DNA of 64,000 bases, from assembly GCA_013350335.1 (NCBI GenBank), contig CM023537.1, positions 47,056,111-47,120,110 of the forward strand, read 5' to 3'. Positions 1-64,000 of the stretch are shown here, one piece after another. The number at the start of each line of letters is the position of its first letter. Position 1 is the first letter of the stretch. Position numbers and translations under genes: made by a program. A model generated the notes under the pieces. The model saw only the letters and a program-made list of their open reading frames with translations, ran no database searches and was not told the origin of the DNA. Source of the DNA: Chimonanthus salicifolius (lineage: Eukaryota; Streptophyta; Magnoliopsida; Laurales; Calycanthaceae).

Positions 1-125
1 TCACTTTACATGAAGAAGAAAGTATGGTGGGAAGGGTGAGGACTGTAGAAGGTGAAGGGAGAGAAGTAGCAGAAGATGAACTTCTTTTCTTCTTTTCTCT
101 TTTACTTGTATTATGCACTTTCCAA

Positions 126-362
126 CTATTTTTTGCAACTCAAGCCTTGTCCATAGATTGAGAACGATCTTGCTACCTCCCTCCGGAAACACGAAGTAGG
201 AAGAGCCTTGGAAGATGATGGTTTAGACTGTTTAGCTTCACCAACTTCTCTCTCTTCTTCTGCAATGGTGTCCAATATTTTTGATACTCTTCGCCTCATG
301 ACACTGACGACCTGCGGCGGGGCTACTTCGGTGACGAACCTTGATATGCAGGAATTTGCCAT
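126..362 (-). CDS. Small conserved plant protein, 78 aa (gene 1, copy A)
   Basis: Single-exon minus-strand ORF. I chose the ATG at 360-362 (MANSCISRF...) rather than the longer frame opening at 407. The upstream residues are leader-like, and both duplicate copies agree perfectly from MANSC onward. The N-terminal half holds the conserved-looking core VTEVAPPQVVSVMRRR, then LDTIAEEER. The C-terminal half is Ser/Lys-rich and ends ...GQGLSCKK. No signal peptide or membrane segment is seen. The protein is small, basic and probably soluble. I do not recognise a named function. The core resembles gene 2 of the same unit (6694-7166). A CT-rich leader of about 400 bp and a TATA box at 774-781 support real transcription. 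Copy B (27733-27969) differs in very few residues. Confidence 0.7.
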   Translation of the reverse strand: MANSCISRFVTEVAPPQVVSVMRRRVSKILDTIAEEEREVGEAKQSKPSSSKALPTSCFRREVARSFSIYGQGLSCKK

Positions 363-773
363 TTCCTTCCAATTATAAAGATGAAAACAGAAGTGGAGGA
401 AGCCCAATTAGATTGTAATTGAGAAACAGAAATACAAACCCCAAAAGAGGATAAGATAGAAAGTTTGAGCAGTTTTTAAGTGAAAATAGCAACAACCCAA
501 CAAAGAGATGAGTTTGGAAAGTAGAGAAAGAAAGGTAGAAGGGGCATGAAGGGAGTTGGAGAAGCAAGAAAGAGGGGGGAATAAAGAAGAACCGGGTAAG
601 AGAAAAAATGAGATGGCAGAGTAGAAAACAGGGGATGAAACAAAGTAAAGATAGAAAAGGCAAAGGCAAGAGATAGTGAGAATATTTTCTGTAGGAGGAA
701 AGATTGGAAGCGAAATGAGCAAAGAAGAAAGGAGAGGAAGATGGGATAATGAGGTGGAAAACAAGTGAAGGAA

Positions 774-781
774 ATTTATAG
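774..781 (-). promoter_or_regulatory. TATA box of gene 1, copy A
   Basis: CTATAAAT on the minus strand, about 410 bp upstream of the MANSC start codon. It is followed downstream by a pyrimidine-rich stretch typical of plant 5' leaders. The box is unchanged in copy B (28381-28388). The leader may contain an intron, but I could not define one. Confidence 0.5.
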
Positions 782-2406
782 GAATAGGGTATTCATGTAA
801 GTTGAGATGTCTTGATCATCTAGCCGCCTGTTACTTTTGTATTAAATGCTGGGATTGGCATTTCTGTAAGCTTTAAAGCCAAAAACAGGACACGCGTCCG
901 ATAGCTGTGGATCGCTGTGGATGGATGGATTCTCAATCTTGCAAAGATTACAATCGTTTGTATTGTGGCCATTGTCTTTGTCGATGTAGAATTTTGGAAA
1001 TGGCTTATAACCTCTCTCTTTAAACTTTGTATATACAAAGTTACAATATTCTCAAAAAAGATAGAATTAAATCAAGCAAAATTAATTACAATTCTTTAAT
1101 TATGGATTTTGATAAATACGACTTACTTGAATGTCATTTTTGGCATGAGTTTGTCCTTAAGGGATGGAGGGGTTGAAAAAAAAAATGGAATAAAAAAAAG
1201 AGAGTTGATTTTGAGAGATTAACGTAGGAATTGAAATATAGTTCTGTACCATGTAGAATTTTAGAATTGGCTTATGACATTTTTCATTAAACCTTTTATA
1301 TATAGGTACAATCCTCTCAAAAATAATAGAATCAAATCAAGTAAAATCAATTACAATCCCTTAATTAGAGACCTAAGAAATACAAAAGTACATAGAGATA
1401 GACAATCAATAATTTTCGTTAATATCTGTCTTGCCTTAGATAGTACAATATATTTTATACATAAAATTGAGTAGAAATTACATGAAATTGGACAATTGAC
1501 TTTTGAGAAGTTTACTTTGTTAAATATCAATTCCTCCAAATTTATATGTATGCAATTTTGATGCAGTTGTGAGCAAATTGGATAGGTTTTATTCTCTCTC
1601 ACCTCATTTAATTTAATAGATTGTATAAGAGGAAAAAATATTATTATAAAAGAGATAAAGTGATTTACTCTTGCAATGAAGTTTTCATATTTATATTGGG
1701 AGGAGAAATTTAAAATTTTCTTGTCATTTCCCTTTGTTATTAAAGAGGGTAAACGAGGGTTATCTTCATTTTCACCTCTCTATCTCTCATACAAATACAG
1801 TGAACAACATTCATTATTTTTAATCTCTTTATATTTTTTCTTATAGAGGTATTGAGGCCTCAACCATAAGATTGACACAGAGTTCACATTTCATAATCAG
1901 AAATTTTCACGAATCATCATTTATATTTAATTATCGGACTAAACTTCAACTCTGCAAAATTATATGTAAATTATAGAACTTAATTAGGAAAATACCTGAC
2001 GTCTAATGATATAACCCTGCATTTAGTGGGATCTTTGTAGTTGGTAAAACTTAGGAATATGTGTGAACAGGTGATTCCAAAGCTGAGATCATTCCACTAA
2101 ATAATTTCCCAAAAAAGCTTAATTGGTTTTTTAATACATAATAGTAATAATAATAACAAAAATAATTAGAAGTAGAGCACGAAACTTGCTGTCTCTACCA
2201 ATTGGTGGACCTTATCCTTTTTATAATGTCTCTTGTGAAACATACGAACCACGTGGCAATGCATGGATTTTTAGGACAATAAAGTAGAAAATAGACGTAT
2301 TATTCAGGCAAGCAATGTGTACAGGTGGATCCACTTTCTGACTATTCATACACAGATGGTCCATGCCACAAACAACTGAGATATTTTATGTTAAATATTA
2401 GTATAT
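782..2406. other. AT-rich intergenic DNA, no gene seen
   Basis: No coding frame with family character. Short ORFs at 917-1099 and 1274-1602 are AT-rich and not preserved in copy B. Position 1849-1853 (GTATT) is the empty target of the solo LTR found in copy B at 29449. Confidence 0.6.
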
Positions 2407-2415
2407 CTATTATAA

Positions 2416-2689
2416 GAGTGCCCATTTATTAGAGGCACAAATTTTTCATTTTACCCTGCAGAAATTTGTTTAATTTTTAGTGAATCGGTTCACCTGTCCA
2501 GTGCACTGATGAATGAACTGATTCATTTGGAAATAGAAATAGTCTATTTCGGTGCACTGACCGGTACACCGATGAGTGAACCGATTTACTGAAAAATGAA
2601 CCGATTTCTACAGATGGATATAGAGCAAAATGAAAAGTTCACTAAAGTCCGTGCCTCCTAAAAGATAATACATGTGTTAGGATGGGCAC
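2416..2689. mobile_element. Mutator-type MITE (copy A)
   Basis: Ends GAGTGCCCAT and ATGGGCAC, with inner inverted pieces around TTTTAGGAGGCAC. Flanks CTATTATAA (2407-2415) and CCATTATAA (2690-2698) form a 9-bp TSD with one mismatch. The middle holds direct and inverted copies of a GAATCGGTTCAC-like motif. The left arm is shorter than in copy B (31875-32175), so part of it was lost here. The element predates the segmental duplication. Confidence 0.6.
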
Positions 2690-2698
2690 CCATTATAA

Positions 2699-4727
2699 AT
2701 TGAACGTTTAAGAATTTGTATGTATTAAAAATGACTTTATATAAATTGAGTGTTCTTTTTTAGCCCATTTTAAATAATGAAGAGGAATTAGATAAAAGAT
2801 ATGTATGTAGAGAATTACAATTGATGGATTCAAGTATTTCAACAATAACTTTTAAGTATCTATTAAATTAAACAAATCTAATTCAAAATTTGATAATATA
2901 CATCTATATCTCCAATCAATAATAGATTACAGTCAAACTTGAAAAATAATTTAACCATTAAAAAAGATGAAAAATTAGATCACTTCTCTCTGTAAGGCTT
3001 TCATTGCTATGAAATTAATAAATCAACAATATGTAGGTTCTTTATTCTATATACTATAAATAATAATACAAAAAAAAAAAAATAGATTTAAATTTTTTTC
3101 AAGAAGAAAATCAATCGGCATAAACTAATGGAAAATAAATGCTGTAGATCTAACCTTACATCAATTGTATGATCTACAACATGGAGATCTGTTGCTCCAA
3201 AAAACACCTAAGGTTGAAAATTAACCAAACATAAGAAGAAGACAGGAGGAGAAAACGGCAAGGAACAAAGAAACAGTACATCAGCTTACTTGATGCTGAG
3301 ATTTAAATATTAGTGCAAATTAAAAGATCATCCATTGAAATATTGAAAATTTTATATCCATATACCAAGCAATATAGGTGATATTAGCCTAGCCTACATC
3401 TAAAAAATATTAGTGGAAATTTTGAATATAGACTTAGTCGATAGTTAGAAAATATTAACTTGATATTTTATATAATTTTTCTATGACGGAAGGTGTCCAA
3501 GAGTCTCATCCATTGGGAATTTTCAAGCAATGAGGAGTAACTCTATGGAAGTGACCTAGAGGGATTTGAATGTGAATAGAACTCAAAACCTTCCTTCATG
3601 AAAAAAATTTCTTGACGGGACCAATCCCTCTAAAATTTTGAATATTGATAAAGTATTTGTACTTTGTAGTACAAGAATGTGAACACTAGTGTCCTTCATT
3701 CAACTCATTCATCACAAGTGCGACTTACCTATAATCAATTAACTTTTCATTTATTTTAATTTTTAAACTTTAATCAAATTTTACTCTAAAAGTTTATCTT
3801 CATAATTGGATTAAAATCATCATTGTCAAGTTATTTATTCCATTAATTTAAGATAGGCATTTATATTTATTCTTCCCGAAGCATGCTACATACTTGAAGT
3901 CAATGAAACTCAAACCCACGACTTTTAGATCTCATCAATAAACCTTTACCTGTTGTTCAGGTGGAATAAATATCCATTCAAATTTATCTTTTCCTTGGAT
4001 CAATATCCAATTGAATCATACTTAGTATTAAATTTATTTATTAAAAAACTCAGAGGGGCTTGATATGACGCTCAAGAAGTTCCTCTCGTCAAAGGAAGTC
4101 TTGAGTTCGAATTGTGCTCAAACTTCTTGGTCCACTTCTCATGGAGGTATTCATCATTGTTGAATCCGGTATGTGTGTGTTGAGAGGTATGTACATGTCT
4201 CGAAAGATTAATCGGGTAAAGTCCCCTAAAAATAAAACACCATGACATATTTGGTCATAAAAAATAAAATAAAAAATTATTAAAATAAAAAATCAGAAAA
4301 ATGGTCCTGTCCTTGATTCTTCTTTCTAATGCCATTTTGAGAACCCAAAATTCCACCTATACCAACCCCACAAGACCCATCTTGCCGTGATCCAAATTGT
4401 TGAAACTATAGGAGCTTCTATTGGTTTGGTAGGCCGATTCTTTGATAACAAAACTTAGATGGGTGAGTTACTTTTAGTTCTTTAATTCAAATTTAGTTTC
4501 ATAGTTTATTAGTTTGACTGAAAAGCAATTTAAAGAAAAAGTTAAATTGAATATCTCAATTTGTTTAATAATTGAGTTGTGTCAATTGGAACCATTTCTT
4601 TGAATTGCATCAATATTGTGGGTGTAGAATTGAGAGGTTATTAATTATGTGCAGTAAGATGAGAGATTTACCGTTAAAAATATAGAGGGAAGAGATAAAA
4701 TAAGACATAATATATAATTACGTGACT
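2699..4727. other. AT-rich intergenic DNA with SINE-like stretches
   Basis: No gene seen. TGTTG at 3190-3194 is the empty site of the 3.8-kb solo LTR of copy B. At about 4050-4180 a stretch has a tRNA-like B box (GAGTTCGAATTGTGCTC) and an upstream A-box-like segment. Another B-box-like GGGTTTGAG lies on the minus strand near 3920. These may be old SINE heads, but no tail or TSD was established. Confidence 0.4.
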
Positions 4728-5092
4728 AGGGCTGCAACTCGGGTCGGGTTCTTTAAAACCCAACTCGACCCGAGTTGATATTTATGGAACCCAACCTGAT
4801 CCAATCAGAATTCTCGACCCGAACTTTGCAATCCGACACAATCTGAATTCTAACCCAAATCAACTCGAATTCTGACTCGACCCGGTATTTTAAACCCATT
4901 TTAGCCTAATTGTAGCTGGGTCGGGTCGGGTTAATTTATAAAATCCTCAACCTGACCCGACCCGAATTCTATACGGGTTTTTGTCTTCTCAACTCGACTC
5001 GACAAGCTGACCCAAAATTCTCAACTTGACCCACATGATTCTCGGATCGGGTCATGCGGGTCAGGTCAAAACCCAACCCGAGTTGCAGCCCT
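4728..5092. mobile_element. MITE with AGGGCTGCAACTCGGGT termini (copy A)
   Basis: Begins AGGGCTGCAACTCGGGTCGG and ends with the inverted CCGAGTTGCAGCCCT. The interior is full of CGGGTC / GACCCG motifs in both orientations. The TIR style suggests a hAT relative. The flanks (CGTGACT versus ATGTGTGACT) suggest an imperfect TSD that I could not fix exactly. The same insertion is in copy B (38033-38394), and a diverged relative is at 19198-19501. Confidence 0.65.
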
Positions 5093-6693
5093 ATGTGTGA
5101 CTAAGGATCTAATGCATGGTAGAGTTAAACGGAGAAGTAAAACTGAAAAAACTATCTCCAAAATGATTGGAAATTCGCAACGATGATGATAATGTTGATG
5201 ACGATTGAATATTTGTCAATGTGTTAGTATCACTTCAATATTTGTCAATGTGTTAGTATCACTTCACTTATCTAATTTTTACATGGATCATATTCTGACA
5301 CATTTCTATTTATCTAATGAGCTTAAGTGGACCCCACATGAGCTGTATGAAGGAAGATGGTGAGAAACCCACAATGAAGACCCATCCTAAGCCCCAAATG
5401 CACCTATTTCCCAAACCACACCAAATACCCACCTTAAATTGGATCTATAGTTAGTTTGACCTAATGTAGAATAAAGATAGAAGACGAACTTGTCTATGCT
5501 TTAGTTTAATTTAAAATAAAATGAAATAAATTAAAGAAATACCTCTAATAATTGATCAAGGATATGCTTTAGATTAAAGAAATACCTCTAATAATTAAAG
5601 AAATACCTCTAATAATTAAAGAAATACTTGTCGGATAAAGATAGAAGACGATCTTGTCTATGCTTTAGATTATACTTTTAAGAAATAATTTCAATAAACT
5701 ACAATCTGTAAAAAGCAAGACTTAATAATGAATTCTTTTCTACTCAATTAGAAAAATAATAAATTCTCAAAAAAATATATTTTCTTTAATTTAAAATAAA
5801 ATGATATAAATCAAAGAAATACCCCTAATAATTGATCAAGGACATTTGATCATAGATAAATCCTCTATTCTTTTTCGGAACATAATAACCTAAGCCTTCA
5901 AAAAGAAAATCCAGTTCTTCTATGTGAATTTTGGCCAAAACCTTTCAAAACTTCACATATAACATGACAGAATTCAACTATTTCTTAAATCTTAAGCTCG
6001 AGGCTTCTAATGGTGCATTTATAAGGTTTTTCTGCATGAAAGATTTCAAACGTAGTGATTGAAACTATAAAAAAAAAAAAAATGAAAGTTTTGACTATTC
6101 AAAACAATCAAATATTGACATGACTGCATTTAATTTTCTTCCGAATGTGCCAAGTTACACCAAGTTTCATGAAGACCTTGAAAAACTTGTGAAATTACGT
6201 AATACCATTTCAAACTTAATCCAAGTGATGAGTGTTTTTTAATAAGAAAGCACCATTTTCTCTCTCTCTCTCTCTCTTAGACAGTAAAAATCTAATAAAA
6301 ATTTCTGTAAAGATGGTTGAAGTGATCACCATATAACCCACCTTAGAAACCAATCCATTCCATGAAGATCTTCTCCATTTATTGACAATGGCTCCATATT
6401 TTTTCCAATTTAAGTGGTATTGTCCAATGAATTGAACTGGAGAAAACAAAATCATAGGCTCAGGTGGGATTTGCAATGTTCACTTTCCTTGATTACATCT
6501 CTAACAAAGAAAATTACACTAAAATTGACTACATAACTAACAAAGAAAGATTCCATTTGAAAACAAAATAAAACACGTAGCCATACACATGCAGACAGCT
6601 TTCTGGTATATGTGATATTACATTGTTAAGCACCTTTCACTTGTTAATAGAGTTATTATTCAACAAATAAGAAATTGAAAACCTTCTTTACAC
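5093..6693. other. Intergenic DNA with local tandem duplications
   Basis: No gene seen. A 29-bp unit is duplicated at 5208-5236 and 5237-5265; copy B has one unit. At about 5470-5650 copy A has roughly 180 bp of extra sequence, made of repeated AAAGAAATACCTCTAATAATT units and a duplicated AAGATAGAAGACGA block. Near 6060-6120, copy A lacks about 1.4 kb that is present in copy B (39165-40650). A (TC)n run lies at 6259-6277. The ORF at 6216-6476 is not gene-like. Confidence 0.6.
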
Positions 6694-7166
6694 CTATTTA
6701 CACCTATTTGCATTGGTATGTCTGCCTCTACACCCTACTAGTTGTTGAGCTTCCAAGAAATATAAAGAAGATGTGGATGATGATGATGATCCAGTAATTG
6801 TAATTGGCTGTGGAGGTGGTTGAGGAGGTGGCAACGATGTTGGTGATGATGATGCTGATGATGACGACGATAACAAAGATGTAGTTAATTCCTCTCGTAA
6901 GTCCATGCCTTCTTCTTCGAAGATGGTGTTCAATGTTAAATGAAGGTGGCGCTTGTGGACATTGGGGAAGCGAGGTGGCAACGATGTCGGTGATTGTGAT
7001 GATGATGACGACGATGATATCAGAGATGTAGTTATTCCTCTCTTAAGTCCATGCCTTCTTCTTCGAAGATGGTGTTCAATGTTAAATGGAGGTGGCGCCT
7101 GTGGACATTGATGAGGCGAGGTGGAGCAATTTCAGAAAAGGGAACCTTGGGTGGCTGGAGAGACAT
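6694..7166 (-). pseudogene. Small plant protein gene 2, copy A, frameshifted
   Basis: Reading starts at ATG 7164-7166 (MSLQPPKVPFSEIAPPR). Its core, IAPPRLINVHRRHLHLTL followed by NTIFEEE, mirrors gene 1. A 1-bp deletion near 7034, relative to copy B, brings in a TAA at 7032-7034 after 44 codons. The rest stays open in another frame to a stop at 6694-6696. It holds a second, tandemly duplicated copy of the core, then Ser-rich and Pro-rich (PPPQPPPQP) tracts and a C-terminus LVGCRGRHTNANRCK. So the ancestral gene had an internal duplication of about 120 bp and a longer product. A TATA box is at 7291-7299. Function is unknown. It could be a two-start locus, but a frameshift is simpler. Confidence 0.65.
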
Positions 7167-7290
7167 GGCCGGCACGGCAAAGAAAAGGGAGGTTAATTGA
7201 ATTCCCGCCAGTTTTTATGAACTTCAATTGAAAATGAAAGTGCAATGCAACATGAAACAAGGCTGAGGAATGTATTGAGTACATGCTTGA

Positions 7291-7299
7291 TTTATATAG
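7291..7299 (-). promoter_or_regulatory. TATA box of gene 2, copy A
   Basis: CTATATAAA on the minus strand, 125 bp upstream of the gene 2 start codon. This is a normal plant core-promoter spacing. The same box is in copy B at 41808-41816. Confidence 0.55.
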
Positions 7300-7836
7300 A
7301 GGAGCATGTCCATAAAATGCCCTTCAATTGTTCAAGAAATTTCAGAACTGCCATTTCCCTTTGACCTGCAAAGGCAATAAAAGTAGAGATGAAAGAAGCG
7401 GAAAGGACCTAACGCGTGATGGGAAAGTCTCGGTTTGTACCCAAAAGAAAGAATCCTTGCTAAGGGTTATACTTTGACAGACAACGATAATTATAATATT
7501 AAAATAAATTTTAAATTTCAATATTTTTTATAAGAAAGGAAACTGATGTACTTTTTTATTATTTATATGATGAGAAGTGGACAAAATGACAAATCTAATA
7601 ACTTTTATTATAAAAAATGTCATCATTCATACTATTTTCCTAATGAAGCTATTATTAGTTTTTTGTTATTTTTTCTTACAAAAATGGTAATGTAAACCTT
7701 CAGCTAGAAATAAATGAAACAAATTTATCTCACTAAGTTACATGCTATCGAGTTTAAAATAATCTTTTATTGGATTGAACCCATTTCAATTGAGAATCAA
7801 ATGTTATTTATCGAAAGAGAGTAAAAGATAGTGATG
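7300..7836. other. Upstream region of gene 2, AT-rich, nothing else seen
   Basis: Non-coding and nearly identical in copy B. No element boundaries were recognised. Confidence 0.5.
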
Positions 7837-7844
7837 GTCAAGAA

Positions 7845-7995
7845 CAAAGGTGCAAAATTCGGTATCAGGTCAATATTATTCTCTCTTCTCACTTTTTTTT
7901 TTTTAAAAAAAAAGCCAATATCGACTGATATTATACTGCCGTGATATCGGCGTATCGGCCGATACGTATCATATAGGGTGATATTTGCACTCCTG
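7845..7995. mobile_element. Short hAT-like element (copy A)
   Basis: Begins CAAAGGTGCAAA and ends TTTGCACTCCTG (imperfect TIRs). Flanks GTCAAGAA (7837-7844) and GTCAGGAA (7996-8003) are an 8-bp TSD with one mismatch. The interior carries ATATCGGC/GCCGATA motifs, also seen in the hAT MITE at 13640-14061, so the two are probably related. Shared with copy B (42362-42572). Confidence 0.6.
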
Positions 7996-8003
7996 GTCAG
8001 GAA

Positions 8004-9425
8004 CATTTTTGGATAGTGGAAGTTTTGAATTCGAGTTTTATTCTATTTTAAAGAGTTATTCTCTATAAAGTTATTCGATACGTATAGTTGCACATTCCTT
8101 GAAGATTAGTCCGTTGTTCTAAACACCTTGATCATAACAAGAAAAAAGTAAAAGATTTTTAAATAAAAAAGAAAAAAAAGTAAATATTAAGTGGATGGCT
8201 TGTTTATAATATAAAGGTAGGTGGTCTTTTTGTCATTTAATAAAAGAAGAAAGAGCGGCCTGTGGAAGAAAAGTAAGCAAATTGCCAAGTCATGTGCCGT
8301 GTTGTCAAAGTCGTTTAAATTTCCCTTGGCTTTTTTCAATTCAATGCGCTTAGTATTTGACGGGAGTCCGTCACGGGACCCAGCTCGGCCGGCAAATAGC
8401 TATGGAAGACTTATCTTGGCCCAATAAACATTTATTACTTTTTGATATGATAATAACAGTAATATGATTTGGTTATACTTCTAATCATAACGGTGCTAAT
8501 ATTTAAAAGATATTATTCAAGATGTTCTTAGACTCATAATCTCCAATTAATGGTCCATAAACTCAACTGATTAACCTCTCGCATTAGGAAGTAGGAAGTG
8601 TCAAATTCGAACTCGTATGGTCTAAACTAGTTTACTCTAAAGACAGTCGGTATCACCTGTGAGGGTTTTACGCTGATTTCTTAGAATTTTCTACACGTAA
8701 ATTTAAAAAAAATAATTATTTTCACCCTATCAAGTTTCTCATTTGGGTTAGTCCGCGAAGGCTCTATGGATTTATGATCATTTAGATCTATCACGTTTTT
8801 TTCTTTAATTACCTCATGTAGTCTTGCATTTGGAAAATGGTTCCGTGAACCAGAGTAATCAAATTGGATCTTTTTCAATTTATAGAATGTTAGAGATTTA
8901 TCATGACTTGTCACATGCAAAGAAGAGTTTCTTTACTATTTGGGCCACTTAGCATGAAATAGATTTAAATGTCTAATTTTTCATATTTTATAAGTTCTTG
9001 GAGCTTTTGGCATGTTGATGACGTCCCTATTAGTATCAAAGAAGTACCACGCCTCATGCTCACATCTTTGTAATGTCAACTAATGAAAATGGTTACCTTC
9101 TCGAAAATGAGAGCACTTGCAGAGTGAGTCTTCATAAGAGGTAGACAAGAAAAATAGTAGTGATCTCTCATGTGATGAGCCATTACAATTAAAGTATGTT
9201 TAGATTCATCGATGATTTGTGACATATTTGATGGAGTTCAATCTGAGATACGAGCCAACCTAGCATGACATATGTTTAAAAGGTCTCATTATTTGTATTT
9301 CATTATCTCTAAAGTTTTTGACTGTATTAAATCCCTAACATAAAAAATAACCATCACAACGACTAATGATATAAATGGCCGAAGAATGAATACCCATAAC
9401 TTCACATTTGATTTTACTGAGCCAC
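8004..9425. other. Intergenic DNA with a SINE-like segment at about 8550-8710
   Basis: No gene seen. The ORF at 8221-8427 is open in both copies but shows no family features. At 8550-8710, CAACTGATTAACC is followed by TCAAATTCGAACTC, in the spacing of tRNA A and B boxes, and a T-rich tail precedes A-rich DNA. This may be an old tRNA-derived SINE; no TSD was found. Copy B has the same at about 43130-43290. Confidence 0.35.
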
Positions 9426-9430
9426 AAGAA

Positions 9431-9787
9431 TGTTGATATTTGTCTCTATTTAACTCAGCCCATAACTGAGTTGGTATTTATGGCTCTATTTAACTCAGCC
9501 CATAACTGAGTTGGTATTTATGGCAGTTGTATAACTGCCATTGGGTAGTAGCATAATTGTAGGAGCATTTCTTTTTTATAGGAAATAACTGTTGTATGAA
9601 AGTGAGAGGAAAGGAAGAGAGAAAACCAATGTATGAACTGCACATTGTACCTTCTCATTTTGATTTAGTGAAAACTCTTTCCTATGTTGCCCCTGGACGT
9701 AGGCATTTAGCCGAACCACGTGAATCTGCGAGTTATTTCATATGTGTGATTGATTTATTGATTGATTTTCCGCTGTAAAACTCAACA
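9431..9787 (+). repeat. 5' LTR of copia element, copy A
   Basis: Starts TGTTGATATTTG and ends AAAACTCAACA. It contains a tandemly doubled unit of about 40 bp, each with the hairpin AACTCAG...CTGAGTT. 357 bp long. Confidence 0.93.
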
Positions 9788-9789
9788 AT

Positions 9790-9800
9790 TGGTATCAGAG
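9790..9800 (+). other. Primer binding site, initiator Met-tRNA type (copy A)
   Basis: TGGTATCAGAG two bases after the 5' LTR is the usual plant copia primer site, complementary to the 3' end of tRNA-iMet. The next bases (AGCC) differ from copy B (CGCC). Confidence 0.85.
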
Positions 9801-10718
9801 AGCCAGGTTCATCGGATAGTCGGATTCGTCGTAGGATTTTCGGGCAAAATCACACAGATCGGCATCAAGCACATCAGCGAGCGTGGGTTCACTAGGTGAC
9901 CGGAAAAGGGTCCTCTGTATCAGAGATAAAGTCTCTCTCGGTTTGGATCAATAGATCCATCGGCTAAGGGTTTTCCCCAAAGCAACAGCGGCCAGACCTG
10001 GATCAGAGGGCTGCACGGAACAAGCCAGCCAGCCGGAGGCAGCATAGAGGGAAACAACCGCAGATTTGAGATCAGATCTGCAGTTTCCAAACCTAGAAGG
10101 CAGATCGTGGGGCTGTTTTCTTGAGAGAGCACCAATCTAGGCCAGATCGCTGGAGACCAAAACCTTGGGTCGAGCGAAGAAACCCAGGTGGCCAGCATCG
10201 CAGAGGGTTTTTTCTCGTCAGCAGCAGAAACCATTACCAGATCTCTTCATGGCGATGACAGCAGATCTGAAGGAAGAAAAAAGGGCCGATTTGCCCAGAT
10301 TATTGCAGCAGCCAGATCTGAGTACAGATCGTCGGTCAGAAGCGGCGTCGGCAAAAAGGGGTTTTTTCTTTCAACCCAAATCTCAGCCGGAGGAGAACGC
10401 CGGGAACAACAAGCAGCCGAGCACAGCGGCAGCAGCAGCAGAGGAGGAAGCCGTGTGCAGATTGCACGGACATGGGCAGCCGAAGAAAAAAGAAAAAAAA
10501 ACAAAGGGCTGCCAGTTTCTGCAAATCGCCAGAAGAAGAAGGCAGAGACGGCATTGCTGTCTTGCAAACTGAGAGGCGTGAGCACCTGCAGAAAAGTGAC
10601 GAGGGTTTTCTCTGTTTGAGAAAGGTTGGAAGAAAGCAATTTCAACGACAGATTTTAGAATCACAGGACCCCAACAGTGGCCGAGGCCATCGTCCCAGAT
10701 AGAAATCGTGCTTAGCTG

Positions 10719-11570
10719 ATGACAGAAGACTCGTCCCCTGAACCTTCAACCTTTAAGTCTTCAACTGTATCAAGAACTATGATTTCGAATGCAAAATTCG
10801 AGGTGGAGAAGTTTGATGGAACAAACAACTTCGGCATGTGGCAACGCGAAGTTATGGATGTCATGTATCATCAAGAGTTGGATATTGCTCTACAGGATGA
10901 GAAACCAATAGATATGGAGCAAAATGATTGGGTGAAGATGAATCGTCAAGCTTGTGGTACCATTCGGCTTTGTCTCGCCAAAGATCAGAAATATTTTGTT
11001 ATGAAAGAGAATTCAGCTAAGAAGTTGTGGGAGATGTTGCAAGACAAGTATATGACCAAGAGTGTTGAGAATCGTCTCTATCTCAAGAAAAGGCTCTTTC
11101 GGTTCGACTAGAAGGAAGGTACTTCTATGACTGATCACTTAACAGCTTATAATAAAATTCTTGCTGATTTGCAAAATTTAGATGTTGAAATTTTGGATGA
11201 AGACAAAGCAATATTGTTATTGAATTCATTGCTTGACCATTATGATCACCTGACTACCACCCTATTGTATGGGAAAAATGAGATTAAATTTGAACTTGTG
11301 GTGAATGCATTGATCAATAATGAATATCGAAAAAATGACAAACATGCCCAAAGATATTCAAAGTCAGAGGCTTTGACAGTTAGAGGCAGGTCACAAAACA
11401 AGAAATTTGGTAATCGGTTTAAGTCTCATTCAAAGACGAGAGGAGTATCAACATCATCTAATAGAAGAAATCTTGCTAGGGATGAGTGTACCTTTGTCGA
11501 CATAAAGGGCACTGGAAAAAATATTGTCCAATATTGTAAAAAAATGACAAGATGAATATAAAAGCAAATG
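10719..11570 (+). pseudogene. gag: copia gag (capsid + zinc knuckle), broken, copy A
   Basis: ATG at 10719. The capsid part has the usual copia gag opening FEVEKFDGTNNFGMWQ, followed by LWEMLQDKY and the MTDHLTAYNKILADL helix. A stop at 11109-11111 interrupts it. The frame resumes at 11127-11555. The CCHC zinc knuckle is destroyed here by a small frameshift (CTFVDIKGTGK), whereas copy B retains CTFCRYKGHWKKDC. The intact protein would form virus-like particles that package element RNA. Confidence 0.88.
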
Positions 11571-11887
11571 TTGTACATGTTATAGATGATGATACTGAGT
11601 TAGCACTGATTGGCTCATCATTGCCATACCATTCTGAGGAGTGGATTTTAGATTTGGGTTGCACTTATCATATGTGTCCCAACAGGGATTGGTTTTCCAG
11701 CTTTGAGGAGTTGGATGGTGGATCAATTTTTATGGGTAATGATAATACTTGTAAAACAAAAGGGATAGGTAAAATCCGTTTGAGATTGCATGATGGAGCA
11801 ATCAGAGTGTTGACAGATGTTCGATATGTACCAGATTTAAGAAAAAATTTCATTTCATTGGGTGCTTTAGAATCCAAAGGTTTGTAA
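11552..11887 (+). pseudogene. copia aspartic protease / pre-integrase region, broken, copy A
   Basis: Open frame with WILDLGCTYHMCPNRDWF, then LRLHDGAIRVLTDVRYVPDL, the copia protease signature. The catalytic D-[ST]-G motif reads DLG, so the Ser/Thr is lost. The frame stops at 11885-11887, just before sequence matching the start of the pre-integrase domain (QNNLYFLKGS). Copy B has a different change at the same motif (DSS). Confidence 0.85.
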
Positions 11888-12057
11888 ATTACATTTGAAG
11901 GTGGAGTTCTAAAAGTTGTCATGGGTGCATTGGTAGTGATGAAAGGTACCCAACAAAACAATTTGTATTTCTTGAAAGGAAGTACTATTGTAGGTGGGAC
12001 AGCGACAGTCACTGATAGTAAAGAGGATGTTGGTTCTGACACTATAAAATTTGACAA

Positions 12058-12606
12058 GCAGTGAAATGGAATTTACGATACATTCTGGGTACCGTAGATG
12101 TTGGTTTAATGTTTGAGCGGGATGATCAGTTTGGTCGACATGTGGTTGGTTATGTGGATTCGGACTATGCTGGTGATTTGGATAAACGCCGATCTACTTC
12201 AGGCTATGTGTTTACACTTGCTGAAGGGCCAATGAATTGGAGGTCGACGTTACAGTCTACAGTTGTTCTTTCTACTACTGAGGCAGAGTACATGGCAGTG
12301 ACAAAGGCCATTCGTGAGGCCATTTGGCTACATGGGTTGCTTCAGGACTTGGGTCTTATATAGAAGCACGTGGATATCTATTGTGATAGTTAGAGTGATA
12401 TTCCCTTAGCAAAGAACCAGGTTCATCATGCACGAACAAAGCACATCAATGTTCATTTCCATTTTGTTCGAGAGGTTGTCAATGAAGGTGTTATTCTCCT
12501 TCAGAAGATTGGAACTGCAGATACTCCTGCAGATATGCTGACCAAGGTGGTAACTGGGATCAAGTTCAAGCATTGTTTGGACTTGATCAACATCCTGCAT
12601 ATTTGA
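12058..12606 (+). pseudogene. copia RNase H domain, two in-frame stops, copy A
   Basis: Begins AVKWNLRYILGT directly after the deletion junction and runs GYVDSDYAGDLDKRRSTSGY, LSTTEAEYMAV and IYCDS to ADMLTKVVTG, all typical of copia RNase H. The block is 183 codons with stops near 12361 and 12392. It is out of frame with the upstream protease region, so no polyprotein can be made. Confidence 0.9.
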
Positions 12607-12759
12607 GTACCTTCGAGTGCGTGGCACCTTCGGGTGCATTTGAAGGTAGCACAGTTTGTTTGTTCACTTGTGTTTGTTGGGCGTGAGATTTTCATGCCAA
12701 GGTGGACATAGTTGAGAGGTGAGGAGGAGATGGCCTGCAAATCTCGCCAAGGTGGAGAT

Positions 12760-13117
12760 TGTTGATTTTTCGCTCGATTTAACTCAGCCCATAACTGAGT
12801 TGGTATGTATGGCTCTATTTAACTCAGCCCATAATTCAGTTGGTATTTATGGCAATTGTATAACTGCCATTGGGTAGTAGCATAATTGTAGGAGCATTTC
12901 CTTTTTATAGGAAATAACTACTTGTATGAAAGTGAGAGGAAAGGAAGAGAGAAAACCAGTGTATGAACTGCACATTGTACCTTCTCATTTTGATTTTGTA
13001 AAAACTCTTTCCTATGTTGCCCGTGGACGTAGGCATTTAGCCGAACCACATAAATCTACGTGTTATTTCATATGTGTGATTGATTTATTAATTGATTTTC
13101 AGCTGTAAAACTCAACA
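12760..13117 (+). repeat. 3' LTR of copia element, copy A
   Basis: Starts TGTTGATTTTTC and ends CTCAACA. Preceded by the purine-rich tract AAGGTGGAGAT. It matches the 5' LTR with scattered substitutions. Confidence 0.93.
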
Positions 13118-13639
13118 AAGAACACGTCGGTTAATAGTTTTTCTGCTTGGTGTAGCCATGTACTTGAGAGTCTTAACAAGGCATGCATATGTTTGTGGGT
13201 GTTGCCTTAATGTGAGGTAATTGGATGTGTCTGCATGCATGCATGCATTTGAACTAACCATCCAAATTTTCTTTGCATGAAAGATGAGCCTATTTCTTCT
13301 ATAGTAATGGCCAACTAAGTTTAGGAAGGACATCTAGATACATGCACATGCTATTAATGTGTACTGCCTACTGGACCCCGAAAACATTAAATTAATAATA
13401 ATAGTAAAAATAATACTTAATAGAGAATTACTATTTGAATTTAAAATAAATTAAAACATTTTGTTTATTTAATTAAAATAGTTAATGAAAAGATTTTCAA
13501 ATAATAATAATGACAAAGTAAAATAATGAGCATAGATGGTGTGGGCATCTAAAATATTTTTTTAACTTTAGGGGATAAAAAAAAGTTCAGCCAAATTTTC
13601 ATCCGTATTGACTATATTAGTCAAATTCTGTAACTGGAC

Positions 13640-14061
13640 CTAAGGTTCAAATATCGGCCGATACATATCGTATCGGCCGATATATATCGGTTTTTTTAAA
13701 CCGAGTAATATCGGCCGATACGACAAGTATCGGCCGTACATACCGAATATCGGTCACAATATCGGCCGATATTCATAAATATCGGTATTTAAATTTTTTT
13801 TTTTAAAACACCGATACGGTTTTTCGCAGTTTTTCGCGGTTCAGGGTTTACAGTTCTCACGGGTGCTCACGGTTTTTTGCAGTTTTTTGCGGTTTTTCAC
13901 GGTTCGTCACGGTTTTTCGCGGTTTTTTCACAGGTTCTGATATTGGAGGACAGAGAAAATGCCGATATCGGTATGAGAGATAAAATTATTGGCCGAAATA
14001 TCGCCCATATCGCATATCAGCCGATATTTACATATCGGCCGAGCCGATTTTTGAACCCCTG
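13640..14061. mobile_element. hAT MITE, 422 bp, copy A only
   Basis: Flanked by a perfect 8-bp TSD, AACTGGAC (13632-13639, 14062-14069). Copy B has a single uninterrupted AACTGGAC. Left end CTAAGGTTCAAA, right end TTTTTGAACCCCTG. The interior is built from ATATCGGCCGATA palindromes and G/C-rich GGTTTTTCGCGG repeats. No coding capacity; the ORF at 13877-14062 is chance. Confidence 0.9.
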
Positions 14062-14069
14062 AACTGGAC

Positions 14070-17000
14070 TATACCAGCCATATTGACTAAATCAGCAAAA
14101 TAAATATCAAATTTTTTTATATTTGACCAAAAAAAAAATTCCCTGCAAAATATTGATATTACTATGTTTTAGTCAGACAAAATTTCATATTTCAGCCAAA
14201 ATCTGTAACTTAGATCACTACTCAAATTCTTTGGTTTTTTTCAGTAATGGATAAATTTGTAATTAGCTTAAAATTTAACAATTTCTTATATTTAAATTAA
14301 AATTTAGTTTCCATAATAATCAAATCTTCTATAATCCAATTAAATTGATTTTTAGTCTCATATTCATGCGACTTTACTGATATACAGACCCATTTTATTG
14401 GACTAGGCCCCTCCTGATTTGATTGATTCCCGTAGTAACTCGGCCAAATTCTTTTACTTTCATCCAATTCCAAATAAGACTCGGTCGATTCCACCTGAAA
14501 CTCAAAGGAAATATTTAAAATCTTGACTCGGACGAACTCGCATAAATTTTCTAAGATTTTAAATTTTGATTTTATCTCTAAGTTGTTAGTTGAATCACAT
14601 GACATAACATATTAAAATCTTTTTTATAGACGAGTTTGGGTAGTGTATTTGTATATCTCGAATCAAGTCGGGTTGGAAAAAATAAACCCTCATGAAATTC
14701 GGATCGGGTCGGATTGAGAAATTTAAAAGCAACCCTATTCGATCCAATCTGACTCGATCCGATTGCACCAAGTTATAAAACAACACTGGGGTTAAGCGGG
14801 TCAGAAATTTGAGTTAAGTCAAGGTTGAATAATTTGGATCAGCAATTTGCATCAGGTCTAATCGGATTTAATAATTTTTTACATGGGTTGAGTTTATAGA
14901 CCTATTACATTAACTCAAACTCAAAGTAGCTCCCACATGTGGTGCTCCATTCTAGCTAGGCACATAATGGTGATTTCAGAGCATAACCTTAAGTGCCCTA
15001 AAAGCAACCATCCTACATGTCAATTAAAATTAAAATTAAACTGCTAAATTAAAGTAATTGACTAATGAGATTCTCACAACCTAACACGAATTGCATGACA
15101 TTGACGATGCGAAATTAATCTAATTGACTAATGAGATTCTCAAGTGCTGGTGTCCAACGCGTAGAGACAAATATTTGTCTTTTCCATAAACTGAGACTAC
15201 AACTAAATATTTGTGGAAGGATTTGAATGTTACATTGCAACCTACGATTCTCTGTCTTTGACCATCTATTAATCTAATCATCTAATTACGCTTACTTGGT
15301 CAATGGTTCAAATTGTTTACTGAAACCTGGTTAGAAATGTCTTTCTTAGAAGGAGAGAGAGTTCTAGAAAGCTAGTGGACCATAGAGAATTATGAAAACT
15401 TTACCATATTCGAATTCAATGGATTGCAGGAAAGAAATCAAAGGGCTAAGGTTGTCCTCTTAGTTGTATTTTAGTCTTGAAGGAAGTCTCATTGGGCCCT
15501 TTTATGTAAATTATGCTAGGCCCTAACATAATATTCAATGACTACTGTATGTCTATCTACTATAGAGATTTAAACCGGATGAGGGCACCATCTATATTCA
15601 TATGATAAAACTGAACTTTGAAGAGTCCAATTTTATATGTTCCATCAGCTTTTGAATTTTTAACATATTGATAAGATACCTAACAATTGATATTAAATTA
15701 GGTACCATGTCCCATATTTAACGACAACCACATAATGTCTATTTGATCTAGAGTGAGAATCGCTATATAGTGAGCGACCAAATCATGTTGAGAGAAAAGT
15801 ATAATAGTGATATATTATATAACGAGTTATTACCGAAGAAGAGTATTGAGATTCATCAATGACTTATCACGTGTCTGATAGAGTTTGATCGGAGTTGTGG
15901 GCCAACTTAATATAATATATAGGATTAAATTACTTTACATAATTTATAAATTCTAAAGTCTTTTTATGTAATTGTTATTCACATCAAATTTAAAAAGACT
16001 TAGCTGTAGATTGAGAAGACGAAACAAAGAAAATGTAGAGTAGCTATCTTGTTTTAGTCGGTGAATGCAACAAGGAAAAAGAAATCATAATTAAAATTAA
16101 AAGAGATAAAAGACAAAATGACCTTTTAAGAGGAAGAGGCATGAATGGTTCGTGCCTGAGATAAGACACTGACTAGTGAGAGAATGACGGCAAACTGGTG
16201 TGGCCCAAGTCAAACATGGAGGGCTTGAAGTACTTAACAGCCTCACGAGTCTTAGTATCTCATCCACAGCGCTTTGGATTAGGGGTGACACCTCTAAATG
16301 CCTTGTTCTTGCATCATCACTACATCATTCCATCATATTTTAGTAATTCAGTAAAATTAAATTGATTTAATTGAACTAATTTCAAAATGACAGTAATAAC
16401 CGTCATAAAATTTTGAGTATAGTCACTTATGTAAAAAAATTGATTCACATATACATGTAGTTGTTATGCTTGTATAGATGAACCGATACGTATAGACCAC
16501 AACAGGCCAATGTGCACCCTCTGTCACTCATTTTGTGTCTTGAAAGGAAAACTTATGAACAGAATAAACAATCAATAGAAATCATTTGTTTTTAGTGCTT
16601 TGATAAAAAGCAGAAGATATAAAGCATTGATTTATATGAAAACTTATGAATTCTATAAGTGGAAAATCTAGAGCCGAATTGTTTATTATATTTTTTTTTT
16701 AATTTTTTCTAGATTATAGTAATTTATGCCAAGTCTATTTTGACGGTTAATTCTTTAAATATTTAAGAAAAATGGTTTTTAACTAGAGATGATACGGGCC
16801 TGTATCATGGGCCAATGGATATGGGCTTTCGAGTACATTGGATATGCATTGAAAACCTATTTGGACCCCAGTTTTTAGCCTTTGGATAAGGACCCATGAG
16901 AAACAATTTATCATTCTCCCCATCAAGGAGAACTCAACCTCAAGTTCTTGAAATTTTCTACCTGAATTAGAACCTCTTATATTGATGAGGCCTGAACGAA

Positions 17001-17431
17001 AATATTAAAGAATCTTAATCAAGTTTTCTACAATGGCAAAGTATGGCAAAAACGGCAAATATTAGAGTTGTCATCTAACTAATTCAGTGTATATTCTTTA
17101 AACTCGAGGGCAAGTTTGTTCTCTTTTTTTTAACATTGATTGACTCATTGTATTATATATATATATATTTCATTCTAACATGCTAACATGTTATCTACCA
17201 AGTTCAATTTTAGAATTTTCCACTTTTTGCTGTTATTTTTTTGTATTTCTAAACTTTCTACAGTTTCTGGGTGTCTCCCCCCCTACAATCTTCTCCCCTC
17301 GTGGATAAATCATTTCCTTGACAGAATCATGATTTTGTATACTGCAGGAAGACCAAAATGATATTACTTTCTTTTCTTTTTTTCTTGTTTTCATTATAAT
17401 AATGACCAGTTTTATAATCAAGTATCAGAGA
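14070..17431. other. Intergenic DNA, no supported gene
   Basis: Nearly identical in copy B (55056-58466). Two minus-strand ORFs stay open in both copies (14297-14605, 102 aa; 16097-16291, 64 aa) but show no family motif. At 14640-14890, CGGGTCGG-rich sequence looks like a decayed relative of the AGGGCTGC MITE. A (TA)n run at 17154-17168 is short here and greatly expanded in copy B. Confidence 0.55.
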
Positions 17432-18301
17432 ATCGACGGTTCTTATATATTAAGTTCGCATTCATTCAAATGAATCATCCCATTCATTCGAATGAATGCT
17501 TGAAAACGTGAATTCATTCGAATGAATGGGCTGATTCATTCGAATGAATGCATCAGAGACTGCCTGAGAATGACAGTACAGGCATTCATTCGAATGAATG
17601 CACGTTTTCAAGGCATTCATTCGAATGAATGGGCTGATTCATTCTAATGAATGCCTGGACTGTCATTTGGAGGCAGTCTCTGATACATTCATTTAAATAA
17701 ATCATGTCATTCATTCGAATGAATGCCTTCAAACGTGCGTTCATTCGAATGAATGGGCTGATTCATTCGAATGAATCAGCTGAACCAGAGAAACTGTCAT
17801 TCTGAGGCAGCCTCTGATACATTCATTCGAATGAATCAGCTGATTCATTCGAATGAATGTACGTTTGAAGGTATTCATTCGAATGAATCAGTTGATTCAT
17901 TCGAATGAATGCTGTGTATACGAATGAATTGAATGAACGGGTTGAACAGTATTTCGTGTTACTGTTCAGCCCATTCATTCGAATGAATGCCCAGTCATTC
18001 GAATGAATGGATTCATTCGAATGAATGCCAAAATGAACTGGACATTCATTCGAATGAATCCATCAGCGTATACGAATGAATGTTCATTCGAATGAATGGG
18101 CTGAATAGTATTCCGTGTTACTGTTCAGCCCATTCATTCGAATGAATAAAAAATGAACTGGGTATTCATTCGAATGAATGCCAAAATAAACTGGGCATTC
18201 ATTCAAATGAATGGAAGCACGGGGGTAAAATCGTAATTTCACTCGAAAATCCGATTTCGGGTGTGTAGAAGCAGATTTTCCGAGTGTGTGCAAGTGCTCC
18301 C
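17432..18301. mobile_element. Truncated MULE end with TTCATTCGAATGAA palindrome array, copy A only
   Basis: Some 40 copies of the palindrome TTCATTCGAATGAA, alone or paired, spaced by short linkers from 17460 to 18215. They are followed by a unique end of about 85 bp. Read inward from 18301, that end starts GGGAGCACTTGCACACAC and continues with GAAAATCTGCTTCT, ACACACCCGAAATCGG and GTGAAATTACGATTTTACCC. This parallels the terminus of the full MULE at 20221 (GAAATCTGCTAGG, GACACCGATTTCC, GGAAATTACCATTCTGCCC). The other end is missing, and about 1.1 kb of flanking DNA present in copy B (58467-59580) is also missing here. I infer that a deletion removed the left part of a MULE plus its flank. Confidence 0.6.
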
Positions 18302-18617
18302 TTATCGAAAAACAATAACAAATTCAAAGCTGTATTGCTGTTGTTGTCAAATCTTCAAGTTGAATTTTAGTAAAACGCGCCAGAGGCAGTTGTCGGAGTA
18401 AATGTCCAACGGTCCTGACTGCTCATTCTCCCCGGTAGATGTGGCCGGGAGGGCGATGTAGACCCCGAATAGGTACTCCATTTTGCGAAGGTAGCCATCC
18501 CATTCTTGCCTATTCAACATTGTCTGTTTTATTCATTTTAGTTGACATCGTTGCCCATTTATACTTAGTATTTATTTGGACATAAAATGGTCAAAAATGA
18601 ATTACTGAAAAACACAG

Positions 18618-20211
18618 AAATATATATTTCTGTTCGCAAATCATAGTTTCGGAAAGTGTGTAATTTAGAAAGGATTTTCTACATGTGTCAATTTTACTGT
18701 TTGGTATAAGAATAATATATATTTTTTTGTGATAGAGAATTTCAAGACTTTCACCTCTTTCTTTGTATAAGGGAATTGGGTAAAGTTTTGAATGCACGCA
18801 GACCTCTTCAAGCCATGGATATCGGGTTACTATGGAATTCGAACTTTAAACCTTTACTACAGGAACAATATCTGACAAAGAACATGTAGCACAACTAGTA
18901 ACGGCTCATTGTCATAGTCTAAAAGTTGTGGCTTCGAAATCCCATAGACGTCACATTCGCAGTCGGCCATGGTGACAATTTACTAAATCCAAATATAAAA
19001 GACCAAGATTAAATTGGTGGGATAAATGGCTATATGATGATGATGTGAGAAATATCTATGTTGATTCATAAATAATATATATATTTTTTTTTACTTATTG
19101 TCTCCTCAGTGAGTAGGTTATAAATCAGTTCTGCTTGCTTCTATATGATAATGTTGATGAGAAAAATATAAATTATAAATTTATATACATTATATGTAGG
19201 GTTGCAACTCGGGTCGGGTTGAGAAGATAAAAACCCGCATGGAATTCGGGTCACGTTGTTTTGAGGATTTTGCAAGTTAACCCGATCCGACCCAACTAAA
19301 ATTAAGTTAAAATGGGTTCAAAACATGGGTCAGGTCAGAATTCGGGTTGATTTGGATTAGATTTCGTGTCAGATTAGGTTGTGAATTTCGGGTCAAGAAT
19401 TTGGATCGGATCGGGTCGGATCGGATTTCATATATATCAACTAGGGTTGGGTTGGATTGGGTTTTAAGAAATCCGACCCGCTTGACCCGAGTTGCAGCCC
19501 TAATCATATGGTTAATTCAACCTAGTATTATGTATTGAGTGATCGTTTCAAAGCAAAAGATGTAAGTTGGGAGTGTAATTGGAATAGATTTTTCTTGACC
19601 AACCTTAATCTAAAATTCATGAGTTACGTGAGGTCAAATTGGTTCGTTGGATTATTGATGCTGTGTAATTGTGTGTGTAGGTTGGACCTTAGACCATAAG
19701 AACAAGTCAAGTCAGATTAGATCATAGGTTTTGTTAGGTTGATAATGTGTCATGAGTTGATTGGTCAGATTGGATAATGGATGAAGTTGATTGGGTCATT
19801 TGTAATAAATCTGGTTACAGGAACCAAGTTGTGTGAATGGACCCCGCCATGTTTTATGTTTGGCATCGCTAGTCCATGTGTTGGATAATACACCTTAAAT
19901 TTCATAAATCGTTGGATCCCTTAGGAATTCATATAAAAATTATTAAAGTGATAGTAATTATTATTTTTTAATAGACAGTGTCCGTGTTGTGCCTTGAGAA
20001 GGGAGTGGGCCACTAACAAACATCCTTTTGGAAGGGTAAAAATTAATTTACTAATCCAGGCCTAATGGGGATTGTTGTTTTTACACTATTATAAGCTAAT
20101 TAATTATTGGACCCAGACATGTACATGACGGGTCTAGGTTGAATGACATGCATCACTGCTTTTAGTGTCGGCCTATATGTCGGGGATTAAGTTATCAAAT
20201 TTGTCAGAGGA
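18618..20211. other. Spacer DNA left of the MULE, no gene seen
   Basis: Not present in copy B. It contains the AGGG-type MITE at 19198-19501. Near 18885-18960, a stretch has tRNA-like A and B boxes (TAGCACAACTAGTAACGG, GGCTTCGAAATCCC) and may be a SINE head. The remaining sequence is AT-rich and unrecognised. Confidence 0.5.
19198..19501. mobile_element. MITE with AGGGTTGCAACTCGGGT termini
   Basis: Begins AGGGTTGCAACTCGGGTCGG and ends CCGAGTTGCAGCCCT, the same TIR family as 4728-5092. It is shorter and diverged internally. It lies in the spacer, so it is an independent insertion. Confidence 0.65.
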
Positions 20212-20220
20212 CTATTTTTT
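20212..20220. repeat. 9-bp target site duplication, left of MULE
   Basis: CTATTTTTT immediately before the GGGTGGCAATATAG terminus; repeated exactly at 27000-27008. Confidence 0.95.
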
Positions 20221-20809
20221 GGGTGGCAATATAGACACCGCAGAAATCTGCTAGGAGACACCGATTTCCGAAATTTGAGTGGAAATTACCATTCTGCCCT
20301 TTCCGCGCGAAATCGTGCGATCGGTTCTGCAACGCCATTTCGCGTCGATCGATCGATCTGAGGCGTATACGCTCGATCTGAGGCGTATACGATCGATCGA
20401 TCGATCCGACAGTTCATTTTCGAATCGATCGATCGATCATAACACGGGTTTCAGTCGATCGCACGGTTCCATGGGATCGTGCGATCGATTTTAACTGAGA
20501 GGTCGACGGTTTGACAGTCGACCGCTCCCACCAAGATCGATCGCACGATTGTATGTGATCATGCGATCGACTGTGACCCATTCAAAGATCGATCGCACGA
20601 TTCTATCTGATCGATCGATCGATTGTTTGTTAGGTCAAGATCGATCGATCGATCACTGTGATCGTGCGATCGATCTTAACTGAGAGCTCGACTGTCAGAC
20701 AGTCGACCTCTCATCTCAAGATCGATCGCACGATCACATATGATCGATCGATCGATTTTCTGTTTAGGGCAAGATCGATCGATCGATCACTGTGATCGTG
20801 CGATCGATC
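20221..20809 (+). repeat. Left TIR of MULE with GATCGATC palindrome array
   Basis: The outer ~110 bp is unique sequence (GGGTGGCAAT... to GGTTCTGCAACGCC). The rest is built from GATCGATCGATC and GATCGTGCGATC palindromes and larger palindromes such as GACTGTCAGACAGTC. It matches the right TIR inverted, with few substitutions, but lacks one repeat unit of about 83 bp. It ends where the two arms diverge before the TATA box. Confidence 0.92.
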
Positions 20810-20816
20810 GATCAGC

Positions 20817-20826
20817 TATATATATA
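20817..20826 (+). promoter_or_regulatory. TATA box for MULE ORF 2
   Basis: TATATATATA just inside the left TIR, about 305 bp upstream of the 588-aa ORF start. It is followed by a TTCTTCTTCTCG-rich plant-type leader. Confidence 0.6.
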
Positions 20827-21130
20827 ACCGATCGATCTTTTCGCCCTTTCCTGCGATTCAACCCTCGAAACCGAAGACCCTTTCTCTTCTTCTTCTCGAA
20901 CGATCGATCGACCCTTTTCCTCTTCATCAAATCGAGCGCACGATTCTCCAAATCGTGCGATTTGCCGTCTCCAGAAACCCTTTCTTTCTCCGATTTCATC
21001 TTCGGATCTCCGATTTGCCCTCTCCGGAAACCCTCTTAATTCGTCTTCCTCGCCGGATTTCTGGAAACCTTTTCTTGCCTTTCTCTGATTTTGTCTTCCT
21101 CGCCGGATTTCCTTCACAGCACTCCTTCAC

Positions 21131-22897
21131 ATGGAATCCAAAGGGTGTACATCGAGAGGGAGAAAGATAAAGGTACCGGCTTCATCTAGAAGGAAGAGAG
21201 CGAGATTGACGGAGACACCACCTAGGGAGACAGAGACCTTCGACCCGAACCACTTCAAGTCTTTGGAAGCCGCCACACTATACCAAGAGGCTTTGTACTC
21301 TCGGCCGATGATTTATGGTAAAATCATGGACCTAAGCTTTTTTCCTGCATTTGAATTAAGAATCGACGGGTATATTTACAGACTTGGATGGGAAGGTTTT
21401 TTGGGAATAAAAGAAGATTTTTACCCAAAATTGGTGAAGGAATTTTATGCAAATATGTCGGAGGACCGGGCGAGACACTCTATAAAATCCAAAGTTAGGG
21501 GGACAGAAATTGATATTTCAACTGAGGCACTGGACAGAATGTTTGGGTTTCCCAGTGCCACTATTTCGAAATATGAACCAAATCCATGGCCCACCGATGT
21601 TGACGGATTCGTTCCCTCGGAGGCTATGACCCAATTGTGTGGGCGAAGTGATGGTGCCAGAGGAGATAAGATCGGGCTTATGGAGCTAACCCTAGAGGCC
21701 CGAATTATATATTACATTATTAGGAAGAATATTTTACCTAGAAAAGGGCTTAGTAATCAAGTGCCGTATTTTGATAGCTTCTTGATATGGTGCATCATGA
21801 ATGGGAAGCAAATTGATATATCCTTCATCATAATAAAACACATGGTTGCATCTCGTAAGATTAGAAAATGTAGCCTTCCATATGGTTTATTTCTGTCTTA
21901 CTTGTTTCGATTTTGCAGAGTCACCCTCCCCCCTGATGAGAAAATAGAAATGAAGAAAACCAATATATTCGATGCGTTTACTTTGGGCAAGATGGGATAC
22001 AAACTCGACAATGTACGTTGGGTTCCCAAAGTAGAACATCGTCCTATTGAGGTTGAGGCACTTGAGGAGGGTGACATACCTGAAGTTGGGGGGACTGAGG
22101 CGCCTGAAGTTCAGGGAGCGGAGGCACCTGAAGTTGGGAGTGGTGAGGCACATGATACAGGAGTCAGTACTATGCTGATTCTTGACAGCATAGAAAAATT
22201 GAATGAAAAAATTGATGTAAAATTTGACGAGATTGAAGAAAGGCTTATGGGCAGGCTTGAAGGGATGATTGATGAAAAATTAGGTGAGATGGAAGGAAGA
22301 CTGATTGGAAGGCTTGAGGGATTGGTTGACGATAAATTGGCTCAGATGGAAGGGAGGATGAATGCCACAATTGATAAGAAAAATAGTGAGTTGGTCGGAA
22401 TGACGATGAGAAGGCTGAATAATTTGGAGACTCATACGGTAGACTTAATGAGAAACTCTGTTCTTTTATTGCAAAAAGGAGGAGTAAATTCACAACTTGG
22501 ACGCGATTCGGGAACCGGGATCATCAGATGTATGCTAAATGAGAAGAATATAAAGAAATCATGGGGGATAGCCTCTTCGTCCACTAACACGAGTCAGACT
22601 CTCTCGACTGACATCCCACAGTCTCGTCCGTCTGGCCCCATTCATCCTCGTCCGACAGGCCCCACTCGTCAGGTGCGTTCGACTGTCCCCAAGCATAGTG
22701 CGACTGGACGTCGTCCATTGGCACCAACACCTCCTGATCCTGCACCAGTTCCTTCTTCATCGGCACCAGCACCTCCTGATCCTGCACCAGTACCTTCTTC
22801 ATCGGCACCAGCACCTCCTGATACTGCATCTGCCCCACCTTCTACATCTGCACCTGCTTCTACATCTGCTCCAACTCCTGCTCATACACTCTTTTGA
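21131..22897 (+). CDS. MULE accessory ORF, 588 aa, putative plant transposon protein domain
   Basis: Intact single-exon frame from ATG 21131. Residues 1-40 are basic (RGRKIKV, RRKRAR), a likely nuclear signal. Residues about 55-280 match my recollection of the 'putative plant transposon protein' family (Pfam PF20167): LVKEFYANM near residue 100, then VRGTEIDISTEALDRMFG, then hydrophobic helices with SNQVPYFDSFLIWC and LPYGLFLSYLFRF. Residues ~305-345 are acidic with repeated EAPEV. Residues ~350-430 are coiled-coil with three similar units (EMEGRLIGRLEGLVDDKL). Residues ~490-588 are Pro/Ser-rich with tandem PPDPAPVPSSSAPA units. No catalytic motif is seen. In position it corresponds to mudrB of MuDR. 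It may assist transposition or bind the transposase; that is inference. Confidence 0.8.
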   Translation: MESKGCTSRGRKIKVPASSRRKRARLTETPPRETETFDPNHFKSLEAATLYQEALYSRPMIYGKIMDLSFFPAFELRIDGYIYRLGWEGFLGIKEDFYPKLVKEFYANMSEDRARHSIKSKVRGTEIDISTEALDRMFGFPSATISKYEPNPWPTDVDGFVPSEAMTQLCGRSDGARGDKIGLMELTLEARIIYYIIRKNILPRKGLSNQVPYFDSFLIWCIMNGKQIDISFIIIKHMVASRKIRKCSLPYGLFLSYLFRFCRVTLPPDEKIEMKKTNIFDAFTLGKMGYKLDNVRWVPKVEHRPIEVEALEEGDIPEVGGTEAPEVQGAEAPEVGSGEAHDTGVSTMLILDSIEKLNEKIDVKFDEIEERLMGRLEGMIDEKLGEMEGRLIGRLEGLVDDKLAQMEGRMNATIDKKNSELVGMTMRRLNNLETHTVDLMRNSVLLLQKGGVNSQLGRDSGTGIIRCMLNEKNIKKSWGIASSSTNTSQTLSTDIPQSRPSGPIHPRPTGPTRQVRSTVPKHSATGRRPLAPTPPDPAPVPSSSAPAPPDPAPVPSSSAPAPPDTASAPPSTSAPASTSAPTPAHTLF

Positions 22898-23064
22898 TAT
22901 TCATATGTAACATCGTTTGTCAATATAGTGAATGTTTTCTTTTTATTACATCGTTTGTGAATCTCAAATGAACATAGTGAATGATTTCTTTTTATGAACT
23001 ATTTCATCTATTTGAATGAACATGGTGAATAGAATGGTTTGTTTGTAAACAACTGAATGAACAT

Positions 23065-23620
23065 GAGACCCTTTGAATGTCAGTAAATACGGGAGCAGTG
23101 AATGGTCTGTCACTAAATATGGGACCCTTGAGTGGTCTGACACTAAATATGGGTTTTGTGGTTTGTCGCTAGACATGGGACCTTTGAGCGGTATGTCTCT
23201 AAATATGGGACCTTTGAGTGAATTGTCGCTAAACATGGCACCTTTGAGTGGTCAGTCAACAAGTATGAGACCTTAGAAATCAGATTGCCTGATTAAATAA
23301 GAGTTTTAATCATTAGTGAGAAAATTTGTCAAGGAATGCTGGAGTAAACGACCAATGCTTGTTTAATCCAGTATTCCTTGACAAAATTCCTCACTAATGG
23401 TTAAAACTCTTTTTTAACCAGGCCATCTGATTTCTAAGGTCCCATACTTGTTGACTGACCACTCAAAGGTGCCATGTTTAGCGACAATTCACTCTAAGGT
23501 CCCATATTTAGAGACATACCGCTCAAAGGTCCCATGTTTAGCGACAAACCATAAAACCCATATTTAGTGAAAGGCCCACGTAAGGGTCCCGTATTTCGTA
23601 ACAAACCACTCAGTGCTGGA
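23065..23620. repeat. Foldback of about 0.55 kb built of ~30-bp units, between convergent MULE genes
   Basis: The left arm (23065-23350) pairs with the right arm (23360-23620) about a centre near 23355. The inner stem is GTCAAGGAAT...ATTCCTTGAC. Each arm holds about seven degenerate units of the type TAAATATGGGACCTTTGAGTGGT...TGTCGC, read in opposite directions in the two arms. It sits between the stop of the 588-aa ORF (22897) and the stop of the transposase (23745), so read-through from either gene would give a long hairpin RNA. It may be a MITE inserted in the element, or an intrinsic 3'-end/insulator structure. Confidence 0.85.
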
Positions 23621-23744
23621 TTTTTTTAAAAAATAATTGTTGCTTGAATACATACTTCAGTACATCGGAATTAAAATTAATACAATTTTTTGGAAATGAA
23701 ATACATTCTTGCAACTAAATACATGAAAAAATGAAAGACATCCA

Positions 23745-25961
23745 TCACTGATTCCACCAATGCTGTAATTCGTCAGGATCTCTAACATCACTAGAGGTAT
23801 ATGTCGAATCGTCATAGAAGCCATAAGAACCAATCGGCTGTGGAAAAAGGAGTACGTTTTAGTATTGTTCACCTTATTTTATATGAATGAAAATGTAAAT
23901 ATGTATTTTATGTAAACGAAACTTAATTCAGAAAATTGAGACAAAGTCGTTGCTTGCGATTCAAGGTAATAATCATTAAATGGTTGAGGTAAAGCATTTA
24001 AATCTACACTACAGGATGACTGTGCAGCACTTCTATTCGGACATGTTCTCTTCGTATGACCAATATTTTTGCATAACCCACATCTTCTTCCAGTGAATTG
24101 ATTCTCTACAATCTCAAACGCAGAAGGATCTCGTCTTGTAGATGTTTGACCCTTTGAGGTGTTTGAACCTGGATGACGTCCTCTGCTGTACTGCATAATA
24201 GGTTGGCTGATATGCATCTCATCACTGGCAAGATCTTGGATATGATCTCGGAGCTCCTCTTGATCAAATGTGGACAAGTTTCCATATGTTTTCTTAATGT
24301 TTTCCCAGTGTACATCTAATTCATCTCCGGGTCGATTTATTTCAATGTTCAAGTCGTCAAATAAAATCAAATCGATTCTCCATTGTGGATGGATCTGATC
24401 CAAATGTAACTTGTTCATAAATTGCATTCTGTGAGCACAAGGTAAACCCATGGAAGCTGTAAACTCATGTGTACAATTGGGTAAAAATGACATGTTTATG
24501 AGCATAACATATTGCTTGTAAACCTCAGATAATGCAAATTGTGATATTCTGCCGTTCACTTCATCAAAGAAAGGAATCGAAACAGTAAGAGCAAACCGGA
24601 TTTTCTCATCCTCCGTTTGAATCTTGAACTCTTGAAACTGATTTTCAATTGCATGGGATATCTTCCTTCGAACAACATATAGATCGCTAGTGGAGTTAGC
24701 TATATATCGTTTTAACACTGAATGTGCATTTTCAACCCTTGAAGTTGCTGCATTTTGAAAATGTAAATTCCAACCAATCCACGCCTTGACGAATTGCTTT
24801 TTATGTGGGATCCATGTGCGTCTTATATAATTCACTGCATCCGAATAATGTCGAAAATCTTGTTTGAATGCCTCAAACGCTTCATTAAATACAACTTCGG
24901 ATGGAGACTCGACGCATTCATTCCATTGAGTCAAAAATGCATTCCATTCTTCCACTTTATTGAAAAGAGGCTTACAATGAGAAAGAATATTCTTGTTGAT
25001 GTGCCAAATACAAAAGATATGTACAGCATTAGGGAACTCTGAATCAATGGCATTCTTAAACGCCAAATCTCTATTTGTCAAAAAAACTTGTCGATCATGA
25101 TCTACTCCTAATACTTTCTTGAACATCTGTAACGCCCAGTACGTAATCTTCAAATTTTTCATTCCTCATAAATGCAAAGCATGAGTAGAAAGTCTTGTTG
25201 AAACTTGTGATACCAACGATATTAAGCAATGGCATATGATATCTGTTGGTTTTGTAAGTGCAATCCATGAGAAATACATTATTATAGGTCTTCATAAGTA
25301 CAACTGACAGTGGATGTGCAAAGAGAAGATGAGATAAATGACCTTGACTATCATAGTTGAGAAAATATTGGTAACCACCTACTTGAAGATCTTCTAACAA
25401 GGCTTCAATTGAAGTACGACCTCTAAGTTGCTCTTTTCGAACCGATGACAAAAAATTATACAAATCAGTAGATGATACTCCAATCTCTGGATTCTCGTTT
25501 CGAAGGGTCGTCATAATTTGCCGGGGTGGTACATTGCTGTTATGCATTTCAATGATCATTCTCTTCTCCTCATCTGAAAAACACCTTGTACTAGGATGAC
25601 CTACTAATACGCTCGTCAGATCATGATTGTGCTCCACATCTTTTATAGTCAACTTCCATAACCCATCAACAATTTGTTTCCCTCTCACTTCAAATGGACA
25701 ATTAACAAGGCGAGAATATGTTTTCTTCTTCCTCTCATCATCTTTCAAATTAACTGTGCTACGATATGTACCCCCTCTATCGCAACAAAAAATAACTACA
25801 TTGCTTCTATTGCGTGACCTCTTAATGGTAGCTACAAATCCTTGCGCAATGGAAACCTCCTTATCATGCTTCACTAAATCGTCACGACTTGAAAAACACC
25901 TCTCAACAAACTCATTGTCAACAATATCATTCTCAACAATCTCATCATTTTCACAATCTAT
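23745..25961 (-). pseudogene. FAR1-type MULE transposase, frameshifted and active-site altered
   Basis: Domains in order: FAR1/WRKY-GCM1-like zinc finger (CCDRGGTYR, CPFEVRG, HNHD; 25620-25790); DDE core with first Asp in LMDCTYKTN (codon 25263-25265); the TNRDLAFKNAI block, where families usually have T/S-D at the second Asp but Asn stands here (25073-25075); CIWHI; the Glu in SRVENAH (24731-24733); SWIM-like GLPCAHR; and a C-terminal CCHC knuckle CGLCKNIGHTKRTC. A one-base insertion within GTACGTA at 25139-25145 shifts frame in the core. A phase-0 intron (23838-23917, GTTTAC...CCACAG) joins a last exon 23745-23837 ending DPDELQHWWNQ. No in-frame ATG precedes the zinc finger. ATA at 25959-25961, before DCENDEIVEN, may be a lost ATG, because upstream is an ATG-free CT-rich leader. 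Confidence 0.88.
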
Positions 25962-26302
25962 AATACTAATTTCAAAGAAATTTTGAAAGTCTTGGGTTTG
26001 AGAAAGAGTTACCTTTGATTCCGGTTCGGAGATTGAGAGAGTAACTTCTGAAAGAGTATCTTCAAATAGCGGAGTGGTTCGTTTTTTAAAGCGGGTTTGG
26101 GGTTTCAGGGAAAATAGTTTGGAAAGGAGTTTGAGAAAGAGGGGTTTGAGTGAGAGGGGTGTAGAAAAGGCTTTGAGGAAGAAGATTTCAAAATCGGGGA
26201 GGTTTTGAAGGAGAAGATTTCGAAATCGGGGTTCTGAGGGACTAGGGTTTCGAAAGGGGCGAGATGAAAACGAAAAATGAGAGTGCAGAGGGGAGCGATT
26301 GA

Positions 26303-26312
26303 ACTTATACTT
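26303..26312 (-). promoter_or_regulatory. Probable TATA box of the MULE transposase
   Basis: AGTATAAGTT on the minus strand just inside the right TIR. It is followed by about 310 nt of ATG-free, CT-rich leader with AAACCCTAG, before the coding frame. Confidence 0.45.
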
Positions 26313-26327
26313 AGTTTCGCGTGTTAA

Positions 26328-26999
26328 GATCGATCGCACGATCACAGTGATCGATCGATCGATCTTGCCCTAAACAGAAAATCGATCGATCGATCATATG
26401 TGATCGTGCGATCGATCTTGAGATGAGAGGTCGACTGTCTGACAGTCGAGCTCTCAGTTAAGATCGATCGCACGATCACAATGATCGATCGATCGATCTT
26501 GGCCTAAACAGACAATCGATCGATCGATCAGATAGAATCGTGCGATCGATCTTGAGATGAGAGGCCGATGGTTTGACAGTCGACCTCTCAGTTAAGATCG
26601 ATCGCACGATCACATACAATCGTGCGATCGATCTTTGAATGGGTCACAGTCGATCGCACGATCACATACAATCGTGCGATCGATCTTGGTGGGAGCGGTC
26701 GACTGTCAAACCGTCGACCTCTCAGTTAAAATCGATCGCACGATCCCATGGAACCGTGCGATCGACTGAAACCCGTGTTATGATCGATCGATCGATTCGA
26801 AAATGAACTGTCGGATCAATCGATCGATCGTATACGCCTCAGATCAAGCGTATACGCCTCAGATCGATCGATCGACGCGAAATGGCATTGCAGAACCGAT
26901 CGCACGATTTCGCGCGGAAAGGGCAGAATGGTAATTTCTACTCAAATTTCGGAAATCGGTGTCTCCTGGTAGATTTCCGCGGTGTCTATATTGCCACCC
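26328..26999 (-). repeat. Right TIR of MULE
   Basis: Inverse of 20221-20809 with scattered differences. It has one additional unit of about 83 bp (GATCGATCGCACGATTG...AACTGAGAGG type), so the internal repeats change copy number between arms. All palindromes carry CpG sites. Confidence 0.92.
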
Positions 27000-27008
27000 C
27001 TATTTTTT
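27000..27008. repeat. 9-bp target site duplication, right of MULE
   Basis: CTATTTTTT, identical to 20212-20220. Confidence 0.95.
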
Positions 27009-27615
27009 ACTACGAGTTAAAAAATCTATCTCTGTAGTGAAGGTACTGTAAATATCATTTTAACTAAATTAGGCTGTAAATGTTTTTATGACGAAGATGT
27101 TCAGGTTTTTAAAGTATGTGATTAATTATTAGGGTATATGTAAGCTTCTCTCTTTATACACAGTGAATAATTTTATGAAGAATGGTCTTTTGGAGTGGAA
27201 TGAGAATGAAATTCAAGACTTTCACTTTTTTGAGATGAGTTTTTGACAATCACTTTAATCCCTTGGGATTAAGGCTATAAATTTTAATAATAAAAGAGAC
27301 TCAATGTGATTTATGACGAGTATATTGCAGAATGAATTTAAATTAAGGATTTAATAATGTGTTATGAGAAAGATTTCATTCTTCATCAAAAACTACTTAT
27401 TCAAATTACAATTAGTTGTTTGTCAACAAATAATTTTGTGATGCAATACCTGATAACTTGAAGCCCTTATATGAAGCAAGAAGGCACAAATTCTTGCAGG
27501 ATTACGGAAACAGTGCTGGAGACTTGGATCTAAACAGAATCTAGCTAGCTATTTTTATTGAACAGTAACATGTGAAACTATAATCGACATTTACAAAACT
27601 CAGTCGTCGATTACA
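27009..27615. other. Spacer between MULE and copy B, nothing recognised
   Basis: AT-rich, no coding frame. The true left edge of copy B may lie within this stretch; it cannot be fixed because the matching part of copy A is outside the window. Confidence 0.5.
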
Positions 27616-27732
27616 TCACTTTACATGAAGAAGAAAGCAGTGGTGGGAAGGGTGAGGACTGTAGAAGGTGGAGGGAGAGAAGTAGCAGAAGATGAACTTC
27701 TTTCTCTTTTACTTGTATTGTGAACTTTCCAA

Positions 27733-27969
27733 CTATTTTGTGCAACTCAAGCCTTGTCCATAGATTGAGAAGGATCTTGCTACCTCCCTCCGGAAACACG
27801 AAGTAGGAAGAGCCTTGGAAGATGATGGTTTAGACTGTTTAGCTTCACCAACTTCTCTCTCTTCTTCTGCAATGGTGTCCAATATTTTTGATACTCTTCG
27901 CCTCATGACGCTGACGACCTGCGGCGGGGCTACTTCGGTGACGAACCTTGATATGCAGGAATTTGCCAT
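27733..27969 (-). CDS. Small conserved plant protein, 78 aa (gene 1, copy B)
   Basis: Duplicate of 126-362, with ATG at 27967-27969 and the same length. The core VTEVAPPQVVSVMRRR and LDTIAEEEREV is unchanged, and the C-terminus reads GLSCTK instead of GLSCKK. The near-absence of replacement changes, while adjacent non-coding DNA has several indels, suggests selection on at least one copy, though the duplication may simply be young. The leader and TATA box (28381-28388) are conserved. Function unknown. Confidence 0.7.
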   Translation of the reverse strand: MANSCISRFVTEVAPPQVVSVMRRRVSKILDTIAEEEREVGEAKQSKPSSSKALPTSCFRREVARSFSIYGQGLSCTK

Positions 27970-28380
27970 TTCCTTCCAATTATAAAGATGAAAACAGAAG
28001 TGGAGGAAGCCAATTAGATTGTAATTGAGAAACAGAAATACAAAGGAAACCCCAAAAGAGGACAAGATAGAAAGTTTGAGCAGTTTTTAAGGGAAAATAG
28101 CAACAACCCAACAAAGAGATGAGTTTGGAAAGTAGAGAGAGAAAGGCAGAAGGGGCATGAAGGGAGTTGGAGAAGCAAGAAAGGGGGGAATAAAGAAGAA
28201 CCAGGTAAGAGAAAAAGAGATGGCAGAGTAGGAAACAGGGGATAAAACAAAGTAAAGACAGAAAAGGCGAAGGCAAGAGACAGAAAGTGAGAATATTTTC
28301 TGTCGGAGAAAAGATTGTAAGCAAAATGAGGAACGAAGGAAGGAGAGATGGGATAAGGAGGTGGATAACAAGTGAAGGAA

Positions 28381-28388
28381 ATTTATAG
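28381..28388 (-). promoter_or_regulatory. TATA box of gene 1, copy B
   Basis: CTATAAAT on the minus strand, in the same place relative to the start codon as in copy A. Confidence 0.5.
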
Positions 28389-29443
28389 GAATAGGATATT
28401 CATGTAAGTTGAGATGTCTTGATCATATAGCCGCCTATTACTTTTTGTATTAAATGCTGGGTTTGGCATTTCTTTAAGCTTTAAAGTAAAAAACAGGACA
28501 CGCGTCCGCTAGCTGTGGATGGATTCTCAATCTTGCAAAGATTACAATCGTTTGTAGTGTGGCCATTGTCTTCGTCGATGTAGAATTTTGGAAATGGCTT
28601 ATAACCTCTCTCTTTAATTATGGGATTACAAAGTTAAAATATTCTCAAAAAAGATAGAATTAAATCAAGCAAAATTAATTACAATTCTTTAATTATGGAT
28701 TTTGATAAATACGACTTACTTGAATGTCATTTTTGGCATGAGTATGTCCTTAAGGGATGGAGGGGTTGAAAAAAAAAAAATGGAATAAAAAAAGAGAGAG
28801 TTGATTTTGAGAGATTAACGAGGAATTGAGATATAGTTCTTTACTTTGTAGAATTTTAGAATTGGGTTATCACATTTTTCATTAAATATTTTATATATAT
28901 TTACAATTCTCTCAAAAAGGATAGAATCAAATCAAGTAAAATCAATTACAATCTTTTAATTAGAGATCCTGAGAAATACGAAAGTACATAGAGATGGACA
29001 ATTAATAATTCTTGTTAATATCTGTCTTGCCTTAGATAGTATAATATATTTTATACATAAAATTGAGTAGAAATACAAGAAATTGGACAATGGACTTTTG
29101 AGAAGTTTACTTTGTTAAAAATCAAATCCTCCAAATTTATATGCATGCAATTTTGATGCAGTTGTGAGCAAATTGGATAGGTTTTATTCTCTCACACCTC
29201 ATTTAATTTAATAGATTGTATAAGAGGAAAAAATTACTATAAAAGAGAGAGAAAGTGATTACCTCTTTCAATGAGATTTTCATATTTATATTGGGAAGAG
29301 AAATTTAAAATTTTCTTGTCATTTCCCTTTGTTATTAAAGGGGGTAAACGAGGTTTATCCTCGCTTTCACCACTTTATCTCTCATACAAATGCAGTGAAC
29401 AACACTAATTATTTTTAATCTCTTTCTATTGTTTCTTATAGAG
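28389..29443. other. Intergenic, AT-rich, no gene seen
   Basis: Counterpart of about 782-1848 with small indels; no coding frame is preserved between the copies. Confidence 0.55.
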
Positions 29444-29448
29444 GTATT

Positions 29449-31283
29449 TGATAAGCACAGGAAAATGATTATTTTACCCTTGTATTTGGACTAGTTAGCC
29501 TTTTCTTTTGTGTGTTTTAAGATATGTTTAATGAGATTTTGGACGTTTTATATTTTAGGGGTTTTATTTGTAAACTAATTAATTCAAATCCATTTATGAG
29601 AGTTTCGATTAATTTAGTACATTTTTAGAATTGATTGTAAGTGGTAAAATTAATTATTAGATTTTCCATACTTTGAAAAGCCCAATTATTAAGCCCATGA
29701 AGAAATCCATATGTGTGGATACTATTTTCATTATCTCAAGAGAAAATTTGAAATTTACAAACTAATATAAGAGAATTTTCGAATTTAGCAAGTGGATTAA
29801 GGAAAAAGAAAGAAAATAAGAAAGGGAGAAAAATAAGGAAGGTTTGACACATGTTCAGTATTTTGGTCATAAAGTTCCACTCTGATATCCGATTGATTTG
29901 ATTCTATTGCATTGGAAAGAAGACTTCAAGAGCTAAAACTTTGTAATTTACGACTTTTCCTGATTCGGACGTTAACAACGTTAAAACTGAGTTACAAGAT
30001 GGTACATGTGTAAAAAATGGGATTTTACACCCACTTTCCTTGTACGAATTTTATCTCCTCGCCTCCTTTAAGTCATTCCATATTTAGCACAAACCATATC
30101 AGCCTTTCATGTGTCCCTTGTTTTATTTAAATCTTTAAATCCAATCCATTCATTCCATCTCCTTTCATCTATAAATACTAGCCCTCTCCCATTGAAAACA
30201 ACTGAACTTGGACATTGAAGAAAAGGTTGTGCAAAGGAGAGAAAGAAGAGAAGGAGAAAGACTATATGGGATTTTCAATCCACATTGGGTTCTAAGGTTG
30301 GTGGATTTTGATTTCCATCGTATTTTTCTTATGTCTTTATTCCAAAACTCCAATTGATTTGTAATTTTTAATTCCATGTTTTAATTAATAAGAGAATGTG
30401 AGATAATTAGAATTATGGTTTTCCAATTGTTCTTTCATGTGTAATGAAAATTTCAATTTTACTTACATTCTTTTAATGATTTTATGTTGTTTATTTTTCT
30501 AAGAAATTTAAGGAAAGTGAGACTATTTTATGATTAGTAAAACTTGATTTTTCTCTTCTAAGGCTCTTTTCAAGAGTGAGATTATTTTATATTTGGAATT
30601 TCAAGTATAAATTTTACTTAAGCTTAAGGCCGGAATTGAATTTTCTTAGTTAAATGGATTTCATAAATTTCAAATTTAGAATTTTAATGAATTTGAGATT
30701 TGAATGCGTGTTAAATAATTTACATGAGCTCCATGTTGTAGGCCGTTATTTTATTATTAAAATTTGGATGATAATGCCTCCTTAATTCTTTGATCCAGTT
30801 CCATTGTACATATGTATATAGGTAATTTAGTTATTATTTTTATTTTCATTTTATTTGTTTATAAATTAAAAAACTCTTGAGAATTGTGGAACTAAGTTGG
30901 TTAATTAAGTAATTACATCTTAGTTTTGTGTTCTAAGTTAAGTTAAGATTATTTATAATTTTAAAATCAAATCCACCATCTTACTTAAAATTAGATCTCT
31001 TTAATTGTTAAATTATATTTTTGGATGTGGTTTCTAATTTTAGACCATGTTTTCTATTTTTAGAATGTTTCTAAATTAAAATTAGATTTCCAAGATTAGA
31101 TAATTAATTCCATGTTTAAGATTTATTTCTATGATTTTCTCAATTTTTTAATTTACATAATTCAATGGTGTATTTTTTCATGGATATTTTCCTAAGTTCC
31201 AATGGGTTCGACTTCGCGCTCATTCGCTATATTATTTAATGGTTCGTGCGCTTGCGAGTTATAAATTTAAAATTTACACAATA
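29449..31283 (+). mobile_element. Solo LTR, 1.8 kb, same family as the nested element at 44315
   Basis: Begins TGATAAGCACAGG and ends AAAATTTACACAATA. Flanked by perfect 5-bp TSDs GTATT (29444-29448, 31284-31288). Copy A has one GTATT (1849-1853), so insertion and LTR-LTR recombination both followed the duplication. The sequence parallels the LTRs at 44315-46073 and 49089-50988. Its right end is TA rather than the usual CA. An internal CTATAAATACTAGCCC near 30170 looks like the LTR promoter TATA box. Confidence 0.92.
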
Positions 31284-31874
31284 GTATTGAGGCATCAACC
31301 ATAAGATTGACATAGAGTTCACATTTCATAATCAGACATTTTCACGAATCATCATTTATATTTAATTATCGGACTAAACTTCAACTCTGCAAAATGATAT
31401 GTAAATTATAGAACTTAATTAGGAAAATACCTGACGTCTAATGATATAACCCTGAATTTAGTGGGATCTTTGTAGTGGGTAAAACTTAGGAATATGTGTG
31501 AACAAGTGATTCCAAAGCTGAGATCATTCCACTAAATAATTTTCCAAAAAAGCTTAATTGGTTTTTTAATAACATAATGGTAATAATAATAACAAAATAA
31601 TTAGGAGTAGAGCACGAAACTTCCTGTCTCTACCAATTGGTGGCCCTTATCCTTTTTATAATGTCTCTTGTGAAACATACGAACCACATGGCAATGCATG
31701 GCTTTTTAGGACAGTAAAGTAGAAAATAGACGTACTATTCAGGCAAGCAATGTGTACAGGTGGATCCACTTTCTGACTATTCACTGGAAAGTCATTTGGA
31801 AATATTTTAGGTCAGATGGTCCATGCCGCAACAACTGAGATATTTTATGTTAAAAATTAGTATATCTATTATAA

Positions 31875-32175
31875 GAGTGTCCATTTTAATATAAGTATTA
31901 TCCTTTAGGAGGTACAGATTTTTCGGATTTCTCGTTTTATTTTATAGAAGTTGGTTCACTTTTCAGTGAATCGGTTCACTTGTCCAGTACACCGATGAGT
32001 GAACTGATTCATTTGGAAATAGAAAGAGTCTAGTTCGGTGCACCGACCGGTACACTGATGAGTGAACTGATTCACTGGAAAGTGAACCGATTTCTGCGGA
32101 TGGATAGGGGGCAACATAGAAAGTTCACTAAAGTCCGTGCCTCCTAAAAGATAATGCCCGTGTTCGGATGGGCAC
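31875..32175. mobile_element. Mutator-type MITE (copy B)
   Basis: More complete counterpart of 2416-2689. Left end GAGTGTCCAT with ATTATCCTTTAGGAGGTAC, mirrored by GTGCCTCCTAAAAGATAAT and ATGGGCAC at the right. TSDs CTATTATAA and CCATTATAA. Confidence 0.62.
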
Positions 32176-32184
32176 CCATTATAA

Positions 32185-32691
32185 ATTGAGTGTTTAAAAA
32201 TTTGTGTGTATTAAAAATGACTATATATAAATTGAGTGTTTTTTTAAGCCCATTTTAAATAATGAAGAGGAATTAGATAAAAGATACGTATGTAGAGAAT
32301 TTCAATTGATGGATTCAAGTATTTCAACAATAAATTTTAATATCTATTAAATTAAACAAATCGAATTCAAAATTTGATAATATACATCTATATCTCCAAT
32401 CAATAATAGATTACAGTCAAACTTGAAAAATAATCTTAAAACATTAAAACAGATGAAAAATTGAATGTAAAATTAGATCACTTCTCTCTGTAAGGCTTTC
32501 ATTGCTATGAAATTAATAAATCAATAATATGTAGGTTCTTTATTCTATATAGTATAAATAATAATACAAAAAATTAGATTTAAATTTTTTTCAAGAAGAA
32601 AATCAATCGGCATAAACTAATGGAAAATAAATGTTGTAGATCTAACCTTATATCAATGATATGATCTACAACATGGAGATCTGTTGTGTAA
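32185..32691. other. Intergenic, no gene seen
   Basis: AT-rich counterpart of 2699-3189. Confidence 0.5.
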
Positions 32692-32696
32692 TGACC

Positions 32697-35600
32697 CGAC
32701 TCGATATTTCGGAGTTTTAGGGTCTTGGTAGCGGCGAGGAGAGTGTGGGCCCCGTGTTGGGCCCTGGTTTGCCCTATTTTGAGTTCAGACACTCGAAGGG
32801 CAGTTTGGTAATTTTGAATCATAAAATATTTTATCATGTAAAAAGTTTGAAAATTGCACGTTTTTCCCCGACGTTTGTCATTTGATTTCTTCCGGCTTTT
32901 TAAAATATTTTGAAAATTGGAAGCTTTTATAAAAAAAAAAAAAAAACAAAACAAAACCCTAAGACCCTAACCCTTTAAAAGCCCCTTCTTCTGCGCAGCA
33001 CTGTAGCACGCGGCTACAGTGCTGCCGCTGCCCCTCTCCCACCGTTCTTCCCTTTCCCCTCTCTCATTTCCCCCTCTTCCTAACCCTAATCTTTCTCCTC
33101 TCATTTCCCTCCCTCAAGCCGCCGCCGTCGCTCTCATCTCTCTCCCTCTCGATTCTCTCTTCTCCCTTTCAATCCCTCTCCCTGATTTCTCTCCTCTCCT
33201 TCCCTTCTCTCGGAAACCCTAAGGCTTTACAGCCGCCGCCGCTCCTCCCCCTCGGCCCGAGCAGCCATGGGTCCTTTAGATCTACCTGACACCAGTCGCC
33301 GCCATCCGATCTAAGGTACTTCCCCCATCCGATTCTCATCCTCCTTGCTGCGAATCGCCACCCCATTCGCCACCGTGCGGATCTGGCCGGACCTCCAGTC
33401 AGTTGGGTCTCAGCCACCTTGAACTTCCCCGCCGCAGCCACCATCATCCTTCACTTTCTTTCTTTCTCTTCCTCTCTTCCCCATCCAGAAACCCTAATCC
33501 CCAAACCCTTTGCCCCTTACTCAGGCCCGACAGACCTTGTGCAACCCGACCCAAGCCCAGTTCGAGTTGAGCCCATCCTCGAGGGTCCAACTCGCCTGCT
33601 CGGCCCAGCCCAGGCCCGATCCAGCAGCTCGGCCCAGCCTAGGCCCAGTACTAGACTTCGCCCAAGCTCGTTTGAGGTCCTCTTCCAACGTGTTTTGGAG
33701 TTCATTTCTGGAGTGCTTCTGGATCTTCTTCAGCTCGTTCCAGCCCGTGCATCGCTTTCTTCAATCCTTCGACCCGTTTTCATCGCTCAGATTTCAAAAG
33801 CACACACAAGTGAGGGAACTTATCACCTCTTTTAGCATGCATCTATACACATTATTACTCTATCAGATGTGTGGGTACAAAATGCGGCGAATGGGGTCCC
33901 CCGATATTATAAGCCACTCGGCAAGGGAACTGTTGATACCATTATGTGGCGGGGGCCTCATCCGGGTGTATTTGTACTCATTGCTCATGGAGCACCTATG
34001 AATAGTTTATCGGATGTCATGACTTGTTAATGATATGATAACATGATTGGTTGACGTGTGATAACTTGCCATGTATGTGATCAATAATTTAATCAACATG
34101 CTTTAGAATTGCGTGCAGTAGATAGTAGATGATACCACTTTCTATGCTCGTATGGAACATGCCATGATTGATACTATATCTGAATGTTAATGTGTAGCAT
34201 GTGATAGATGATGATGTATATACTTAATTATGTTGGGATATGTCATATTGACGGCATGCGTAGAGATAATTTTGTATGCATGTAGCTAGTGTAAATGGAA
34301 TGTCGGTGGGGGCATGGGTACTAGGCAACATCAGGATTTAGAGACTCCCCTTAGCTTGCGGGTGGCTAGGATTGAGAGGTTATGAGAAACCATACTAGGA
34401 AACGTAGTTTGGTTATGGATCGATAGATGACGGAGGTGTCCCCCCTACTAGGTGTTGAGCTGTTAGGCCTACCGTTGGTGGTCTTCAGACAACCTTGTGG
34501 GTGAGGCATCGTCTAGGTTAGAGAACCAGGTGCCCAGGAGTCTCGGTCGGGACCAGTGGTGAGGCAGTCATGGAATCTTCAGGGAAGCCATTGGGTTGGG
34601 TGTTGGTTGACCCTAGGTAGACTTGGAGGACCTGGTTGTTACGCTACCCGAGTACGTGGCGGATGAGACGTCCCCAGTGGTCTAATGGGTTGAGTGGTTC
34701 ACCCTCGTGGAGACCAGAGGGTGGGATGTTGACTTGTGATCCTCGAGTGACCGAGTAGGCTGAGGAGGTGCTCGCCTGGTCATTGGTCGAGGGATGATGC
34801 GGTGAGGGACAGCTCCCTCCAGTATGCCTTGTGGTCCCCAGATGACCGGATAGGCTGAGGAGGTGCTCGCCTAGGTCGAGGGACGATGCGGTGAGGGACA
34901 GCTCCGGCTGGTATAGTTTATGATTCCCCGGATGACCAAGTAGGTTGCGGAGGTGCTCGCCTAGGTCGAGGGACGATGTGGTGAGGGACAGCTCCCGCTG
35001 GTATAGTTTGTGATTCCCCGGATGATCGAGTAGGCTGAGGAGGTGCTCGCCTAGGTCGAGGGACGATGCGGTGAGGGACAACTCCTGCTGGTATGGTTTG
35101 TGATTCCCCGGATGACTGAGTAGGCTGAGGAGGTGCTCGCCTAGGTCAAGGGACGATGCGGTGACGGACAGCTCCCGCTGGAATAGTTTGTGATCCCCGG
35201 ATGGCCGAATAGGCTGAGGAGGTGCTCGCCTAGGTCGAGGGACGGCTCCCACTGGTATAGTTTGTGATTCCCCGGATGACCGAGTAGGCTGAGGAGGTGC
35301 TCGCCTAGGTCGAGGGACGATGCGGTGAGGGACAGCTCCCGCTGGTATTGTCGTGATCCCCGGATGATCCAGTAGGCTGAGGATGTGCTCGCCCGCTCAT
35401 TGGTCGAGGGATGATATGATGAGATGTTCCAGGCTAGGACTCCTGTATGGTGGGGACAGCCTGTGGTGTGATGTGGTAGTGCTTTTACCCGTGGTTATGA
35501 CTTTAGGGTCCATTGTTGAGACTTGTGTTGTGGGTGTTGACTCACTAGGAATTTATGAACATCTAACGAGTGAGTTCGGCCGGCTCACTCGGTAGAAGAC

Positions 35601-36467
35601 CTATAGAATTCTGTGAGAGGTGGATACACCAGTCGTGTGGAGACCAGCATATGGGGTCCGAGATTATAGATTTGACTATCGAGACTCTGGTGCTTAGTCG
35701 ATGAAACCATAGATGAGTCTAGTTGGCAGTTTGTTGAGGACTGGTGAGGTGCTTACTCCCTGTGTGGTAATCAGTTGGGATTCTAGTGAGTCCGACTCTT
35801 GGGTTGGTCGTGGTATGCGTGCGGGTTGTCATGAGAGGGTCAGAGGTCTAGTTGAGGACTAGAAACCCCGATCTGACTGAGAATCAGTCTGCGTACCCGT
35901 GGGTGGGTGGACTGTTGCGGTTGGATACTTAAGGGAGTTGCCTTGCGTTGGTTAGAGGATGTTCTAGAGACCCGGCCGACGTGGGCCCTGTGCTAGGGGT
36001 AGGGCACACGTTTGTATGGTCATGCATGTAGACATCTTAGACATTGTTGTGTTCATATGATTATATGCCGTGTATGCTTGGTGACATATGGTGCGTGTGT
36101 TACCCTCACTAGGCATGTAGAGCTCACCCCTTGCCTCACAGGTACTTCATAGAGGAAGGGCCGGCGGGACCCTCAATCGAACATCGGGCATAGAGTTGCA
36201 GCTTTGTACTTGTCTTGGTTTCATTTTATATTTGAGGACCTGTTAATGTATTTGAGATATATGTATTTTTCACTGAGCCGGATGAATGTAATAATGGGTG
36301 ATGCTATCATTTGAAATTATAATTGATGCTTACTGTTTTTGGCTTATTGGTGGATTGCTATGATTAGTGCGGAGAAAAGAAAAAAAAAAGGTACCCGAAA
36401 TTGTATTGGAACGGTTTTAGGAGTCCGTATCAGTTTTAATGTGCCCGTAGCGGGACGGGTCGTTACA
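32697..36467 (+). mobile_element. Solo LTR, 3.8 kb, Tekay/Del-like gypsy
   Basis: Begins TGTAATGACCCGACTCG and ends CGGGTCGTTACA (short inverted ends, TG...CA). Flanked by perfect 5-bp TSDs TGTTG (32692-32696, 36468-36472). Copy A has the empty TGTTG at 3190-3194. No gag or pol motif occurs in any frame. Multi-kb LTRs with TGTAAC-type ends are known from Tekay/Del chromoviruses; the family call rests on that resemblance. A GC-rich leader-like part (33000-33830) follows TTTAAAAG near 32975. A ~91-bp tandem array lies at 34740-35400. Confidence 0.85.
34740..35400. repeat. ~91-bp tandem array inside the solo LTR, about 8 units
   Basis: Units start near 34750, 34843, 34934, 35024, 35115, 35203, 35278 and 35367. 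Each contains GGCTGAGGAGGTGCTCGCC and most GGTCGAGGGACGATGCGGTG. One unit is shortened to about 75 bp. The 202-aa minus-strand ORF here only reflects the repeat. Confidence 0.9.
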
Positions 36468-36472
36468 TGTTG

Positions 36473-38032
36473 CTTCAAAAAACACCTAGGGTTGAAAATT
36501 AACCAAACATAAGAAGAAGACAGGAGGAGAAAACGGCAAGGAACAAAGAAACAGTACATCAGCTTAATTAACTCCATCTCAAGCTGAGATTTAAATATTA
36601 GTGCAAATTAAAAGATCATCCATTGAAATATTGAAAATTTTATATCCATATACCAAGCAATATAGGTGATATTAGCATAGCCTACATTTAAAAAATATTA
36701 GTGGAAATTTTGAATATAGACTTAGCCGATGGTTAGAAAATATTAACTTGATATTTTATATAATTTTTCTATGACGAAAGGTGTCCAAGAGTCTCATTCA
36801 TTGGGACTTGAATTCAAGCGATGAGGATTTACTCTATGGGAAGTGATCTAGAGGGATTTGAATGTGAATAGAACTCAAAATCTTTTTTCATGAAAACAAA
36901 TACTTGACGAGGTGAACCCCTCTAAAATTTTGAATATTGATAAAGTATTTGTATTTTGTAGTACAAGAATGTGAACACTAGTGTCCTTCATTCAACTCAT
37001 TCATCACAAGTGCCACTTACTTATAATCAATTAACTTTTCATTTATTTTAATTTTTAAACTTTAATCAAATTTTACTCCAAAAGTTTATCTTCATAATTG
37101 GATTAAAATCATCATTGTCAAGTTATTTATTCCATTAATTTAAGATAGGCATTTATATTTATTCTTGCCAAATTGTTTTCCAGAAGCATGCTACATACTT
37201 GAAGTCAATGAAACTCAAACCCACGACTTTTAGATCTCATCAATAAACCGTTACCTGTTGTTCAGGTGGAATAAATATCCATTCAAATTTATCTTTTCCT
37301 TGGATCAATATCCGATTGAATCATACTTAGTATTAAATTTATTTATTAAAAAACTCAGATGGGCTTGGTATGACGCTCAAGAAGTTCCTCTCGTCAAAGG
37401 AAGTCTTGAGTTTGATTTGTGCTCAAACTTTTCTGGTCCACTTCTCATGGAGGTATTCATCATTGTTGAATCCGGTATGTGTGTGTAGAAAAGTATGCAC
37501 ATATCTCGAAAGATTAATCGGGTAAAGTCCCCTAAAAATAAAACACCATGACATATTTGGTCATAAAAAATAAAAATAAAATTATTAAAATAAAAAATCA
37601 GAAAAATGGTCCTGTCCTTGATTCTTCTTTCTAATGCCATTTTGAGAACCCAAAATTCCACCTATACCAACCCCACAAGACCCATCTTGCCGTGATCCAA
37701 ATTGTTGAAACTATAGGAGCTTTTATTGGTTTGGTAGGCCGATTCTTTGATAACAAAACTTAGATGGGTGAGTTATTTTTAGTTCTTTAATTCAAATTTA
37801 GTTTCATAGTTTATTAGTTTGACTGAAAAGCAATTTAAAAAAAAAGTTAAATTGAATATCTCAATTTGTTTAATAATTGAGTTGTGTCAATTGGAACCAT
37901 TTCTTTGAATTGCATCAATATTGTGGGTGTAGAATTGAGAGGTTATTAGTTATGTGTAGTAAGATGAGAGATTGACCATTAAAAATATGGAGGGAAGAGA
38001 CAAAATAAGACATAATATATAATTACGTGACT
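36473..38032. other. Intergenic, no gene seen
   Basis: Counterpart of 3195-4727, including the SINE-like stretch near 37350-37470. The ORF at 37258-37488 is not family-like. Confidence 0.5.
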
Positions 38033-38394
38033 AGGGCTGCACCTCGGGTCGGGTTCTTTAAAACCTAACCCGACCCGAGTTGATATTTATAGAACCCGGC
38101 CTGATCCAATCAGAATTCTAGACCCGAACTTTGCAACCCGACACAATCCGAATTCTAACCCAAATCAACTAGAATTCTGACTCGACCTGTATTTTGAACC
38201 CATTTTAGCCTAATTGTAGCTAGGTCGGGTCGGGTTAACTTGTAAAATCCTTACCTGACCCGGCCCGAATTTTATGCGGGTTTTGTCTTCTCAACTCGAC
38301 TCGACCAGCTGATCCAAAATTCTCAATCCGACCCCATGATTCTCAGGTCGGGTCATGCGGGTCAAGGTCAAAACCCAACCCGAGTTGCAGCCCT
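38033..38394. mobile_element. MITE with AGGGCTGC termini (copy B)
   Basis: Same insertion as 4728-5092, with AGGGCTGCACCTCGGGTCGG at the left and CCGAGTTGCAGCCCT at the right. Confidence 0.65.
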
Positions 38395-39911
38395 ACATGT
38401 GAGTAAGGATCTAATGCATGGTAGAATTAAACGGAGAAGTAAAACTGAAAAATACTATCTCCAAAATAATTGGAAATTGGGAACGATGATGATAATGTTG
38501 ATGACGATTGAATATTTGTCAATGTGTTAGTATCACTTCACTTATCTAATTTTTACATGGATCATATTCTGACACATTTCTATTTATCTAATGAGGTTAA
38601 GTGGACCCCACATGAGCTGTATGAAGGAAGATGGTGAGAAACCCACAATGAAGACCCATCCTAAGCCCCAAATGCACCTATTTCCCAAACCACACCCAAT
38701 ACCCACCTTAAATTGGATCTATAGTTAGTTTGACCTAATGTCGGATAAAGATAGAAGACGATCTTGTCTATGCTTTAGATTATACTTTTAAGAAATAACT
38801 TCAATAAACTACAATCTGTAAAAAGCAAGACTTAATAATGAATTCTTTTCTACTCAATTAGAAAAATAATAAATTCTCAAAAAAATATATTTTCTTTAAT
38901 TTAAAATAAAATGATATAAATTAAAGAAATACCCCTAATAATTGATCAAGGACATTTGATCATAGATAAATCCTCTATTCTTTTTCGGAACATAATAACC
39001 TAAGCCTTCAAAAAGAAAATCCAGTTCTTCTATGTGAATTTTGGCCAAAACCTTTCAAAACTTCACATATAATATGACAGAATTCAACTATTTCTTAAAT
39101 CTTAAGCTCGAGGCTTCTAATGGTGCATTTATAAGGTTTTTCTTCATGAAAGATTTCAAACGTATCTGATGGCAGACTACTAAGAAATCAAATTAATCAT
39201 TTATAACAATATATCAAAAAAAAAAAGTCATAACTTCTTTTATACATGTAAAAATCGCTCAAACTTAGTCTTGTTGAACGAGTTATTGAATAGAGCATTC
39301 AATAAATCTAATTTCATATCAATTGGACATCATCATATTAGATACAAAATATCACCATTATTAATCACAGAACTAAATCTAAATTTATTTTCATATGAGC
39401 TCTTTTGGGGCCTATAAATTTTCATTCGGCCAGAATGGAGAAGATGAACGAATTTTCACTCCATAACATGAATTTCACTCACCAAATCTTAGTGATTGAA
39501 ACTGAAACAAAAAAAAATGAAAGTTTTGACTATTCAAAACAATCAAAGTTTTGGCATTAAATTTTCCAAGCTTTTACACATCAAATTTTATCCCTATGCT
39601 TGTGAAGATGAAAGGAAATTCCCAGCAGACTACTTGGACTAAGGAGAAGCCGATATTCTTATGTACGGTCTCTTATAGCTCAAGTCTCTCATATTTATTA
39701 TTTTTATCGTAATTTATCGTTTGTCAAACACTGAATCAAATTAATTTTCAAGATATTGAAAACTTCAATGATTGAGAGTTCAAATTTGTCAAACACATTC
39801 CTAGCCAAGTTTAAAAACTAATGAAAACGTTTAATTTTTATGAACTATTTTTTTTTAGAAAAGAATTACTTTATCACACTGGTAGCTAAAAGTTATATTA
39901 CTAATGTTAGA
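38395..39911. other. Intergenic; includes sequence missing from copy A
   Basis: No gene seen. From about 39165 to 39490 and again from 39545, copy B has DNA that copy A lacks. Sequence between (GTGATTGAAACT...) is present in both. Short matching bases at the edges (CGTA/CTTA) favour deletions in copy A, but insertions here are not excluded. Confidence 0.5.
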
Positions 39912-39927
39912 ATTACAAATGTCATGT

Positions 39928-40118
39928 GTCCACCACTGGGTAGTTTAGCTGGTGGCTTCTTCCCTCTTAAAAGGGAGAGGTCACGGGTTTGAGCCCCAGT
40001 GGCTCTTACCCAGGGACCATAGGCATCTATGGTGGTCTCTCAAAAGTTTTAGGAGTGCTATGGCCAAGGCGTAAGTTGTAGTGGGTCTAAAATTTTTTCT
40101 TGATCTTAAAAAAAAAAA
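39928..40118 (+). mobile_element. tRNA-derived SINE with poly(A) tail
   Basis: Flanked by a perfect 15-bp direct repeat, ATTACAAATGTCATG (39912-39926 and 40119-40133). The head has an A-box-like GGTAGTTTAGCTGGTGG and a B box GGTCACGGGTTTGAGCCCC. The tail ends TTGATCTTAAAAAAAAAAAA. The length, about 190 bp, suits plant SINEs. Confidence 0.9.
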
Positions 40119-40133
40119 ATTACAAATGTCATG

Positions 40134-41218
40134 TTCACCCATGGATTAGGTTAGACGGTATTATTTTGCATTTGTGAGCACTGGGGCTCACCAAATGAAA
40201 TAGTGATGGCCATCAAGTTATGTTTTTAAAGGTCATAAACTTTAGATATCAAGAATAATTTAAAATGATAAAACTGTTGGAGATTTAAAAATATGGCTTG
40301 GTCAATTTTTTTGTGGACAAAATATTGAAAAATAGACTATTTTAATAAGTCCATCACTATCCTATTTAATGAGTCCCACACCAAGATACGCACATATTAG
40401 TATATTACCATGGGACCTAATGCACAGTGAACATCTCGTATAACTACAGTTCTCTTGGTTCTTTATTTCATCAAATTTTCATAGTTACTTTTCTTCTTTT
40501 GCCAAAATTAATTTCACATTCAATTTGAAAACATAGCTCCAAAATATCCTGTTTAATATTGCCAAAGCTCGTGTTAGCGTTATAACTCTAAAAAAAAAAA
40601 CTCTGCTTAGAATTTTCGAATAAAAAAAATCCCCTTCCCTTCCATTTGTTTGACATGACTGCATTTAATTTTCTTCCGAATGTGCCAAGTTACACCAAGT
40701 TTCATGAAGACCTTGAAAAACTTGTGAAATCACTTAATACCATTTCAAACTTAATCCAAGTGATGAGTGTTTTTTAATAAGAAAGCACCCTTTTCTCTCT
40801 CTCTCTCTCTTAGACAGTAAAAATCTAATAAAAAAAGATGGTTGAAGTGATCACCATATAACCCACCTTAGAAACCAATCCATTCCATGAAGATCTTCTC
40901 CATTTATTGACAATGGCTCCATATTTTTTCCAATTTAAGTGGTATTATCCAATGAATTGAACTGGAGAAAACAAAATCATGGGCTCAGGTGGGATTTGCA
41001 ATGTTCACTTTCCTTGATTACATCTCTAACAAAGAAAATTACACTAAAATTGAGTACATAACTAACAAAGAAAGATTGCATTTGAAAACAAAATAAAACA
41101 CGTAGCCATACACATGCAGACAGCTTTCTGGTTTATGTGATATTACATTGTTAAGCACCTTTCACTTGTTAATAGAGTTATTATTCAAAAAATAAGAAAT
41201 TAAAAACCTTCTTTACAC
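40134..41218. other. Intergenic, no gene seen
   Basis: To about 40650 this is missing from copy A; after that it is the shared 3' flank of gene 2. A (CT)n run is at about 40795-40811. Confidence 0.5.
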
Positions 41219-41359
41219 CTATTTGCACCTATTTGCATTGGTATGTCTGCCTCTACACTCTACTAGTTGTTGAGTGTCCAAGAAATATAAAGAAGATGTA
41301 GATGATGATGATGTTCCAGTAATTGTAATTGGCTGTGGAGGTGGTTGAGGAGGTGGCAA

Positions 41360-41683
41360 CTATGTTGGTGATGATGATGCTGACGATAACAAAGATGTAG
41401 TTAATTCCTCTCGTAAGTCCATGCCTTCTTCTTCGAAGATGGTGTTCAATGTTAAATGAAGGTGGCGCTTGTGGACATTGGGGAAGCGAGGTGGCAACGA
41501 TGTCGGTGATTGTGATGATGATGACGACGATGATATCAGAGATGTAGTTAATTCCTCTCTTAAGTCCATGCCTTCTTCTTCGAAGATGGTGTTCAATGTT
41601 AAATGGAGGTGGCGCCTGTGGACATTGATGAGGCGAGGTGGAGCAATTTCAGAAAAGGGAACCTTGGGTGGCTGGAGAGACAT
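41360..41683 (-). CDS. Small plant protein gene 2, copy B, early stop
   Basis: ATG at 41681-41683 (MSLQPPKVPFSEIAPPR); an in-frame GTG nine bases upstream is not a plausible start. The 107-aa product holds two tandem copies of the core: NVHRRHLHLTL...NTIFEEEGMDLREELTTSL, then NVHKRHLHLTL and the same tail, each followed by a Ser run. Copy A reads through where this frame ends: here a TAG replaces a sense codon in SPTSL (41360-41362). The former C-terminus, to about 41219, is therefore untranslated. The core resembles gene 1. TATA box at 41808-41816. This may be a working truncated gene or a young pseudogene. Confidence 0.6.
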   Translation of the reverse strand: MSLQPPKVPFSEIAPPRLINVHRRHLHLTLNTIFEEEGMDLREELTTSLISSSSSSSQSPTSLPPRFPNVHKRHLHLTLNTIFEEEGMDLREELTTSLLSSASSSPT

Positions 41684-41807
41684 GGCCGGCACGGCAAAGA
41701 AAAGGGAGGTTAATTGAATTCCCGCCAGTTTTTATGAACTTCAATTGAAAATGAAAGTGCAATGCAACATGAAACAAGGCTGAGGAATGTATTGAGTGCA
41801 TGCATGA

Positions 41808-41816
41808 TTTATATAG
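41808..41816 (-). promoter_or_regulatory. TATA box of gene 2, copy B
   Basis: CTATATAAA on the minus strand, 125 bp upstream of the start codon, as in copy A. Confidence 0.55.
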
Positions 41817-42361
41817 AGGAGCATGTCCATAAAATGCCCTTCAATTGTTCAAGAAATTTCAGAACTGCCATTTCCCTTTGACCTGCAAAGGCAATAAAAG
41901 TAGAGATGAAAGAAGCGGAAAGGACCTAACGCGTGATGGGAAAGTCTTGGTTTGTACCCAAAAGAAAGAATCCTTGCTAAGGGTTATACTTTGACAGACA
42001 ACGATAATTATAATATTAAAATAAATTTTAAATTTCAATATTTTTTATAAGAAAGGAAACTGATGTGCTTTTTTATTATTTATATGATGAGAAGTGGACA
42101 AAATGACAAATCTAATAACTTTTATTATAAAAAATGTCATCATTCATACTATTTTCCTAATGAAGCTATTATTAGTTTTTTGTTATTTTTTCTTACAAAA
42201 ATGGTAATGTAAACCTTCAGCTAGAAATAAATGAAACAAATTTATCTCACTAAGTTACATGCTATCGAGTTTAAAATAATCTTTTATTGGATTGAACCCA
42301 TTTCAATTGAGAATCAAATGTTATTTATCGAAAGAGAGTAAAAGACAGTGATGGTCAAGAA

Positions 42362-42572
42362 CAAGGGTGTAAAATTCGGTATCGGTCAATATTATTCTCT
42401 CTTCTCACTTTTTTTTTTTAAGAACAAGGGTGCAAAATTCGGTATCGGTCAATATTATTCTCTCTTCTCACTTTTTTTTTAAAAAAAAAAGCCGATATCG
42501 GCTGATATTATACTGCCGTGATATCGGCGTATCGGCTGATACGTATCATATAGGGTAATATTTGCACTCCTG
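42362..42572. mobile_element. Short hAT-like element (copy B), with internal tandem duplication
   Basis: Same insertion as 7845-7995, with flanks GTCAAGAA and ATCAGGAA. A ~62-bp block including the left terminus and its flanking AAGAAC is repeated in tandem (42358-42419, 42420-42481), which copy A lacks. Confidence 0.6.
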
Positions 42573-42580
42573 ATCAGGAA

Positions 42581-44004
42581 CATATTTTGGATAGCGGAAG
42601 TTTTGAATTCAAATTTTATTCTATTTTAAAGAGTCATTCTCCATAAAGTTATTCGATATGTATAGTTGCACATTCCTTAAAGATTAGTTCGTTGTTCTAA
42701 ACACCTTGATCATAAAAAGAAAAAAGTAAAAGATTTTTAAATAAAAAAGAAAAAAAAGTAAATATTAAGTGGGTGGCTTGTTTATAATATAAAGGTAGCG
42801 ATCTTTTTGTCATTTAATAAAAGAAGAAAGGGCGGCCTGTGGAAGAAAAGTAAGCAAATTGCCAAGTCATGTGCCGTGTCGTCAAAGTGGTTTACATTTC
42901 CATTGGCTTTTTTCAATTCAATGCGCTTAGTATTTGACGGGAATATACGACGGGACCCAGCTCGGCAGGCAAATAGCTATGGAAGACTGCACTTGGCCCA
43001 ATAAACATTTATTACTTTTAGATATGATAATAACACTAATATGATTTGGCTATACTTCTAATCATAACAGTGCTAATATTTAAAAAGATATTATTCAAGA
43101 TGTTCTTAGACTCATAATCTCCAACTTAATGGTCCATAAACTCAACTGATTAACCTCTCGTATTAGGAAGTAGAAAGTGTCAAATTCGAACTCCTATGGT
43201 CTAACATAGTTTACTATAAGGACAGTCGGTATCACCTGTGAGGGTTTTACGCTGAATTTCTTAGAATTTTCTACACATAAATTTAAAAAAAAATAATTAT
43301 TTTCACCCTATCAAGTTTCTCATTTGGGTTAGTCCGTGAAGGCTCTATGGATTTATGGTCATTCAGATCTATCACGTTTTTTCTTTAATTACCGCATGTA
43401 GTCTTGCATTTGGAAAATGGTTCCGTGAACCAGAGTAATCAAATTGGATCTTTTTCAATTTATAGAATGTTAGAGATTTATCATGACTTGTCACATGCAA
43501 AGAAGAGTTTCTTTACTATTTGGGCCACTTAGCATGAAATAGATTTAAATGTCTAATTTTTCATATTTATAAGTTCTTGGAGCTTTTGGCATGTTGATGA
43601 CGTCCCTATTAGTATCAAGGAAGTACCATGCCTCATGCTCACATCTTAGTAATGTCAACTAATGAAAATGGTTACCTTCTCGAAAATGAGAGCACTTGCA
43701 GAGCGAGTCTTCATAAGAGGTCGATAAGAAAAATAGTAGTGATCTCTCATGTGATGAGTCATTTACAAATAAAGTATGTTTAGATTCGTCGATGATTTGT
43801 GACATATTTGATGGAGTTCAATCTGAGATACGAGCCAACCTAGCATGACATATGTTTAAAAGGTCTCATTATTTGTATTTCATTATCTCTAAAGTTTTTG
43901 ACGTATTAAATCCCTAACATAAAAAATAACCATCACAACGACTAATGATATAAATGGCATAAGAATGAATACCCATAACTTCACATTTGATTTTACTGAG
44001 CCAC
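42581..44004. other. Intergenic, no supported gene
   Basis: Counterpart of 8004-9425, including the SINE-like segment near 43130-43290. Confidence 0.5.
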
Positions 44005-44009
44005 AAGAA

Positions 44010-44314
44010 TGTTGATATTTGGCTCGATTTAACTTAACCCATAGCTGAGTTAGTATTTATGGCTCTATTTAACTCAATTCATAACTGAGTTGGTATTTAT
44101 GGCAGTTGTATAACTGCCATTGGGTAGTAGCATAATTGTAGGAGCATTTCTTTTTTATAGGAAATAATTGCTTGTATGAAAGTGAGGAAAGGAAGAGAGA
44201 AAACCAGTATATGAACTACACATTGTACCTTCTCATTTTGATTTAGTGAAAACTCTTTCCTATGTTGCCCGTGGACGTAAGCATTTAGCCGAACCACGTA
44301 AATCTGCGAGTTAT
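44010..44314 (+). repeat. 5' LTR of copia copy B, left part
   Basis: Starts TGTTGATATTTGG and is cut after CTGCGAGTTAT by the nested element. The remainder is at 50989-51044. Confidence 0.93.
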
Positions 44315-46073
44315 TGATAAGCATAGAAAAATGACTATTTTACCCTTTTATTTGAACTAGTTAGCCTCTTGTTTTTTGTGTTTTAGAATATGTTTAATGA
44401 GATTTTGGATGTTTTGCAGGATTTAAAGGGAAATGAAAGATATGAGAATTAAAAAAGAGAATTTTGCAATCTATGGGCATAAGTTGATATTTTGGAAAGT
44501 TGGAATTTTTAATAATTATTTTACCACACTTTTAGGGGTTTTATTTGTAAACTAATTAATTCAAATCCATTTATGAGAGTTTGGATTAATTTAGTACATT
44601 TTTAGAATTGATTGTAAGTGGTAAAATTAATTATTAGATTTTCCATACTTTGAAAAGCCCAATTATTAAGCCCATTAAGAAAAGCCCATGAAGAAATCCA
44701 CATGTGTAAATACTATATTCATTATCTCAAGAGGAAATTCGAATTTAGAAGTCAATATAAGAGGATTTTCGAATTTGGCAAGTGGATTAAGGAAAGAGAA
44801 AGAAAATAAGAAAGAGAGAAAAATAAGAAATGTTTGATACATGTTCGGTATTTTGGTCATAAATTTTCACTCCTATATCTGATTTCTTTGATTCTTTTTG
44901 CTTTGGAAAGAAGACTTCAAAGGCTACAACTTTTGTAGCTTACGACTTTTCCTGATTCAGAATTTAACAAGGTCAAGACGGAGCTGCAAGATGGTATACG
45001 TGTAAAAAATGAGATTCTGCACCCACTTTCCTTTTACGAATTTTGCTCATTGCCTCCTTTAAGTCATTCCATATTTAGCACAAATCAAATCCGTCCCTCC
45101 ATGTGTCCCTTGATTTATTTAAATCTTTGAATCCAATCCATTCATTCCACATCCTTTCATCTATAAATACTAACCCTATCCCATCGAGAAAATCGAACTT
45201 GGGCATTGAAGAAAAGGAGAGGAGAGGAAGAAGAGAAGGAGAAAGACTGTTGGATTTTCAATCCACATTGGGTTCTAAGGTTGGTGGATTTTGATTTGCC
45301 ATTGTATTTTTCCTATGTCTTTATTCCAAAGTTTCATTGATTTGTAATTTTTAATTCCATATTTTAATCAATAAGAGAATGTGAGAATTAGAATTATGGT
45401 TTTCTAATTGTTCTTTCATGTGTAATGAAAATTTCAATTTTACTTATATTCTCTTAATGATTTTATATTGTTTACTTTTCTAAGAAACTCAAGGAAGGTG
45501 AGATTATTTTAGCATTGGTCGAACTTGATTTTTCCAGTCTAAGGCTCTTATTAAGAGTGAGATTATTTTAGATTCGGAATTATAAGTATAAATTTTACAT
45601 AGACCTAAGGCCGGAATTGAATTTTCTTAGTTAAATGGATTTCATAGATTTCATATTTAGAATTTTAATGAATTTGAGATTTGAATGCATGTTAAATAAT
45701 TTATGTGAGCTCCATGTTCTAGGCCGTTATTTTATCATTAAAATTTGGATGATAATGCCTCCTTGATTCTTTGATCCAGTTCCATTGTAAATATGTATAT
45801 AGGTAATTCAGATGTTATTTATGTTTTCTTTTAGTTTATAAAACCTCAAATCCTTGAAATTGATGAACTAGGTTGGAAATAATTTAATTACATCTTAATT
45901 TTGTATTTTAAATTAGATTGAGATTGTTTATATTTTTATATTAATGCCACCATCTTAATTAAAATTAATTAAATTGTTAGATTCTATATTTAAATATAGA
46001 ATATTTCTAAATTAAAATTTAAAGAAAAGAGATTTAGGCACTTGCAAGTTATAAATTTAAAATTTGCACAATA
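44315..46073 (+). repeat. 5' LTR of nested element
   Basis: Starts TGATAAGCATAGAAAAATG and ends TTTGCACAATA. Compared with the 3' LTR it has a deletion just before CACTTGCAAGTTATAAA. Confidence 0.88.
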
Positions 46074-46079
46074 AGTTTT

Positions 46080-46098
46080 TGACGCCTGTTGCTGGAGA
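46080..46098 (+). other. Primer binding site, degenerate Asp-tRNA type
   Basis: TGACGCCTGTTGCTGGAGA resembles the canonical gypsy site TGGCGCCGTTGCCGGGGA, with several changes. It lies six bases after the LTR. Confidence 0.6.
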
Positions 46099-49078
46099 AC
46101 TTAAAAAAATCACCATTGAATTATTTATTTTTAGAAATAATGTTAATTTTAGAAATATCTATTTTTGGCAAATCTTTAAAATTAGAAGTTTCTATTTTTC
46201 TTAGAAATTCTAATTTTAGAAGGTTACCTTATTTAGAAGTTCTAAAAAATAATAAGAAAAAAATAATCAGGAAATTATCTAAATTTGGACTCACTGCTAA
46301 ATTTAGAAATTTTTTATTTTTGGAGATTTCTATTTTTAGAAACTTTCAAAAATATCTACTTTCTATTTTTAGTGTTTTCTAATCTTAGAATTTTAATCCA
46401 ATTTAGTCATGTTCTATTTTTAGAAAGTAGATCTAAATTTGGAAAGTTCCAGCTAAAATGTTTCAAAAAGAAAAGGAAAAAAAAAAAGAAAATTGGATCA
46501 ACTTTGAACTTATTTGAAAATCTGATTTGGATTAATTTGGTGGATATTAATTTAGAGATTTTTATGGTCTTAATTTAATTTAGATTTCTTAATTAGGTTA
46601 AAATCATTTAATTTCCTCTACTAGTTATAACAGTAGGAAATTGCATTTAGACTAAGTTTCATGCATTTTTTTTATAAGATTCAGAATCTTCACCAAAGTT
46701 TGTAGGTGTTATATTTTGCAGGATTTTAATCGTACGCTCTAAAATTTTTGCGGAATTAAGCACTACAAGCTAAGGATAAGTGCCTAAATCTCTTTTCTTT
46801 AAATTTTTAATTTTTTCATTCATTCATTTAGATTTTCTTAAGTTGTCTTGCATTTATTTTGCATATAAAAAATTAAAAAAAATTACATATTTAATTTGAT
46901 CATGTATATTAAGGTATTAGTTTCATGCATTAGCTTAGTTATTTGATTATTTTTTGCATATTTGCTTTGAGTATTGCATTGTTAGATTAGGATGCATTAA
47001 AATTAAAAAAAAAAACTTGTGTGAGTATTTGATAAGTAGATTAGGATGTGATTGTTCGTTTTTGTGAGGTTGTTTGTCAGTCTGTCTAGCTTAGGTTTTT
47101 GAATTTTGTCTGAATCTCTATATATGTTTCGATATTTGACTAGTTTAGGTTTTCAGTTTTGTTGAGTCAGTTTTTGTATTTTGAGTCCATCTAGTGTCTT
47201 TGTCTTTGTTGTGTGTTTTTGCGTTTATTTATTTTTGCAGGTTTTGAATAAATACAGCCCTCTCAGGTTTTTTTTTTTTTCCTGAACTGAAGTTGTTCTA
47301 TTCTGATATTTTCTTCTAATTTGCACCTGATCACTGTAGATTAGGGAACATTAAGGACAATGTTCAATTTAAGTTTGGGAGTATTGAGGGGTTATATTGT
47401 GTCAATTTGTTTGTTTTTGAGTCCTTTGAGTCCATAAAAAAAAAAAAAAATTCAATTTTGTGTTTGTCTTTGAAAAAAAAAAAATTTGCAAAACTTTAAA
47501 AAAAAAAAAATCTTTGTTTTTTAGCATTAATATGTGGATTAACATTTTTATATCATGCTTTTTCATTTGAATTTTGTGAAATTTATGCTTGGAAAATCTT
47601 TACACTAGCCATATTAATGTTAACTAAAAAAGATAAATACTCATGAGTTGAGTGATCACTGGAGGAATACCAGTAGAGACTTGTGACCCTTTGAGCTTTT
47701 AAGACATTCGACTTTTCTGAGTGATTATAAGTAAATTCTTATTTTTTTTGATGTGCGCATTATTATTTGTTTTTAGATCTCATTATTCTTTGTTTTGGTC
47801 ATATACTGAGAATGAAATCAAAATAGGATTATTACACCAGAAATTTTTCTGAATTTATTTGAAGCTAATGAAATAGTCATATAAAACTTAAGGAAGTGAT
47901 ATAGGCTATTGTTTTGGATCGTTTGAACATCTGAAGCCTACCTATTTTCGTCATATTATCATGTTAGTTCCCATTTTTGAGCTTTGAATGTAAATTTAGC
48001 CTATTTTTATTGATTAACCATGTTATCCATGCCCAACTCCGGTTGTGGAGTTTGAGCCTACATTGAAAAAATCTTTAACCTATTCTAAGGATCCAAGAAA
48101 GGTTAGAGATGATTGTTATTGGGATGGTACTCTAAGAAAATTATGGCAGTTGAAAAAAGAAAAGAAAAGAAAAAAAGCATCAAAAGGAAATGAAAAAAAA
48201 AAAAGAAAAAGAAAGGGAACATCCATACATCATAAATGAAGGATGTAAAAAAGAAAAAAAAAATTGAATTTGAATAGAAGAGAAATTCTTTGAAGATTCC
48301 GAGTGCTAAAAAAATAGAGGAAGCAATATCCCATTATAAAATTTTGAAGAGCTCTAACTTTTCTGTTCAAAGTGTTAATCGTAGAGTCTTATTATCCTTC
48401 TTTGATATGACCCGATCCTAAGTCACGTTTCGTCCTATAGGAAGTCATATTAATCCTCAGTTGATATGGTATTTAAAGTGGAGAATAGATGAAGAAGAAT
48501 AATGGTGTATTATTTCAACGTTCTCAAGAAACTGGCATCCTTTCATGAGATCTATGTTTTTCCTTGATTTTAGTCTTTCTTTGATGATAAATGTGTGAGA
48601 TATTTGCATTTGAGAAATTATTCCACTCACATATACTATTGAGAGAAAATTAACCCAATCTCTGAGTGAAAGTCTTTCCGAGAGATATACCATTGTGAGA
48701 TTTGAAGTCGAAGCACATTTTCAGCCGGTGGTTACAAAACTTGTGCGTATTTTGAAAAAAAAAAAAGGTTATGTTAATATTTGGCTATCACACACTACAC
48801 TCCGAGTATAAGTTTTGTAAATGAATTTTGGAGTTGTATGATGTTTAAATTTTTATTTGCATATTTTTGCTGACTTTTGATGTTTGTGGGTATCATCACT
48901 GGAAGCCCTCACGAGACTATAACTCGTCCACTAGTGGTAAAGTAGGGGTTTAAAGGCTTGTTGCATATGCTAAATGCAATCGAGAGTGCCAGTGAAAGTG
49001 GTGTATTTTAGGATTTTTATTTTTTATTTTGAGAGTTTTTAGTTTTTGTTTTGCTCGAGGACTAGCAAAATCTAAGTC
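46099..49078. other. Non-coding interior of the nested element
   Basis: No protein domain in any frame. 46100-46450 is a degenerate run of ATTTTTAGAAA-like units. 47430-47520 and 48180-48260 have long A/T homopolymers. A polypurine tract, AGTCTGGGGG, precedes the 3' LTR. Confidence 0.7.
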
Positions 49079-49088
49079 TGGGGGTATT

Positions 49089-50988
49089 TGATAAGCATAG
49101 AAAAATGACTATTTTACCCTTTTATTTGAACTAGTTAGCCTCTTATTTTGTGTGTTTTAGAATATGTTTAATGAGATTTTGGATGTTTTGCAGGATTTAA
49201 AAGGAAATGCAAGATATGAGAATTAAAAAAGAGAATTTTGCAATCTATGGGCATAAGTTGATATTTTGGAAAGTTGGAATTTTTAATAATTATTTTACCA
49301 TAATTTTAGGGGTTTTATTTGTAAACTAATTAATTCAAATCCATTTATGAGAGTTTGGATTAATTTAGTACATTTTTAGAATTGATTGTAAGTGGTAAAA
49401 TTAATTATTAGACTTTCCATACTTTGAAAAGCCCAATTATTAAGCCCATTAAGAAAAGTCCATGAAGAAATCCACATGTGTAAATAATATATTCATTATC
49501 TCAAGAGGAAATTCGAAATTTAGAAGTCAATATAAGAGGATTTTCGAATTTGGCAAGTGGATTAAGAAAAGAGAAAGAAAATAAGAAAGGGAGAAAAATA
49601 AGGAAGGTTTGATACATGTTCGGTATTTTGATCATAAATTTCCACTCCTTATCTGATTGCTTTGATTCTTTTTGTTTTGGAAAGAAGACTTCAAGGACTA
49701 TAACTTTATAGTTTATGACTTTTCCTGATTCGGAAATTAACATAGTCAAGACTGAGCTAGAAGATGGTATACGTGTAAAAAATGAGATTCTGCACCCACT
49801 TTCTTTATACGAATTTTGCTCCTTGCCTCCTTTAAGTCATTCTGTATTTAGCACAAATCAAATCCGGCCTCCATGTGTCCCTTGATTTATTTAAATCTTT
49901 GAATCCAATCAATTCATTCCACCTCCTTTCATCTATAAATGCTAGCCCTCTCCCATTGAGAAAACTGAACTTGGGCATTGAAGAAATGGAGAGGAGAGGA
50001 AGAAGAGAAGGAGAAAGACTGTGGGATTTTCAATCCACATTGGGTTCTAAGGTTGGTGGATTTTGATTTCCATTGTATTTTTCCTATGTCTTTATTCCAA
50101 AATTTCATTGATTTGTAATTTTTAATTCCATGGTTTAATCAATAAGAGAAGGTGAGAATTAGAATTATGGTTTTCCAGTTGTTCTTTCATGTGTAATGAA
50201 AATTTCAATTTTACTTATATTCTCTTAATGATTTTATGTTGTTTACTTTTCTAAGAAATTCAAGGAAAGTGAGATTATTTTAGGATTGGACGAACTTGAT
50301 TTTTCCAGTCTAAGGCTCTTTTTAAGAGTGAGATTATTTTAGATTCGGAATTATAAGTATAAATTTTACTTAAGCCTAAGGCCGGAATTGAATTTTCTTA
50401 GTTAAATGGATTTCATAGATTTCATATTTAGAATTTTAATGAATTTGAGATTTGAATGCATGTTAAATAATTTATATGAGTTCCATGTTCTAGGCCGTTA
50501 TTTTATCATTAAAATTTGGATGATAATGCCTCATTGATTCTTTGATTCATTTCCATTGTAATATGTATATATGTAACTTAGATGTTATTTATGTTTTCTT
50601 TTGTTTATAAAAACTCAAATCCTTGAAATTGATGAAATAGGTTGGAAATAATTTAATTGCATCTTAATTTTGTATTTTAAATTAGATTGAGATTGTTTAT
50701 ATTTTTATATTAATGCCACCATCTTAATTAAAATTAATTAAATTGTTAGATTCTATGTTTAAATCTAGAATATTTCTAAATTAAAATTAAAATACATAGA
50801 TTAGAGAAATAATTCCATGTTCATGATTTATCTCCATATTTCTCAAAGTTCTTGAAATACGTAATTCAATGGTGTATTTTTATGGATATATTTTCCTAAA
50901 TTCCGATGGGTTCGACCTCGCACTTAATCGCTATACTATCTAAATGGTTCGTGCGCTTGCGAGTTATAAATTTAAAATTTGCACAACA
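49089..50988 (+). repeat. 3' LTR of nested element
   Basis: Starts TGATAAGCATAGAAAAATG and ends TTTGCACAACA (canonical CA), then the GTTAT TSD. 1900 bp. Its internal TATA-like CTATAAATGCTAGCCC lies near 49930. Confidence 0.9.
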
Positions 50989-51044
50989 GTTATTTCATAT
51001 GTGTGATTGATTTATTGATTGATTTTTCGCTGTAAAACTCAACA
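50989..51044 (+). repeat. 5' LTR of copia copy B, right part
   Basis: Resumes GTTATTTCATATGTG after the nested element and ends AACTCAACA. The first five bases are the second TSD copy. Confidence 0.92.
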
Positions 51045-51046
51045 AT

Positions 51047-51061
51047 TGGTATCAGAGCGCC
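51047..51061 (+). other. Primer binding site, initiator Met-tRNA type (copy B)
   Basis: TGGTATCAGAGCGCC two bases after the LTR. Confidence 0.85.
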
Positions 51062-51971
51062 AGGTTCATCGGATCGTCGGATTCAGTCGTAGGATTTTCG
51101 GGCGAAATCACACAGATCGGCATCAAGCACATCAGAGAGCTTGGGTTCACTAGTGACCGGAAAAGGGTCCTCTGTATCAGAGATAAAGTCTCTCTCGGTT
51201 TGGATCAATAGATCCATCGGCTAAAGGTTTTCCCCAAAGCAACAGCGGCCAGACCTGGATCAGAGGGCTGCACGGAACAAGCCAGCCGGTCGGAGGCAGC
51301 ATAGAGGGAAACAACCGCAGATTTGAGATCAGATCTGCAGTTTCCAAACCCAGAAGGCAGATCGTGGGGCTGTTTTCTTGAGAGAGCACCAATCTAGGCC
51401 AGATCGCTGGAGACCAAAACCTTGGGTCGGGCGAAGAAACCCAGGTGGCCAGCATCGCAGAGGGTTTTTTTCTCTGCAGCGGCAGAAACCATTACCAAAT
51501 CTCTTCATGGCGACGACAGCAGATCTGAAGGAAGGAAAATGGGCCGATTTGCCCAAATTATTGCAGCAGCCAGATCTGAGTACAGATCGTCGGTCAGAAG
51601 CGGCGTCGGCAAAAAGGGGTTTTTTTTTTCAACCCAGATCTCAGCCGGAGGAGAACGCCGGGAACAACAAGCAGCCGAGCACAGCGGCAGCAGCAGCAGA
51701 GGAGGAAGCCGTGTGCAGTTCACGGACATGGGCAGCTGAAGAAGAAAAAAAAAAACAAAGGGCTGCCAGTTTATGCAAATCGCTAGAAGAAGAAGGCAGA
51801 GACGGCATTGCTGTCTTGCAAACTGAGAGGCGTGAGCACCAGCAGAAAAGTGACGAGGGTTTTCTTTGTTTGAGAAAGGTTGGAAGAAAGCAATTTCAAT
51901 GGCAAATTTTAGAATCACAGGCCCCAGCAGTGGCCGAGGCCATCGTCCCAGATAGAAATCGTGCTTAGCTA

Positions 51972-52779
51972 ATGGCAGAAGACTCGTCCCCTGAACCTTC
52001 AACCTCTAATTCTTCAACTGTATCAAGAACTATGATTTCGAATGCAAAATTCGAGGTGGAGAAGTTTGTTCGGCATGTGGCAATGCGAAGTTATGGATGT
52101 CCTGTATCATCAAGAGTTGGATATTGCTCTACAGGATGAGAAACCAACAGATATGGAGCAAAATGATTGGGTGAAGATTAATCGTCAAGCTTGTGGTACC
52201 ATTCGACTTTGTCTCGCCAAAGATCAGAAATATTTTGTTATGAAAGAGAATTCAGCTAAGAAGTTGTGGGAGATGTTACAAGACAAGTATATGACCAAGA
52301 GTGTTGAGAATCGTCTCTATCTCAAGAAAAGGCTCTTTCAATTCGACTATAAGGAAGGTACTTCTATGACTGATCACTTAACAGCTTATAACAAAATTCT
52401 TGCTGATTTGCAAAATTTAGATGTTGAAATTTTGGATGAAGACAAAGCAATATTGTTATTGAATTCATTGCTTGACCATTATGATCACCTGACTGCCACC
52501 CTATTATATGGGAAAAATGAGATTAAATTTGAACTTGTGGTGAATGCATTGATCAATAATGAGTATCGAAAAAAGGGCAAACATGCCCAAAGATACTTAA
52601 AGTCAGAGGCTTTGACAGTTAGAGGCATGTCACAAAACAAGAAATTGGGTAATCGGTTTAAGTCTCGTTCAAAGATGAGAGGAGCATCAACATCATCTAA
52701 TAGAAGAAATCTTGCTAGGGATGAGTGTACCTTTTGTCGATATAAAGGGCATTGGAAAAAAGATTGTCCAATATTGTAA
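51972..52779 (+). pseudogene. gag: copia gag, copy B, frame broken near the start
   Basis: The ATG at 51972 (MAEDSSPEPSTS...) loses frame at about 52069, where 14 bp present in copy A (after GAAGTTTG) are deleted. From 52042 a 245-codon frame is open through the capsid helices (LFGMWQ/CEVMD..., LWEMLQDKY, LTAYNKILADL) to an intact CCHC zinc knuckle, CTFCRYKGHWKKDC, then stop. Copy A has the opposite pattern, with an intact start and a lost knuckle. Confidence 0.88.
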
Positions 52780-52791
52780 AAAAATGACAAG

Positions 52792-53290
52792 ATGAATACA
52801 AAAGCAAATGTTGTACATTTTATAGATGATGATACTGAGTTAGCACTGATTGGCTCATCATTGCCATACCATTCTGAGGAGTGGATTTTAGATTCGAGTT
52901 ACACTTATCATATATGTCCCAACAGGGATTGGTTTTCCAGCTTTGAGGAGTTGGATGGGGGATCAGTTTTTATGGGTAATGATAATACTTATAAAACAAA
53001 AGGATAGGTAAAATCCGTTTGAGATTGCATGATGGAGCAATTAGAGTGTTAACAGATGTTCGATATGTACCAGATTTAGGAAAAAAATCTCATTTTATTG
53101 GGTGCTTTAGAATCCAAAGGTTTGTAAATTACCTTAGAAGGTGGAGTTCTAAAAGTTGTCATGGGTGCATTGGTAGTGATAAAAGGTACCCGACAGAACA
53201 ATTTATATTTCTTGAAAGGAAGTACTATTGTAGGTGGGGCAACAACAGTTACTGATAGTAAAGAGGATGTTGGTTCTGACACTACAAAAT
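52792..53290 (+). pseudogene. copia protease / pre-integrase region, broken, copy B
   Basis: WILDSSYTYHICPNRDWF: the catalytic D-S-G reads DSS. A single-base loss near 53005 shifts frame into RLHDGAIRVLTDVRYVPDL. Sequence up to the deletion junction includes the start of the pre-integrase domain. Confidence 0.82.
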
Positions 53291-53297
53291 TTGGCAA

Positions 53298-53845
53298 GCA
53301 GTGAAATGGAATTTACGATACATTCTGGGTACCGTAGATGTTGGTTTAATGTTTGAGCGGGATGATCAGTTTGGTCGACATGTGGTTGGTTATGTGGATT
53401 CGGACTATGCTGGTGATTTGGATAAACGCCGATCTACTTCAGGCTATGTGTTTACATTTGTTAAAGGCCGGTGAGTTGGAGGTCGACGTTACAATCTACA
53501 GTTGCTCTTTCTACTACTGAGGCAGAGTACATGGCAGTGACAAAGGCCATTCGTGAGGCCATTTGGCTACATGGGTTGCTTGAGGACTTGGGTCTTATAC
53601 AGAAGCACATGGATATCTATTGTGATAGTCAGAGTGCTATTCACTTAGCAAAGAACCAGGTTCATCATGCACGAACAAAGCACATCGATGTTCGTTTCCA
53701 TTTTATTCGAGAGGTTATCAATGAAGGTGTTATTCTCCTTCAGAAGATTGGAACTGCAGATACTCCTGCAGATATGCTGACCAAGGTGGTAACTGGGATC
53801 AAGTTCAAGCATTGTTTGGACTTGATCAACATCCTGCATATTTGA
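53298..53845 (+). pseudogene. copia RNase H domain, copy B, one frameshift
   Basis: Same domain and junction as copy A. The two stops of copy A are absent (IQKHMDIYCDSQSAIHLAK is open). An indel near 53465 (GTTAAAGGCCGGTGAG) shifts the frame. The remaining frame, 53471-53845, runs to ADMLTKVVTGIKFKHCL. Confidence 0.88.
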
Positions 53846-53998
53846 GTACCTTCGGGTGCGTGACACCTTCGGGTGCATTTGAAGGCAGCACAATTTGTTT
53901 GTTCACTTGTGTTTGTTGGGCGTGAGATTTTCATGCCAAGGTGGAGATAGTTGAGAGGTGAGGAGGAGATGGCCTGCAAATCTCGCCAAGGTGGAGAT

Positions 53999-54356
53999 TG
54001 TTGATATTTGACTCGATTTAACTCAGCCCATAACTGAGTTGGTATTTATGGCTCTATTTAACTCAGCCCATAACTGAGTTGGTATTTATGGCAATTGTAT
54101 AACTACCATTGGGTAGTAGCATAATTGTAGGAGCATTTCCTTTTTATAGGAAATAACTGCTTGTACGAAAGTGAGAGGAAAGGAAGAGAGAAAACCAGTG
54201 TATGAACTGCACATTGTACCTCCTCAGTTTGATTTAGTAAAAACTTTTTCCTCTGTTGCCCGTGGACGTAGGCATTTAGCTGAACCACGTAAATCTGCGT
54301 GTTATTTCATATGTGTGATTGATTTATTAATTGATTTTCAGCTGTAAAACTCAACA
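53999..54356 (+). repeat. 3' LTR of copia, copy B
   Basis: Starts TGTTGATATTTGACTCG and ends ACTCAACA; preceded by AAGGTGGAGAT. The AAGAA TSD follows. Confidence 0.93.
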
Positions 54357-54361
54357 AAGAA

Positions 54362-54855
54362 CACATAGGTTAATAGTTTTTCTGCTTGGTGTAGCCATGT
54401 ACTTGAGAGTCTTAACAAGGCATGCATGTGTTTGTGGGTGTTGCCTTAATGTGAGGTAATTGGATGTGTCTGCATGCATGCATGCATTTGAACTAACCAT
54501 CCAAATTTTCTTTGCATGAAAGATGAGCCTATTTCTTCTATAGTAATGGCCAGCTAAGTTTAGGAAGGACATCTAGATACATGCACATGCTATTAATGTG
54601 TACTGCCTACTGGAGCCCCGAAAACATTAAATTAATAATAATAGTAAAAATAATAATTAATAGAGAATTACTATTTGAATTTAAAATAAATTAAAACATT
54701 TTGTTTATTTAATTAAAATAGTTAATGAAAAGATTTTCAAATAATAATAATGAGAAAGTAAAATAATGAGCATAGATGGTGTGGGCATCTAAAATATTTT
54801 TTTAACTTTAGGGGATAAAAAAAAGTTCAGCCAAATTTTCATCCGTATTGACTAT
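54362..54855. other. Intergenic, no gene seen
   Basis: Counterpart of 13123-13620, with a TGCATGCATGCATGCA run near 54472. Confidence 0.5.
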
Positions 54856-54864
54856 ATTAGTCAA

Positions 54865-55046
54865 GGGAAATGATCTGTGCACTCCCCATTTTACCCATGG
54901 TGCACTCTTTCAATTTTTTTTTCCAATTTTCCCCCTCACCTAAAAACTGATGGAAATAGAGAAAAGGTGGGTGGAGGGCAAAATTGGAAAAAAAAAATTG
55001 AAGGAATGCACCATGGGTAAAATGGCGGGTGCACAAATCACTTCCC
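54865..55046. mobile_element. Mutator-type MITE, 182 bp, copy B only
   Basis: Perfect 9-bp TSD ATTAGTCAA (54856-54864, 55047-55055). Long TIRs start GGGAAATGATCTGTGCAC and, inverted from the right, GGGAAGTGATTTGTGCAC, then share CATTTTACCCATGGTGCA. Together they pair over most of the element. No coding capacity. Copy A has the empty site near 13612-13620. Confidence 0.93.
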
Positions 55047-55055
55047 ATTAGTCAA

Positions 55056-58000
55056 ATTCTGTAACTGGACTATACCAGCCATATTGACTAAATCAGCAAA
55101 ATAAATATCAAATTTTTTTATATTTGACCAAAAAAAAATTCCCTGCAAAATATTGATATTACTATGTTTTAGTCAGACAAAATTTCATATTTCAGCCAAA
55201 ATCTGTAACTTAGATCACTACTCAAATTCTTTGGTTTTTTTCAGTAATGGATAAATTTGTAATTAGCTTAAAATTTAACATTTTCTTATATTTAAATTAA
55301 AATTTAGTTTCCATAATAATCAAATCTTCTATAATCCAATTAAATTGATTTTTAGTCTCATATTCATGCGACTTTACTGATATACAGACCCATTTTATTG
55401 GACTCGGCCCCTCCTGATTTGATTGATTCCCGTAGTAACTCAGCCAAATTCTTTTACTTTCATCCAATTCCAAATAAGACTTGGTCGATTCCACCTGAAA
55501 CTCAAAGGAAATATTTAAAATCTTGACTCGGACGAACTCGCATAAATTTTCTAAGATTTTAAATTTTGATTTTATCTCTAAGTTGTTAGTTGAATCACAT
55601 GACATAACATATTAAGATCTTTTTTATGGACGAGTTTGGGTAGTGTATTTGTATATCTCGAATCAAGTCGGGTTGGAAAAAATAAACCCTCATGAAATTC
55701 GAATCGGGTCGGATTGAAAAATTTAAAAGCAACCCTATTCGATCTAATCCGACTCGATCCTATTGCACCAAGTTATAAAACAACACTGGGGTTAAGTCGG
55801 GTCAGAAATTCAAGTCAAGTCAGGTTGAATAATTTGGATCAGCAATTTGTATCAGGTCGAATCGGATTCAATAATTTTTTACATGGGTTGAGTTTGTAGA
55901 CCTATTACATTAACTCAAACTCAAAGTAGCTCCCACATGTGGTGCTCCATTCTAGCTAGGCACATAATGGTGATTTCAGAACATAACCTTAAGTGCCCTA
56001 AAAGCAACCATCCTACATGTCAATTAAAATTAAAATTAAACTGCTAAATTAAAGTAATTGACTAATGAGATTCTCACAACCTAACACGAATTGCATGACA
56101 TTGACAATGCGAAATTAATCTAATTGACTAATGAGATTCTCAAGTGCTGGTGTCCAACGCGTAGAGACAAATATTTGTCTTTTCCATAAACTGAGACTAC
56201 AACTAAATATTTGTGGAAGGATTTGAATGTTACATTGCAACCTACAATTCTCTGTCTTTGACCATCTATAAATCTTATCATCTAATTACGCTTACTTGGT
56301 CAATGGTTCAAATTGTTTACTGAAACCTGGTTAGAAATGTCTTTCTTAGAAGGAGAGAGAGTTCTAGAAAGCTAGTGGACCATAGAGAATTATGAAAACT
56401 TTACCATATTCGAATTCAATGGATTGCAGGAAAGAAATCAAAGGGCTAAGGTTGTCCTCTTAGTTGTATTTTAGTCTTGAAGGAAGTCTCATTGGGCCCT
56501 TTTATGTAAATTATGCTAGGCCCTAACATAATATTCAATGACTACTGTATGTCTATCTACTATAGAGATTTAAACCGGATGAGGGCACCATCTATATTCA
56601 TATGATAAAACTGAACTTTGAAGAGTCTAATTTTATATGTTCCATCAGCTTTTGAATTTTTGACATATTGATGAGATACCTAACAATTGATATTGAATTA
56701 GGTACCATGTCCCATATTTAACGACAACCACATAATGTCTATTTGATCTAGAGTGAGAATCGCTATATAGTGAGCGACCAAATCATGTTGAGAGAAAAGT
56801 ATAATAGTGATATATTATATAACGAGTTATTACCGAAGAAGAGTATTGAGATTCATCAATGACTTATCACGTGTCTGATAGAGTTTGATCGGAGTTGTGG
56901 GCCAACTTAATATAATATATAGGATTAAATTACTTTACATAATTTATAAATTCTAAAGTCTTTTTATGTAATTGTTATTCACATCAAATTTAAAAAGACT
57001 TAGCTGTAGATTGAGAAGACGAAACAAAGAAAATGTAGAGTAGCTATCTTGTTTTAGTCGGTGAATGCAACAAGGAAAAAGAAATCATAATTAAAATTAA
57101 AAGAGATAAAAGACAAAATGACCTTTTAAGAGGAAGAGGCATGAATGGTTCGTGCCTGAGATAAGACACTGACTAGTGAGAGAATGACGGCAAACTGGTG
57201 TGGCCCAAGTCAAACATGGAGGGCTTGAAGTACTTAACAGCCTCACGAGTCTTAGTATCTCATCCACAGCGCTTTGGATTAGGGGTGACACCTCTAAATG
57301 CCATGTTCTTGCATCATCACTACATCATTCCATCATATTTTAGTAATTCAGTAAAATTAAATTGATTTAATTGGACTAATTTCAAAATGACAGTAATAAC
57401 CGTCATAAAATTTTGAGTATAGTCACTTAGGTAAAAAAATTGATTCACATATACATGTAGTTGTTATGCCTGTATAGATGAACCGATACGTATAGTCCAC
57501 AACAGGCCAATATGCACCCTTTGTCACTCATTTTGTGTCTTGAAAGGAAAACTTATGGACGGAATAAACAATCAATGGAAATCATTTATTTTTAGTGCTT
57601 TGATAAAAAACAGAAGATATAAAAGTATTGATTTATATGAAAACTTATGAATTCTATAAGTGGAAAATCTAGAGCCGAATTGTTTATTATATTTTTTTAT
57701 TTTTTCTAGATTATAGTAATTTATGCCAAGTCTATTTTGACGGTTAATTCTTTAAATATTTAAGAAAAATGGTTTTTAACTAGAGACGATACGGGCCTGT
57801 ATCATGGGCCAATGGATATGGGCTTTCGAGTACATTGGATGTGCATTGAAAACCTATTTGGACCCCAGTTTTTAGCCTTTGGATAAGGACCCATGAGAAA
57901 CAATTTATCATTCTCCCCATCAACGAGAACTCAACCTCAAGTTCTTGAAATTTTCTACCTGAATTAGAACCTCTTATATTGATGAGGCCTGAATGAAAAT

Positions 58001-58149
58001 ATTAAAGAATCTTAATAAAGTTTTCTACAATGGCAAAGTATGGCAAAAACAGCAAATATTAGAGTTGTCATCTAACTAATTCAGTGTATATTCTTTAAAC
58101 TCGAGGGCAAGTTTGTTCTCTTTTTTTTTTAACATTGATTGACTCATTG

Positions 58150-58205
<56 letters not shown>

Positions 58206-58466
58206 CATTCTAACATGCTAACATGTTATCTACCAAGTTCAATTTTTGAATTTTCCACTTTCTGCTGTTATTTTTTTGTATTTCTAAACTTTCTACAGTT
58301 TCTGGGTGTCTCCCCCCCTACAATCTTCTCCCCTCGTGGATAAATCATTTCCTTGACAGAATCATGATTTTGTATACTGCAGGAAGACCAAAATGATATT
58401 ACTTTCTTTTCTTTTTTTCTTGTTTTCATTCTAATAATGACCAGTTTTATAATCAAGTATCAGAGA
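55056..58466. other. Intergenic, no supported gene
   Basis: Counterpart of 13621-17431 without the hAT MITE. ORFs at 55297-55605 and 57097-57291 are open as in copy A, but unrecognised. Confidence 0.5.
58153..58202. repeat. (TA)25 microsatellite
   Basis: Uninterrupted TA run. The same site in copy A (17154-17168) has only seven to eight units. Confidence 0.95.
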
Positions 58467-59590
58467 ATGACATTAAACTGTACTTTTGTCAACCTTTTTA
58501 TTTTCTTCAATCATAACTTTAAGAAATTAGAGGCATGGACGATCATTGTAATCATGCTTTATATCCTTTGTATTCAATTAGTTTAGCTAATTCCAAGTGA
58601 AGAGAAGAGTATGTGTCTTTGTGCAAGTAAGTTTGTTTCTTTTGAATTCTAGTTTGATTTGTGTTGAATTAATTTATTTTATCAAGCATATTGTTCAAAT
58701 TTTGTATTTAAAGTTCAGATCTGAATTATTGTTTTAGTTTTGCATATTTTGAAATTATTTCAACAAACTCAATTCTAATTTTCACTGGAGAATTTTAAGT
58801 GGTGTCAATTTTTCTTTGAATGTTGACCTTATCCGTTTTTCCTAGGTTAGAAATCAAGGTTCTGGTTTATCCAACTGAGGTTCTAGTTGCCCATACAAGT
58901 GAGGTGAATTATTTATTGGCATTTGGAATAGAAGAAAGATCCAAAAAACTTCACTAAATTCTAAGAAGTCTTTGAGTTCAGGTTCTCTTGAGTTGCTTAC
59001 AGACTTGATCAGAATTTACAGATTTCTTCTTCTTTTTTTTTTTATGTTAGAGATCTAAATAGATATTAAAATCGCTCCTAGCCTTCATCATATATCATAC
59101 CTAAAACAATAGAAAGAGATCAAAGTTCGGCCAGAAGAGTGCTTGGCCAGTACAGTATAAAGTAAAATGTGCACCTAATCAAAGTTGGGCCGGCTATGAA
59201 CCGTCTGATAAAACCGGTTTCGATTGGTTCCACATTTTGCAATTTTTTACGGTGCATTCTAGCATCATGTAAATCATTCACATGCAAGAAGTACAACTTC
59301 AGTTTGTAGCGGGGAAGCAACTTTTGTAGAGTTCCACTTCTGCTAATTATTTCTTTAAGAAAGGACACAAAAACACACCAGAAGAACACAAAAATTCCTT
59401 CTTGTTATCTCTTAGTTCTCTTCTAGTTTTTTTTTTTTATTAGGGCGTACCATTCCTCACAGAGCCTGGACCCATTTGCATTTGAGTGCAATTCTGGTTA
59501 TTCAACACAAGCACACATGGCAACTGAGACTCAAATCCGCAACCTTACACATGGCAACTGAGACTCAAATCCACAACCTTTATGTCAAAG
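58467..59590. other. Copy-B-only intergenic DNA with a 34-bp tandem repeat
   Basis: No gene seen. The matching part of copy A is replaced by the half-MULE. Two 34-bp units, ACATGGCAACTGAGACTC..., lie at 59515-59548 and 59549-59582. The ORF at 59120-59389 is not family-like. Confidence 0.55.
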
Positions 59591-60123
59591 CAATAACAAA
59601 TTCAATGCTGTATTGCTGTTGTTGCCAAATCTTCAAGTTGAATTTTAGTAAAACGAGCAAGAGTAAATGTCCAACGGTCCTGACTGCTCATTCTCCCTCG
59701 TAGAAGTGGCCGGGAGGGCAATGTAGACCCCGAATGGGTACTCCATTTTGCGAAGGTAGCCATCCCATTCTTGCCTATTCAACATTTGTCTGTTTTTTTC
59801 ATTTTAGTTGACATCGTTACCCATATATACATAGTATTTATTTGGACATAAGATGGTCAAAAATGAATTACTGAAAAACACAGATTGTACCCTACTGCAC
59901 TTTGAAGTCAATCAGACCTAGTTTCATGTTTGATGCTATTTACAGTGCTCATCAGGTGAATTTTAAAATGGTATCATCAGCAAAACAAATTAACAGAACA
60001 ATGTCGCTTTTATGAAACTTTTCTTTCATTGATTTAGACTGAATTCGAGAAACCCAAGATACATACATTTTCATGATACAAGAATAACTTATGTTATAAA
60101 TCACCAAAGTAGATTCCTGACCA

Positions 60124-61424
60124 TCATAGAAGATGACTACTAGTGGTAAATACAGGCTCGTCTTGCATCTCTTCAAGAGAAATAAAGCCCAGTTTTACTT
60201 CATCGTCATCGTCATCGTCATCGTCTTCGTCATCGTCGTAATCATCAAACTCTGCAGTTTCCACATCCTCTACATTTGGGGCGTGGTTACTGGTGGTTAA
60301 TGCCAAGTCATCTTGATTTCTCTCACATGGAATGGATTTTTGCTCTGCATCATCAGCACCTTCATTGAATATGGAAATATCACCGGTCTTTTCATCAAGG
60401 TCCTGAACACTATTACCCATAAGTTCATTGACTTCTTTCTTTTCTTCAGCAGTCTTTGCCAAAGAAAGAAGTATGTTCTTTGCCTTCTGATCAGGTGGGA
60501 ATCCAGATGACTCCATTTCTTTGAACCATATGACTGCACTGCCAAAATCCTCATTCTTACCATGTGCATCCATGATGGTTGTGAATATGGTTTGGTTAGC
60601 TTTGATGCCTTTCATCCGCATTTCTTGGTATACGCCCATCATCTTCTCAAGATTGTTCATCTTTGCATACCCTTTCATCAGAGTTCCATATGTCACAATG
60701 TTGGGTTCAAAACCATCTTGTTTTATTCTCCGAAAGAATTTTTCAGCTCCTTCCATGTCAGATGCATTGACATAAGCTGCTAACATTGTGGTGTATGAGC
60801 AAAGGTCAGGACTGAACCTGCAAAAAAGAGAGGAAAAACAGAAAAGATGAGGAAAACATGATACTCTGGGAGATGATCTATTCACAACCACAAATGCATA
60901 GATTTCAAACTCTACCAATGGACAGAGCACAGGCCTGAAATTAGATTATCAGATAATCCTATTCATAACACTTCTTTTATTGTTTTAAGATATTCATTAC
61001 AGACGTTGACAACATCCTCTAGCACAGCTAGTGTTCAGTCCTGCAATCACAAAGCTACTGTTTCGAGTCATATGGGTGTCAAATAGACAAGATCCATAGA
61101 AAAAATTGTCAAATCCAATTATAAGTGAACCTCAGATTAATAGGATAAATGACTTCAATAATAATAATTCATGACAGGCATTTATAAGTAAACTTGGAGC
61201 ACTAACTATTTCTCATTTGAGGTACTCATTTGATGACCACAACTTAGATGGCTATGACACATTTGGTGTGACTTCTAGGTCATTCACCAGTGAACCCACA
61301 TTAGGGCCCAGACTGGTTTGGCTCAAGGGAATTTGTCCACATAGATGCATGTGAATCATCCTACTCTCAAGAATAAGGATATGCACCTTCCCCATGTGTG
61401 CGCGCATATGCCTGTGTTTGTGTT

Positions 61425-61461
<37 letters not shown>

Positions 61462-62790
61462 TGCAAAAGAAATATCTAACTTGTCTCTTCTCATGCTCTT
61501 GAACACAGTCCGAGCTTCCTCCACCATTCCGGATATTGCAAATGCATCGAGCAAAATGTTGTAAGCTTTGCGTGTTGGCCTGAGAAGAAAAATGTTAAAG
61601 GTGAAATCATATTTCACATGACAAAACAATGGTATTAAAAGAGATCTATGTCCAGAGCACATTTTGTTATTAATTCCATGTTTGCGCAACAATGAGAAAC
61701 AAAAATTTCCCAAACCATGATCACCCAATTTTAAGAGACAGGCCTAATCTAAAGGATTAGACCTCATTTGCTGATGGGTAAATGATTATTGGATTCAAAA
61801 TTTCATGGTTTGCCCAACACACACCATGCATTGTTTTTCTAGTAGATTTATTGATTCCTTCAGATATAAAATCGAACAATGTTCCGTAAGTAATACAGTA
61901 GAGGATGGACTATGAAAATTCAAGTCTCTATATATTGTAACCTTATAGGATTGCCCAAGTTTACAAATTCCCCTGTAAATGTTGGCCCTAAATCACAATC
62001 CAATGAATTTATACCCATGACATTGTTAGTTATACAGCAGCCAACCCCAAATAGATAAGAAAATAGCAATGGTGTTGATGATGATAAAGACAATGACACC
62101 GACTACAGAAGCAGCCTAGGTTTGTGTAGCAGCAGCCACAAGCCTGCGTAGGCTGCTTTGCAGCTTGTGTAATATCAATTCCTCCACAATTCTCTTGTAT
62201 GTAAGCCAAAGCAACCTGCAAATGGCATCTGAAAGCACTGTTTTTCATGCTTTGGGACAGGTATAATCTAGCCCTTATTAGAGATCAAATACTGTCAATT
62301 TTAAAATGAGTCACAAGGAGCCTGCTTTCATTAGTTTTTCATTCCTCCTATCATACGTCATACCCTCCATCACTACATAATCCAACATGTATCTATCCTT
62401 CCAAATTGTGAGGACCTTCCTCTCCATCTCATACCTTCGTTGTGTAACCTCTCTACTTTTCTGAACCTTCAAATGGTTCAAATATTTATAGTAATAATAA
62501 TGCAATAGATAAAATCAACAGCACATTGAGACTGGTAGCATATGAACAGAAACACATGATCATGTTCTAAAGTATAAATGCAACTTTTTTGGTTGTATCC
62601 AAATATGTGACCCGTATGTACAAATATTAAGTGTGGTGTAACTGAGAATCTCAGCATCAACACACCTGACGCCAGCATCCAGCATCTCCTCAAAAACTGC
62701 CAGTGCTTCTTCTTCCCTTCTAGCTTTCCCATAAGCATTTATTAGTAGAGTATAGCTCACGACATCAGGTTGAAGACCAGCCCTTTGCAT
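60124..62790 (-). CDS. P-class PPR protein, last three exons (At3g59040-like), 5' end outside window
   Basis: Exons 62666-62790, 61481-61579 and 60124-60817, joined in phase. Splice sites: acceptor GGTACAG|ATGCAAAGG; donor GTCAG|GTGTG to acceptor CTCAG|GCCAAC; donor GACAA|GTTAG to acceptor TGCAG|GTTCAG. Together they encode about five 35-residue PPR motifs (VVSYTLLINAYGKARREEEA, KAYNILLDAFAISGMVEEA, CSYTTMLAAYVNASDMEGA, VTYGTLMKGYAKMNNLEKM, IFTTIMDAHGKNEDFGSA). Then comes DQKAKNILLSLAKT and an acidic tail with a long Asp run. It ends ...FTTSSHLL at the stop 60124-60126. It best recalls Arabidopsis At3g59040 from memory. P-class PPRs bind organellar RNA, and the targeting peptide would be in the missing exons. 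The window's remaining ~1.2 kb upstream would be intron. Confidence 0.88.
60188..60246 (-). repeat. GAT/GAC trinucleotide repeat coding a poly-Asp tract
   Basis: Repeated ATCGTC on the plus strand encodes Asp (with Glu) in the C-terminal tail of the PPR protein. Likely length-variable without frame change. Confidence 0.85.
61428..61458. repeat. (GA)n microsatellite in a PPR intron
   Basis: About 15 GA units, 22 bp beyond the donor of the 99-bp exon. Confidence 0.9.
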
Positions 62791-64000
62791 CTGTACCAGG
62801 AATTTCGCTTCAGATTTTATCAACATAAGGTTAAAAATTAAATATAGGCCACAGGATGATTCCATATCTATCCAAGTTAGAATTCATTAAATGCAAAATA
62901 TAAATGATGCAGTGACTGTCACAAGTGTCTGCACTTTCATGGACTATCATTGAGATCATAATACAGCAATAATGGAAGAGAAACGACATGGCAAGGTGTT
63001 ACGACCAGTTGGAAATAATGTCTAAAAGTAGGATGTAGAGAGGCATGACTTAATTTGGCTTTAAAAACTTTATAAGTGGAGAGAAAAGGTAAGCAATAAA
63101 ACTGAAAAATGGTGAAAAAAATAAAGGAAAAAAGATTGAGAACCACCACAAATGGCTGAAGGATGCAAGTTATATTAGACCCATTTTGGACCTAGCACAT
63201 GGAAGCCAAGACAGAGTATAACATTGCAAAGCCTCAGGATTTAAGGTAGAAAGAGGAACTAGATCAAGATAAGCAGGAGAATTGGAATTCAGGTAAGGAG
63301 AAGTAACAACTATGGAATTTAAGATGTTAAATTATATAAATCTACGAGTCAAAGAAAGAAGAAGGAAGAGGGGGAGAGGGAGGGAGTGGGGGGGCAAACG
63401 AAAGAAATAGTAAAAGGATGAGACATGGACCACAGCAAAGTGTGCCAATGCAAGTTGGAGGTGCACACTTTACTCGCAGATTATGTGCTTCCTGCTTAAT
63501 ATATCAAGTGATTATGTATTTATCATGAACCTCTCTGAGGGCACCAAGAAATAATATTTAATAAATGCATAGAGACTGCTGGTAATACAAACTAAACATT
63601 TCCAATTTTACGACACCATATTCAGTTTATTTATTATATTGTTGTAATGCAGGTTCATCCCATACTGACTTGTAGTTATAAACTCTGTAGCAAAAATGAT
63701 GACAACTAAGGTCATAACTACAAGAAAATCAACCACCAATTGATAAAGGTGACATTATCACACACTTCCTTAGACCACCAACATAAGGATAGAATTTAGC
63801 AATGTTGTCAAACTCGAATCGTATGGTGAATTGATCTAGGAGTGTGAATCATGAATTGGAAATCGCAGAATCGTAAAATTCATAATGTTTTTTCTAAAAG
63901 TATTTTATAGATTATAAATACATATAACATGACATATATCAATACAAATTTGCCATTTATCATCCATCATAAATAACCATCTATAAAAAAAAGATACAAA
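62791..64000. other. No exon recognised; probably upstream intron of the PPR gene
   Basis: The exon at 62666-62790 starts after a clear acceptor, so more 5' exons must exist. None of the minus-strand frames to the window end shows PPR-like sequence. A purine-rich stretch is at about 63354-63400. Confidence 0.5.

Follow-up and report, generated by a model that had tools for sequence, protein, structure and literature searches.

A PF20167 gene as the regular second gene of a MULE lineage in Chimonanthus salicifolius

In this work, a gene for a PF20167 protein was found to be the regular second gene of a MULE lineage in the genome of Chimonanthus salicifolius, since both genes occur in 38 of 38 elements of family 1, to which the element studied here belongs, since transposase and neighbouring partner are convergent in 71 of 71 cases, and since sister families 2 and 3 are built alike. 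The preliminary description had already inferred that the gene belongs to this lineage, and the family surveys, all made in one genome, the window's own, bear this out. We tentatively hypothesize that this two-gene, probably Hop-like lineage stably keeps the PF20167 gene and that the partner protein, by analogy with VANC, may be a dimer which binds palindrome arrays and controls the promoters of its own family only.

Structure of the element

The window is the whole stretch of 64,000 nucleotides that was analysed, and the element at 20221–26999 in it is a MULE of 6,779 bp, flanked by a 9-bp target duplication and bounded by long inverted repeats. Its features are as follows.

20212–20220, no strand: target-site duplication, left copy, 9 bp, CTATTTTTT
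20221–20809, plus strand: left TIR, ATCGAT/CGATCG palindrome array; 25 CGATCG within 20221–20815
20817–20822, plus strand: TATA box, adjoins left TIR on its inner side
21131–22897, plus strand: partner gene, 588 aa, intact (most full-length copies of the family have 596 aa)
21380–21910, plus strand: PF20167 (Transposase_32) domain, residues 84–260
22181–22480, plus strand: coiled-coil-like stretch of 19-aa units, residues 351–450
22688–22894, plus strand: Pro-rich tail, residues 520–588, 22 Pro in 69 residues
23077–23618, no strand: long palindrome between the 3' ends of both genes, main arms 221 bp, 92% complementary
23879–25165, minus strand: transposase C-terminal part, second half of the MULE domain; zinc-knuckle-like motif under the Pfam cut-off
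25095–25895, minus strand: transposase N-terminal part in a different frame, AFT/FAR1-like DNA-binding domain and first half of the MULE domain
26304–26309, minus strand: TATA box, adjoins right TIR on its inner side
26328–26999, minus strand: right TIR, same palindrome array as left TIR; 25 CGATCG within 26316–26999
27000–27008, no strand: target-site duplication, right copy, 9 bp, CTATTTTTT

The TIRs, the 9-bp TSD and the convergent ORFs described earlier for this interval were confirmed. The element begins with GGGTGGCAATATAG at 20221–20234 and ends with its complement at 26986–26999, and the flanking 9-mers are both CTATTTTTT, an agreement that two random 9-mers of the window reach with a probability of 4e-5. 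A duplicated segment neighbouring the element stops short of the insertion site. By comparing the TIRs of the window copy in two segments with a 6-bp overlap, 11 mismatches were counted over 595 sites, repeat-unit length differences aside. All 11 are transitions and five of them are CpG losses, which is the pattern expected for methylated, silenced DNA. Even when an element inserts, its two TIRs are not necessarily identical. The promoters had been placed inside the TIRs; the TATA boxes do exist, but they are sited 8 bp (left) and 19 bp (right) past the inner TIR ends. The long intergenic palindrome has matches of 255–526 bp in 37 of the 38 family-1 copies but is absent in sister family 2, where the gap is only 290 bp. 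It was therefore rejected as a component of the machinery; a nested foldback sequence is the likelier explanation.

The partner gene

The intact 588-aa ORF with its domain, a coiled-coil-like stretch and the Pro-rich tail was confirmed. The longest ORF across 1000 mononucleotide shuffles of 21131–22897 reached 175 aa, and the profile check of the same interval against PF20167 gave E 1.3e-26 and 94 bits, over the curated cut-off of 45; the domain scores 91.1 bits in a second family-1 copy and 95.9 bits in family 2. The coiled-coil-like stretch has a TRF period of 57 bp in 2.5 copies, and its hydrophobic period of 3.75 was the strongest among those tested. Its match to HSBP1 (E 0.69) was rejected as noise. 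Pfam scans of the partner ORF gave no match to DUF1985 (whole protein to E 1, residues 1–340 to E 10), to PMD or Ulp1, and found no known DNA-binding domain in the PF20167 protein.

In the protein database, the whole ORF had no relatives among 7,998 candidates, the words probably being absorbed by the low-complexity tail, and residues 30–310 had none among 750 candidates. The missing relatives reflect the limit of the word search, because the transposase did find named plant proteins in the same database. Furthermore, the viral contigs searched gave no match, the best match among solved structures had only E 0.22 or worse, and the structure predicted for residues 1–340 without relatives was uninformative (mean pLDDT 36).

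For the constraint estimates, 19 of the 38 copies were used for the partner ORF (500 aa or longer) and 11 of the 38 for the transposase (693 aa). Shared substitutions in the partner ORF (17 synonymous, 22 nonsynonymous; omega about 0.52) suggest that it is under constraint, although the test is a weak one (p 0.035). Singleton substitutions (56 synonymous, 127 nonsynonymous; omega 0.92) are neutral-looking, and the pooled dN/dS is 0.38–0.42 over residues 1–450 versus 0.87 in the tail. The constraint test on the transposase was not significant (p 0.21).

The transposase

The transposase of the window copy is broken: the MULE domain is divided between two frames near 25095–25165, and no ATG precedes 25559 in the open frame that contains the DNA-binding domain. 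The MULE transposase domain PF10551 is matched by the two halves with E 2.4e-11 and 1.1e-9, and in sister family 2 with E 5.4e-26. Candidate DDE catalytic residues were picked out by eye. The FAR1 profile (PF03101), the type first named for this transposase, scores 25.1, under its cut-off of 28.1 (E 2.9e-5), and it is the AFT profile that scores above its cut-off (30.2 against 21.6; E 5.6e-7). PF03108, which we take to be the MuDR-type transposase N-terminus, had no match in Pfam scans to E 10. Maize MuDR carries convergent mudrA and mudrB between long TIRs and makes a 9-bp TSD. The element shares these traits, so the MuDR layout proposed for it is right as far as the arrangement goes; membership of MuDR was rejected, because the transposase matches AFT/FAR1 and has no match to the MuDR-type domain, and the partner is a PF20167 protein.

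The search of the protein database found 18 relatives of the transposase, including those of plants, Entrophospora, Puccinia and an oomycete; two are named plant proteins. The closest ones found are a Rhynchospora MULE, a JGI protein, Entrophospora fungi and a Rhododendron protein. Plants, fungi and an oomycete are host kinds listed for group 35, the Hop-type MULEs (PMC6446971), which together with the weak FAR1 match makes up the likeness to this group. On the other hand, its plant sub-group is described there with one ORF and TIRs of 30–220 bp, whereas the present families have two ORFs and TIRs of 589–1046 bp.

Family 1 in the genome

The family-1 sample comprises 38 of 39 convergent end pairs, picked by eye among 100 listed of 114 places, one end pair of 13.7 kb being left out; both exact ends were required, which biases the sample toward well-kept copies. 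The expectation that intact copies carry both genes was borne out, as every one of the 38 elements sampled has the two of them in convergent orientation. A target duplication of 8–10 bp, within the 8–11 bp of MULEs, was found in 37 of 38 (exact 9 bp in 18, exact 8 bp in 16, exact 10 bp in one, with one mismatch in two, none in one). Two of the exact duplications are runs of A and little informative. Both ORFs are full length (596 and 693 aa) in six of the 38. Since the transposase is matched in all 38, these elements are not Pack-MULEs, which carry gene fragments and no transposase of their own.

The genome-wide lists hold the best-scored candidates: 150 of 1,549 first-look candidates for PF20167, 98 of 1,338 for the transposase and 119 of 1,616 for the partner. 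All of the best 150 PF20167 places are over the cut-off. Among the best 98 transposase matches, 71 have a scored partner match within 7 kb, convergent in each case; the proportion is 14/31 at 78–87% transposase identity, 12/15 at 88–91% and 45/52 at 92% or more. The other 27 of these 98 have no scored partner match nearby, and three of them are fetched elements that hold both genes. Conversely, 113 of the best 150 PF20167 places lie without any of the 98 scored transposase matches within 6 kb, and 48 of the best 119 partner matches without one within 7 kb. On contig 1 below 53.2 Mb, seven of 22 PF20167 matches lack the exact end motif on both sides, and one of the seven is family 3. The top genome match (L048) has no exact repeated palindrome in 1.5 kb on its upstream side.

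Sister families and exchange of the palindrome

Sister family 2, read whole, has the family-1 layout and its own 9-bp TSD; its TIRs are 95.6% alike over 1,046 bp and contain 52 exact ATTCATTCGAATGAAT. Compared with family 1, the partner is 40% identical, the transposase 71% and the DNA-binding domain of the transposase 68%. Family 3, read in pieces, shows the same two-gene arrangement and resembles family 2. The start of its partner is 43% identical to family 1 (53 residues only), and its transposase piece shares 71% identity with family 1 and 81% with family 2.

The CpG-centred palindrome of family 2 is wholly different from that of family 1: the 14–16-bp palindromes are ATCGATCGATCGAT for family 1 and ATTCATTCGAATGAAT for family 2. 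All 38 copies of family 1 have CGATCG at both ends; the family-2 stretch has a single one. The 10-mer CATTCGAATG occurs in none of the 38 family-1 copies and once in the array of family 3, which consists of mostly imperfect TTCGAA-centred dyads. The TTCGAA core is thus common to families 2 and 3, and family 3 has CATTCGAATG once, so that the clear exchange of motif is that between families 1 and 2. The outer ends of these two families can still be aligned, and their common end motif has 519 + 525 occurrences in the genome against 0 for the reversed control.

Proposed role of the PF20167 protein

Convergent partner genes are already common among MULEs. In elements with PMD or Ulp1 partners and in Abermu with its ORFR, the second gene is often antisense to the transposase (PMC6446971, PMC5418596, PMC2528002, PMC9168764); PMD, like PF20167, occurs in Gypsy retrotransposons and MULEs alike, but the partner described here has another protein domain. 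The VANDAL elements of Arabidopsis carry the extra gene VANC and short family-specific motifs repeated in their non-coding parts, and binding and demethylation by VANC are reported as experimentally shown (PMC5735166, PMC10398659). The present elements are likewise MULEs with an extra gene and repeated short motifs that differ between families. They differ in that VANDAL TIRs are degenerate and those here are long, that the partner has no DUF1985 match, and that binding by the partner is here a prediction from sequence.

In the reading that we tentatively prefer, the transposase would cut and join at the conserved outer TIR end, as established MULE biology implies. By analogy with VANC, the PF20167 protein would dimerise via its coiled coil, the dimer would bind the CpG-centred palindromes arrayed beside both TATA boxes, and the bound protein may hold open or control the promoters of no family but its own. 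Changes of array and partner would then go together, and the transposase would change slowly. The difference of the palindrome between related families suggests that the partner may read that of its own family.

Against this reading, the transposase could be the protein that binds the arrays; between families 1 and 2 its DNA-binding domain, too, is different. Also weighing against it are the absence of a known DNA-binding domain from the Pfam scans of the partner, the TTCGAA core common to families 2 and 3, the lower share of partner matches (14/31) near transposases of 78–87% identity, the TIR mismatches of the window copy that fit silenced DNA, and the weak constraint test. A somewhat less probable alternative is that the PF20167 gene, still a regular second gene, encodes a MURB-like helper of integration or of the transposase, the latter itself binding the palindrome arrays. 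It agrees with the AFT/FAR1-type domain of the transposase, with Mutator TIRs being known transposase binding sites and promoters (PMC3310237), and with mudrB being reported as necessary for new insertions in maize (PMC9168764, PMC6446971). However, the array motif of families 1 and 2 is wholly exchanged, yet this domain is still 68% identical, and the conserved part is the outermost end, where the transposase must act.

It is improbable that the element captured the PF20167 ORF, for instance out of a retrotransposon of the Athila type, and that the ORF spread as a hitch-hiking passenger with no role in transposition. Sequence capture is frequent in MULEs, the GC content of the ORF is 0.45 versus 0.36–0.37 in the transposase, its constraint test is weak, and a sunflower Athila element is reported to carry PF20167 in its 3' additional ORF (PMC11728184), so the domain is not the orphan it was first called. 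Nevertheless, the ORF shows signs of constraint, none of the 38 elements lacks it, and two sister families have it too, although their partners have diverged to about 40–45% identity (family 3 over 53 residues only), and therefore the gene was most likely present before the families split. An Athila element itself, an LTR retrotransposon, is ruled out: families 1 and 2 show TIRs, TSD and transposase around the ORF, and self-comparison of the window found no LTR pair around it. Slightly more improbable still is that the arrays are satellite-like TIR expansions by slippage or hairpins with no binding protein behind the motif change, for although repeat number is unequal between the left and right TIR of the window copy, the single-stranded TIR folds back strongly (z -15.7) and the dyads of family 3 are mostly imperfect, a TCGA-centred dyad is among the commonest 6-bp palindromes in all three families (ATCGAT, TTCGAA and TTCGAA in families 1, 2 and 3), in families 1 and 2 the TATA box directly follows the arrays, and the arrays are kept at both ends of 38 of 38 family-1 copies.

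Implications

Our literature search found nothing that links PF20167 with MULEs, and with PF20167 the short list of partner classes in these elements (MURB, PMD, Ulp1 and VANC) grows by one. It is conceivable, if rather doubtful, that PF20167 proteins form a second, independent VANC-like class, that is, dimers which would read the CpG-centred palindrome of their own family and shield or activate that family alone, palindrome and protein switching together. In that case the PF20167 genes of Athila retrotransposons would serve a retroelement in the same way. The large, unexplained PF20167 family, with 1,549 first-look candidate places in one genome, gains another setting besides Athila elements and a proposed function that can be tested. 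Moreover, conserved transposases with different palindromes and fast-changing partners may represent a natural experiment on how a putative transposon-encoded DNA reader changes its target.

Structure of the window element

The preliminary description had claimed a two-gene MULE in the window, and the element is real: a complete MULE of 6,779 bp, flanked by the 9-bp duplication CTATTTTTT, with terminal inverted repeats (TIRs) and two inward-pointing genes. Judging from its PPR gene, LTR elements, and PF20167, the window probably comes from a plant. The features of the window are as follows.

1-18618 and 27616-59884: copies of one segment in a tandem segmental duplication, the MULE lying between them
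20221-26999: complete MULE
20221-20809 and 26328-26999: inverted repeats of the MULE
21131-22897: partner gene, 588 aa
23077-23618: palindromic stretch (542 bp, tandem units of 30 bp) located where the 3' ends of both genes face each other
52036-52779: Copia-type gag (PF14223, E 3.7e-30)
60124-61743, minus strand: PPR-repeat gene fragments (PF13041, E 2.9e-28)

From outside in, each side of the element consists of the repeat, a TATA box directly inside it, and one gene. The inverted repeats (about 590 and 670 bp) are palindrome arrays based on ATCGAT/CGATCG. They have 11 mismatches at 595 comparable sites, and the remaining difference in length is the number of repeat units. CGATCG occurs 25 times per repeat, three times in the adjoining leader, and nowhere else in the 64-kb window; the observed/expected ratio of CpG is 2.0 in the repeats versus 0.57-0.73 in the flanks and the interior of the element. 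All 11 mismatches are transitions (p 0.011, given a transition share of 0.66 between the flanking duplicate segments) and five are CpG losses, so the window copy has probably undergone cytosine methylation. The main blocks of the duplicate segments are 89-98% identical, with their order kept and insertions present, and the DNA around the Copia-type gag is 96% identical to the left-side copy at 9731-13624.

The partner protein matches PF20167 (“Putative plant transposon protein”) with 94 bits against a cut-off of 45. After the domain come a coiled-coil-like stretch, which has units of 19 residues, and a Pro-rich tail. In the transposase, the MULE domain match is split into two pieces in different frames, and the AFT/FAR1-like DNA-binding domain has no in-frame ATG ahead of it. 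An unbroken 693-aa frame is present in 11 of the 38 copies of family 1, the elements sharing the ends of the window copy; therefore, these breaks are a property of the window copy. A search of 5.8 billion database sequences returned 18 transposase matches. The top ones were a Rhynchospora MULE (39%), a JGI protein without a name (37%), and Entrophospora fungi (31-35%); the others included one from Rhododendron (36%, covering 55% of the query) and, more remotely, Puccinia and an oomycete. The table entry for the Hop group (group 35, PMC6446971) has a similar mix of hosts.

Family 1 across the genome

The end sequence named in the preliminary description occurs at 114 places in the 852.6-Mb genome (reversed control, 0). 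Among 100 of these places, 39 convergent end pairs were recognized, 37 of which were fetched and examined together with the window copy. The main prediction, that family members carry both genes, holds in this genome: the partner and both transposase pieces were matched in all 38 elements, always convergent, and no member lacking the partner ORF was found among them. The target site duplications were exact in 18 (9 bp), 16 (8 bp), and one (10 bp) of the elements, two of the exact ones being runs of A; two others had one mismatch and one element had none. The partner ORF is open over at least 500 aa in 19 of the 38 copies, and in six copies both ORFs are complete, at 596 and 693 aa.

For the partner (19 copies), pooled dN/dS was 0.49, with values of 0.38-0.42 across residues 1-450 and of 0.87 for the tail; for the transposase (11 copies), it was 0.59. 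Substitutions seen in a single copy look neutral (omega 0.92 for the partner, 1.23 for the transposase). Those common to at least two copies have arisen in source lineages; here the partner had an omega of 0.52 (p 0.035) and the transposase one of 0.61 (p 0.21). The constraint on the partner thus looks similar to that on the transposase, judging from modest numbers.

Linkage of the two genes

Among the best 98 of 1,338 transposase matches, 71 had a partner match (best 119 of 1,616) no more than 7 kb away, and every one of the 71 pairs among these best-scored matches was convergent. By transposase identity, the paired share was 45/52 at 92% or more, 12/15 at 88-91%, and 14/31 at 78-87%. Of the 27 matches left without a pair, three fall in fetched elements in which both genes are present. 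When PF20167 was scored with the Pfam profile, 37 of the best 150 of 1,549 places were within 6 kb of a scored transposase match, all convergent, versus a mean of 0.16 after random shifts; the other 113 include further families.

Sister families and shared ends

The linkage of PF20167 to MULE ends extends beyond family 1 within this genome, to family 2 and, in the pieces read, to family 3. The family 2 element, read whole from two sampled places (L046 and L047; contig 1, 6642250-6649996), has 7,747 bp, the exact 9-bp duplication TTTTCATAA, and TIRs that agree at 95.6% over 1,046 bp. Its partner is a 684-aa PF20167 ORF with 40% identity to that of family 1 overall and 51% within the domain; its convergent transposase has an unbroken frame and is 71% identical (68% in the DNA-binding domain, 78% in the core). 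The ends are packed with ATTCATTCGAATGAAT, with 52 exact copies in a 10-kb stretch. L049, a further sampled place, also belongs to family 2. Family 3 was read in pieces (L050 and L051). The start of its PF20167 ORF is 43% identical to family 1 over 53 residues and 47% to family 2 over 43 residues, and a transposase piece pointing back at this ORF is 71% identical to family 1 and 81% to family 2. The upstream array of family 3 has TTCGAA-centred dyads, mostly imperfect, with ATCCTTCGAAGGAT exact once and the CATTCGAATG of family 2 at one place. By the motif content of the arrays as read, the palindromes of families 1 and 2 are wholly different, and those of families 2 and 3 have the same core with other flanks.

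The sampled place L048 (contig 9, 48630292-48630825, upstream side) adjoins the best PF20167 match of the genome (among the best 150 of 1,549). No exact repeated palindrome or CpG palindrome array was found in the 1.5 kb fetched there; an AT-rich stretch of TATAC/GTATA-like dyads was seen by eye at the far end of this sequence, about 1.2-1.35 kb ahead of the ORF start. This ORF may stem from a further family, be part of a retroelement, or be a host gene.

Families 1 and 2 remain alignable at their outer ends, and their common string AAATTACNATTCTGCCC has 519 + 525 occurrences genome-wide (reversed control, 0). In the first 53.2 Mb of contig 1, the shared end was located upstream within 4 kb at 12 of the 22 best-scored PF20167 places (0.08 expected at random), 10 of which had it on both sides; it was on at least one side in 15 and on neither in seven. 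Twenty-eight convergent end pairs lie in these 53 Mb, 13 spaced 5-9 kb and 15 spaced up to 3 kb. The short pairs (e.g., 9057645-9059016 and 10990326-10991697; four of the 15 span 1,330-1,355 bp) are, judged from their ends, probably non-autonomous relatives.

Possible role of the partner protein

The two-gene convergent layout itself is not new: convergent or antisense partners are ordinary in MULEs, with published examples in mudrB, Ulp1, Abermu ORFR, and PMD, the last carried by the majority of members in several plant groups. Nor is PF20167 an orphan domain, as had been supposed, since a sunflower Athila ORF carrying it is already in print (PMC11728184). A close precedent is PMD, a domain that occurs in MULEs as well as in Gypsy retrotransposons and that, as Ikeda et al. 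suggested, may serve against silencing (PMC5418596). In searches of 5.39 million open-access papers, none of those listed was seen to connect PF20167 with MULEs. The apparent novelties are a PF20167 partner present throughout the lineage and the exchange of the palindrome arrays.

The layout, the family-wide presence of the partner, the sign of constraint, and the motif exchange are direct observations. Between families, change is slow in the transposase and at the outermost end and fast in the partner. A comparison of families 1 and 2 shows the motif of the array replaced outright, while the plan of many CpG-centred dyads up to the TATA box was retained. We hypothesize, as the simplest reading of this slow transposase and outer end, fast partner, and exchanged motif, that the partner is a dimeric reader protein tracking its own target. 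A coiled coil next to a palindromic site would be the expected picture for a dimeric DNA binder. The partner may bind the palindromes, dimerize, and affect expression or silencing. A known parallel is VANC of VANDAL elements, described as removing methylation and as binding short motifs arranged in tandem repeats specific to each family (PMC5735166, PMC10398659); in the lineage studied here such binding would be the partner's. However, the 11 transitions out of 11 TIR mismatches, with five CpG losses, indicate that the window copy was probably methylated, which speaks against a partner acting as reader, and the transposase is also a possible binder of the arrays.

The palindromic stretch between the two genes is present in 37 of the 38 family 1 copies and absent from family 2, and the RNA of the window copy folds at -408 kcal/mol (z -36). 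Transcription reading through from either gene would yield a long RNA hairpin, which could give rise to small RNAs.
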